64,000 bases of DNA from positions 15,346,441 through 15,410,440 of the forward strand of contig NC_134838.1 of NCBI RefSeq assembly GCF_965363235.1, read 5' to 3'. The notes beneath the pieces were generated by a model. It was not told where the DNA came from, ran no database searches, and saw only the letters and a program-made list of their open reading frames with translations. Every line of letters begins with the position of its first letter. Position 1 is the first letter of the stretch. Below, piece by piece: positions 1 to 64,000 of the stretch. Source of the stretch: Mytilus galloprovincialis (Eukaryota > Mollusca > Bivalvia > Mytilida > Mytilidae). Position numbers and translations under genes: made by a program.

Positions 1-682
1 ATTGCTTTGTGCGAGTTTTCATTCGTGTAATGTTTTTAATTTTCGAAGTGTTTGTTCTCAATTTCATTGTTCTCTATTCTTTTCCTGAAAATATTTAGTT
101 CACAGTTTCTATTTAAGTTAGAGATACTAGAAATTACATGACCGATGTCTAAGGAAATTAATGAAGTCTTAGCGTGATATTTACCAATCCAGTAATGTGA
201 GTTGTCGAATCATTAGATATGACACAACGTAGTGCGACACGAGTATCATAAGGGATATCGCAAGTGGCGCAAGAATTTTTGACCCTACAGGAACACTTGT
301 TCTAGTAGAATAAGTATAACCAATTTTCTGTGCTTTGAAGAATTGTTCGTCTTACAAAAGTTTTTCTTGTTGGAAATGTTTCGTATAGTTTTTTCCTAAA
401 ATCATAAATGAAAATTAATGAATAATAAATAAATCACAATTTCTCATTGAACTTAAGATTTCTTTCAAGTTTCATATTCAACAGCAGCGGCATCATACAC
501 AAATAAACTCAATATAAATACCACTTTTGCAATTTTTTGTATGCGCCTGAATCACGCGTTTCGTCTTCAAGGCTGCCTTTGAGAAGAACCGTATAGTTTG
601 ATGATTAATATACCCAAATTTAAGAATATTTCCTGCTGCATTTCGTTGGAGGTTGAATAAAAATAATGTTTTATGTAAATGA

Positions 683-880
683 ACTCATCACTGATACCAG
701 AATAGAAATTTTGTATTTGGGCAAGACGCGCGTTTCGTCTACAAAAGACTCATCAGTGACGATTGGATATAAAAAAAAAGATTAAGAGGACATCTAAAGC
801 ACGAAGTTGAAGAGCATTGATGACCAAACATTCTAAAAGTTTTGCCATATACAGCTAAGGTAATATATTCCTAGGATAAC
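683..880 (+). repeat. Interspersed repeat family D (near full length)
   Basis: The core reads GACGCGCGTTTCGTCTACAA followed by AAGACTCATCAGTGACG. It extends through a segment containing GTTGAAGAGCATTGA and CAGCTAAGGTAATAT. The same extended segment occurs in reverse at 9135-9330, and truncated copies lie at 25026-25128, 47460-47560 and 56996-57090. Several copies in one window make this a real family, probably a SINE-like or MITE-like element. I cannot see termini well enough to class it. Confidence 0.75.
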
Positions 881-1254
881 TATGCAACTCCAACAAGTAT
901 TGGTAAAATTTATGATTATTATACAAAAAGATGCTTAGCACACGAAAAATGATTTTACAAAGTGATCCAAAGTCTGTCGTGAATTCCTTCCATTATTGAA
1001 AAAAAAGCTTATTGAATATTTTATTAATCTTACTCTGAAATTCAAGTTAATGTTTTGACAATGTTTGTAATAAATATATTTCTACACTTCCTTTTGAAAT
1101 AAGTCACTTACTAAATGAACCCATTATGATTGTCTTGGCTGAGTGAACTATTATGTTCATTTATTATACATACAATATTAATTAAAATGATGTACACTCT
1201 TACATAATGCAATGTTTTATCTTACTCGCCATTCTCTTTAAGTACAAAAAGCTT

Positions 1255-1916
1255 ATAATGCTTTTAGAAATAAACAATGAGGGTCGGTTGAAAACAAAAC
1301 TTTACGACAAAAGAGATGATTTCAGCTTTCCAATTGTGAACTTTCCATTTCTAAGTAGCAACATTCCAGCAGCACCTGCATACGGGGTATATATCTCCCA
1401 CTTGATACGATATTCCCGTGCTTGCATTTCCTATCATGATTTTCTTGATAGAGGGTTGCTGCTCACAAGGAAGCTATTAAACCAAGAGTTCCAAATGGTG
1501 AAGTTTAAATCATCCCTTCTTAAATTTTACGGACGCCATCACGAGTTGGTTTACCGTTAAGGAACAACCGTTTCACAAATGATATCGGATATGTTCCTTA
1601 CGTCGTAACTACAATGCCCTTCCTTTTCATGAATGTGACCTACGGAATTATACTATTTACCGGATTTGTTATCACATAAGCAACACGACGGGTGCCACAT
1701 GTGGAGCAGGATCTGCTTACCCTTCCGGAGCAACTGAGATCACCCCTAGTTTTTTGGTGGGGTTCGTGTTGTTTATTCTTTAGTTTTCTATGTTGTGCCA
1801 TGTGTGCTGTTGTTTGTTTGTCTTTTTCATTTTTAGCCATGACGTTGTCAGTTTGTTTTAGATATATTAGTTTGACTGTCCCTTTGGTATCTTTCGTCCC
1901 TCTTTTATAAAAAGTG
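1255..1916 (+). mobile_element. Retroelement 3' fragment: end of a reverse-transcriptase polyprotein plus 3' tail
   Basis: 1255-1560 encodes about 100 residues with the pattern K-L-Y-D-K-R-D-D-F, N-F-P-F, N-I-P-A-A-P-A-Y-G-V-Y, L-I-R-Y-S-R-A-C and K-F-Y-G-R-H-H-E-L. I recognise this as the C-terminal region of a reverse-transcriptase protein repeated in many invertebrate genomes, of non-LTR or Penelope-like type; the class is uncertain. The following 1660-1916, containing GTGCCACATGTGGAGCAGGA and a T-rich end, is the 3' tail that accompanies such copies in mussels (recalled). It is a 5'-truncated, inactive old copy. Confidence 0.6.
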
Positions 1917-2852
1917 AAATATGGAAAATTGTATGTCAAAGTCATATGAAACGACTTTTTTGTAATTATAATGTTGTAGAAATTTTTGAACAAATGCATG
2001 CATACATACTAAATTAAGTCCTGTATGCACCATTTTTTTTTACATTTATCACGAATCCATAGTGTATTATCGACAACTAACATTTCATTTAATCCTTTTT
2101 GATCGCAAGCTCATTAACTTTCGATATTGTTGTTGAAGTTTTACCGGATTGTGAAATTGATTAACATAAACAATCAACACAGAGCCCGTGGAAAACTTTA
2201 AAAAAACAAGTGTATTATTAGAGCCATGATAATTTTTTATATGTTTTCTATGAGTTTCAATTTGTTATTTTAACTTTACTCAACAGTAACTATACGATAT
2301 TGTGTATATAAGTTTTTAAGCATCAGTTATTACTTTATACATCACCTCCATGTTTGTTTGTATTCATACAGCACGGTTTTTCCATTGCGATTGCGCTGTG
2401 TAGATGTCTAAGTTCTAACGAAAATTCACGAAGTTAATGTCACTTCATACGAGAATATATCGGCAAAGAAAATAACTCAATAGTAGTAAAATTATGAAGA
2501 TTTAAAAGTAGAATGGCTATTCTTTTACAAGAAAGTACACTTGTTTTTATATTAAAACTAAGCCAAGTATATAAAACATATTCACATTTTTGTATTTGAA
2601 AATGCTTTGACTTTTAGAATATTTTGTACACCCTACCACTTTAAAAAGAATAACCCTGCGCACTCAGTCGTGAGTTTCTATCAAAATCAATTATTAAAAA
2701 CATAAAAAATATACTTGATAATACAATGAAATATTAGCTGGTGGTCATTCTATGATAATATTTATGAATTTCAATATAAGACAGTTTGTATGAAATAAGT
2801 AACTTTATGATTGTCTGCGATGAGTTAGATATCATATACAGTGGGCATTACT
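1917..2852. other. Downstream flank of gene 1, nothing recognised
   Basis: AT-rich DNA with chance open frames only. It should contain the 3' UTR and cleavage site of gene 1, but I find no canonical AATAAA on the minus strand close to the stop. Confidence 0.4.
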
Positions 2853-5800
2853 TTATGATTGTCGTAATCGGCTTGGAGATTGTGACCCAGTAGATCCACT
2901 TTCCTCTTTTTCTTCTAATGATTTTGTCATTCTTGCTACTAGATGTTCGCTTGGTGTTTCTCCTATCGACTGTGGCGTTTCAGATGAGGACCTCAGAATG
3001 CTAATTTGGGGTGCTCGGGTCGTTTTGGACCGATTACTCTGTTCGGCTTTGGAATCATTTTGTTCTCCTGCATAACGCTCTGTTTCAACTGAGAAGTGTC
3101 GCATTTGTTTTGTTAGAGGAGCTCTTATTCTTGATGATTTATTGTCAAAGAGATCTTTTGTTCCTAGATTATTTGATGACGACCTCAAGAATGACACTGT
3201 TTTATCCATGTTTAGACTTGCTGAAGTTTCGTTGTTATATCCAACTTCTTTTGTTATCTGATGTTGGATGTCTTGGGATGCTCTAAGGACACCAGGTTGA
3301 TTCTCTGCCATCCCTTCCTTGCGTAGTCTTTCGTAACAAAACGACGATGTCCTTTTTTCCGTAGTATTATTTCTTTTCATTTCTTGCAATCGAACTAACA
3401 CAGGCTCATTTCTAATGTTAGAAACAGAGTGATTGAGATTTTCAATAGAAGGCCTACGCTCCAAGATCTCATCAAGACAATCTTGTATTATGTCCTTTGT
3501 GCTTTGAGATAAATTTTCTAGTGTATAAGGACAGCCATTTAAAGCACATGGCTTGCAGTTATCGATGAATTCCGAAAGAAGTTGCTGACGTTGGTCTTTA
3601 AACGCTTGTCCCACTAAAATCTCAAATACTAAGAGACCAAAAGCATAAATGTCCGCACATGCAACATACAGATCTCCATTTAGAACTTCTGGACTGAGGT
3701 AAACGAAGTCTCCCGCAAGTACTCTATCCTTATCTACTGGTAATGGAGCAACCCTTGGTTGGCATGCTCCACAGAGTTTAACAACATGATTGTCGTCGAT
3801 CTAAAAGGGAACAATATACCTGGGTTATTTTACAATGACTATTACTATTGGAGACATGCGGTATTGTTTTATCATAGGTATCAGCATCTAAATCAAGTAG
3901 ATTTTGTCATTTAACATGTAACAATCGAAAAACAATAACTTTATTATAACCTAATGAGGTTTTTATTCTTTTATATGAGTGGTACAAATTAAAAGGTAAC
4001 CACACATTTCTTGTATATTCGTTTCGCTGAAAAGATCAAAGTCGGAAAGTTATCTAGAAATAATGAATACCAAAGAATCTATATGAAAGTCTTAAAACAC
4101 TTGTCAAGAATTTTTCACATTTGATTAAAATCATATTAACCACTTTATAATATAGTATATATTACCGTTGAATGCAATTTTGACACTATATTGAAATTTA
4201 TACATGTTCTTGAAAAAAAGTGTTTGTGACCGAATGAATACAAGTGAGAGATTTAGTTAGCTATGAAACCAGGTTTAATCCACCATTTTTCTGCATAAGA
4301 AAATGCCTGTACTAAGTGAGGAATATGACAGTTTTTATCTGTTCGTTCGATGTGTAATCTAATATTTTGATTTTGCCTTTTGATTGGAAACTTTCTGTTT
4401 GAATTTTTATCGGAGTTCAGTATTTTTGTAATTTCATAATGCATATTTTTTTTCAACACACTGTTTATTTTAGTTAAGAATGTATTTCTTATATATATTT
4501 TTTGATAAACGGTCTTTTCAAAATTTATTTAATTTAAAAAAAAAACATTATTTTTTTGTGCTTTTGTTTTGTTTAAGACATATATAGTTTAATCATCTGT
4601 TTTTATAGTGTTACAACTTCAAAGTGCCCGCTTGCATAATAGGTGTAAATGTAAATTTTAGTTAATATTTCACGATACGTTTTTAGGAAATTATCCTTGT
4701 CTGAATTTAATTTATGTGAATTTGGCCGTACTCCATTTTGATACTTTTGACGGTGTGGGACACATAAACTATTGTAAAATTAAAGCTGTTGTTTGAAAAA
4801 CTCCCTAAAGCCTATAGTATTAGTTTTATATCAATTTACCGATGATACTGATAATATTCGAAAGACAGTGTTAAACAGAACAGCGTTTTTGAAAATAGAA
4901 ACTGTTGATACTCATTTCAGGAAAATAATAGTATTTTATTTACCTGGCTTTGTGTGAGTACCCTATTAGACGAAGCGCTTTGATTGAATGCATTAATATG
5001 ATACACGCATATCGTTTTTCTATCCTGTTTATGAATAACTGTCATATGTTTATTCATGCCACCATCTTACATTGATTTCTAAGACGTAGTGATAAACTAT
5101 TTGTATCAAATAAAACTTATATCGATTAGTATTATAATTAGACGTTTGTTACTGTTACCATTGTCAGACATGATCAACACTAAGTATACAAAATAACTTA
5201 TATCTTAATTATGCATATTTACCGCAATTGTATTCTGATTCAGTTCCATATGGACCATTTTCTTTCTGTGTATGTATTCAAGGCCGTATAGAACTTCGTG
5301 TAATATTCTTGGTACATCTTCCTTAAAATTCATAAATTTGCTTCTTATGAACCGACTTACAGGTCTAAGATGTCCATGAAACACAAAAGCTGGTGTTGGG
5401 TGATCTGAGTTCTGGATTCCTAACAATTCCGCAACATTTTCGTTCTTCAAAAGCCTGAAATCAGTTAATAATAAACATCCTAGATGTTAAAGTAATAAAA
5501 AAAAAAATTTTTCTTTACTGTCAATTAATAAAGATTATAAAAATTTTATATTTTCAATAATCTGGTTTAATTCAATCAAATATTTGTGTGGGTGCGTGGG
5601 TGTTGCAGCCTGTAGCTCATTGCCATATTCGGCATAGCCATAGAGGGCGCTTGTAGCTTGAATCAGAATTTTGGAATTCCCGTATCAGCTTGAATTAGAA
5701 TTTTGGAATTCCCGTATCGGGCACTTGTTAATTTGCTGTCGGCTAGAAAGCAGGTGTTACACAAATTAGTTAAACTTTTTAAAAGAAAAAGAAAAGATGC

Positions 5801-8800
5801 CAAACAAGAGAAATGCCATAGGATCGCAATCAAGGGCCATGGGAAAGAAGAGTAGAGCGGCTAGCAGGACAGGAGGACAGAGAGGGCAGGACGAAGAAAT
5901 CCCCCAAAAGAAGGACGGAGCTGGCCGGAAAAGAACTGCCAAGAAAACACAAGGGGCCGGACAAGTGGCAGAAGGACCGGTGAAAACTACTGATTTCTCA
6001 TCAGGTAATGAGTCGGAGGAGACTGCACGAGCGTTACCCGCTTTAAAGCACGACCCGTTACACCAAAACTTTGAAATTGCAAATAGTTCCATTGATTTCA
6101 CTCCGTCACAAGAATCTAGCATTCATGACACAGTGGGGGAACATGTGCCTTTTAAAATTAAGGAAAAAATTTGGGAGGGAAAGTTTATTGAGCTTGCAGG
6201 TTTGGAAAATGTGGTTAGTGGTAACAGTCGGGTCTACAGATGGGTGACTCTGGGACCTCCTCCACCTCATCTTATAGAGGGGAGGCCTACACCTGCCAGC
6301 AGGTGGGGCACTAATAACTGGAGTATTGGTAATACGAGTGTTTTCCACGGTCACTCCCCATGGTAGGTGGTGTTGTAACTGTGTTTAACTACCAAGGGTT
6401 TTATGACACTATGTCAACATATGTCAGCTGATAGCCATTGTGTATAGGTAATCGGTAGTCACCCTGGCGCCTCAACAAAATATTATAGAAAACTCTGTAG
6501 CCAAAGTAATGCCACAAAGTAAAAATGTATATACTAGTAATGAAAATGTAAATACAAGTTGTTGTTATAAAATGTATGTTTATTTCAAAGGATTGTTTTT
6601 GTATAAGTTGTAAATGAAATACAGAGGATGGAACATCTACACAAATGAGTGTAATATACAGAAAGTCTGTAGTATTTTAATTTTGGTATTCGTGAATTAT
6701 AATTAACAACAGACAAAGACAACTCTAGATTAATTGTTAACATAGTTTAGAAAATACGTCAACAACTCTTGATCATTGTTCTTCCTCTCATTGCTATTCG
6801 TTCAGTACTGATATAGGGTCTTCTTATATGAGTATTGCAATTAATCATTTTTAAATAAGAAATATTTCTCCCTTTATTTGTTTGGCTATACTTTGTTTGA
6901 ATTTACGACTACTTGTATAAGATAAAATAGGATATATGTTTAAAGCAAACTGATTTGTATATATTTTTTTGCAGGAATTTGGTAGTTTGACGTGAGACAG
7001 TATATATAACTGTTACGAATTTACTGTTTAAGAATATTATAATATTTCTACAGTTAAATATTTTCCGATATCTCTCTATATGAGTATCAAATTTAATTTT
7101 TTTATCGTTGAAAACTGTATCTAAAAGCATCCCTTCATCCTTGGTTATTAGCAGACTTGGGGTCAATTACATTGGAATGTAATTAATTAAATTACACATT
7201 ACATTGCAAAAATGGTCAATTACACTAATTACACATTACACAGTTTTTGAAATGTAATTAATTAAATTACAATTACTTTACTAAAGTAATTAATTAAATT
7301 ACACATTACATTTCATCATGATATTTTTTAACAATATTTTACATGTTTATATAATGCATGTGTAAAATATTCATGTAAGCACAGTTTAAGCGTTGCACTT
7401 GATAATCATTTAAAATAGTTATTTTAATGTTTTGTCAATTAGTCTGAATCTTCTAGTCTGAAAACAGCCATTGAAAATAGTCTTACACAGGAGCTAATGT
7501 TGTGCAAGATATTGCTTGATCAGGACACGGAAGTTTTATGATTAGAAGATCATTATATTCATAGAAGAGGGAATTTGTTCCTATTAACTTGCCAATACAT
7601 CAAGGGGTATTTTGGCATCTCAGAAATGAACTCATTTGAATTAAACATAATATGAATAAAGAATTTATAAATGAATTTAAAATATTTTTTTATTTTACTT
7701 TAAAAATATTAAAAAGTGTGCTTGTCACAATAATTTTTAGTACAAACAATGTGTATAATGTCTAAATATTAGCAATATTTTGCTAATTAGATAAAATATC
7801 TGTAATAGTGGCATTGCCCCTGGACATTTTAATCTGATGAATTGCTGTTTGTTTTTACAGCTGTTAATTTTAAGTTCTATAATCCTTTTGTGTATACTAA
7901 TTTGACAAAATGATTGTATGTAGTGATTTTAAATTCTAAATGAACTGTCTCAGAAAGATGTGACACATTTTATTGTTTTTGTTTAACAAGGTGTTTATTA
8001 CTTATCAATCTATTTAGTTAAAGATCTCTCTTAAAAACTGAACAAGTATAATTATCACATTTTTTAAATTATAAGACTATTCAAAAAAAATCTGTAGGTC
8101 AAATAAATGATATAAAAACTTCAGAATAAATTACAGACTTCTTACATCAAAAAAGCATTGATATTAATATTTGAAAAATATATATAATTTTACAATTTAT
8201 ATGATTAAACACAAATCCTTAACTGTAACACAATAAAAGTACATGTAATTGAAATGTAATTCAAAAGTAATTGAGCATTACATGCTTTTTTCAATGTAAT
8301 TAATTAAATTACCATTACATGTAATTAAAAAAATGCTCAATTACACATTACATTCAATTACATGGAAAATTGTAATGCATTACACTTAATTACCATTACA
8401 TTTTTAATTACCCCATCCCTGGTTATTAGACGCTTTACCTGTATAATTGTTGCTAGGGTGCTTTCTTCGAGGTCCGCGTTGGGAGTATAAATAGTGGGTA
8501 GCTACTCAGTTCAAGTTGTCATTTGATACGGAGACGTTGCAAGGAGAAGAGCAGAAAGTTAAAACAGTTAATTGTTTAAGACGAGTAGCAGGATAAGTCA
8601 AACAAAGTGGAGTGTTTGAAACCTGCTGAGAAGATATAGATAGTTTAGGTTCCGTAGAAGTTGTATAAACAGGGTTAGTGCTAAGGTTTTGCGTTCCACA
8701 TCTCACACTATTGCAGTGAGTGTTTGCTGTTAAACCATACCTTAATGCTACCCTGTTCCAACAGTTTCATAAATATATTTTAATATTAAAGTTTCATACG

Positions 8801-11800
8801 TCGAAAGTTTACAACAGTTGGAATAGTTTCCATACATTCGTTTTGATACGTTTCAGCCCGTTTGATACATTTAGGTTCAGCCCCGTTTTATACATTTATG
8901 TTTCAGCCCGTTTGATCATTTCGGTTCACCTCCGTTTTATGCATTTAGGTTTCAGCCTGTTTGATACATTAAGGCTTAGCCCAGTTTTATACATTTAGGT
9001 GTTCAGACAATAGTTCCATACATTTAGGTTTCAGACCAGTTCCAAACATTTAGGTTTCAGACCAGTTCCAAACATTAATTTTTATAAATTTCCTGTTTAC
9101 AAAAGTTTGATTTTTTCGAAAAACTAAGGATTTTTTTTTATCTCAGGCATAGATTACCTTAGCCGTATTTGGCACAACTTTTTGCAATTTTGGATCCTCA
9201 ATGCTCTTCAACTTTGTACTTGTTTGGCTTTATAAATATTTTGATATGAGCGTCACTGATGAGTCTTATGTAGACGAAACGCGCGTCTGGCGTACTAAAT
9301 TATAATCCTGGTACCTTTGATAACTATTTAGGTTTCAGACCAGTTCCAAATATTTAGGTTTCAGACTATAGTTTCAAACAGTTGGTTTAAACAGTATCGG
9401 ACAGAAAGGGTTTTATACAGTTTTAATTCAACAGGTTCGGGTTAGATGTTGAAATTCGTTTGATGTAGTATAGTATTTGTTTCATATTTGATAGTGATAG
9501 TGTAAACCTTTTATTGACTTTAGAACTTTTGAATTGCTTTTCAAATCACAGGAAACTGGTACGAACCAGAGGATGAAAATATCTAAACGTCCCCGCCCGG
9601 TTACACGATACATTACCATACATACACATGTATACTATTCAAAATATTGGTAAAGTCAAAAGTTTGTGCCTTTGATAAAATTGACTTTCTGATTAGTTTT
9701 GTGCAACTATGTTAATGATTACCTTAATTTAGCCACTTCTGAATCTGTATTTTCTATTCTGGCATTTGTTAGATATATCCTTATAGTTACTGGTTCTTCT
9801 TTGTTGTTAGCCATAAGAATACCATTCTGTTGTGCCGACCATAGACTTCTAGGAATAACCTTCTGGTTCCATGTTGCTGTAGATGATGCAATACTTTCAA
9901 GCATTTGAGAAACATCAAACGGCACTGATGATCGTCCTTCTCCAAGTGTTCTACTAATTATTTGAATGTCATCAACACCAAAGTCATTTACAAAAATGTA
10001 ACCTTCACCATAGTCCGTTACCGTTCGCTTTAGATGCTCTAAGTTCTCCATCATCCGTTCATACACTTCACGAGACGATGAACCCTCCTTTCGGCACATG
10101 GAAATGTGATCCATATTTTTCTGGTTTGTTTCCACCATGGCTGGAATTTTCCTCTCGATATCCTTAAGAAAGTCTTTTGGTTCTTTCATAAATTCACTTA
10201 TTACTGTTCTAAGATGATCCTCCTGTTTATCATTTAAGAAATTATCTAGAGTCTTTTCCGACCTCCTTTTTGCCCAAGTTATTGGATCCCGACGATACTC
10301 TTTGAGTTTCCCTTCATTATAATTTTCAAAGAAAATATGGGTAACCCTTTTTCCAGCCTTTCCAAATGGTTTGAACATTCTGTTAACAAGTTTAACCGGA
10401 AGTGCTAATTTTGACATTTGCATTTGAACGGCACCGATTGGAATAGAGTATCTTCTGCCTTGTTTTACTTTCGGATTGATTGAATCTTCAGATGTTATGC
10501 TTCCTGCGTCTGACTGCAGGTCATCTTCAATAACTTGTAGTTCATCTTCCAGAATATTTAACCTAAATTGAATAGATCGTTCGACATTTTCTCTGACTTT
10601 TTTAATTTTTCCTTGTTCGTCTTCCCAGTTCTCTAGTTCTCTTGAAATCCTGGCGACTGTCAAATCTTCCATGTTTGCCTTTAATTCCTCGAAGTTTTTG
10701 AAAAATTCAATATCTGGCAATTCATTTTCAATCCAAGAAGTGATTGCCATTCGAGTTTTTGGCAACTGCAAGTATGTACCAAATTCTTCGCAAATTTCAT
10801 CAGTTTCTTCTTGTATTTGCTTTCTGAGTTCGTTTATAGTAAGCTCAGATTTCATTTTAAGAGTGTTAAGCTTATCCCAAACACTTCTCATCTTTGTTTC
10901 TAAGTCTTTTTCGGAATTGTCAATTCTATGTACTATTGTTTTCAAATGGTGAACGCTTCTCTTCAAAACAGTTTCAAGCCATCTAAATGATATAAAAGAA
11001 GCAATTTTATTCAGTCGTTAATGAATGGTCTTATCTGTATGACTACAATTCTGAGAAAAGTTAAGAGTAAACAGTTCATAGTAGAATTACTGTATTACAT
11101 CATTTCTGCCTAAATTACATATATTACTTATAATGCACCATCATCAAAATTTGGGAAAGTTTGTTTTTGAAATGTCTAGATTCTGGTTTAAACCAGATTC
11201 ACAAAAAGTTATAATGGGAACATACAAAACATCAATTTATGACAATACACACTGGCTCAAGGAGCAAGTTGTGCAAAAATGGTTTGATGCACGACAATTT
11301 GCTTTTATCAGTGACACACACAAATGAAAATGATAACTACTATTACAGCACTTTAAATAAACTTTTCATATATCAGTGTAGAGTTTTAGATTTGTTTGAT
11401 GCATGTATATCAGTAGCGGGTATTATAAATTGGTCCACTTTATCAACCTTTAAAAACTATGCCAATGATTAGGATCATAATACTTGATACTGTGAATTCA
11501 TTTATTTTCGTGAGTACCAATGTTCGTGGATTAATGAACACTTGCATATTCGTGGATACTTGATTCGTGGTTTTGGCAAAGTCTGCACACTTTTCTGTAG
11601 AAAATTTATATTTCGTTGAACATTTAAATTCGTGGTTCCCCTGTACCCACGAAATCCACGAATATAAAAAAATATATGTATATTCGTTCAAAATGATACT
11701 CCATTGTTTAATGAAATGAAGTGAAATACCAAAGTACTCACTTATAGGTAGAAAGAACACGGATATCCATTGCTTTATTGTACACGTTTCTGATATTATC

Positions 11801-14800
11801 AAGAAGTTGTTTGTAATTGTCAACGATGAAGTCTGGGTCAATGTCGCACTCCATCTTTGCTTTGAAGGCAGAAAACTTCATCAGTTGCGATTCTTTCATA
11901 TTCGGCCATATTGATTTCAGTCTGTTATATGCATGACTAAATACTGTCTCAGTTTGATCTTCTGCGATAAGATCCCAAAAATTACAAACAAAAAGAGCAC
12001 ACGTGGATTCAAATGGTAACATTCCCCTCTCTGTCTTCTGCTTTTCTGTCTCCAAAATTACTTTTAAAAGTCCTATAAGCTGTCGAATGAAAACAAAATA
12101 ATTCTCATAAAACTTTCTTGGTTTATACTCTAGAGATATTTTGCTAGATGTTTTTCATACTTTCTTGTGTTTAAAACTTTGACTCAATTTTTACTGATAT
12201 CATGCATATTTTTATGTTTTTATGTTAATACATTTTAACTTTGATACGTATGTTGTTAAACCCTATACAGTGAACTTAGAGGTTCCAAAGATCTTAATGT
12301 CACATTTTTACCAGTAGCAGTCGTATTGTTCTGATTACGGACTCGACTGTTATATATTTTAAAATTGACTAAATGATGACGAAGGCAAAGTGTAGCCCAG
12401 TAGGCACAGTCGATTGTAAGGCGACCTTTTCTTTAAAGTTTACAAACGATCAAACTGTTCCTTTGTTTTACCAGGTGGTTTAAAAAAAATCCTACCCTGT
12501 CTTCATCAACTCCTCCAGCATTATCAGACTTGATGGCATACAGAAATCCATTTATCGGATTCTCATTAACAAAGTCTACGATAACTTTGTCCATTTCATC
12601 ATTTTCTCCTATTCCTGGTGAGTCAACAACAACAAGTCCACACTGAAAGTAAATCATAATAATAAAGGATTTGTTTAGACCGGGAGTAAGGTACTTTGCA
12701 AATAAAAGCAATGACTATTGTTTATGGTGTAACATTATCATTGTTTCCCCTCAAGTTAAAACTTTGCTATCAGAAAGCTAAAACAACAGTTACAAGTAAA
12801 ATATAATTTAGGTACTATAACAAGAAGTCAACAGTTTTTGGTCAGGATCAGTTATAATTAAGTATATACCAGAAATAAATAGCATTGAAATTTAGTAACA
12901 ACGAAATAATTAATATTAACAAATATGTCTTATAAGTCTAGCTTGTTCAGATAAACTTTCCATCCTGTTTACTAGTTCTCATACATATAAATTTAGTCCG
13001 TTATTTAATTGTATTGCATGTTCAGATCAGATATATTAATCAAGATAAACACCATTAATTTACAACATCTGACTCTGTTAAAAAAGTTTGTTTCCCTTGA
13101 GTTAAAACGTTACTGTCAGAAAGCTTATACACCAGTTATGAGTAAAATATAGTTTAGATACTATAACAAGAAACCAACAGTTTTTTGGTCATGTACAGTT
13201 ATAATGTTTGATTCATGATATATAAATGTTCATTACCTCTAGAATTTTAGCTGGTACATAAATTTTAACTTCTTTGATTGGGGTTGCCAATTCCCGTTCA
13301 GATTCATCTTCAATAAATACAAATGGCTTCAGCTTTTTACATATTTCGCCGGGTGGTATGTTTCTAATTTTCTCAACTTTTCCATTCTTATATATTATTT
13401 TGGCTCGTCGTTGTTTATAATAACAAATTCGAGTAATTACAGATGTGCAGCTTCCAAAAAAAGTAGGAACCACTTCTTCGCCAAACATCAAATTCAAAAT
13501 ACTGGATTTGCCAGCGGAGGTTTCACCTGCAAATATATACTTTAAAGTGTAAATCATTGATAAATATAGATTCTTACATTGATACCAGTGGCTTATCGGA
13601 TTTATCCAATCTCGATAGTTAAATTATCAATTTTAAAGTCCGAGCCTCGGTGAGGACTTTAAAATTTATAATTTAACTGTCGAAATTGGATAAATCCGAT
13701 AATCCCCGATTAACTATGTAAGAATATGTTTCTCTACTGAACTTTGTTGAACGAAAATCCCCTTCGAGTGCCTTTCGCATTCTACGAAGTTGTCAATTTC
13801 ATTAACACCAGGGTCGAGTTCAATATCGTAGCAGCTACGTAGCGGCTACGTAGCTGCTAACAATATTTATGTTACAACTAGTCTATAGCTACACGTTCAA
13901 TAGTCAAAATCTATATAGCACTACGTAGCTGCTACGATATTGAACGCAGCCCTGCTAGAATATTTTGATTCATCCAGTTGTCTAAAAAGGTTATGACCCT
14001 CAAAATCATCCAATGATCTTTTGAGATCACCAGCAACCACACGTTGATTAATTTTTTTTATACAATGGTTTCGGAAACGGATAAATTTTCATAGAATTAG
14101 AGAAAACTGTGTTCTCACCTATACGTGCAAACAGTTTTAATCAATATAATATTTAATGAAAAGTAAGATGGAAATGTTCTTTTTCTTTCATCTAAATAAA
14201 GCATACCCGACGAATTAAAAGCAATAGAGGAATGTGTCCTTTTCTTTTTGAAACAAGAAGAAATATATGCGACAACATCACACTATGATAGACTTGTGAT
14301 AATACATATGTTTACATGTAACTGGAGAAGACTTGAAATCATATACAAGATTGATAATTCAAATCGAATACAACATAAAATTGAGAATGGAAATGGGGAA
14401 TGTGTCAAAGAGACAACAATCCGACTATAGAACAGACAACAGAAGAAAGTCATTTATAGGTCTTCAATGCAGCGAGAAACTCCTGCATCCGGAGGTGTCC
14501 TTCAGCTGACCCCTTAACAAATATATATACTAGTTCAATGATAATGGACGTCATACTAAACTCTGAATTACACACAAGAAACTAAAAATCATTCAAGACT
14601 AACAAAGGCCAGAGGCTCCTGACTTGGAACAGGCGCAAAAATGCGCAATATGTTTTGAGAGATTGCATTAATATGATAAATAATTTCTTATAATTTTTAC
14701 GGTTGAAATCATAATCTTTAGATATATTTTTTTTTACATTGCCTTCAGGTAAAAAAAAAAGTTTTGTTCATTTTATCAATGAAATTAGATCTTCTTTACT

Positions 14801-17800
14801 GGGTCATATAGAATAGAGATATCATGAATCTAACCAAGTAGCAAAATAATATAGCAACTTTCACTGTCACTCTTTTCATAATCATTTTTGTCATTTTGGT
14901 ACATATATCATTGATAATAATGGTGTGGTTTTTATATTTTATATTATATTTTAAGTTTAATTTGATATAAATACAAACCAGAAACTACGATAGTACAGTC
15001 GTCACGCTTTAAAGCTTCTAACTTATTGTTGATATCTAGATCTAAGTTTTGTATGGTTCCTTCTGATTTAAGGAAACCTTTGATAACAGCACTTCCACGC
15101 CTCGATAACCCGTCTTTAGAACGTTCTGCGGGAACAGGGCCTAGTCTGTCTCTGGTGTCCGTCAGAAGTTTTAACAGTTTCTCTCTTTTCTTTCTATTTT
15201 CTGTTCTCATAGACACCATTGAGTTCCCAACCTGAAGAAAAATTTAAAATTACATCATTGTAATCAAAACAGTAGTAAACATATGTTAATAGCAAAACAA
15301 CAAGACCAGGAAATAATAAATCAATTAAGGGAGTACTAGAGGGAAAAAACAAGAGATTCTTCGACTATTTTTTCACAACCTATTGAGACACTATAAATAT
15401 AAAAAGATATACGTCGCTTCTGTTTAGGATACGAGGAATGATAAATAGATCTTGATTTTCCATTTAACATTCAAATAGAGAATATCAAATTGTACGATGA
15501 TTTATATTATTTTCTAAAGTAACAATAGGTGACTCTTTTACGAAGGTCAATATACAAATAAATAATTAAATACTTTACAAAGTAAGTTTTAGAGTATCAG
15601 TTTACTTTTCTCAATCTTCATTCTAAAGACTAGATAGAATTAATTTAGATTTTGTACGAGAAAGGGTACGTCCCAGCTCACTGTAGGCAAATTCATTTAT
15701 CCAAATAAAAAATACAAGGCGGACATGTTTGACCATGTTTGATATCTTAAGGGGTCATATGAGAAATTGTTTTATTCCTACACAATCTATTTAGGAGTTA
15801 ACTGTATAATATTTTAAGTTCCGACGGCACCTATTGGTGATCCGCGATAGCAGAGCTAGTAAACGGGTTTTTGTGACCATCAAATCACCAATTGATGCCG
15901 TCGAAATACAACATGGTTATCTCCATTATAATGAAACTGACAGAAAACAACGTCAAATCATACATATAAAACCTGGCACACGTCGTCTGTGGTTGCGAGT
16001 ACGTGTTTGTCAAAATTGGTGACGTCATCCAATCAAGATGAACATTACAAACGATGTCGCTTTATACATGTTAGAATGATAATAGATGTAGATGGAAGTA
16101 TGTGAATAAAATAGTATATATGTATGGTTTACTATAACCCTTTGTACTTAAACTTATAAATTTAAGACCGTATGAGTTATACAAATAAAATATTCCTCTT
16201 TCAAACAAGGAAGCAAATTTTATGATTGTCTTTGATGTTATTTCGCCTTTCGTGCTTATTTACGTTGTTTTGAATACAAATAATTTGTTTAATAATACAA
16301 TGTATAACCAACAAAGGATGATAAAAAAGATGGGTTCACAATCAACAAAACTCAATGTAAAAATACACACTTTATAACCATTAATGTAATGATAAAATAA
16401 GAGGGAAACAGTTTTGCAATGTTACTGCATCATATACAATAAATGAATGAATCATGTCTGGTACAACATGTAACTTATATGATAATACAGGAACAATTCA
16501 GAACCGACAAATTGTTAAATTGTTTGGGGATAAACATGATAATAAATAAAGATTTCCGACTTTTCACTACAATACAAAAAAAAAAAAAATATTCTTTTAA
16601 TAATTATTTCCTAAATTGAATAAGAGAGAGATCATGATTTGAAAAAACTTCTATATATGCTTGATTTGCTCAGTTTTACTCTTAGATAGAGTTGAAATTA
16701 TACCAAAAATAATTAAGCTGTTGCATGGCTTCATGGCAATTATGATATAAATATTTAAAAAATAGTGAAGATACCACACTATCAAAGTATTGTTCTTTAA
16801 CTGTCAATGTTCAACATATATATACTAGTCAACACAAGACACGATACAAGGCAATATATTTTCCATAATTTGATATAATGTGCACTGTAACAAGGTTATA
16901 ATTGTCCAATTGGTCTAATATTTACAGAGAGTTATTTACTTACAAAAAGCTTTGAATTAAGGCAAATATGCAATTTTTGTTATTTCAAAAATCAAATTTT
17001 TTTCCAAATATTCAAAACCGATATTGTACCTTAAAACTTTAAATATTAACATGGGTCTGCTAACGTCTTTGCAGATATTTGAATACTTAGTTCTTATCTT
17101 CGAAATTAATACCGATTGTGTCATCATTTTCCGCCTGATAAATTTGACCTCTGTGTTCAATAACGCGTTATTTTCTCACTTTCCTATTTGGTCTAATATA
17201 TTTAATCGTATGCTTTGTTTTAAAAATGAATTATTTTCTTTAGACAATTTAAAAGTTTTTCCTATCTTTTAATATGTTTTTGATAAATTGGAGCTCAACT
17301 TGTGTGTTGTTACTTTTGGTCTTCATTATTGTTCTGACAAACACTCGTAGACTGTAGAAATTTCTTATTTAATATAGTTGCATGTGGAGATACATTGATC
17401 ACAAGTATACAATTTTTCCATTTTATCAAAAGTAGATATAGAACATTAAATGACTAACACTACGAATCGTCTATAATGTTAGGTCTAGTCTGTTGATATA
17501 AACAAAATCAATATTTGTGAAGACATGTGAATATAATTTTGAGAAGTCGTTTTATATCTTTTTATCAACTACATGTACTTCTTAAACTGTTGTTCTTCAT
17601 ATTCGTGTGTAGTAGAGCCATGCATTATCAAACTGCGCCCCTTTCCAAATCTATGAAATTCATTTAAAAAATACCTCAACCAGTAAGTTAGCATTCAGGC
17701 TTAAAAGATTTCTACAATTTTATCCACAAATTATGTTACGGGACTTTCCCTTTTTATTTGAAGGAAAATACATGAAATACCTTAAACAATAACGAAATTT

Positions 17801-20800
17801 TACGCCCTTCCAGTTAATGAATAATCAAGTATAATAAAAAAATATTTCTATTGATAGGAAATGTTAAGTTTGAACCTAATTAGTGTTTAATTAGAATAAG
17901 AGTTCTAATTTGTTTGGCATATTTTGATATATATGAGTGGCTTTGTTAATATCAAAACGTATCGGTTCAGTAATAGTCAAAATTGGTGCAGAGGTTGAAA
18001 TATAATCAGTCCGTCGATTTCGAATTAACACAACCTATAAAATAAAACCTGAAGGTTGATAGACAATGTTCAATAGAAATGAAAAGATATTTTTAGCATT
18101 TCAAAAAATAAGAACATCGCCGTACAAGGTGAAAAATTTTATTCAGTTAATTGCACGATTAACAGATCTTTATGTGGAACTACTATTACTTCTTTGTACA
18201 TTTCATACCGTTTTGTATTAAAAAATATTTCCCATTAGGCAAACTTATTAATTTTAATATTTTGATTGTTTGGTGAAATACAATCAATAAGAAATGAAAT
18301 GAAATGAAATGTTTCTTTCTAAACGGAAAATTATCAACGTTCCAATAATTCTTGATTTTACAAATGTATGAAATTTGAGAATTTAAAATCAAATGTGTTG
18401 TAATCCTTTCAAATCTAAGATTGAGATGGTTTTAAAATCTATTCTAGATCATAGCAGGATACATATGCTAATCACAAATATTAATAGTATCTATTTTTGA
18501 ATAGTTTTGAAAGATTGCCTAGTCTATCATTTATTCGTTATTTAAGGTGTGACTATAACATGTCTATAAGATATTTACAATAAGCGTATGCCGAACCAAC
18601 TTCGAACAACAACGAATGAGGAAAAGTAAAATTCACAAACATACTGAACTCTTGAGGAAAATTCAATAGCTCAAACACATCAAACATAAGGACAACAATT
18701 GTTATATACCTGACTTGGTACAGGGATTTTCCTATGTAAAAAGGTGGATTAATCCTGGTTTCATAGTTAGCAAAACCTTTAACTTGTATGACAGACGCAC
18801 CAAATTCCAATATATTGACAACGAAGTGTGAACAAAAGACAGTTAGAATTAAAGGGGGCAATCTCAAAATGATATTTTTGTAATAACAAATGTAGTATAA
18901 AACTGTTTCGGCATTTTTTTCTGACGTTGATGCCTTCAAAGTGTTCTTGTGACTATAAAATTAATATGTGTACCAATAACGTGATAGTGGATAAAACTGT
19001 ACTGAAATATATATTACTAGTGTTTCTGTTAATATTAAAAGTTTTCGGTACAATAATAGTCAAAATTGCTGAAGTTGTTGAAATATTCTGTTCGTCAATT
19101 TACAATTAACACAACATATAAAATAAGACCTGCAGGTTAATAGACAATGCATGATCAAGTAGAAATAGAAAGATATTCTGAGCATTTCAAGAAAATATAA
19201 CATAGACATAAGAAGATGTGGTATGAGTGCAGCTCCCCATCCATGCCACAATTTATCAAATTAAATTATTATAGTTCAAATTACGGTCTTCAACATGAAG
19301 CCTTGGCCCACGCCGAACAGCAAGCTATAAATGGCTCCAAAAAATATTTGTGTAAAACCGTTCAAACGGGAAACCAAACCGTATATTCTATATAAAAAAC
19401 AGGAAAAGAGAAACACTTATGAACCACATCAACAAACGACAACTACTAAACATCAGATTCCCCACTGTATAAGTGAAAGTTGCCATTAATTTCATTTTAT
19501 ATCGAAATTTATAAATTTTATATAGTTCTTTTTCACGAGTGACAGATCTTATATATGTGGAAGTACAAGATTCAAACTATAATATGTTCTTTGGGTATTT
19601 ATACATTTTGTATAAACTCTCACTTTTCAAAAAAGCAAACATACTAATTTTATTATTTTGATTGTGTGAGAAATACAAACCCTTTGCAATAAAACACTTT
19701 TCCAAATGTAAATTATTAACGTCCCTATAAATCTTGTTTTTAAAGATTTATCAAATTTGAACTCTTTTAAATCAAACATGTTATAATCCTTTCAATTTTA
19801 AAATAGAGGTGGTTTAAAAATCTATTTTCGAACATAACACGATACATATGCTAGTCACAAACAGTATCTCTTTCTGAATAGTGTAGAACGATTGCGTAGT
19901 TAATCATATATCTCTAGTATGTGACCATACATGTCTATAAGATAATTGGAATAAGTTAATGCCGAACCAACTCCGACTCCGATTACGAATAAGGAAAAAG
20001 TAAAATCACAAAAATATTTAACTCCGAGGAAGATTCATAACGGAAAGTCGATCTATGTTAACCAAATGACAAAATAAAAAGCTTAGAATTATCAAACGAA
20101 CGGACAACAACTGTCATATGCCTGACTTGGTACAGGCATTTCCCTATGTAGACCAAACTTGGTTTTATAGATAGCTAATAAAATTGAGAATGGAAATGGG
20201 GAATGTGTCAAAGAGACAACAACCTGCCCAAATAAAAAACAACAGCAGAGGGTCACCAACAGGTCTTCAATGTAGCGAGAAAATCCCGCACCCGGAGGCG
20301 TCCTTCAGCTGGCCCCTAAACAAATATATACTAGTCCAGTGATAATGAACGCCATACTAATTTCCAAATTGTACACAAGAAACTAAAATTAAAATAATAC
20401 AAGACTAACAAAGGCCAGAGGCTCCTGACTTGGGACAGGCGCAAAAATGCGGCGGAGTTAAACATGTTTGTGAGAAACCTCTCTCTTGTAAGACAGTCGC
20501 ATAACATTGCATTATATTGACAATGATGAGTGAACAAAGACAGTTAGAATTAAGAATCAATCTCAAAATGATATTTTTGTAATAACAAATATGGTATAAA
20601 ACTATTTCGTCATTTGTTTATAACGTGGATGCCTTCAAAGTGTTCTCGGGACTTTTAAGCATTTAAGTGTACCAATAACGCTTATCTACATTTTCATTTA
20701 GAAGGGAAAAAGGATGCTGTTTTCCAATTTTTTCATTTTTATTTTTAACTGTTTTATAATATCTTTCTTTTCTTCATTTATATCAAAATTCTATCATTCA

Positions 20801-23764
20801 GTTTTCTTTCTTAAATATTACATATTAGTGATCTTTCTGTGTAGAATATTTATAAAAGTATAAAAGTATAAACTGAAGCTAGAAAAAAGTACGGTGACCG
20901 ACTACTTTTAATATATAATTGAAGATATTACTTAACGTTGGGAAAAAGTAAAATCACAAATCTCCGAGGAAAATTCAAAACGGAAAGTCCGAATTCAAAT
21001 GGCAAAATCAAAAGCTCAAACACATCAAACGAATAGATAACAACTGTCATTTTCCTGACTTGGTACGGGCATTTTCTTATGTCGACAATGGTGGATTAAA
21101 CCTGGTTTTATAGCTAGCTAAACCTCACACTTGTATGACAGCCGCATTAAATTCCATTATATTTGAAAGGACATGGTTTATGAATGTTAAACCAGACATG
21201 GAATATTTGTAGTTTATAATCTCAACCTCTGTAGGCCCCCGTTATTCTCGTTTTGTTAAGTTAAGTTGTAAGGTTCACCGGCAATTATGTTGTGTAGTGA
21301 CCTCTGAAATTTTAACAAGCGGAATTCCAACAGTTTACATATATTAATGCCTTATCTTGATCAAAATATATATGTATAATTATGTAATTTGCTTTAGTTG
21401 TCGTTACACTCCCAATTATGCCTCTACTGAACCCTTGATCGAATAAGGAAAAAGAAACTATGTGGTAAATTTAGGTTTACAGTGTGAATGTGCAATTGCT
21501 GTAAAACATTTAGCCGTGAAGTTCTATTTAGAAACAGTTAATCAAACTAGTTCTGAATTGACAACTGTACAGAAAAAGCCTCCATTTGAAAATGATTTTG
21601 ATTCGAAAATTTAAAAATATAAAACAAGAGTAATATAGAGTTAAAAACAATGTTTTCTTATCTTCATCAAACAGTTCTATTGTATAAATATTTCTGGACT
21701 ATCTTGTCAATCTGCTGAAATACAAACTTATGGACAATTGGTTTACATATAAATAAATATAAGAAGATGTGGTATCAGTGCCAATGAGACAACTCTCCAT
21801 CCAAGTAACAATTTATAAAAGTAAACCATTATAGATCAAGGTACAGTCTTCAATATGGTTCCTTGGCTCACACCGAACAGCAAGCTATAAAGGGCCCCCA
21901 AAATTACTGTTGTAAAACCATTCAAACCGGAAAACCAATGGTCTAATCTATATGAAATCACACAAACAAACGACAACCACTGACCAACAGGTTCCTGACC
22001 TATAGGAAAAGGTGCAAACAAATGCAGCGGGTTTACACGTTGTATGATTATCTATTTCATGTACTAGTATCCAGGATAAACAGTGCCGATGAACAAATGT
22101 TTATGACGCTTAAAAATACAACGTGTTGGAGTAAAACAATCCATTGATCCCGAACAGTTTGCCTTCTGGGAGGGGGGTTGTAACGTTATAAAAGTAAAAA
22201 AACTGTACATTTTCATATAAATCATTCTGGTCCACAGGCAACTATATATGTGATAGTAATGTGCATAATGCTTTGCTACAAAAGCAGATTATAAGTAATA
22301 CTGATGTATCCGATGCATGTTTGACCAAGTAGTTAGGAGGAAAGTATTACAACGTATGAGATCATAGTGCCATTGAAAAACATTCTTTAAAACCAGACTT
22401 CATAAAAATGAAGAAAAAAAAATAATTGATTTTTATTCGTTTAAATGAAAGTGGTAAATAGTTTATACATATTTAAGACGAAGCACAAATTAATAAATAC
22501 CACAGGTTATTTTTTAAACAATTCGGATGGGACAAGAAATGTAGTCTATCAGTGCAAAAAAACGTATGTTGGAATATGGGAAAATTTGTTGCAAGGTTCT
22601 TTAACGTACATAGAAATTTTGTGAATCTAGGTATATGAATGGGGATTCGACTATGACAACTTCATTTTTACAGCAGTGGTGGCAGCGTTTTTCACCATCC
22701 CGAACAGCCTAACCTACAACAAGGTTGGTAATGGCTCTGAACGAGCTTTCAGTAGCTCAAGAAATATGATATGTGCTTTGTGTCTTTTGTGTTTTGTTAA
22801 GGTTTTCTTGCGCATTGTAGCAATCTGATAAAGCCCCTTTCGACTGATTTTTATTGTTTGTTCTGATGTTAACTGTTACAATCCTGTTCCAGGTAGGAGC
22901 CAGTAAACATGTTTAGCCCACCACATTCTGTGTCTCCCTGTATGGAGTCAGGGGCCTATTATGCAGTGGTTGTCGTTTTTTGCTTTTTAAACATCATATT
23001 TGTTTTTTGTCAAATGTTTTGTTTTGTACATAAATCAGGCCGTTATTAGTTTTCTCGTTTGAGCATTTCAGGGTCTTTTATAGTCACTGTGTGTATAGAG
23101 TTTTGTTCATTGTTGAAGGCCGTATGATGATATACAGATGTTAATTTATACATCATTTGGTCTCAAGTAGAAAGTTGTCTCATTGGCAATCAAACCATAT
23201 CTTCTCATTTTTATATCGATATATTATTCTTTTGTTACTGTCTTTTTGACGTTTATCCATGCCCATTCTTATTTATGTTGATGACATTTGTGATATACCT
23301 CTGGTATGAAATTAGAATTGAGAATGGAAATGGGGAATATGTCAAAGAGACAACAACCTGACCAAAGAGCAGATAACAGCCGAAGTATTTACAGTGTCAT
23401 GAGGATTGTGTGAATGCATTTTGGTGTATACATATAATGATCATTATATAATTGCAAATAGAGATACCACATGACATAATTACACAGAAGATAGTTCATA
23501 ATTTTATTTACAATAATCATAACTTACCACATCCTTGTAATTGGGTTCACCTTCACATTTGTTGTAGAAAAGTATAAGCCTTGTTTTCATATCTTCTATT
23601 TCGTCAAGACCGCCTAAATCTATACCCATCGTGTCAGCAATTTCAAAAATATCGCCATAGTCGTCTGCCCCTTCAATGCTCTCGCGCGAAATAGCAAATG
23701 TCTGCGCTCTCTCTGGTCCAGGTCTATACGTTTTGGTATTGTCATCATCCGGTGCCAAAGCCAT
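2853..23764 (-). CDS. Gene 1: dynamin-like GTPase fused to a pseudokinase (DSTYK-like architecture), 8 coding exons, 1234 aa
   Basis: Coding exons on the minus strand, in transcript order: 23528-23764, 14979-15231, 13237-13526, 12496-12642, 11742-12079, 9723-10982, 5223-5454, 2853-3800. All introns are GT-AG, with phases 0,1,0,0,2,2,0, and the frame stays open to the stop at 2853. Domains: N-terminal acidic helical module (about 25-79); helical segment (80-160); GTPase with P-loop G164-ETSAGKS, G2 Thr in a C-T-S-V-I-T context, G3 D267-SPG and G4 N342-FWD; helical stalk (about 423-800); kinase fold (about 800-1050); Ser/Arg-rich, probably disordered tail (about 1055-1234). The kinase fold keeps an alpha-C Glu (E837), an APE-like SPE (955-957) and D-x-Y-A-F-G (969-974). 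It lacks the VAIK lysine (R823), HRD (H910-M-E) and DFG (G930-A-C), so it should be a pseudokinase. The start is ATG at 23764; the exon is preceded by an acceptor-like site at 23783, suggesting a 5' untranslated exon. Gene 2 is a paralogue in the same orientation. Function is inferred from domains only. Confidence 0.88.
5658..5720 (+). repeat. Two-copy 32-bp tandem repeat in intron 6 of gene 1
   Basis: A unit containing AGAATTTTGGAATTCCCGTA is present twice in a row, directly upstream of the retroelement-like open frame at 5797. It may belong to that element's leader. Confidence 0.6.
5797..6366 (+). mobile_element. Retroelement-derived ORF fragment inside intron 6 of gene 1 (possibly DIRS / tyrosine-recombinase type)
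   Basis: This open frame of 189 codons is antisense to gene 1 in its intron. The N-terminal half is very basic and Lys/Arg/Gln/Gly-rich (nucleic-acid-binding character). The middle carries V-P-F-K-I-K-E-K-I-W-E-G-K-F-I-E-L, a pattern I associate with the first ORF of tyrosine-recombinase retroelements in invertebrates, then a proline-rich end. Its composition is less AT-rich than its surroundings. No reverse transcriptase or recombinase follows, so it is a partial, old element. Family assignment is tentative. Confidence 0.45.
7152..8421. mobile_element. Non-autonomous hAT-type element, 1270 bp, with 8-bp target duplication
   Basis: The left end begins CAGACTTGGGGTCAATTAC; the reverse complement of the right end begins CAGGGATGGGGTAATTA. 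Both are hAT-like CAG ends with imperfect inverted repeats. The 8-bp sequence GTTATTAG flanks it on both sides (7144-7151 and 8422-8429), the size typical of hAT. Subterminal regions are packed with ATGTAATTAATTAAATTAC-like motifs, as expected for transposase-binding clusters. No transposase frame lies inside. It sits in intron 6 of gene 1. Confidence 0.85.
8440..9600 (+). other. Promoter-like sequence followed by a 25-bp repeat array (possible old LTR-like fossil)
   Basis: A TATA-like GAGTATAAATAG near 8490 is followed by a region with about a dozen imperfect 24-27-bp units of the form CATTTAGGTTTCAGMCCGTT (8838-9085, resuming 9328-9382). The array is split by a minus-strand family D copy (9135-9330), which inserted later. 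The TATA-plus-leader layout suggests an old LTR-like fragment, but I see no paired copy and no coding part. Treated as a fossil of uncertain class. Confidence 0.35.
9135..9330 (-). repeat. Interspersed repeat family D, inserted in the 25-bp array
   Basis: Reverse-complement match to 683-880 along most of its length, including the CGTCACTGATGAGTCTTATG core and AATGCTCTTCAACTT. The array units resume directly after it, so it is younger than the array. Confidence 0.75.
11498..11670. repeat. ATTCGTGG-rich palindromic repeat in intron 5 of gene 1
   Basis: Repeated TTCGTGG motifs are present, with opposed ends: left TTATTTTCGTGAGTACC, right GTACCCACGAAATCCACG. It looks like a short foldback MITE-type repeat. 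No target duplication identified. Confidence 0.5.
12743..13206. repeat. Duplicated about 115-bp segment in intron 3 of gene 1
   Basis: 12743-12858 and 13087-13206 share TTGTTTCCC, AGTTAAAAC, AGTAAAATATA, ACTATAACAAGAA and CAGTTATAAT in the same order, with moderate divergence. About 230 bp separates the two copies. Confidence 0.6.
13570..13725. mobile_element. Foldback MITE, about 156 bp, in intron 2 of gene 1
   Basis: Outer ends ATTCTTACAT / ATGTAAGAAT are inverted. Inside is a long stem in which TATCGGATTTATCCAAT pairs with ATTGGATAAATCCGATA, and TTTTAAAGTCC with GGACTTTAAAA. The whole would fold into a hairpin of roughly 50 bp. No coding capacity. Confidence 0.7.
13809..13954. mobile_element. 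Short MITE, 146 bp, with about 34-bp inverted ends, in intron 2 of gene 1
   Basis: Left end CAGGGTCGAGTTCAATATCG and its GTAGCAGCTACGTAG continuation are mirrored at the right end, with few mismatches. CAG...CTG ends hint at a hAT-like mover, but I do not see a clean 8-bp target duplication. Confidence 0.7.
14376..14646 (+). repeat. SINE-like family A copy in intron 2 of gene 1
   Basis: Starts AAAATTGAGAATGGAAATGG, continues GGAATGTGTCAAAGAGACAA and ends near GGCGCAAAAATGCG. Matched along its length by 20180-20455 and in part at 23314, 43288, 46563 and 54348. I recall this as a very common mussel repeat. Confidence 0.75.
19207..19385 (+). repeat. SINE-like family B copy
   Basis: AAGAAGATGTGGTATGAGTG, CTTCAACATGAAGCCTTGG and AGCAAGCTATAAATGGC match the copies at 21758 and 60353, though a piece is missing here. 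Confidence 0.65.
20180..20455 (+). repeat. SINE-like family A copy, inserted after the intron 1 duplication
   Basis: Full-length match to 14376-14646. It interrupts copy 2 of the local triplication between TTATAGATAGCTAAT and the AAACCTC-TCTTGTA continuation, which are adjacent in copies 1 and 3. Confidence 0.75.
21758..22035 (+). repeat. SINE-like family B copy
   Basis: Contains AAGAAGATGTGGTATCAGTG, CCAATGAGACAACTCTCCAT, the CGAACAGCAAGCTATAAAGG block and a tail like the GGCGCAAAAATGCGG end of family A. Best-preserved copy in the window together with 60353-60536. Confidence 0.7.
22690..23215 (-). repeat. Interspersed repeat tail (family C) in intron 1 of gene 1
   Basis: The 23035-23215 part, read on the minus strand, contains GCCAATGAGACAACTTTCTA, TTGAGACCAAATGA and CGGCCTTCAACAATGA. 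This is shared with 54040-54158 on the plus strand. The adjoining 22690-23030 looks like the rest of the same mussel repeat, but I have no second copy here to prove it. Confidence 0.5.
23314..23380 (+). repeat. SINE-like family A fragment
   Basis: AATTGAGAATGGAAATGGGG and AAAGAGACAACAACCTGACC are present; the rest of the family is missing. Confidence 0.65.
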
Positions 23765-24597
23765 TTTCCCTTCTTAATTTGTCTAAAGGAAATAAAGAAA
23801 ATCCATATACATACTAGACACCCATCTTTAGTTGTATGACGACATTTTTAAAGTTCCGGGTATCGTCAAGTTTTGTGTATAGAATGTTTAAATCTTTATG
23901 CATGGTGGTTCACAAAGACGTTTGGTTTACAATTTCAAGTTTGTATTGTTGACAATTATATTATGCAAATATACCGTAGTGGCTCATTATATTTGAAGAC
24001 ACACATCAAGTTTATTGAATATACACACCTACATAGATTTTGATCACTTCCTAGTATTGATAGTTCTTCGGATTTATTTTACAGTCACCATAAATGAATA
24101 ATTTTAACGAAAATAATTGCTGATATTTCATGACAGGGCAGAAGTTACCTAATTACTGCACATGTTTAATTGTGAATTTTATTTCAAACAAAATTATTTA
24201 AATGGCTTCTACACATGATATTTAAGAATATGATAACGTTGTCTCGTCTTTAAAAATGGTTCCATTTCGTCCTTGTAAACGACGAATAAAGAGATCTGTA
24301 TAGATTTGGCGATTGTTTGTGTTTTACATGTATTTGTTTTGACGGCCAAGGCATTTTATGAAGCATATAAGGCGATTAAAATCAACTGCTACAAAATTCT
24401 TCCACTTAGGAGAATCCATCGCTAAATTTTGGATTTTTAAACATTATTTGATTATAATTTGTTGTTTGTTGTTTAAAAACTGCATATAATTTTGAAAACA
24501 ATAATCTAGTTAACAAGTTTATTATCAAAATAGACAGTACAAAAGACTACACATTTTATTTAGAGATCTAAATCCTGATAAATTGAAAAAGACATAC

Positions 24598-24700
24598 CTT
24601 AATAAGTGAAGAGTTATGAAAATTGGCTTGAAATATTCCAAGAAGGTTAGCAAATATACCGCTTTCGGAAAAGATTCTATCGATCCTAAATTAAAAATCC
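24598..24700 (-). other. Candidate non-coding first exon of gene 1
   Basis: Read on the minus strand, TATTAAG|GTATGT gives a good donor with the exon ending at 24598. The gene 1 start exon is preceded by a pyrimidine-rich tract and TTTAG acceptor (exon edge at 23782), 18 bases before the ATG. Joining them would give an 815-bp 5' UTR intron (23783-24597). The upstream edge near 24700 is a guess; no clear TATA box is visible. Transcript data would decide. Confidence 0.35.
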
Positions 24701-25025
24701 GTAAAATCAGGTCTTAGTTATGACATGAAATTTAAAACATAGTGACATAACAATAAACATTCATAAAATCGAAATTCCAAGAACACTGACAACAAAGAAA
24801 ACAAAACGAAATCAATGGTTGAACGAATTCATGGCTTTTAACAAGCAATATCCTTGAACGAGATGAGTAACAACGGGGTTTATGGCGCGTATCTTCTCAC
24901 TTTTATGGACTGATTTAAAATTTACGAGACAGAACCAAAGACAAAGCAAAGACTACAGGTGTAGAAGAATCTATGAGACGCAATGAACCCAACACCAACA
25001 ACCACTCATATCAATAAACCCCCAG

Positions 25026-25128
25026 TAAATAAACTCATCATAGATACCAGGACTAAATATGTATAATCGCCAGACGCGCGTTTCGTCTACAAAAGACTCA
25101 TCAGTGACGCTCGAATCCAAAAAAGTTA
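25026..25128 (+). repeat. Interspersed repeat family D fragment
   Basis: ATAAACTCATCATAGATACC, CAGACGCGCGTTTCGTCTAC and ACTCATCAGTGACGCTCGAA match the copies at 683, 47460 and 56996. Confidence 0.75.
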
Positions 25129-26617
25129 AATTAGACCGTTGTCGTTTCATTCCCTTATTTTCCCGTCGATTTCAAGATTAACCATTTATCAAAATCTTTT
25201 CTGTTATGAAACGGTATGGCATTTAACGTAATGTAGTGGACAACCAGTCACCGCGATCATTATCAATCTGTTACGCATCTAAGATACATGGCTTATCATT
25301 TACTCATGATATATCAAATACCTTTCTTATTTGTAGACGAAGACGAGCGCCTCATGGTTCGTCTACATGAGATTAACCAGTATCCCTCAATAACCTAAAA
25401 GTAGTGCAATTTCGGTGAACACATTTGAATATTGAACACTGACAACACACGATTCCTGATAATTGCTGCACAGTTTTCTTAGAATTGGCCGGTTTCTTTA
25501 GCTTTATTTAAAAGAAGTCGACATCAAAAAGGGTTAAAATAAAATGTAGGGACATGATGCATGGTATATTGTGTACATAAATATGAACACATAACTTCTT
25601 TTGAAACTAAACTATGGGGTAGGTATAATCAGCTGGATTTTCTCAACGTTATTTAAGAGTTGCCGAGGGATAATACTTTTTTCACATGCACGTGTTTATG
25701 TTTTAAACAGTTGAATGTAAGTCTCAGAGGTTTTCAACGAATTTGTATCTTTGTACATTCTGATAATACTAGAAGATATACTGAAAATGAAAATCTTCAT
25801 TCTAACTCTTTATATAAAATTATTTGAAACCAATTATATATTTACCTTACAAGAAATTAATCAATCTAAACAAAATGCCTTATTCCATGATATAACACAT
25901 TTAACGTATAGGGCTACACAAAAAAATGCATATCCAACCATTCCAATGTATTGTGACAAATGTTAGTATGGCTTGCATGCTTTCTTTCAATTGACTTTCA
26001 AATTAATATATATTGCCAAGCATAACGTTAAGCTTATGTAGATACAAACAAACGGCTCTTTGTCAATAAAGTATTATTTAGCATTTCTGTCATTTTTTTT
26101 TTTATTTTTGTTTAATTCTTATTTTATTTTCTCTTAAACAGATTATTGAAACTGATACCAACATCGTGAATATTAAGGACCTTCTATAAATTATAGCTAA
26201 CGCTGGCAGGTACAGTAAGTTAAGACCTTATATTTAAAATGCCTTATAAATGTATTTGAACGTCTCGTTTTTCGTTGTAACAAAATACGTTATAAATCAT
26301 ACTTGATAATACATTATCGGGTACGTCCACACTGAATATATTCATGTTGATATAAGAAGGGAACATTTCTTTGATATTTTTTCACAATGAAATGCACTAC
26401 AAAATTGATTAAAATTTTAGTGATAAATGAGAGGCCAACTGAGATACAAACTGATAGGTCGAAAATTAACTGACAAAGTCATATCATAAAAGGAAAAAAA
26501 AGACTAAAAGACAAACAACAGGATACAAAACACAACATAGAAAACTACAGACTGAGCAACACGAACCCCGTCTTAGACCGGTTGTAATATCAGGTGCTTT
26601 AGAAGACACCTGCTGAT

Positions 26618-27775
26618 TTTTTCTATTATCTAAATTCGTCATCAACTAGAATATAATATATACACTAGGACACATTTAAATGTGATACACATCAATCGTA
26701 CGATCAGTATAATAGCTTCTTGGAACACGTCAATAAAAAATACCAGCTGACTTAAAATAGAGAAGTGATATAACAGGTGTGTATAGGAGATTTCCAGTGT
26801 TCCGAAACGGTTTTGAATCAAAGCTATGCTGATACACATAATCAGTATTTCAGAAGTCTACTCTAGCACATGTGAATTGTTAAAATAAGCCAACGTTGAA
26901 CACCAATTGCACAGGATTGGATGTCCATCCGTAGAACTAATTCAGCATACAATGATTGTACAATGTTGATATATTAATGCAATTTTACTGAGTGTTCCTT
27001 TTTCCCTATTGATCCATACATCTACCTATCATAGTTGACCCCTCTCATCTACTGAAGAAAGACTTGTTTCATACGAGATGTCGTGTGGGATACAGGATAC
27101 ATTAACCTTCTGTAGCGCCTAATGAAATTCACAGTTAGGTATGGGAGTTCACAATATGATAAGCCTAAAGTTATATGAATTTCGTTGAACACTAAGTTTC
27201 TATATCTATCCATAATGTCTGTTTTTCAGAAAGCTAAATACAATTTTACTGTCATAACAGAAAAACTATTATAAATGGGACATTTTCTTTTATAACTTTG
27301 TTGTATCTTTCCTATTATATAAATACGTCATCAACATGACTATATGTAAAGGCAACAGTAGTTTACCGCTGTTCGAAATTCATAAATCGATAGAGAAAAA
27401 AACAAATCCGAGTTACAGACTAAAACTGAGGAAAACGCATCAAATAAAAGAGAATTACGACACAACAGAAACACAAAATTAAAATGTATATCAGGATACA
27501 TTTAAATGTGATACACATCAATCGTAAGATCAGTATAACTATGAATAAGCGGAAATTGTATACCAACACAAAAAAAAAAAAACTTTACCATGATTACAAT
27601 ATGGCATGATAACCGAAGAATGTTTGTCCAACTTTATTTAATTAAGAAACTAAAACACCAGTATTGCATAGATATTTAAAAATATGTTTCTTGGAACTCT
27701 TTTTTTGTGACGTCAATGAAAAATACTTGCTGGCTTAAAATAGAGAAGTTATATAAGAGGTGTGTGCAAGGCATG
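26618..27775. repeat. Duplicated intergenic segment, second copy expanded
   Basis: 26618-26790 and 27305-27775 share CATTTAAATGTGATACACAT, CAATCGTA-GATCAGTATAA, and a block ending GGCTTAAAATAGAGAAGT-ATATAA-AGGTGTGT. In the second copy about 130 extra bases split the blocks. No gene nearby. Moderate divergence suggests an old event. Confidence 0.6.
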
Positions 27776-30700
27776 ATATGCTATGGTTTTTATTTCAAAT
27801 ATTAGGGACTAAGAATGTTAGATGAATGATCTGATATGACAGAAACGAAAGAAGATCCTCTTGCTTTATAAAAAAAAGTCAAAAGTTCATCTAGCTTTTA
27901 GTTATGATGCTACCCATATATATACGAACATCCTGTCCGAAGGTAAATACACTAATAATATGAAAACCAACCATGTACACGATATCTTGGAAACCTGATT
28001 GTAGGTAGCTGACCATCGGAAATTTTGAAAGGTCCATAATTAATCTAAGATAAAATACCGATCCTTCGATGGTGAATTACCACAGCTGATAAAATGACGT
28101 ATCATGTTTCTAATTTTGTAACTCACGGTAGAATTAAACAAATAAATTAGAAATCTATAAATTGATAGAAAAAAACTAGAGAAAAAAAATAGCAAAATGT
28201 TTTGAATAAGATACTTTGATGGCTGTTATCTTTCAAAGATGAAACCGAAGTTGCAATATTCTGAAAATGAATGTTAACAGTTAGCTATTTCGCTTCTGAT
28301 CTGTTCGTTGACCAATGGAGACTTTCTTGCGAGAACACATATTTATCGTATAAAACCCGAAAAGAACTATTTACCATTAATTTCAAGACATATTCAGTGT
28401 GGAATCCCTGTTTTGACGATAGTTCGTATTTTCTCATAAAAAAACTGTAAAAATTATGCTTCATCAAACACGCGATGTAGCCATTGTAGAGAATTATTCG
28501 GGTTATCTTTACAAAAAAGCAATATATTTTGATATCTTTCGAAATTTGTTGACATGCAAATAGATTGTGATGTCTCTGAGCAATAAGTAATAAAAAGTGC
28601 CTATCTAAACTTAACACCTTTTTGACTCTAAGTGATAGAACATATGATATTAATTTGATATGATTTTCAAGATGGAAAGCGAGGGTAGTGGAAACCAGTG
28701 GAATGATCCAGAATTTGTATTTCAAAGAACTACGGGATTGGCAATGATCTATTCAAAACTGATGCTATGTTTAGCAAATTTTATCTTTTTCTGAATCATT
28801 GATGATGTGACACAAATGACAATAATACATGTTAACAGAAAAAGAAGCTGTCTTACATATTTGTCTTTGATCTGATTACGCAGGAGATTGATAAACTATT
28901 TATAGTTATTGTTTCAACAGGAAAATGAAAATGTATCCAAATTTTCTTTACGATTACCTTGTTATCTATAAATAATTTAATTTTGGATGTAACGCGTCTT
29001 CTGATTGGCTGACGTTATTTTGTTATGAGCCCATAGACATAATTTAGTCATGTGACCGTGACGTCATCAACGTTTTTTCATGGTTTTCTACGGTTTAAAA
29101 TGGAATTTAGAATTAAATTATAAGAATGACTGCAATATTTTTTCTGTCTATTCGAAATAACATAAAAAATGTGGTGCACACTGTTAAATAACCTGCTACG
29201 CGCGTCATTCCTTAAATACAAAAAAGAATTTTGCATATGTGGGTTTTTAATTTTTTCAACTGGATTTATTTCTTTATTTAGTGTTAATTTTAGAGGTTGC
29301 AGGTAGATTTAAAAATACAACTGGCGAAATATTTATGCAATGTTTTGAATTTAGTCCATAAAAGTCAATAGTCGTTAATCTTAGCTCAGTTTTTCGTGTT
29401 GTTTGAGTATAATTAATTATTAGTCAAAGATTCATGTGTTGGTTTTAAGATACTTTTTTTGAAAAGGTTATATTGATGTCACGCCGACACTGCATTTCTG
29501 AATTAAATTATACGTGTTACAAGTTAATGTCCTTGAAATTATTTCAAGGGTATAATAGGATTTAAAATCTAAATTTTAAATCAGTTATCGGTATAGTGTG
29601 TGATAACATTGTGTGAGGGAATTCGACGTTTGATGTACCACTGTTCACTCCAGTGCAATTTATGACAATACCACTGCATCAATCAGAATTATTTTTTTGC
29701 AGTATTTTAAGAAATGATTTTGCTTTGTTGTCGCGTATTATTTGTGAAACATTCAATGTTTTAAAAAGGCGAATTTTCTTTATAAAGTCAATGATTATGT
29801 TGACTTTTGAAGTCCAAACTTTCTACAGCCTTAAATACGCTAATGAAAGATCCAAAAACTATACCAATACATAGCGACATGTTTATGAAATTATAACAAA
29901 TCTATTGGTTAACAAATTTTTACTCGTTATTGCAAAATAATGAACTTAATATATCTGACATTTTCTCCCTACCCAGTTTACCCCTATACATTTTTATGAT
30001 GTGGACTGGTCATTGTTATTGAATGGTAGGCAATTTGATTGGATTAAGTTGTTATTAGTTTACCTTCAAACTTGTTAATGCTTTTCATACATGACTATTG
30101 ATTAATTAGAACGTGCATGAAATTGTACGGTAACTAAAATGACCTTCAAACTGGACACTGGACGAGTCAATATTATGTTTTATCAATGAAAGTTAACTAA
30201 GGTATGAAAGGTAAGAATTGCCACTTATTCGATTTTCACAAAATTTTCGGAATATACAGTTGAAAGGTTATGTTTTAAAAGCCTATAGTGAAGAGCAAAG
30301 AGAAAGTTTACAAATAATACGTTTTGTTCCATTAAACAAGTCATTTTCGTAAGAGAAATACCGAAATATATTTTACACACGACTACGGCAGGTAAAATTA
30401 TTATTTATCATAATAAAAAAAAACATTTTTCAGTCTCATTGGAATATGTTGATTACAATTAATCCCAAACTTAAGAAGTAAGTAACTAAAGTCAAAATAT
30501 GTCCGATCTGCCTATTTCTGCACATCAAAAGTCAATACGATCGTTTTAAAGTCAATTTCGTCTACCTCACAAAATCTTGTTAGGCACTATAGTGCTCATA
30601 CCACTGTCCGTCGTTATACTACTTCGTCAAGTAATAGTATTTGGTCTCTAGTTGGATTATCGATCTTTGCAAGTGATTGATTTACCCATAATCCTCCTTT

Positions 30701-31270
30701 TGACGTCGACATTTAGGAAAAGCAGACGCATTTTTAGCCATAGATTTATCTTCTAAAACCCGCCCACCCTCCCTTAAATTAGTAGAATGCAATTCCTACG
30801 GAAGATACTGCTGTTTGGTTTTGTTTGTTTATTTCAGAATTGTATTGTCTATATCAATTAAACCATCACTCAATGTGGAAAGATGTACAAAAGTTTTAAT
30901 GACGAGACGGTCATTCAAGAAAAAAGACGAATCCTGGACGAGGAGTGGACTTACATGCATATAGAAATTGAATGGATAACTTGGAAAGAAATTTATTACA
31001 TTCAAACATGTAAACTTTGCGTTGGTAGCGATAACTTCTGATATCCAGGGTTAGTCGCTTGATTTATGGCAGATTTCGCTGCGCTTAGATAACATATTTG
31101 CAGTTTACAGACTTATTGTAATCGTATGATAGCATTAGCCTCTGATTTCCAGGGTTAATAGCTTATCTTGAACTTCCCCTTTTCATATATGGTCTGCCAC
31201 CTAAAACATATTCGGCGATCATCATATAACATTTTCAAAGACACATATGCATTTTTATCAGTTAATTTTA
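27776..31270. other. Intergenic stretch with no supported gene
   Basis: AT-rich DNA. An open frame at 28285-28725 (minus) has no domain, no splice support and no favourable composition. The CpG-containing stretch around 28985-29215 resembles repeat DNA I associate with mussels, but has no second copy in this window. Confidence 0.4.
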
Positions 31271-31283
31271 GTTCATACAGCTA

Positions 31284-31410
31284 CATGTATCACAAATTGC
31301 ATTTCATATAATAGTACATATATCATATCACAAATTGCAATTCATATAATAGTACATATATCATATCACAAATTGCATTTCATATAAAAGTACATGTATC
31401 ATATCTGTTA
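31284..31410 (+). repeat. Tandem repeat, about 46-bp unit, nearly three copies
   Basis: The unit contains ATCACAAATTGCATTTCATA followed by TAATAGTACATATATCAT. Copies are nearly identical, so the array is young. Confidence 0.8.
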
Positions 31411-32139
31411 ATAAATGCTGTGGCCATTTCCTGCCAATAACAATCTTGTTATTTTTTTATGAGCATCTAAGATAATTGATAATGCCTCCTTATGTAGTGT
31501 TTAAATTGTATACGAGTTACATTTAAATTTGTATAATAATTACATAGTTCGAAGAGACATCTAAAAATGCAGTTTTTGTATCACAGATCATCAAGACAGT
31601 ATCATGTTTCCTCGGGTTTTTCCCTTTTCTTTGTTGTCTATTCAATAATTGTGCACTATTCAAAAGCACCATTGTCACAATGGAGGAATGTTTCGTCAAT
31701 TTTAATATAACTTCTTTGTACAAATACTGCTTAGGTGTGTATCTATCCGATACATTTTAAAGGTCATTTTTAAAACTGAGAGATGCGTTCTCGGAAGAAT
31801 TTAGAGTTTAAGTATTATCTCATGTTTATCTTTCGTCATTTAAAAAAAAATTAACACATTTTTAGCATGCAAAACACAATTTTCATAACATTAAAATATT
31901 AAAACCGTGATAAGGAAGAGATACAATGTACAAAATCTACTTGCAAAGATTTTAAAATGGAACTTTTCTTAGCTGACCGTAAAGAAAGAAACTAGAAGTA
32001 AATTTGCATACCATCACATTGGTCTTTTAAACTTATAAGGTAGCTTAATTGTACTCTAAGATTTTTGAGTTCCTGACAAAAAATATTTGAAAGATAACTA
32101 AATTGAATGATAATTAAAAAGAAAAATACAAACTGAACT

Positions 32140-32721
32140 AAGGAGTAGGGGCATTAAGGCCTGGTTTTGGCCCAGGAAAATAAAATGTTTGATAACTTTT
32201 TCAAATTGGCACATAATCTTAAGAAATGCATAGGATCAAGAAATATAAATGAAAAACATTAAGATTCTTATGTGATGACGTCACAATTACGGCATAATAT
32301 GTACTGTTTTCACAAAAACGATGAAAATTCAGAATTTATGCAGTTTTCTATCTTTATTTCTGTTTTGGAAACATCGTGCGCAGCCAAGAAACAACAAAAT
32401 AATTTAACTGAAGCTTTATCATTACTATTGACAAAATCTCACGAAATATAAAGTTGTTTCTTGGGTGCGCACATACTTTTCCAATCGAAAATATACTTAA
32501 AAATTTGAAGAAAAACAAGGAAAAACACAAAATTTTACAAAATATGCAAATTAAGGCATGATTCGTTGCCATGGTAACTTGTTCAATGTCCAAAATTATT
32601 TAGTTTTTCTGAATACCTTCTACCTGAGATACTTTTCAGTAATTTAAAAATATGTATGATAACTTTTAAATTTGCAGTAATTTTTGGGCCAAATAAGGGC
32701 CTTATTGCCCCTACTCCTTTG
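32140..32721. mobile_element. Terminal-inverted-repeat element, about 580 bp (AAGGAGTAGG family), copy 1
   Basis: Left end AAGGAGTAGGGGCATTAAGG with continuation CCTGGTTTTGGCC; the right end reads CCTTATTGCCCCTACTCCTT, its reverse complement. The same end type brackets 38671-39258. Non-coding, MITE-like. Confidence 0.65.
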
Positions 32722-32760
32722 AAACTTTGAAATGGACTTTTAAACAAAATCAATCTTTTT

Positions 32761-35060
32761 AGCTCACCTGGCCGAAAGGCCAAGTGAGCTTTTCTCATCA
32801 CTTGGCGTCCGGCGTCCGGCGTCCGTCGTCGTCGTCCGTCGTCGTCGTCCTGCGTTAACTTTTACAAAAATCTTCTCCTCTGAAACTACTGGGCCAAATT
32901 TTACCAAACTTGGCCACAATCATCATTGGGGTATCTAGTTTAAAAAATGTGTCCGTCGACCCGGGCAACCAACCAAGATGACCGCCATGGCTAAAAATAG
33001 AACATAGGGGTAAAATGCAGTTTTTGGCTTATAACTCAAAAACCAAAGCATTTAGAGCAAATCTGACACTGTAGTAAAATTGTTCATCAGGTCAAGATCT
33101 ATCTGCCCTGAAATTTTCAGATGAATCGGACATTTCGTTGTTGGGTTGCTGCCCTTGAAATGGTAATTTTAAGGAAATTTTGCTGTTTTTGGTTATTATC
33201 TTGAATATTATTATAGATAGAGATAAACTGTAAACAGCAATAATGTTCAGCAAAGTAAGATCTACAAATAGGTCAACATGACCAAAATGGTCAGTTGACC
33301 ACTTTAGGAGTTATTGCCCTTTATAGTCAATTTTTAACCATTTTTCGTAAATCTTAGTAATCTTTTAGAAAAATCTTCTCCTCTGAAACTACTGGGCCAA
33401 ATTTAACCAAACTTGGCCATAATCATCATTGGGGTATCTAGTTTAAAAAATGTGTCCAGTGACCCGGCCAACCAACCAAGATGGCCGCCATGGCTAAACA
33501 TAGAACATAGGTGTAAAATGCAGTTTTTGGCTTATAACTCAAAAACCAAAGCATTTAGAGCAAATCTGACGGAGTAAAATTGTTTATCAGGTCAAGATCT
33601 AACTTCCCTGAAATTTTCAGATGAATCAGACAACCCGTTGTTAGGTTGCTGCCCCTGAATTAGTAATTTTAAGGAAATTTTTGCTATTTTTGGTTATTAT
33701 CTTGAATATTATTATAGATAGAGATAAACTGTAAATAGAAAAAATGTTCAGCAAAGTAAGATTTACAAATAAGTCAACATAACCAAAATGGTCAGTTGAC
33801 CCCTTTAGGAGTTATTGCCCTTTATAGTCAATTTTTAACCATTTTTCGTAAATCTTAGTTATCTTTTACAAAAATCTTCTCCTCTGAAACTACTGGGCCA
33901 AATTTAACCACACTTTGCCATAATCATCATTGGGGTATCTAGTTTAAAAAATATGTCCGGTGACCCGGTCAACCAACAAAGATGGCCGCCATGGCTAAAA
34001 ATAGAACATAGGGGAAAAATGCAGTTTTTGGCTTATAACTCAAAAACCAAAGCATTTAGAGCAAATCTGACATGGGTAAAATTGTTCATCAGGTCAAAAT
34101 CTATCTGCCCTGAAATTTTCAGATGAATCGGACATTCCGTTGTTGGGTTGCTGCCCCTGAAATGGTAATTTTAAGGAAATTTTGCTGTTTTTGGTTATTA
34201 TCTTGAATATTATTATAGATAGAGATAAACTGTAAACAGCAATAATGTTCAGCAAAGTAAGATCTACAAATAAGTCAAATGACCAAAATGGTCAGTTGAC
34301 CACTTTAGGAGTTATTGCCCTTTATAGTCAATCTTTAACCATTTTTCGTAAATCTTAGTAATCTTTTAGAAAAATCTTCTCCTCTTAAACTACTGGGCCA
34401 AATTTAACCAAACGTAGCCATAATCATCATTTGGGTATCTAGTTTAAAAAATGTGTCCGGTAACTCGGCCAACAAACCAAGATGGCCGCCATGCTAAAAA
34501 TAGAACATGGGGGTAAAATGCAGTTTTTTGGCTTATAACTCAAAAACCAAAGCATAAAGAGCAAATCTGACAGGAAGTAAAATTGTTGATCAGGTCACGA
34601 TCTATCTGCCCTGGAATTTTCAGATGAATCGGATAATCGGTTGTTAGGTTACTGCCCCTGAATTGGTAATTTTGAGGAAATTTTGCTGTTTTTTTGTTAT
34701 TATCTTGAATATTATTATAGATAGAGATAAACTGTAAACAGCAATAATGTATAGCAAAGTAAGAACTAAAAATAAGTCGGTATGACCAAAATAGTCAATT
34801 TACCCCCTAAGGAGTTATTGCCCTTCATAGTCAATTTTTAACAATTTTCTTAAAATTTGAAGATTTTCAATAACATTTTCCACAGAAAGTACTGTTATAG
34901 ATAGAGATAATTGTAAGCAGCAAGAATGTTTAGTAAAGTAAGATGTACAAACACATCACCATCACCAAAACACAATTTTGTCATAAATCCATCTGTGTCC
35001 ATTGTTTAATATTCACATATAGACCAAGGTGAGCGACACAGGCTCTTTAGAGCCTCTAGT
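32761..35060 (+). mobile_element. 2.3-kb interspersed element with four 500-bp internal repeats and hairpin ends (Helitron/HINE-like candidate)
   Basis: The 5' end folds as GCTCAC-CT-GGCC-gaaa-GGCC-AA-GTGAGC (32762-32787), followed by a GGCGTCC/GTCGTC microsatellite. The 3' end has hairpin GGCTCT-TT-AGAGCC (35041-35054) then CTAGT, which fits the Helitron CTRRT ending, though spacing is short and the 5' TC is not at the very edge. Internal repeats start at 32871, 33373, 33875 and 34375 (periods 502, 502, 500). Element family recalled as widespread in bivalves; no coding capacity. Confidence 0.7.
32861..34870 (+). repeat. Four tandem units of about 501 bp inside the 2.3-kb element
   Basis: Each unit starts AAAAATCTTCTCCTCTGAAA and contains AAGATGGCCGCCATGGCTAA and GCTTATAACTCAAAAACCAA. 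The fourth is the most diverged and decays at its end. Confidence 0.85.
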
Positions 35061-37090
35061 TTATTTCTGTTTTAGCATGACGTATATAATTGAGTTTAGG
35101 AAATCTCATAACGTTTGAGCAGCAGACCAAAAGATTTTATTACATACCTACATACATAATCATAAACACATTAAAATCAGTATAAAAGTTTGAACACCCG
35201 ACAATGTAGATCACAAGTGTAAGGTGGTGGGCGTTGAGTTTAAACTTATTGCTAAATGATGTTTTAGTACTTTCTGGTGCATGTCGACCTTGCAAAAGAA
35301 AAAAAAAGTAGCGTTACATCATTAGTATTTCAGTATAGCACGTGTTTGAATCAAATAATGTTTTACGAACATTTAAGAAGGGTTTTAATGGGATTTATAT
35401 TTGAAACAGTTATGAAAATTAACAAGGACGTCCATTTTTAACAGGTTACCGTGAATGGTATGTATCAGTATTAAATGGCCTACCGTTGTCCTTCCACGGG
35501 TAATCTTGACAGTAACATTCCACGGAGGTCATAATCTTAACCAAAAATGTTTCACGATCTCTTTTCGTGAATTACAGTAACCACTATAATCACAGACTTA
35601 AAAAAACGCAACACACATTTTATTTTTATTTTTTTACATCACGTCATGATTAATCGTTGGACTATTGCTATACATGCATAATACCCTTCTTTTTTATCAC
35701 AAAATTTCAATACCTGACAAACCTGCAATTATTGGACATACGGACACTTGAATTGGTAAGTTTCAATGTAGCCAAAACTTAGCAATAAAATGTTAATCAA
35801 GACATACAGTCAAAACGGTCGGGTTACTGTCTCTTTGATACATCTCCAATTTCCAGTCTCAACTTTAAAAGTAGTCATTGTATTGATGCTGGGCAATTTA
35901 ACGTCCGAAATTTCGTCTCTCAGTCCTTCCAACATCGATACATGCAGACGGTTTTTGTAAATAACCATCCATGGCTAGGTCAACTGCAAATCAAATTAAA
36001 GTTAACAGATTACACCGCATATAGATATTACCGCTATAACAGACTGCAATGGGTAAGGCAAATGACAGTTACAAAAGAGAAAAAACTGAAATAAAAAAAA
36101 AATAAAACCCATAGAACTGATCGAGGTCTTTGTAAACATTTAGGTATTGTTAACATACTTTCATTTCCCCGAAAAAAGAAAAGAAAAAAGGTTCCAGTGC
36201 ATACCACATAGTTTTAAAACTAAACGTCACGTAATCAGACGATGAATCAATGCATGAAATTTATGTTTATATACATTTTTTCCAAGTAATGTATGTTTAA
36301 AAAATGAAAATTTAAAAAAGTTAATCTAGTATTGCGTTTTAACAGAAAATCAGTTTATCAATTAAAAACCGGAAACTTTCCATTTCCAAATTATTTCGAA
36401 ATAAAATGATATTAAAAATTAAATTTGGGGATTTATCGAATCCATACATGCTTATTTTATTTTCAATTCCGCGAAAAGTATTTAACACGACTGGGGGTGA
36501 AAGTATTTAAACAAATTGCTATGTAGGATTATATTTTTATTAAACATCACAAAAGTTATAATTGTTTATAACAAACATAAATATTGGTCTTAATACGATT
36601 TTAATTTGATATGAATTTGATAACCAGTTTGAAGTAAAAAAAAAAAATGGCAGTTAGCTTCTCGTATAGTTTTGAAAAATTTAAATCGAATATTTTTTTC
36701 TTTGTTAGAAAATTTGAAATTAAAGTGATTACAAATATATTAATTAATGAAAAGTAACGCATTTGATCAGAGTAATTACATTTTTCTTGGGTTAATTCTT
36801 TGATGGCTGTTTAAAATTCAGTTGCAAAAAATACATGTATTTAAGAGAAAATATTATGTTAATGTAATACTGACATGCAATGTGTTGTATAAGACCGAGA
36901 CCTTGAATAATTTTAAAATGCACAAGCTAACAACTTGATAGTGCACAAGATCCATATCACACCGTTAGAACTTTTACGGGTTTTGCTCATAATTGAAGGT
37001 CGCAAGGTGACAAAAAAATTTGTCACACGACATTCTGATTACGGATCTGTTAGACAAGATTTCCTTATTTTTATTCCCCACCTACGATAG
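35061..37090. other. Intergenic stretch with no supported gene
   Basis: AT-rich, no open frame of note and no repeat with a second copy in the window that I could see. Confidence 0.4.
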
Positions 37091-37440
37091 TAGAAGGGCA
37101 TTATGTTTTCTGGTCTGTGCGTTCGTTCGTTCGTCCGTTCGTCCGTCGTACCGTCCGTTCGTTCGTTCGTCGTACCGTCCGTTCGTTCGTTCGTCCGTCT
37201 GTTTGTTCGTTCGTCCGTCCGTCTGTCCCGCTTCAGGTTAAAGTTTTTGGTCAAGGTAGTTTTTGATGAAGCTGAAGTCCAATCAACTTCAAACTTAGTA
37301 GACATGTACCTCATGATATGATCTTTCTAATTTAATGCCAAATTTAGTTTTTGGACCCATCTTCACGGTCCACTGAACATAAAATATGATAGTGCGAGTG
37401 GGGCATCCGTGTACTATGGACACATTCTTGTTAGAATTAT
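37065..37440 (+). repeat. CGTT/CGTC microsatellite inside an interspersed repeat
   Basis: 37108-37230 is a (CGTTCGTC)n-type array. Its flanks, with CTACGATAGTAGAAGGGCAT before and CTTCAGGTTAAAGTTTTTGG after, are the type of repeat body that often carries such arrays in bivalves (recalled). Open frames on both strands here are low-complexity translations, not genes. Confidence 0.65.
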
Positions 37441-38670
37441 TTTTGACATTAGATAAGCATGCTTTCTTCAACTACCCTTATTGGGGCAACATAGATCAAA
37501 AGGTGGTTAAGTTGATTTGTTCATGTTTAATTTGGAATTTTATATTACCATTTATCTAATTAATGACATATAGGATAGTACAATTATTTTGTAGGATAAA
37601 GATTTTTATACATCAAACAATTTATCACTGTTTCTATGAAACGAAAAGATTAATAGTAATATATACCCTTCTATAGCATTACGACTGAAAAGAAAGATGA
37701 TGAGGTTTCCCTCCCCTGTCCCACAAATGATGAATTAACCACCCATCGTAGAGGTCCACCTTCAGTATTTATATAACGTGAAGAATTTACAACAAGCACG
37801 TACAAGATGTTGTGTAGCAAAATGGGACAAAATCGCGGATAATAAGTATGTAAAAGTTCACAATCCCCGATTAAATTACCATACTTTATAATTTGTGGCA
37901 AATGAGACAATAGAGTGCCAATAGAATCATAGATAATTGTTGTGCTAAATCATTATTTCAGTCGGTTTACGAAATGCTAGTAATTATTTAACGCATTAAC
38001 AACGTACATAACAACGATCTAGGACTTCCTTGTTGGTGTCTACTCAATATTTACAGAAGACTATGATGAATTAACAAATTATTTTTAAATACCACGTACG
38101 ATGTATTGAATTTCATTTTTTTTATTATGAATAAGTTTTTAAAATGTTTTATTGCAAAACAATTCTGCATGTATGATTTTTAATTAGATCTAGCTGGCAA
38201 GGTCTTAGTTGAAGGTAGAGTCGTCAATTAGAATCACGTACTTAACATGTTTGTCGACACAAGTAGTGGAACATATGCGAACGTACGTACTCGAATTACA
38301 TTGTTTTGGAGAACCTTTAATCTTGACTGACAATACTTGTTTTTCGAAACACAAGAAATTAAATGTTTATTTAATGCGTAGCTATCTATTTTCAAAAAGA
38401 CGCCACACTATGTTTTGTTTATTTTGTTCAAGATATTCAGTATTCGGATTAAAGTCGTAGTTTTGTATTTTATAAAAAAAGATAGCATATTTCCAACCTA
38501 GTGTACAGTTCTAGCTTGTTGAAAAAATGAGTTGTCTATTTTCGATATTTTTTCATAATCGCAGTCAAATTTATAAGTGTATTACTGCTTTAAAAAACCC
38601 TCAGAAGTCAAACGAGAAACCTAGTCATCAAAAATAGAGTAAACATAAGCATTCGCAAATGTTATTTGAA

Positions 38671-39258
38671 AAGGAGTAGGTCAGTTCAGTAAGACCCCTT
38701 TTTGGCCCCAAAATATAACAGTTTTACAAAATTGTTAAAATGTAAACTTTTAGTTATTTATTGGACAGTAGAATGCTTCTGCTACATAAATATGGGCTGT
38801 TTTTGACAATACAATGCATATATATCCGGTACTAGCACCATTAAGTCGTGCTAAATTACTGAAATCTTCACAATTCTAGCATTTTAGTTAAATTTTAGTC
38901 GGTTTTCGTGTAAAACGAAAGTGGCCGCATTCGTGTTCATCCTTAATATTGAAATGTAAGTTGTATTTTATGATAATACATAACATATATAAAGGTTGAG
39001 GATGAACACGGATGCGGCCACTTTCATTTTTGACAAAAACCATCTGAAAAATGACATTTTTCGGCATATTTGGTAGATTTTTCATATTTGAGCTTGAATC
39101 GGATCGTTTTTAATGACTTAATCAGTTAAAATCTTTCCCATAAACTAATTAATTCAAATAAAATAGACACTTAAGTATTTAAAAAGTGGTCAAAATATTT
39201 CGTCAGATGAACCTGAAATTTGAGGCCAAAATCGGTCCTTACCGGACCTACTCCTTTG
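38671..39258. mobile_element. Terminal-inverted-repeat element, about 588 bp (AAGGAGTAGG family), copy 2, with nested palindrome
   Basis: Left AAAGGAGTAGGTC / right GACCTACTCCTTT, with GTAAGACC / GGTCCTTAC just inside. A second inverted pair lies in the middle: a stretch with CGAAAGTGGCCGCATTCGTG (38917-38942) mirrors one with ACACGGATGCGGCCACTTTC (39005-39030). Nested inverted pairs would allow a cruciform. Non-coding. Confidence 0.65.
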
Positions 39259-41456
39259 AATATCAAACAAAAGGATATGTAGAATGACTTTCTAGAACAA
39301 ACGTTTTTCAGTTTTTCAGAAACACAGGATTTCTTGTCTTTCGGTCATTTGTTTTGTTTCGTGTAAATGTTATTTGTATATTCGTCCCGTTTAACTGTGC
39401 AGTACATTCTTTTCTTTGTTAAGTCTGACTTGATAAGTTTATTCATCCATTATATTGTAACTGTTGAGTGTTTTTGGTTTGTATGAAAGAATTTGTTATG
39501 TTTATACTACTTGAACTTCAAGCTTCATGTAATGCATTTTTTTTTATAAAAAAGTAAACGAAAATGTTCTTATCCACTTCAACAATAAAAAAAAATCAAA
39601 TTTAATCTTATGTAAGATTTGACTATCATTTTTTCAAGTTTTTAAATTTGATAAATGCTTATATCATTCCATGGACATTGATGCTATGTAGAGCGAAGCA
39701 TTTATTTTTTTAAAATTAATAGCATCATACTGGTAAAGTTCTGATCAAGTTTATCGGCGAACAGGCTTATTTTTTTTATATTTTGTGTTGTCACTCCACT
39801 GTTCTTGGTTAGAGAAAGGATTGAGAGATCGCAAAAAAATGTTTAACTATAACACAAACTATATGCATCTGTCTTAAGTTATGAATCTGTAATGCAGTGT
39901 TTGTCGTTAGTGTATGTCTGCTCAGTAAAATGGGCTCGCCAATCTTCGATTTGACAATATGTTAAAAAGAAAATAGGACCTTCGTTTAAGCAAACATTAA
40001 TCCGTCACACTTTAGTCGTGTTACGTAACAAACCTGTAATAGTAAAGACGGATAATTTAACATCATATGATATAATCGTACAGGGTTTTCATTTCAGAAA
40101 GAAGTAGAACTCAAAACTCTTTGAACTGTAACCAAACTTCCTTGTCTGTTCTTAAGAAAAAATCGTGTTCTGAATATTATTATTTTATAACATAAATACA
40201 AAAGCGCTACATTAGTATTCCGTTTGCAATATATTTTTATTTTCTAAATCTTGTTCGTTTCAAGGTTATTGTACAAAATATAATTAAATATGTACATAGC
40301 TTGACGGTTTGGTTATATATCTATAATTACTCAGCATAATGAAATAAAAAGAAAATTAAAATGATTAAGAAACCAATATCATTATCCAAAATCTGTTACA
40401 GAAAGAAAGAAAAAACGAAATTAATTATAAAGATTGGTACATATAACACTGCATGATATAATGATTTTGTAAAAAGTCATAAAAATGTTTAATTGCCTAA
40501 TATCAGGATTCATAAGTGTTAATAACGCATGCTCTGATAGATAAAGTCCATGTGTGTGCTCCTACTGAAATGTTGACTTTGCGACTTCAAAGCTTTTCGA
40601 TCCTTATATTTTTCTTCTTTGAATTTCCTAGTAATCAAAACGGAACATACTAAATTCAATCTACATTATGCATAAGAAAAATATCAAAGTCGCTGGTAAA
40701 ACAATTGTCTTAAATGTCAGCCTAGAACAGTCAGAACAGAATATAAAATCCGATGGGGTAAAACTGAAAGGTCACTATACGTACTTTAGCAAAGTGCAAA
40801 ACACGTACAATATAGTAAGCTATGAAAGACTCCGATACGACAACAGGTGATTGTCCTATTAGTACCCCCTTTTTTGGGTGAAAAAACGATTGAAAAAAAG
40901 GGGGGGGGGTATTACCACACATTTTTTAAAAAGATTTATGTGTTGAATTTATTTGGGTTATTCTTATAAATGTTATCATTAGTTTTGGAAACCAAATAAT
41001 TGTTTCTATAACTCCTTCTTTGATGGACATTAAGTCCTTTCAATCAATCCCTAACATCCAACTTGGGACAAAAGATAATAGCGTCAGACTGATATAATTC
41101 CTTCTGTAAAAATTCACCTCAAAGATCGATTTAGTGAAGTCAATGAATTCAAATATTTCATAAGCAAAATGGAAAGGAACAGAATTCTATAATTATGTCC
41201 ATTCAACTCGAATTGAAAAGTATATTTAATAAACTCAACATAACCATTTATACTAGGAAGGTCAATGAAGGACAGGTGAATCGAAACCAATAGAAATGTT
41301 TGAGCAGCAGTATACTACTGTCGCCTTTATTTACTCTTCTATTTGATGAAGGTAAAACAAGTTCATAATAAAATTGATCAAATTAACTATTAAGAAAAAT
41401 CGTTAAATGTTTTGACCAGTTTGAATTAAAAAAAATCTGTTTACACTTCACTCCTA

Positions 41457-42678
41457 CATACCTGCCAACTTTTGAAAGTGCCCATGGGGGTTTTAGTGCG
41501 CGACAACAATTTCAAAGGTTACAATTCTTTGCAACGACTATTTTGCGCGTGCTGTTTTGTGGTCTAGAAAAAGTGTCATATTTGTAAAATGAGCTTACAT
41601 GCCTTTTTCTTAAGTTTATTTGCATGATTCTAGTTATTATATCAGCAGAAAACATGTAGCTTATTTTAAGACCAGGAATTATTTTCATTTGTAAGGATAC
41701 TAAATAGTTGTTGACTTTTCCAATTTAAAATTATACACAAAGAAGGACCTTTATCAGGTTGGGAACAACACCTAGGGATACCCCCTCAATGTTAGGACAT
41801 TAAAAACCATTGTTTTAAGTACAAATGAGCACATATTCATATTATTTGAAGAAACTTTTCCCAAATAACTATACATCTTATGATCTATCTGGTATGATTT
41901 GGTCAATACATGTCGAAGAATTGGCCTTATATCTTCTTTATCATTTAAAATAATTGGACCCTTCATTTAGAAAAGCTGTTCCAAATAAATGTCAGAATTT
42001 CCCATTTTTAAGTTAATAAATCTACATTTTTCTATTTTATTTTTTACAAGAGTAAAATGACCCCTTGACTATGGTTAGTCCCTCATTTAAGGGATTCCTC
42101 ATGATGATGTGGGGTGGGGGGTGGGGGGTGGGGGGGTTGTCCATGTGAAAAATAAAGAATAGTACATTATACTTTAAATGATTTGGTATTTTAATTGAAT
42201 ACATAAATAAAATTATTTTACAGCAAGTGTAATAAATTAGTGAATAAAATACTAATTATTATCCTTATGGTAGTACTGCATCATTGAAGTTTGTCAGTCA
42301 GTCATGCTTTTATTCTTATTCTGTGTAAGAACCTCCTTGCAGGTGAAAAAATCATTTGCCATGTTCACGATTTTACTATTCTGACCAACAAACAGAGGAA
42401 TCCACAACACAAGTTCAATATCTAGCATGTTAAAATAATCTTGAGAGAAAACGTTTTTGATTGGCTGATTAATTTGATCATGAGAAACATACATTTTGAT
42501 TGGCTGAACACGATTTTCTTCCATTGGACACAGTTCAAAATCGGGAACAATCATATTTTTCGTGTAGATTTTCACCAAATCGTGTTTTAGAGGGTTTTTC
42601 AGGAACACGATCGTGCAATCGTGACAAAGGGTCAAAATCGTGTAGTACACGCCTAAATCGTGAAAGTTGGCAGGTATG
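41457..42678. mobile_element. DNA transposon-like element, 1222 bp, with inverted ends and 6-bp target duplication
   Basis: Ends CATACCTGCCAACTTT and AAAGTTGGCAGGTATG are perfect inverted repeats. CTCCTA flanks both sides (41451-41456 and 42679-42684). The duplicated segment near 46070 still has the empty site, ACTCCTATCGTCTGC, which confirms the insertion. The 118-codon open frame inside (minus) has no recognisable domain, so it is non-autonomous. Superfamily not assigned; six-base duplications are uncommon. Confidence 0.85.
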
Positions 42679-43287
42679 CTCCTATCGTCTGCACTAATTC
42701 AGACAGTATTGTCGCACTTGAAGTTACTTTGTTGTAAGTACAGATTTTGTTGGCACTTTTGGAAAATTCATAAGGTCGACTGAGCAAATTGAAACCTGCT
42801 ACCGTGTAATTTTCTGAAAATCCAAATGACTAGTTACTCAAAATTAATCCTAAATATTTCCTCTAAAGATGGCATTTAATAAAAATTATTTTACATATAC
42901 ATTGTGGTCTCCTGTCTGGTCTGAACTCTTTGTCGCTTTTAAAAAAAATAGTTTTAAATATATTTCAGGAAGGTTTTCTTTTATGAATAAGAAAATGTGG
43001 TATAATTTCCAATGAGAAAGTCATCGACCACATAACACATGACATAAATGTAACTATCTACAAGTCTCTAAACGGCCTTCAAACAGGAGAACAGAACCAG
43101 TACTTCATAAAATGTTACAATAGACACACACATGAAAAATGTATTAAAAACAATACATTTTTGGACTGAGAAAGCAAGTCCTATAACGTAATTTATTTTC
43201 ATCTAAAGAGAAAACATTTCTCTGGTAATTTAATTCTGGCTTAAAAAGTATCTACAATTCTATACTTTTTGAGTTAGTAGGATACGA

Positions 43288-43345
43288 TAAAATTGAGAAT
43301 GGAAATGGGGAATGTGTGAAAGAGACAACGACCTGACCGAGAAAT
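43288..43345 (+). repeat. SINE-like family A fragment (duplication copy 1)
   Basis: AAAATTGAGAATGGAAATGG and AAAGAGACAACGACCTGACC. The equivalent position of copy 2 has the same fragment (46563-46613), so it predates the duplication. Confidence 0.75.
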
Positions 43346-44060
43346 AACACTACTTTAGTTGTCAATAGTTGTATCCTTTAGGTAATAAGGTGTCGATGCT
43401 AACTTTGTAGTTTGTAAATTTATTCACAAATTGTAATTTTGTAAATGGACATTGATGCTATGTAGAGCTAATCATTTATTTTTCAAATTAATAGCATCAT
43501 ACTGGTAAAGTTAACGTTCTGATCAAGTTTATCGGCGAACAGGTTTATTTTGATTTTGTGATTTTCTTTTATTATTTTCTTTTCATAAAGCTAAAAAGGG
43601 ATGATTTGCACGAGAGAAAAGAAATGCACACCAAGAATTTGCCCTTATTTTGTCCCAGCATCAACGTTTCGCTGGTATTGAACACTATATGCAGTTTAAG
43701 ACGAAGGACCAATTTTCCTTTGTAAATTGGATAATTTCAAATATTGGGGCCATTTTAATTTAGTCTTTAAATCTGTCAACATATGCAGTATCACAGCTCC
43801 AATGTGTATACTTTTAAGTTCTAGCAATATCATATCGGGGATCATTTAAGAAAAAATGTCGAAACGATCAGCATCTAACGGTAACTCAAAACTGCTATTT
43901 TGGTAGATTTTACCAAATCTTTAGCACTAGTTCATAACCCGAAATTTGTATATGATAACTCGAAAACCATATTATGTTGGAAGTGACGCTATAAATTGTC
44001 GTTCGGATACACACGGATTATTTTTGTTTTTGTTTATTTAGAGATGTCCAATCAAAGCAA

Positions 44061-44540
44061 AATTTTATAAATGCAATTTGAATCACAAGGTCTTCAACAG
44101 CAATACGTAGAAAAAATAAAAAAACACTTTTAGATCGGTTCTTTATTTTATTTGATGAATTTTATAAATGCAATTTGAATCACAAGGTCTTCAACAGCAA
44201 TACGTAGAAAAAAAATAAAACACTTTTAGATCGGTTCTTTATTTTATTTAATGAATTTTATAAATGCAATTTGAATCACAAGGTCTTCAACAGCAATACG
44301 TAGAAAAAAAATAAAACACTTTTAGATCGGTTCTTTATTTTATTTAATGAATTTTATAAATGCAATTTGAATTACAAGGTCTTCAACAGCAATACGTAGA
44401 AAAAAAATAAAAAACTTTTAGATCGGTTCTTTATTTTATTTAATGAATTTTATAAATGCAATTTGAATCACAAGGTTTTCAACAGCAATACGTAGAGAAA
44501 AAATAAAACACTTTTAGATCGGTTCTTTATTTAATTTAAT
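44061..44540 (+). repeat. Satellite-like array: five copies of a 96-bp unit
   Basis: Units start at 44061, 44158, 44254, 44350 and 44446 (periods 97, 96, 96, 96). Each contains AATTTTATAAATGCAATTTG and AACAGCAATACGTAGA. Near-identical copies imply recent amplification; the array is absent from duplication copy 1. Confidence 0.9.
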
Positions 44541-46562
44541 GAATCAAGCCCCATTTCAACTGCTTTCTACAGATTGTATTTATGTTGTGCTGTTATCCCA
44601 ATGCCGTTGGTCAGAGATGATTTAGATTTCGCAAACATAATTAACTCTGAATCAAAATATATGCATTTGTCTAAAGTTAGGAATCTGTAATTCAGTAGTT
44701 GTCGTAAGTTGCTGTCTGCTCAGCAAAATTGGCTCGTCAATTTTCGATTTTACCATATGTTAAAAAGAAAATAGAGCCTTCATTTAGCTGAGCAGAATTA
44801 ATCCGTCAATCGTTAATCGTGTTACGTAACCAAACATATAATAAAGACGATAATTTAATATCATATAATGTGATAATTTAATGAGGGTCTTTAATATCAT
44901 ATAATGTAATCATATAGGGATTTTACGTAAGAAAGAAGTAGAACTCAAAACACATTGAACTGTAACCAAACTTCCTTGTATGTTATTTCGAAATAATCGT
45001 GGTCTGCATATTATTTTTGTATGGTATTTAATAACATTACTGTAATACAAAAGCGCTACATTGGTATTCCGTTTGCAATATATTTCTATTTTTTAAATCT
45101 CGTTTCAAGGTTATTGTACAAAATGTAATTAAAAATGTACTTAACAGTTTGGTTATATATCTATAATTACTCAGCATAAATGAAATATTAAGAAAGTTAA
45201 AATGACAAAGAAACCAATATCATTATCCAAAAACTGTAACAGAAAAAAAAAACGAAATTAGTTTTAGAGATTTGTACATCTAACACTTCATTATATAATT
45301 ATCTTGTAAAAAGTCATAAAAATATTTAAATGCCTACTTTTGTATTTCATAAGTGCTAATAACGCATGTTCTGATAGCTTGAGTCCATGTGTGTACTCCT
45401 ACTAAAATGTTAACTTTGAGACTTCAAAGTGTTTTAATACTCTTTTTTTTTTCTTCATAGGTTTTCCAAGTAACCAAAACGGAATATAATATCTAAAAAG
45501 TCTTCAGGAAAACGTGATTGTTTTATCGATACCCCCTTTGTGCAAAAAAAAGGTCGGGTGTTCTTACCAAACATTTTTGAAATAGATTTTTTTTAAAATT
45601 TCATTTGGTTTATCAAAATTATTCAAAATAATTGCTTCATAACTCTTGCTTTGATGGACATTAATTCCATCTAACTTGGGATAAGGATAATAACGTCAGG
45701 ATGACATAATTCCTTCTGTAAAGAATTAACTCAAAGATTGATTTAGTGAAGTCAGTGTACTCAACCATTTCATACACACGGTACCTTTCATACACACTAT
45801 GGAAAGGAACAAAATTTTATAATTAATTCCATTCAACTCGAATTGAATGGTATATTAAATAAATTCATGGGAACCATTTATACTTTGAAGGTCAATGAAG
45901 GACAACTGGTGAATCGAGACCAATAGAAATGTTCGAACAGCGGTATACTACTGTTGCCTTTATTTACTCTTCTGTTTGATAAAGGTTAAACAAGTTCATA
46001 ATAAAATTGATCAAATTAACTATTATGATTTTTTTTTTGAATAAAAAAAAATCTGTTTACACTTCACTCCTATCGTCTGCAGATTTTGTTGGCACTTTTA
46101 CTAGTTACTCAAAATTAATCTTAAAGATTTCCTCTAAAGATGGCATTTGATAAAAATCATTTTACATATACATTGTGGTTGCCTGTCTGGTCTGAACTAT
46201 TTGTCGCTTTTTTAAAAATCGTTTTAAATATATTCCAGGAAGGTTTCCTTTTAAGAATAAGAAAATGTCGTATAATTGCCAATGAGAAAGCCATCGACCA
46301 CATAACACATGACATACATGTAAGTAACTACAAACCTCTAAACGGCCTTCAAACGGGAGAACAGAACCAGTACTTCATAAAAGGTTACAATAGGCACACA
46401 AATGAAAAATGTATTTACAACAATACATTTTGGGACTGAGAAAGCAAGTCCTATAACGTAAATAATACATTTTCATCTAAAAAGAAAACATTTCTCGGCT
46501 AATTTAATTCTGGTTTAAAAAAGTATCTACAATTCTATACTTTTTAAGTCAGTAGGATATGA

Positions 46563-46613
46563 TAAAATTGAGAATGGAAATGGGGAATGTGTCAAAGAGA
46601 CAACGACCCGACC
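46563..46613 (+). repeat. SINE-like family A fragment (duplication copy 2)
   Basis: AAAATTGAGAATGGAAATGG at the position equivalent to 43288-43345. Confidence 0.75.
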
Positions 46614-46689
46614 GTGAATAACACTACTTTAGTTGTCAATAGTTGCATGATTTGCGAGATTTAGACTTTCCTATTGTTCAATACCGTAT

Positions 46690-46900
46690 TTGCTCTTTAC
46701 GTTAATAGTTAACTCGAATTGAAAGTATATTTAATAAATTCAACAGAACCATTTATACTTTGAAGGTCAATGAAGGACAACTGGTGAATCGAGACCAATA
46801 GAAATGTTCGAACAGCGGTATACTACTGTTGCCTTTATTTACTCTTCTGTTTGATAAAGGTAAAATAAGTTCATAATAACATTTATCAAACTGACTATTA
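46690..46900 (+). repeat. Third partial copy of the duplicated segment
   Basis: AACTCGAATTGAAAGTATAT through GCCTTTATTTACTCTTCTGT is repeated here, matching 41203-41395 and 45828-46025. Confidence 0.75.
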
Positions 46901-47459
46901 TATAAGAAACTTTTAATATTTCTACTTGTTTGGATAAAAAACATCTATGCACTTGATCCCTGTCGTCTGCACTCATTAAAACCGAAGTCACACGTGAGCT
47001 TACGTACATGTTGTTCTAAGTAAAGATTTTGGCACTTTTGGTATACTGTTTCATCGACATAAACCCAACATTTTATTCACCTTAATGGTGCTTCCGTTGT
47101 GCATTTAAAAAAAAACTTATTCGTTAAGATACTGAAATAGTTGTCGGATTTGTTTACAGAATGGGACATATTCTCAATTCTTATATTTTTGTCTGAGGGT
47201 GGAATTGCATGGCTGGTGAAGCATGCGTAGTAGGCTATGCATGCCCTGTGAACGAAAAATCTTTATCATTTTGGACGTCCTGCGATTTCCTTATTTTTGT
47301 ACCTTGATTTGCATGTTCGTGATAGATTTGTGAGATTTGAACATTGGTTGAATACTGTTGCCTCCAATTCAGAAAATACATTGTAGTATATAGAAGTAGC
47401 AACCTGATTGAAATACAGATCATGTTTTCATGTTTCCTTATTTGTAATAATCATTTATA

Positions 47460-47560
47460 TAAATAAACTCATCATAGATACAAGGATTTAATTTTGTATT
47501 TACGACCGACGAGCGTTTCGTCTACAAAAGACTCATCAGTGACGCTCGAATCCAAAAAAA
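47460..47560 (+). repeat. Interspersed repeat family D fragment
   Basis: ATAAACTCATCATAGATACA, GCGTTTCGTCTACAAAAGAC and CATCAGTGACGCTCGAATCC match the other family D copies. Confidence 0.7.
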
Positions 47561-49113
47561 AAGTTATTTTAATCAGAGAGAAACAAGTGGTTACTTAATA
47601 TCCTTGTGCTTATGATTGTATACAGGGATTCGGAAGACTTTTTTGTTCGCTAGATTCAGAAAAAAACAAAATTTCAAGGCATTCATAAGATAAGCCAAAA
47701 ATATCTTTCGAGTTATTTTATTTTACCTTTAAACAGGTAGAACATAGCAACAGAAATATAAACTTTGTTAATACAAAATCAGACAGTTAAATTATTCATA
47801 TCCATTTAAAAATGTAGTATTGCACCGTAACAAACCCGTCAACTGGAATAAGTTTACTATGGAAATAACTATATGGTACACTATACCAACACCAAACACC
47901 TAACACTAAAAATAACAAAATAATAATCTACAGGTAAAAACATACAAAACCTGACAATACAAATAATGACTACGAGGACAATCGAAAAATTACATTGTTA
48001 AACCCGGGAAGTTTTATAATATTATAATACTTCTGAAGTTAAACACAGCGAAAATGACGACGTAGATGAATACATAATTTCCTTAATTTTATTATTATAT
48101 AGCACTTTTATATAAATCAAGCTAAAGAAATAGTTTATACACTTTCAATCCGTTCCTGCAATCTATGCAAATAATCTCTTCATATAAACAAATTACAAAT
48201 TTAAAAAAAAAAAGGATCTTGATTCAATCCTGCAAATATGACAGCGTTCGTCTTGACCCATAAGATATCTCGAAACGACAAATGTATATTACATAAATAT
48301 GCAAATTAGATAATTATATTCAGTATGCAAATTAGATAATTAGATTCAGTATGCAAATTAGATAATTATATTCCAGACTAGACGTTTCTATCAAAAACAT
48401 GACTTGAATTCTGTAAAGAGACAAGATACCACATTCGATAAAATAGGCAATATAAACTCATAGCCTATACAAAGAACAACCGAAATAAATAAATATTGCC
48501 TAGTCCGTAACAGCCTTCAAATGAGACTATAAAACAAACGATATCAAAATTAATGAGACAATTCGGACTAAAGGAAACAACAAGAACAATCATTCAATAT
48601 ACAAATACAATCAGGAATAAGCAGTCCAAATAAATGTAAAAGTTACAAAAATATTAAAATAAAAAAAATTCTTTAAGGGAATCAATCTATTCTGTACTCG
48701 TTTTTCTGTCAGTGGCAATACATGTACTCTGATTGGTTGAGTTCTTCGGTACTTTTCAAATTGAGGACCTAATGCATAAACCTAAGTATAATTTCTTTTG
48801 CTTTACTGGACATACATCAGGTATATCAGCTTCTAAAATAAACTTTTCGGGAAAATAAAATTAATCATTCTACCCAGATATGTTAAAAGAATGTGATACT
48901 AAAACAAGTGTATTGTCTGTTAACATACACATCTATTCAAAAACAACTGAAGCAAGCATATTATTTCATAAAAGTAAATTATCTATAGATACATAGGCTA
49001 TCACAACTATTTTACTGTTTAAAAGAACAGCCGAAATGCATACCGAATCTAAAATACAATTGATCAATCAACCAATCAGTCTAAATAATTGTAAAAGGTA
49101 CAATCCTTTTTTT
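47561..49113. other. Downstream flank of gene 2, no supported gene
   Basis: AT-rich DNA with one small tandem array at 48299-48371. It should hold the 3' UTR of gene 2, but I cannot place its end. Confidence 0.4.
48299..48371 (+). repeat. Tandem repeat, about 27-bp unit, three copies
   Basis: ATGCAAATTAGATAATTATA followed by TTCAGT, three times in a row with single-base differences. Confidence 0.85.
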
Positions 49114-52100
49114 CTAGTCTCTTCCATTTTTAAGTCGCCTGTAAGTTACTTCAGATTGCTTGGGTACTTTGGCATGTTGGTCAGTTTTGAGGACCTCTAC
49201 TTGTTCTTGTAAATTTAAAAGTGTTGGTCTTGATTCCTCTGATATGTCTAAGCACCGAAGTATAATGTCAATTGCATCATCAGACAAATCAGATTGTTCG
49301 GTTGTTAGACTTATCATTTCTTTAGGATTTATTCTTTTGATAAACAGATCTAGCGACATTTTTCTTTGGCTGTCAAAAGCCGGCGTTTTCGACATCATGT
49401 CAAACATCAGAAGGCCAAATGCATAGGCATCTGCACTTGCAGTGTACAAATCTCCTCTCAAAACTTCCGGTGCCAAATAGACAAAATCTCCACTAATATG
49501 TTGCTCTTGGTTTCCTGGGAGATCTGCTTTACGAGGGAGGCAACCACCAGTGAGACGAATATTTCCGGTTGAATCCAACTACAAACAAGACACAAAAGTA
49601 AAATTATTTTGTTTTTGCCAACTGTAAGTTTGCATGCTAATAAATTAACAAATCGAATATATTATATTTGCAATAATTGTAGCAAAAAAATATCGCACCG
49701 TCACCGTATGTTTTGTATTTGTTTGTTGTTGCTGCTTTTCATAATTGTGTTAAAATATTGAAATATTTCTGTAACAAACCAAGATTTTCTATATTTGCCT
49801 ATCTTTCTTTGTTTAATTACTACGTCTTTTGTACTCCTATTGTCATGCGCAAAAAAGTCGACTCTCCAATTGAATAATCTGTTGGACGTCAGATCCAACA
49901 CATGTGCTCTTGAGACATATGTTAAACTTAAAGTGACGACGAAAATATTTTAAAGTACCATCAACCATAGATTTTATAAGATATTTTTTTATTTCAAATT
50001 TTAATCATATCATTTAGAAATAACTGATCATTTAGAAATAACTGATCATTTAGAAATAACTGAAAAATATATGTACCATAACAGTGTTCATATTGAGTTC
50101 CATATGGACCATCCCATGTCTATGAAGGTATTGTAACCCCATTGTAACCTCCTGGAGTAAGTTGGAGATGTTTAAATGTCCGGAATGTTTCTCGTACTGA
50201 TGTCGAAGTGTTCTCAATGGTTTGTTGTATACCATTGCAGGAAAATACGATTCTGAATTTTGTATTCCTAAGAATTCTGCAACATTGCTATGTTCTACTA
50301 ATCTGAAATACAATAAAACTATCGTTGTTATGATGTGCCATTGGATAGTTCCATCAAATAAATTTTAACAGGTATGAGTTTATCTATACAACTTTAAAAA
50401 TGATAAAAACTGAAATCAAAAATTAAAACACGAAAATATACTATTGTTTTTAACACATTTCATTTTGAAGATATTGAAACATGTGTTTGATTATATTTTA
50501 CATTCAGTTACATACGATAGTGTACTAACCTCAGCTTTGCAATTTCGGAATAGCATTTGTCTATGTTGCATGAAGGAAGATAAATTTTAATGGTAACTTT
50601 TTCTTCGCTATTTTCACGTTTCAGTAGCCCTCTCTGGTGTGCAGTCCACAACCCTCTAGGGCATTGTTGAATCGTGCTAGTTTGTGAACTTGACATGTTC
50701 ATCAAGAATTCTGATATTTTGAAAGGAGTTGTTGACCTTCCTGTTGCGTCATTAGGATCAATAATCTGTAACTCATTTGGTTTAAAATCTTCAATAAATA
50801 TATACCCAGCACCATAGTCTGCTAGAAGACGCTTGAGAACTTCTAATTCTTTCATCATTTCCTCATATACCCGAAGATTTTTGGCAACATCACGTTTACA
50901 CGTTAACACGTGACTAAAAATGTCCTGGTTTGATTTGATTAAATTTGGAATCTCAAGAATCGATTTATCTAATGTTTCCTTGGCTCCTTCCATAAAACAG
51001 TCAATGACAATTTTCAGCGGATCTTCCTCATTTCGGCATGGCTCGGTAAATGTTTTCAGAAGTTTTTCAGATCGACCCTTTGCATATGCACATTTGTTAC
51101 TCGCGTAAACCTTCCACTTATTAGCACCCGGAAATATCCGAATAACTTTCTTCATTGGCTGGAACACCTTACTTCTCGCAAGGACACTTAGATAGTATTG
51201 AGTATCTTCAAGTTGCATTTTGCCAAAATAGGTAGCACAAACAGTTAAACGTCTGCTATCTCTTCGAGACGCGGGATTTGGAATGGATGCGATTGAATCT
51301 CTAGACCCTGTTGATGAATGAAGATCTGTCTCTACTTTTGTCACTTCATTGGTTAGTCCTAAAACCTTTTGCTGAATTTCGTTAATAACCAAGGTTTCGA
51401 GCAAATCAATGGTACCGTTTTCTTCTTCCCATTTGTCAAGTTCAATAGCGATCCTTTCAATTATCAAAGAATCAATTTCCGTTTTGAATTCGATCCATTC
51501 TTTCTTGACTGCTGTAGGCTCTCCATCTTGATCTAGAATGAACTCGCTTGGAAGTTCTTGTTCTATCCACTGTGTTATAGCCATTCGAACCACAGGGAGC
51601 TTCAAGTACTCTCGAAATAAACCGCAAATTTGAATAGACTTGTTGTTGATCATATCTCTTAAAGATGTTATGACGTCAACTGATTCATTTTTAAGCTTTT
51701 CCAAATTTTCATTCGCTTCCTTCATATTGTTAACCATTCTATCATCCGAACAGTTGAGTTGTTTAACCATTGTTTTCATGTGATGAACTGATCGAAGTAA
51801 AAGAGTTTTCATCCACCTGTGAAAAAAATACGTTAATATTGCAGTATGTTATCAATAGAAAACAAAGGATATGGGGTATCCATCCACGACACAAAATCAG
51901 TACATACATAGCAAAAAATACACACACAAAAAGCAAAGGAACGGCGCTTTTTTGCTGTTTTTCATCTAAAAGTCACAATGACGGAGCCAAAAAAAAAAAA
52001 AAAAACCCAAACTCTCACCTCACTCATCAGCCATAAATCAATATCAGAAAATAGAAACTCAAAACTATTGAGTCTTCTTTTTATTGCATTATTTATTGTC

Positions 52101-55100
52101 TCTCCTTTAACAAGTAGAAAGAAGTGTGAATTTTGAAAATAAGCTATAAAGTTAAGCTCATTACACTGTCAAACTATTCTTTTGGTCAAAAATAGATCTC
52201 ATATATAAATTTAGATTTTAAAGTTTCAACTAATGACGAAGAGGGTTCTCGTTTAAAATCATTGTTATTTTGTCATGTTTGACACCAATTTATAATTAAC
52301 TTACTTGTAAGTGACCTTTACTCGTTCATTCAAAGCTTGACTGTATATATTTCTCAATATATTTAATACATCTTGAAAATCTGGTGTTATGTAATCTTGA
52401 TCTCTCTCCATTTCGGTTTTAGCATTGTATGATGAAATTGTCTTTACTTTCTCTTTATCAAACTTAGGCCAAATTTTATGAAGTCTGTCAACTATGTGTT
52501 TATACACTTTGTCTTTTTCATTTACTCTATCCCAATGATTACAAATGAACATTGCACAACTAGGATCAAATCTAAATGTGCCCTTTTCTCCTTTTGTCTT
52601 TTCCTTTTGTAGAATTATCTTCATCAATTTAACCAGCTGAAAGGACCAAAACACTTGTAATCACAAATTACAACATTAACAATAAACAATTAAGCTATAA
52701 AACATGATATTATTTACGATTGGTACTTCGATGGTCAGTATTTATTACTTACTAAGTGAAATGAAAATGTAATGGATTGTTAGATATTAGGTATCATGAT
52801 ACATATAAACAAATGGCACATACTTCAGTAAGCAACAAATATGTTTCAGAATACAATTCATTAAATCTTATTCTAGAACAAAAGTTCTATATACGGTAAA
52901 ACATTTGTTAATACGAAAACTAGATGGCATATGCAGACAGAACATAACACAAAAAAAAAGCCTGGAAACTTTGAATTATTGTTAGGAGCTAGGTTAAGAA
53001 TTTCTTAGTTCATTGTTCGGCAAACGATCCTGTTGCTAATTTAAGCAAATTTTGTTCATCTTACTTTTGCTGTTTGTTTACATTTTCGTTAAACCGGATT
53101 ACAAGCTAGGTATACTATTAATAATGGTTGACCGTTTTACGTTTTTATGGTAAATATACGTTGTTATCTGATTTTTCGTTTTGTTCATGTGAAACAATAT
53201 GCGATGTAATAAATAAGACATGATGAAAACAAATGATTTAAAGCCAGAATGACTTATATAGAAAATCCGAGATTCGTTTTATTTATTTAACTTTATCGTA
53301 TTATCTACTGGTAAAAACAAAAAAATAATTACCCTGTCTTCATCCACTCCTCCGCCGTTATCAGATTTAATCATGTAAATGAATCCCGTGACTTGATTTT
53401 CGTCTACAAATTTTTCTACCACAACGTCCATGCCATCGTTTTCTCCTATACCAGGTGTATCTATCAGTACCATTCCACTCTAAATAAAGGCAACATAATT
53501 CTAAATTAGACCCCTACGATAATTAGGATTCCTGATGTATAATTTACATATCTGGATAAATAAAATAAAATTAAAAGTTGCTTTCACGGAAGTTTTATAA
53601 AAAATCATCCGATCATTATAAATAATTAACAAAATTGTTTAGAAAAAAAAACCCAATTTAACTTATATATTGCTTCGCCAAACAATTAATAGTTAGAAAG
53701 TTTTACCTCTAAAAGTTTAGCTGGAAGAAATATCTGGACTTCCTTTATATCAGAAGTGGTTTCCCTCTTGTCTAGGTTTTCTTCGTACACTAGTTTATGG
53801 ATTTCGCCATGATCAATATTATCATATACATCATCTGGTCTGTTTTTGTCATGATAGATAACTCTAGCATGTTTTGTCTTGCCATATGACATTCGGGTGA
53901 TGACACTTGTGCAAGACCCATGTTTTGACGTCAGTATGTCTTCACCCAATATCAGGTTTAAGAATAGAGATTTTCCAGCTGACGTTTCACCTGCAAAATA
54001 AGTACAAACTTTCTATATATTTTTCTTTTGAAAATAAAAGATATGGCATAGTGCCAATATCTACTTGAGACCAAATGACACAGAAGTAAGTAACTAGAAG
54101 TCACCATGAGCCTTCAACAATGAGCAAAGCTCATATCGCACAACAAGCTATGAAAGTAAAAAAAAAACACACTTTAGACGACAAATCTGACTGCCTGATT
54201 TATGTTAAAAAAAAATTAAAAAAAAAAGTTTTTTGATTTTGATGTAAACTTTTTGCAAAATAAACAAATTTTCTAATTCATTTATATGTTTCGGAGTTTA
54301 TCATGACGATAATTTTCACTGAACTAGTTGGTACATATTTTTGTTCAGATGCCAGTTGAAGTCCGCCTACGGGTGCGGGATTTTCTTGCTGTGTTGAACC
54401 CCAATGGTGGCCTTCGGCCGGGTTGTTGTCTCTTTGACACATTCCCCATTTCCGTTCTTAATTTTATTTTATAAAAGAATTGTTTAGGTTATTGAGCTTT
54501 GTTTTTGCTGATTTTCTTGTGAATTGTAAAATTAAAAGGAGTTGAATTTCGACTATGGACTTAATTAATGATGTCTTTAAAATTTATTATGAATGGAACT
54601 GATCACAGTTTCAAAAGCACTAAAGAAAGGGAAAATATTCATTAGTCAACGATTCGTCTTGATTTCGATTTAAATGGGCATATACATTATACTAAAGGCT
54701 ATACACACCTGCAACAACGATGCAACACTCTCCTTTCTGGATGGTCTCCTGTCTACTGCAGAACTCATCACCAAGATTTGTTACAAATCCTTCTGTTTTG
54801 AGAGCCTTCTCTATTATAGAAATTCCCTCGGAAGAATTGGCATCTGCTATTGAGAACTTAGTTTTGGTTTGGGTTAATAAGTCATCAAGTTTTCCTCTTT
54901 TGTTATTGTCATCTCTTTTATAATCTTTCATTTCCCGACATATCTGAAAGTATTGAGAAATCACATTTAAAAGAAATATCAAGTATGCCATTTTTGAATA
55001 TGAATGAGAATACCCCAAACAAATTAAAACAACATATGAAACGCATTAGGATGTGCTAGTAAAATGATCAGCTCCAACTTGACAGAAAATCAAACCCCCC

Positions 55101-58100
55101 ATTATTTGAACAAGAAGGCTATATATGGGATGTATAAGATCTTTTGCACAAGAATCAATATGTGTTTTCGTTTCAGCTTTAAGGCTCTTATAAAAAAAAA
55201 ACGAAAAAACGTGTATTTTCAGTGCTCCTGCTTTCTAAGTTTTAATTCTTACTGCCATTTCCCAAAATACCTAATATTTTGGATATATGCAAAAAATATG
55301 AAATGTTCGAATAAATCTGTTTTCGAACTCCTGTGTATAGGACCCATTTTTTCGTCGTTGAGAGAGTCGACAAAAACGTTCGTCTATTTTGGGCAACGAG
55401 AACCATAAACAAAGAATACACGTTCCCATTGTACAAGCAGCGGAAGATGTAAATATAGAAGCCAACAAAAGTAACGACACATAATATGAACTCGAAGTTA
55501 AAATAAATTATCATAAATTGGAAAAACTTTTAATTATAAATTTCATTTGCAAAACAATATCACATGGTTAAAAAATCTGACCAAGTCGGAAAGTGAGAAA
55601 AAACCTGTGTTTTTGAACAAAGGTATTATATTTATTGCCTGAGAATGATTTATAAATCGGCACTAAATATCAAACATGGTAATTTAGTATTCATTTTTCT
55701 GAGAATAAGTTCACAATTTAAATTTTCAAGGTTAAAGCTCAAATACCGAAATTTGATATTTTGGGTAAAACAATGGTTTTTGAGATCCAAAAGTAAGCTA
55801 GTAAAATATTTCGCGTTATTGCCTAGAACCGGTGGTTTTAAGAATAAAAACAACGTTCTTTAAATATGAGAACAATTGTTTTTAAGCTTGTTACCGTGTA
55901 TCCATTTTCCTTTCTATAGTTTCTTTTCTTGACTAGTTCATATAGATAAAAAAAAAAAAAAAAGACAAAATTAAAATAAGAACTGATAGATAGCATGTAT
56001 AGACTTCTGTTATTGTAAAGATGTATAAATAAGAGCAAGAACACATAAAGGAAAAGAAAAAAAAGTCCCCAAGTGCATGTATATATCACGAGAGAGGATT
56101 AAATAGTATTATGCTAAAAATACTATCATGTGAGCCAACTGAGCTTGAAAGTCAATTACATACAACTAAAGGAAAAAAGGATCACTATTGCACATCATGA
56201 TAGCATTCACATCAGAATATAGAACGATGTTCTTCAAAATAGAGATGATATTGTTCCTTGTTGGTGTATGAGCCAATCAAATCCAGCAATTATTCTTTTA
56301 AATGAAAAAAAAATCCAATAAATTATTGAAAACATATGTTCATTTCATAATGCACTTATCATTTAAAATCAATCCTTGAAATGGTTAACCAATACTTCCT
56401 GATTTACGGTGCCAAAGTTTTGAATAAAAACATTTTAATACAATCAATTGTTGACACAAAGTGTTCTGTCAAACATGCTAATTTTTGTGAATTGATTTTC
56501 AAATGCCTAATGTCACTATACGTGTTTGGTAGATAGGCATCGAACCGTTACCTGAATGCACATATTTTACCGAACCAAAGAATTAAAAATCGTCAGTATT
56601 GTAGTGTGTGCATAAAGTCGTACGATATTAACCTTTCCACATATCATTGAATTCTATTAGATTAAAGATATAATACAACAATATATATATTAAGAGGACA
56701 AGATACGCTTGAACAATAGACAGGTGTGTATAAAGTAAGTCGAGCTATGAAGATCTATGAATTGTTCTGATCTTTTATTCGCTGTGAATAAATTACACAG
56801 AAATTATCAAGACCCCCTCCTTCCCCCCCCCCCCCCCCCCATTACTTAAGATTAATGTTATAGAGAATCAAAATCTATTTTTAAAATTCGACAATAACTG
56901 TTTTAAAAGGGTGCTATAATTAACAGTGTGTAAAGTGCTTAGTCAGACTTAATTTGAAAATTTTCACCTTGAATTGTTGGAGTTCTGCGAAATACATATC
57001 ATATATACCAGGATTAAGTTTTGTATTTACGCCAAATACGCGTTTTGTCTACAAAAGACTTTCAGTGACGCTCGATTTCAAAAAAGTTAAAGAGGCCAAA
57101 CAAAGTATGAACAAATTCTATCATTTTTAATTTATACTCCCATACCACCTTAATTTAGCTTTAAAAAAGAATTCCACTCGCTTACATGCCTTTTTCATTA
57201 GATATCAAATTAGGCTGTGTTATCAATGAAAAGTTTCTATTAGATATCTAGAGCAAACAACCTACATAGTTAGTCTATAAATGAAGATTATCGTTGAAAA
57301 AATCATTAAATGAAGCAATATTTTATTTTAAAAATGTCAAGGAATATTTCATCTACATATGCTTGACAATGGAAAATTTTAGTTAACTAATATAAAGCGT
57401 CAAACGATAACTTTTGTGAAAAATATAAACAAAATGAAGCTGATGTTGCTTGTCAATTTTAATTACTCCCTCAAAGATGAAGAACTTTGAAAACACTAAA
57501 CTACGCTAACTGTAACTGACGTAGCCGTCTCACCCGAAAAAACAGTTTTACCATTTTTTCAACATTTTTTTCCAAGAACCAAGTAAGTATACTAAAATGA
57601 TGAGTAGTTGGAAATTGAATAAATGCGGTAATATTTTACAGAACATGTTGAATTGAGCATGTAAAGAAACTTTTCGTCTACCAATTCCTGACAATGCAAA
57701 TTCAAGTTAATACTATTCTTCTTATTTGTATTATCATTTATTTATGATTTATTCAAGAGATAAACTTTATATTTATCGTTATTATAAACACAATAAATTT
57801 ATACCATCGGGATTTTCCCTTAAAACAACAATATTTTAGTTGCTGCATCTTTGTAGCACCTTTAAAAATTTTAGATTTTCCGAAACCCCTTTCCTAAAGT
57901 AAAACTGAAAGCATACGGACCTACGACGTAGGTGAAAACTAATGAACATAAAATACTATAGCACATACAATATGTTGAACAACTCAATCAAATCCCGCCG
58001 AGGAGGCTCTAAAACCATAATGTGTGTAAAAAAAATAATCATTTATATGGATTAATCAAACTTGTAAGTGCTAAAACAAATCTCAAGAAATAAAGAAAAA

Positions 58101-58401
58101 AACTTCACTTGAAGTACAGTATTGCAAATCCAAACGTGCCACAGAAGACATTGCATGGTAAAGAGGCGACCACATATTTTCATTTACCGACCTTTTCTTT
58201 ATAATTTATAAATCCAGGCTGACATTTCTGGAATTCCATCATCAGTCTTTCTTTCATTTCTTCCAGCTCTTCAAGCCCACCAAGGTCGACGTCTAAATTT
58301 TCCGAAATGTCAAATGCTTCAGAAAAGTCTTCAATTTCTTGTATAATTTTAAAGGATATATCTATTGATTTTTCACTGCTTCCTTCTAATGTACCCGCCA
58401 T
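49114..58401 (-). CDS. Gene 2: dynamin-like GTPase-pseudokinase paralogue, 8 coding exons, 1061 aa
   Basis: Coding exons, in transcript order: 58192-58401, 54709-54943, 53707-53990, 53333-53479, 52305-52636, 50530-51816, 50077-50302, 49114-49578. Intron phases match gene 1 exactly (0,1,0,0,2,2,0). I chose the ATG at 58401 (protein begins MAGTLEG); the open frame continues a few codons upstream to a GTG but without another ATG. The first donor, AAG|GTCGGT, is weak; it is chosen because it alone keeps frame and aligns with gene 1, while the nearby GTAAAT would shift frame. Motifs: P-loop G149-ETSAGKS, G3 D250-TPG, G4 N325-HWD, stalk about 404-790. The kinase fold keeps the beta-3 lysine (V-T-I-K813), alpha-C E827 and APE 943-945, but has HME (898-900) for HRD and G918-G-C for DFG. 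It ends soon after the kinase fold, without the long tail of gene 1. It is head-to-head with gene 3. Probable pseudokinase with an intact GTPase; role unknown. Confidence 0.88.
50005..50063 (+). repeat. 18-bp tandem repeat, three copies, beside exon 7 of gene 2
   Basis: TCATTTAGAAATAACTGA is repeated three times. The array ends 14 bases from the exon 7 donor (50076), in intron 7. Confidence 0.85.
54040..54158 (+). repeat. Interspersed repeat family C fragment in intron 2 of gene 2
   Basis: TACTTGAGACCAAATGACAC, GCCTTCAACAATGAGCAAAG and CAACAAGCTATGAAAG match the minus strand of 23035-23215 and, in part, family B. Confidence 0.6.
54348..54464 (-). repeat. SINE-like family A fragment, reverse orientation, in intron 2 of gene 2
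   Basis: GGGTTGTTGTCTCTTTGACA and CATTCCCCATTTCCGTTC are the reverse complement of the family A start; GGGTGCGGGATTTTCT matches its middle. Confidence 0.75.
54944..58191 (-). other. Intron 1 of gene 2 (3.2 kb)
   Basis: Holds a family D fragment (56996-57090), a poly-C tract near 56823-56840 and AT-rich DNA otherwise. No additional exon is recognisable. Confidence 0.75.
56996..57090 (+). repeat. Interspersed repeat family D fragment
   Basis: ATATATACCAGGATTAAGTT, TACGCGTTTTGTCTACAAAA and TTCAGTGACGCTCGATT match the family with several changes. Confidence 0.65.
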
Positions 58402-58833
58402 TTCGTACAAATGTTTTACCACGATTTATATTGAATATAGATAGATATACTAGTAAGTCAATTAGCTAATATTATAGTTTAAATGTCGATGGCACGTGTT
58501 AAAAGTCAACAGAATATTATACACTCATTTTTGTTGATCTTCATAATTGATCCGTATATTCAAAACAAATATAGTATTGTAGTTTTAAACGGGTTTTGTG
58601 AGGGTAAAATTACAGACAAGAACTTAAATACCATTTTAACAGCGACTGCGCATAGGTTTTTACATTTGTTATAAATAATTCTACTTTTTTACAATAAGGA
58701 AGTTAGGTTCAACCACTGTGACCAAAATTGCACCCTTTTACACGGAATCGGATTATGGAGCAATTATAAGCAATCTCAAGGCTTCCTTATCACAGCAAAC
58801 GTGAAAGAAATTGCTGACCAGTGACAAGACAAA
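58402..58833. promoter_or_regulatory. Divergent promoter region shared by genes 2 and 3
   Basis: Only 432 bp separate the two start codons, which point away from each other, so both promoters and 5' leaders should lie here unless unseen 5' exons exist. On the plus strand there is a TATA-like TTATAAATAA at 58669-58678, about 155 bases before the gene 3 ATG. A perfect E-box CACGTG lies at 58493-58498. I see no CpG-rich block. Co-regulation of the two paralogues is an inference from spacing. Confidence 0.5.
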
Positions 58834-61800
58834 ATGGCAGAAATACAAATAAACAAAGTAGAAGATATTTTACAACTGAAAGATATACAGTCCATGATGA
58901 AACTTTTTAAACAGTGGGGAATTAAAGCACCAAAAACTGCAAATAAAGATATTTTTGTATCCGAACTAGTAAAATTTTATAAGGAAAATGGAGCTGTCGC
59001 ACCCAAAGACAGAAAAACGGTAAGATTTTGTTTTATCGGTTTTCGATCTTTATCTTTTATGCATACATTATAGAAATCCATAGTCTTATTAATGTATGTT
59101 TAAAATTGTCACCGGCTTTATAATTGGTTTTGAATATGCAAAAGGAAAAATACGAGAGTGCTGTACATCAGACAGGAACTTATTCTGAAAACTGGTAAAC
59201 TAAAGATTTTGTTTATGATTCGGTCTACTTTTGGTGTGTCTATATTTGAGTCTTGCTCGACTATTGTTGAATATCAATTCTAAAGAAATAGAGGAGACTG
59301 ATATTTTTAATCAATATTTATTCAGTGATATATATCTAAAATGATAATTTATGTATGCACTCTTTTTTAATCATGTAGGCGAATAACTCAATGACATTAC
59401 AAATAACAATCACTGCAACTCGATACCAGTTTATGTATTAACCGTTTTCAAAAGAATCAGTCGTTCGGAACATTGAGACTATTTCGCCTTTTCATCATTA
59501 CTATATTACATTGTATAAAGTATCCGATCAAATTGTTTGGGGAAAGTCCCAGACTTATTGTTCCAAAAAAGTGTTAGTTCATCGCTTTAAATAAATTTAA
59601 ATTTATGATTGACACTCTACTGATCATTGAAAATAATTCTGAAGTACCCACATGTGAATTTTAAATATGCTATGCTTCATTTGACTAAACATGTATACTT
59701 TTCGTACTTAATTACATTGCGATATTGATTTCTACATTTTTTTTTTTATTTTTTTTTTATTTTTTTAACTTTTTAATGAACTTGCGCCTATGTATTATTA
59801 TTTTTTATCTATTCGTATTTTCGTTTTCATGCATTCTATATATAAGCAAAGTGTGAGTATAACATAGAAGATAAGAACTCATTGCTGACATCCATTCCAT
59901 TTGATCTTTGGTGGATAGTTGTCTCTCATGGCAATCATATCACATCTCCTTAATTTTATAAATGGTCCAAGTATACTGGTCATAATTGTCTTTGCTTCCA
60001 ATGACATAAATGAGATGTCATAATTGACCTTGTAGAGGCATTCTTTTTAATTCTTCTTTTAATTTCAACTGAATTTGTAATATTGATGCGGTCAATACTT
60101 GTCTTTTGTTCTACTGCTATATAGTACAAATATATTGGTCAATAGTTATCTTAAGTTCTAATGAGACAGGTCACGGGTATACAGGTCAGTGGTTGCCTTA
60201 AGTTTTATAGTGACTTGGTACATGTATACAGGGTATTGTTTGTCTAAAGTTCTAGTGACTTGGTACATATATACAGGTTAGGGGTTGTCTTAAGTTGTAG
60301 TAATTTGGTACATGTATACAGGGCATTGTAAAAGTTCTAGTGACTTGGTACAAAAATATAAGAAGATGTGATGAGAGTAGCAATGAGACAACTCTCCATC
60401 CAAATAACAATCTATAAAAGTAAACCATTATAGGTCAGTGCACGGCCTTCAACACGGAGCCTCGACTCACAGCGAACAACAAGCTATAAAGGGCCCCAAA
60501 ATTACGAATGTAAAACCATTCAAACGGGAAAACATGTTAGGGGTTGTCTAAAGTGGTAGTGACTTGGTACATGTATACAGGGCATTGTTCGTCTAAAGTT
60601 CTAGTGACTTGGTACATATATACAAGTCAGGGATTGCCTAAAGTGGTAGTGACTTGGTACATGTATATAGGGCATTGTTCGTCTAAAGTTCTAGTGACTT
60701 GGTACATATATACAAGTCAGGGGTGGCCTAAAGTGGTAGTGACTTGGTACATGTATACAGGGCATTGTTTGCCCAAATTTCTAGTGACTTGGTACATATT
60801 TGCAAGTCAGGGGTAGTCTAAAGTGGTAGTGACTTGGTACATGTATACAGGGCATTGTTTGTCCAAAGTTCTAGTGATTTGGTACATATATACAAGTCAG
60901 AGGTTGTCTAAAGTGGTAGTGACTTGGTACATGTATACAGGGCATTGTTTGTCCAAATTTGTAGTGACTTGGTACATATATACAATTTTATATAGTTTAT
61001 GACAGACAGGGGTTGTCAAAATTTGTAGTGACTTTGCATATGTATACAGTTAGTGGTTATCTAAAGTTGTAGTGACTTGGGACATGTTAACAAGCTAGTG
61101 GTTGTCTAGAGTTGTGGTGACTTGTACATGTATACAGGTCAGTGGTTGTCTAAGTTGTAGTGACTTGGTATATGCATACAGGTCAGGGTTGTCTTAAGTT
61201 GTAGTGACTTGCTACATGTATACAGGTCAGTGGTTGTCGAAATTTGTAGTGACTTGTAACATGTATACAGTGGTTGTCTGAAGTTGTAATGACTTAGAAC
61301 AGGTATACAGGTCAGAGATTGTCTCGTTACACACGCTACATCCGATATGTTGTTATCATCACAAATTATATTGCATTTTTAAACAAAAAAATGTTCTGTA
61401 ATGGTTGTGTAAAGGTTTTGCTGTTGTATATGAATTGTAATAGGTACAAGCTGATTAGATTTAGGAATTTTATACTTTTCAAAGATTTGAAATTAAGTAA
61501 TACGTATGGACAATTGTCCATTAAAAAAATAATCACACAGAAGACTGTGTAACCAATTATTTAAAAAACAAATGGAATGTCATTATATATAACTTGCTTA
61601 TTTTTATACTTTCTTTTTAAATTTTAGGGAGGAACAGTTTTACAAGAAGCATTGCAATACCACAGAGGAAATAGAGAGAAATTAATGAAACTATATGACA
61701 AAGTGGTGAACTTTTATAGAGAACTACCTGTCAACTTCCAACAAGATTTGAACAGTATCTTTCCAGACATTGAGAAGAATGCCCATTCCAAGCGATCTGA

Positions 61801-62860
61801 ATTGTCATCACCTGAATGTAACATTCTTGTCGCAGGTATAAATACGGTTTCATTTTAGAAAAAAAAATAATATATGGAATGATTCAGTTAAACATGAAAA
61901 CAGACAACGAACATAAATAACACATTTTTCCAACAACACTGTTCAACTATCACTGCAAGTTAAATTTACTACTAGATATCATTTAAAAAATAAAACCAGT
62001 TGTCATGAACATTAAATTCCTTTCATTTGTAACTCTTGCGAAGATTTCTTCAATAACGTTTGAAGTTAATACCGATTACAATATCAAATGGTATCGTTTT
62101 AGTAGACGGTTGGGCCGGTTTTGACCTTGCCAACATGTTTTGCTGTGAGGTGTAATCAGCAATGAAAGCACTGGACCAGGGATGAAGTTTTAATTTCTCA
62201 AATTACACAAGAATTATGTATTATGCATGTGCACCCAAGTGATGTTCTTTCTTTTCTTATGACATGACATTGAAATAATTGCTAAACTAATTTCTTTATC
62301 TCGAAAATTTTGAAAATATAAATATATTTTCGAGCCTTCTCATGGAGTTTTTGATTATGGGATTACTTTGCCGTTATTTTAATGATTATTTGATTACTAG
62401 ACCAAATATTTTATGATTATTTGATTATTTGATAATCTAGGACTGTATTGTTGATTATCTTGCTTAAGAAGTTTAATTCATGATTATGTGATTATAATGA
62501 TTATGTGATTACTTGGACACTCCTGAAGGGCATCATTTTCGCACGACAATGAGCTCTAAACCATATTTTCTAGGTGAGGCAACATCAGGAAAAAGCAGTC
62601 TTATAAACTTATTGCTGGAAGCTGATATTCTTCCTACAAGTGGTATTAAATGTACACAAACAGTCTGCGAAATTCGAAAGAGCAAAGATAGTAGAAAGAA
62701 GGCAATCTGCTTTGGGGCTAATGGCGGACAGAGATCAGAGATAGACCTAGGTACCAAGGAAGGACAAGAAAGGTTAAGAAGAGAAATAGTATATGAAGAT
62801 GATTATGGTGACAATCCATACGAAAAGATTGAAATATATTGGCCTACTGACGTAATCGAG
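58834..62860 (+). CDS. Gene 3 (partial): third GTPase paralogue, first three coding exons, continues past the window
   Basis: Exons: 58834-59019 (62 codons), 61628-61835, 62574-62860, each with GT-AG borders and phases 0, 1, 0 as in genes 1 and 2. The start ATG has an A-rich context (gacaaaATGG). Exon 1 encodes the short helical N-terminal module, with a Q-W-G-I turn and ending L-V-K-F-Y-K-E-N-G. Exon 2 is the helical lead-in ending C-N-I-L-V-A. The P-loop G132-EATSGKS is completed across the phase-1 intron. Exon 3 carries the G2 Thr in a K-C-T-Q-T context and ends P-T-D-V-I-E before GTATGT, the counterpart of L-P-A-K-L-L-E in the other genes. The next expected exon, with the D-x-P-G motif, is not found by 64000, so the stalk and any kinase part lie outside. 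It is more diverged than genes 1 and 2 are from each other. Whether it keeps the pseudokinase is unknown. An open frame running past 62860 is intron read-through. Confidence 0.82.
60150..61320 (+). repeat. Minisatellite in intron 1 of gene 3
   Basis: About 60-bp units of the form AGTGACTTGGTACATGTATA then CAGG and TTGTCTAAAGT. In the middle, two alternating unit types (CAGGGCATTG and CAAGTCAGGG variants) make a higher-order repeat near 118 bp; the edges are more diverged. A SINE-like family B element (60353-60536) interrupts it. An open frame over part of it is just the translated repeat. Confidence 0.9.
60353..60536 (+). repeat. SINE-like family B copy inserted in the minisatellite
   Basis: ATAAGAAGATGTGATGAGAG, CAATGAGACAACTCTCCATC and CAAGCTATAAAGGGCCCCAA match 21758-22035. 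Minisatellite units resume directly after it, so it inserted into an existing array. Confidence 0.8.
62340..62510 (+). repeat. Degenerate GATTATTTGATTA repeat just before exon 3 of gene 3
   Basis: Many ATGATTATTTGATTA-like units end about 65 bases before the exon 3 acceptor. Simple-sequence origin is likely. Confidence 0.6.
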
Positions 62861-64000
62861 GTATGTTACAATCACGGTGGGTATGGTTGTCCTGCAAGAG
62901 AACGTTCTGTGCTGGTGATTTGGTCCTGTCAGGTGCTGGTGGGTCCTGATTCTGTGCTGGTGGGTTTGTTTACATTGTATCAGAACGGCAATAAAACGAC
63001 TGTTTTGTTGCTTAATTTTTCTCTGATGCGTCATAAGTACCATGCAAAGTATATTACAACAATATTGTATTGCAAAAGTCGGGCAAGTTCGTTAAACGGA
63101 ATTGTCCTGACGCTGTGCTGGTGATAAGAAAAACGGTCCTGGTTCTGTGCACCTATGTCCTGGTTCTGTGCCTTTATGTTTTAGTTAAAAGTGGTATATA
63201 TTCAAGATCATTGATGCTGTACTGTTATTGACTAATTAACTGTTGTCTGCTTTCTTGAAATTGACATTGTTTTGAATCTGTTTACTGTTATTATGAGAGA
63301 AAAATTACCCTATTTTTAAATTATTTTTTTAAAATTAACTGTAATCTTATTTATTGGCCTGTTAATGGAACCCTTCTTTAAGATAAGAAAATATGTTAAC
63401 GATTTTCGGGATTACGATCATTTTGCATGATCACCAAAATACGTTGTTAGTTATACAATACTTATATAAAGTAGATGATGTGGTATGTTTGTTGTCAATG
63501 GACAAATTTCCATAAGAAACCAAACAATAACCCATAAAATAAAAATGTAAAAGGTTTTGCATGAAAATGGAGAGCAAAAATATAGAACACAGGACTTTCT
63601 GAGCGTTTGAATCAAATGTCTTTAGCAGCTTAAAACAAATTGTTTGTGAACAATTTAGTGCTGACTATAAGAATGACAAAAGTGGGTTTTTTTGTTGTTT
63701 TTTTTTTTGGGGGGGGGAGGGGGGGGATAAGTTAGAGCGAGGTTACAGTGAAAGTTTTAAGCTTGGAATAGTTTCCCGTAAGATTTAAAAGTTGTATTTT
63801 AAAAGAAAAATGTATCTTATAGCTATTAAGAATGATTATCACTTGCTGTATCTGTAAGATTTTTTCAACATAATTTTTTTGTCTGAACGGTTATCAGGTA
63901 TTTCTTTTCGAAAGTATGAAAGGGCAGACTACATTTTTAGAATATGTCAGAGAATGAAGACGAGATAACCTAGAGAACACAAACAAAACTAAGATTTCTT
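62861..64000 (+). other. Intron 3 of gene 3, open at the window edge
   Basis: No exon encoding the D-x-P-G motif is found here. A poly-G run lies near 63709-63726. The GGTGCTGGTGGG / GTCCTGATTCTGTGC phrases at 62920-63170 recur several times and look like a degenerate repeat. Confidence 0.6.

Follow-up and report, generated by a model that had tools for sequence, protein, structure and literature searches.

A mussel gene family joining a dynamin-type GTPase to a probably DSTYK-like kinase has a probable pseudokinase branch under constraint

Gene 1 of the mussel Mytilus galloprovincialis encodes a dynamin-superfamily GTPase and, in the same chain, a protein kinase domain whose active site has been dismantled but whose sequence is under constraint. 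From the analyses described below, we hold with moderate confidence that gene 1 represents a pseudokinase branch within a family of DSTYK-like GTPase-kinases, in which the GTPase would drive assembly or a change of shape and the dead kinase would dock other proteins or act allosterically. Pseudokinases and dynamin-like GTPases are known separately; a constrained pseudokinase branch within a family that combines a dynamin-type GTPase with a DSTYK-like kinase is, in our view, new. Coordinates are given within the window, the whole 64,000-nucleotide stretch that was analyzed (contig C1, 15346441-15410440), unless they carry a contig prefix, and genome-wide searches covered 1.385 Gb in 331 contigs.

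Gene 1 and its two domains

The spliced model of gene 1 runs on the minus strand from 23764 to 2853 and comprises eight exons that encode a protein of 1,234 amino acids. All of its introns are GT-AG with consistent phases, it contains no internal stops, and it reproduces the numbering of R823 used in a preliminary description of this DNA. The exons are as follows.

23528..23764, minus strand: exon 1, start codon at 23764, alignable with gene 2 exon 1
14979..15231, minus strand: exon 2, GT-AG, phase 0
13237..13526, minus strand: exon 3, P-loop GETSAGKSS and SCTSVITR
12496..12642, minus strand: exon 4, G3 motif DSPG
11742..12079, minus strand: exon 5, G4 motif N-F-W-D
9723..10982, minus strand: exon 6, helical middle, then kinase beta-3 (R823) and the start of alpha-C (E837)
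5223..5454, minus strand: exon 7, middle of the kinase with the dead catalytic loop HMELNQNT
2853..3800, minus strand: exon 8, G-A-C replacing DFG, SPE, alpha-F Asp, C-lobe, long tail and stop

The GTPase part contains the complete set of G1 to G4 motifs, namely the P-loop at residues 164-172, the SCTSVITR segment from residue 189 (with T191 as the G2 residue), DSPG at 267-270 and N342-F-W-D345, and it matches the Pfam Dynamin_N profile over residues 160-294 (E 8.9e-14), which together identify a dynamin-superfamily GTPase. Lys is usual at the second position of the NKxD motif of GTPases; this position is Phe in gene 1 and His in gene 2. Compared with solved structures, the GTPase profile matched BDLP (2j68, 3.1e-12), the GTP-binding proteins of 5owv (2.5e-10), IniA (2.8e-8) and mitofusin-1 (5.6e-7). 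When a dynamin stalk was sought among solved structures with an exon 6 profile, none was matched; the six hits up to E 5 were two to the vimentin coiled coil (7.2e-5 and 1.3e-4) and four at 0.12 or worse. A low-confidence, single-exon model of exon 6 (mean pLDDT 50) predicts long helices after the GTPase, and the C-lobe exon modeled alone had a mean pLDDT of 36; both models are of poor quality.

The kinase part of gene 1 matches the Pfam Pkinase profile over residues 832-1043 (E 1.4e-18, 43-259 of 263 profile positions), so that by profile this domain is a homologue of protein kinases. In agreement with this assignment, hhalign aligned the dead kinase with a profile of live family members over 226 columns (1.4e-19, probability 99.2%), and a profile built from genes 1 and 2 matched B-Raf (2.1e-16) with the dead loops aligned on the B-Raf catalytic loop and DFG motif. 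Every residue change and retained landmark listed in the preliminary description is present in gene 1 under the same numbering: the beta-3 Lys is replaced by R823, HRD by HME (E912), the catalytic Lys by N914 and the Asn by T917 (in HMELNQNT, residues 910-917), and DFG by GAC (G930, within C929-G-A-C932), and the alpha-C Glu (E837), an SPE sequence (S955-P-E957) and the alpha-F Asp (D969) are kept. Its statement that every catalytic motif had been lost is correct for the motifs as wholes but not residue by residue, because the His of HRD (H910) is retained. Both glycines of the glycine-rich loop are also gone from gene 1, in which IPRSLWSAQ aligns opposite LGSGSFADV of the sister gene 3, and one of the two is kept in gene 2. 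The beta-3 Lys to Arg change is found only in gene 1; Lys is present in gene 2 and in a third copy, gene A. With R823, E912, N914, T917, G930 and no loop glycines, gene 1 does not have the residues of an active protein kinase.

Three other features were observed around gene 1. A 198-codon open frame lies on the opposite (plus) strand of a gene 1 intron at 5770-6366; its last 189 codons had no match in Pfam, and it may belong to a mobile element. A fragment of the helical exon immediately outside the left edge of the window (C1:15343603-15343815, L023) is 63% identical to gene 1 and contains stops. Between genes 1 and 2, a 96-base repeat is present five times at 44061-44544 (97% matches).

Paralogues with the same dead motifs and selection on the kinase part

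The same window contains a second gene with the dead motifs of gene 1, which the preliminary description did not mention.

49114..58401, minus strand: gene 2, 1,061 amino acids, eight exons, same dead motifs, beta-3 Lys kept
58401-58192, 54943-54709, 53990-53707, 53479-53333, 52636-52305, 51816-50530, 50302-50077 and 49578-49114, minus strand: exons of gene 2

Gene 2 follows the eight-exon plan of gene 1, is 40% identical to it, and also matches Dynamin_N and Pkinase. Both genes have HME, Asn and Thr at the altered catalytic-loop positions, and G-x-C where DFG would stand; the long tail encoded by gene 1 exon 8 is absent in gene 2. Gene A, on the minus strand at C1:15446-15452 kb, 35 kb beyond the window, matches gene 2 at 93-99% identity, depending on the exon, and has the dead kinase motifs of genes 1 and 2. 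Its P-loop reads GKY, its G3 motif is IYTPG in place of DTPG, a frameshift occurs near its C-terminus, and no exon 1 was found in the 8 kb searched; judged by its sequence, gene A is a decaying copy.

When genes 1 and 2 were compared by part, the GTPase was the most similar (48% identity), followed by the kinase (44.4%), the helical part (38%) and the N-terminal part (34%). In the kinase part there were 129 synonymous differences over 158 sites and 240 nonsynonymous differences over 586 sites (Fisher p about 1e-20), and dN/dS was not computable for this pair because synonymous sites are saturated. Neutral divergence was also simulated. At d=1, simulated copies retained 20% identity (maximum of 27% in 200 runs) and each acquired about 7 stops; at d=0.5, the corresponding values were 39%, 47% and about 4 stops, but the observed synonymous saturation is compatible only with larger distances, so that d=0.5 does not fit. 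Since the kinase parts are 44% identical and open despite synonymous saturation, neutral drift is rejected for gene 1 against its paralogue gene 2, and such drift across the kinase part, in orthologues, was one of two outcomes that the preliminary description had named as contrary to its reading. Within the dead catalytic loop, 11 of 14 residues are identical between the two genes, a value equaled or exceeded by 11 of 245 14-residue windows, this loop included.

These results support the earlier proposal in part: to judge from its residues, the gene 1 kinase domain has very probably lost catalysis, and its kinase part is constrained in the comparison with gene 2; the scaffold or sensor role driven by the GTPase that was also suggested is a hypothesis. 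Gene 1 thus combines kinase homology, loss of essential catalytic residues and constraint, the properties of a pseudokinase. The dead branch sits on a very long stem, with 4.45 changes per column in the kinase tree and 1.54 in the P-loop exon tree. Such a length is consistent with rapid change at the time of the loss of catalysis and constraint thereafter, an order of events that we infer.

Two further proposals concerning these copies were dropped. In gene 2 against gene A, the kinase looked more constrained than the remainder (dN/dS of 0.37 versus 0.70 and 0.71), but the difference was not significant (Fisher p 0.24). Duplication of genes 2 and 3 as a unit to give gene A and gene 4 was unsupported, as homology in the upstream flank of gene A stops near window position 56996, short of gene 2 exon 1; no exon 1 of gene A or gene 4 was found in C1:15452517-15460500.

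Live-looking sister genes and kinship with DSTYK

Gene 3, a live-looking sister, lies head to head with gene 2, and the divergent start codons of the two genes are 432 bp apart.

58834..59019, plus strand: gene 3 exon 1, head to head with gene 2
61628..61835, plus strand: gene 3 exon 2, read by eye
62574..62860, plus strand: gene 3 exon 3, P-loop GEATSGKSS, read by eye; the gene continues beyond the right window edge

The GTPase of gene 3 contains GEATSGKSS, DTPG and NKWD, and its kinase contains GSGSF, VALK, HRDMKLEN and DVG. Its model is incomplete, since one exon that would lie between the GTPase and the helical region could not be located. Intron 1 of gene 3 contains long arrays of a 45/90-base repeat (60178-61324).

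Intact motifs of this kind were the rule at other loci. All 11 loci read at the DFG position besides genes 1, 2 and A have D-x-G; in 10 of them a P-loop exon lies close by on that strand, and the eleventh, at C14:58.1 Mb, was placed solely on the similarity of its kinase. HRD with the catalytic Lys and Asn was found in seven of the eight live-type loci in which the catalytic loop was read (the exception, gene 4, has DRD), and the beta-3 Lys was present in 7/7. Among 17 further P-loop exons, 16 fit G-x4-G-K-S/T; the remaining one, upstream of the gene 8 kinase, reads GELGSGQTS. As lower bounds taken from the best-scoring candidates, the cluster holds nine genes or copies in which GTPase and kinase exons lie near each other on one strand, and the same arrangement is found at C2:88.0, C3:84.7, C7:86.1 and C11:17.9 Mb. 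The view of gene 1 as a lone novel fusion is overturned by this layout, which is common to the cluster and to loci on other chromosomes.

Individual members of the cluster differ in which motifs they keep. The DRD of gene 4, which is almost a copy of gene 3, is at C1:15476356-15476652 (L047). In gene 8, the P-loop without its Lys (C1:15537540-15537880, L095) is found with a live-looking kinase containing HRDLKLEN (C1:15542-15544 kb), and on sequence gene 8 seems to mirror gene 1. A partial plus-strand copy at C1:15432.7-15439.4 kb (L082, L055) has P-loop, G3 and N-lobe exons among the candidates listed; no catalytic-loop or C-lobe exon of this copy was among the best candidates listed.

Gene 1 is not the mussel orthologue of DSTYK. 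The true mussel DSTYK, found with a human DSTYK domain as a probe, is a separate gene at C1:14.56 Mb, about 0.8 Mb away, which is 84, 74, 57 and 60% identical by exon to the human sequence, with 77 and 67% for two alternative copies of one exon. These adjacent alternative copies of the catalytic-loop exon (C1:14565498-14565730, minus strand, L074/L075) encode HRDIKLKNVL and HRDITVKNVL, and alternative splicing of DSTYK could by their sequences swap the catalytic Lys for Thr. Genes 1, 2 and 3 share with mussel DSTYK two kinase introns of identical position and phase, at alpha-C Glu+5 (phase 2) and at catalytic Asn+2 (phase 0), with gene 3 and DSTYK read by eye; two more introns in the kinase part of DSTYK are missing from genes 1-3.

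In single-sequence searches, the live members scored closest to DSTYK. The mussel DSTYK kinase gave 63-82 bits against six full-domain live kinases of the family, 73 bits against the partial kinase at C2:107, and no more than 54 bits against six other mussel kinases, a comparison set that was not picked as the nearest relatives. This ranking was not obtained with a profile of the six live kinases, which scored an unrelated mussel kinase at 103.5 bits and DSTYK at 98.9, nor for the dead members, as genes 1, 2 and A scored 27-39 bits with the DSTYK query. In the genome-wide search by exon with the human DSTYK probe, live members reached at most 56 bits and other kinases at most 55. Genes 1 and 2 scored 56.6 and 48.2 bits against an unrelated mussel kinase and at most 42.7 and 40.0 against live family members; because an unrelated kinase outscores the family for both genes, their placement in it rests on architecture and introns. 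By their sequences, the kinase part of the live members is probably DSTYK-like, mainly on the introns, and genes 1 and 2 are too diverged for scores to reveal this kinship.

The branching point of genes 1, 2 and A within the family was not settled by the kinase tree, which kept three of six intended outgroup kinases (L001, L006 and L068 had no HRD-K match in the longest frame) and was built without C2:87, C2:77, C14:58 (C-lobe only) and gene 4. In the P-loop exon tree, genes 1 and 2 group with loci elsewhere and not with the plus-strand genes of the cluster, with modest support (84/79). None of the best 60 of 2,611 matches of the gene 3 kinase to solved relatives was named as DSTYK. The likely N-terminal exon of mussel DSTYK lies 25 kb upstream on the same strand and has no intact P-loop (GQNSYSKF). 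That this N-terminus is a degenerate GTPase was attractive by eye but not significant, as 33 of 1,000 shuffles scored higher; hhalign of the DSTYK N-terminus with the family GTPase near the P-loop gave E values of 0.047 (29 columns) and 0.038 (48 columns).

Possible function and comparison with known systems

Because the active site of gene 1 has been dismantled yet is under selection, and its sister kinases look live, its product probably serves as a regulator and not as an enzyme. We propose a mussel gene family in which a single protein would combine a dynamin-superfamily GTPase, a helical middle and a DSTYK-like kinase. By analogy with its solved relatives, the GTPase would act as a switch whose GTP cycle drives assembly or a change of shape, probably at a membrane. 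The dead kinase would serve as a module for protein docking or allostery instead of phosphorylating and, by analogy, would most plausibly pair with live paralogues or their substrates. A hint of such a partner comes from genes 2 and 3, whose divergent starts are separated by 432 bp, as a divergent head-to-head layout often reflects common control; for gene 1, the window holds no live partner in this arrangement.

The dead kinase could instead act within its own chain, as an auto-regulatory clamp on the GTPase or stalk, and pair with no live paralogue. In its favor, genes 1 and 2, both assembled in full, each encode GTPase and kinase as a single chain, the incomplete gene 3 has the same exon order, and the dead domain is constrained nearly as much as the GTPase (44% versus 48% identity). 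The head-to-head pairing of genes 2 and 3, on the other hand, is a hint that a live kinase is co-expressed, and we consider this explanation somewhat unlikely. A more elaborate proposal starts from complementary losses in the cluster, where genes 1 and 2 keep the GTPase and lose the kinase and gene 8 keeps the kinase without the P-loop Lys. The cluster might then encode interlocking, half-dead partners of mixed assemblies, with GTP use in one chain gating phosphorylation by another and with genes 2 and 3 sharing a promoter; although we regard it as improbable, it would, if true, be a new kind of signaling switch, possibly one used in mussel innate defense.

Loss of the usual motifs need not always mean loss of activity, as WNK, CASK and SelO have been reported to be active with unorthodox residues. 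An unorthodox kinase or nucleotide transferase that works through other residues could be accommodated by the retained HRD His, alpha-C Glu, SPE and alpha-F Asp, by an acidic Glu at the position of the catalytic Asp, and by the beta-3 Lys and single loop glycine of gene 2. This activity is nevertheless very unlikely: neither Mg-binding residue survives in gene 1 or gene 2, and gene 1 is also without both loop glycines and the beta-3 Lys. That gene 1 is itself a copy decaying toward a pseudogene is more improbable still, for although decay has occurred in this cluster (the altered motifs, frameshift and missing exon 1 of gene A, and the stop-bearing fragment L023), gene 1 has eight intact exons, all of its splice sites, no stop and strong constraint relative to gene 2. 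An isolated new fusion, with the GTPase driving a sensor shaped like a kinase, would accord with the residues of gene 1 as first described, but as a one-off event it is refuted by the nine cluster genes or copies and the loci on other chromosomes with the same layout, and it is the explanation to which we give the least credence. We thus favor a pseudokinase branch of a GTPase-kinase family. A conserved pseudokinase within a dynamin-like GTPase, with live-looking sisters nearby, offers a natural comparison for the non-catalytic role of a kinase fold, and a GTPase-bearing relative of DSTYK could hint at the type of switch that controls DSTYK itself.

No description of a GTPase-DSTYK-like kinase family was found in the open-licence literature among the matches listed, which is weak evidence of absence, and the main text of a study of the oyster kinome mentions neither DSTYK nor GTPase (0 mentions each; PMC4883820). 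In passages of published work, DSTYK is described as a poorly understood human kinase that is probably not a RIPK (PMC10492769), as phosphorylating STING, with K681A and D777A as kinase-dead forms (PMC11933320), and as recorded in a tick, with a relative in sea urchin (PMC2100071). The family described here resembles DSTYK in that, within the tested panel, the mussel DSTYK query scored best against live family members and that two intron positions and phases are in common; it differs in that the mussel DSTYK kinase keeps HRDIKLKN and DLG, has two extra introns and has no intact P-loop in its likely N-terminal exon.

The likeness to bacterial dynamin-like proteins and mitofusins lies in the GTPase motifs, in the best profile matches among solved structures, and in the helices that follow the GTPase in a low-confidence model, whereas the exon 6 profile of the gene 1 family matched no dynamin stalk among solved structures; we know of no bacterial dynamin-like protein or mitofusin that has a kinase domain. 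HER3, JAK2 JH2, MLKL and ROP5 are pseudokinases, none of which, to our knowledge, is in one chain with a dynamin-type GTPase. Gene 1 is like them in its kinase homology, in the loss of its catalytic residues and in having live relatives in the same genome.
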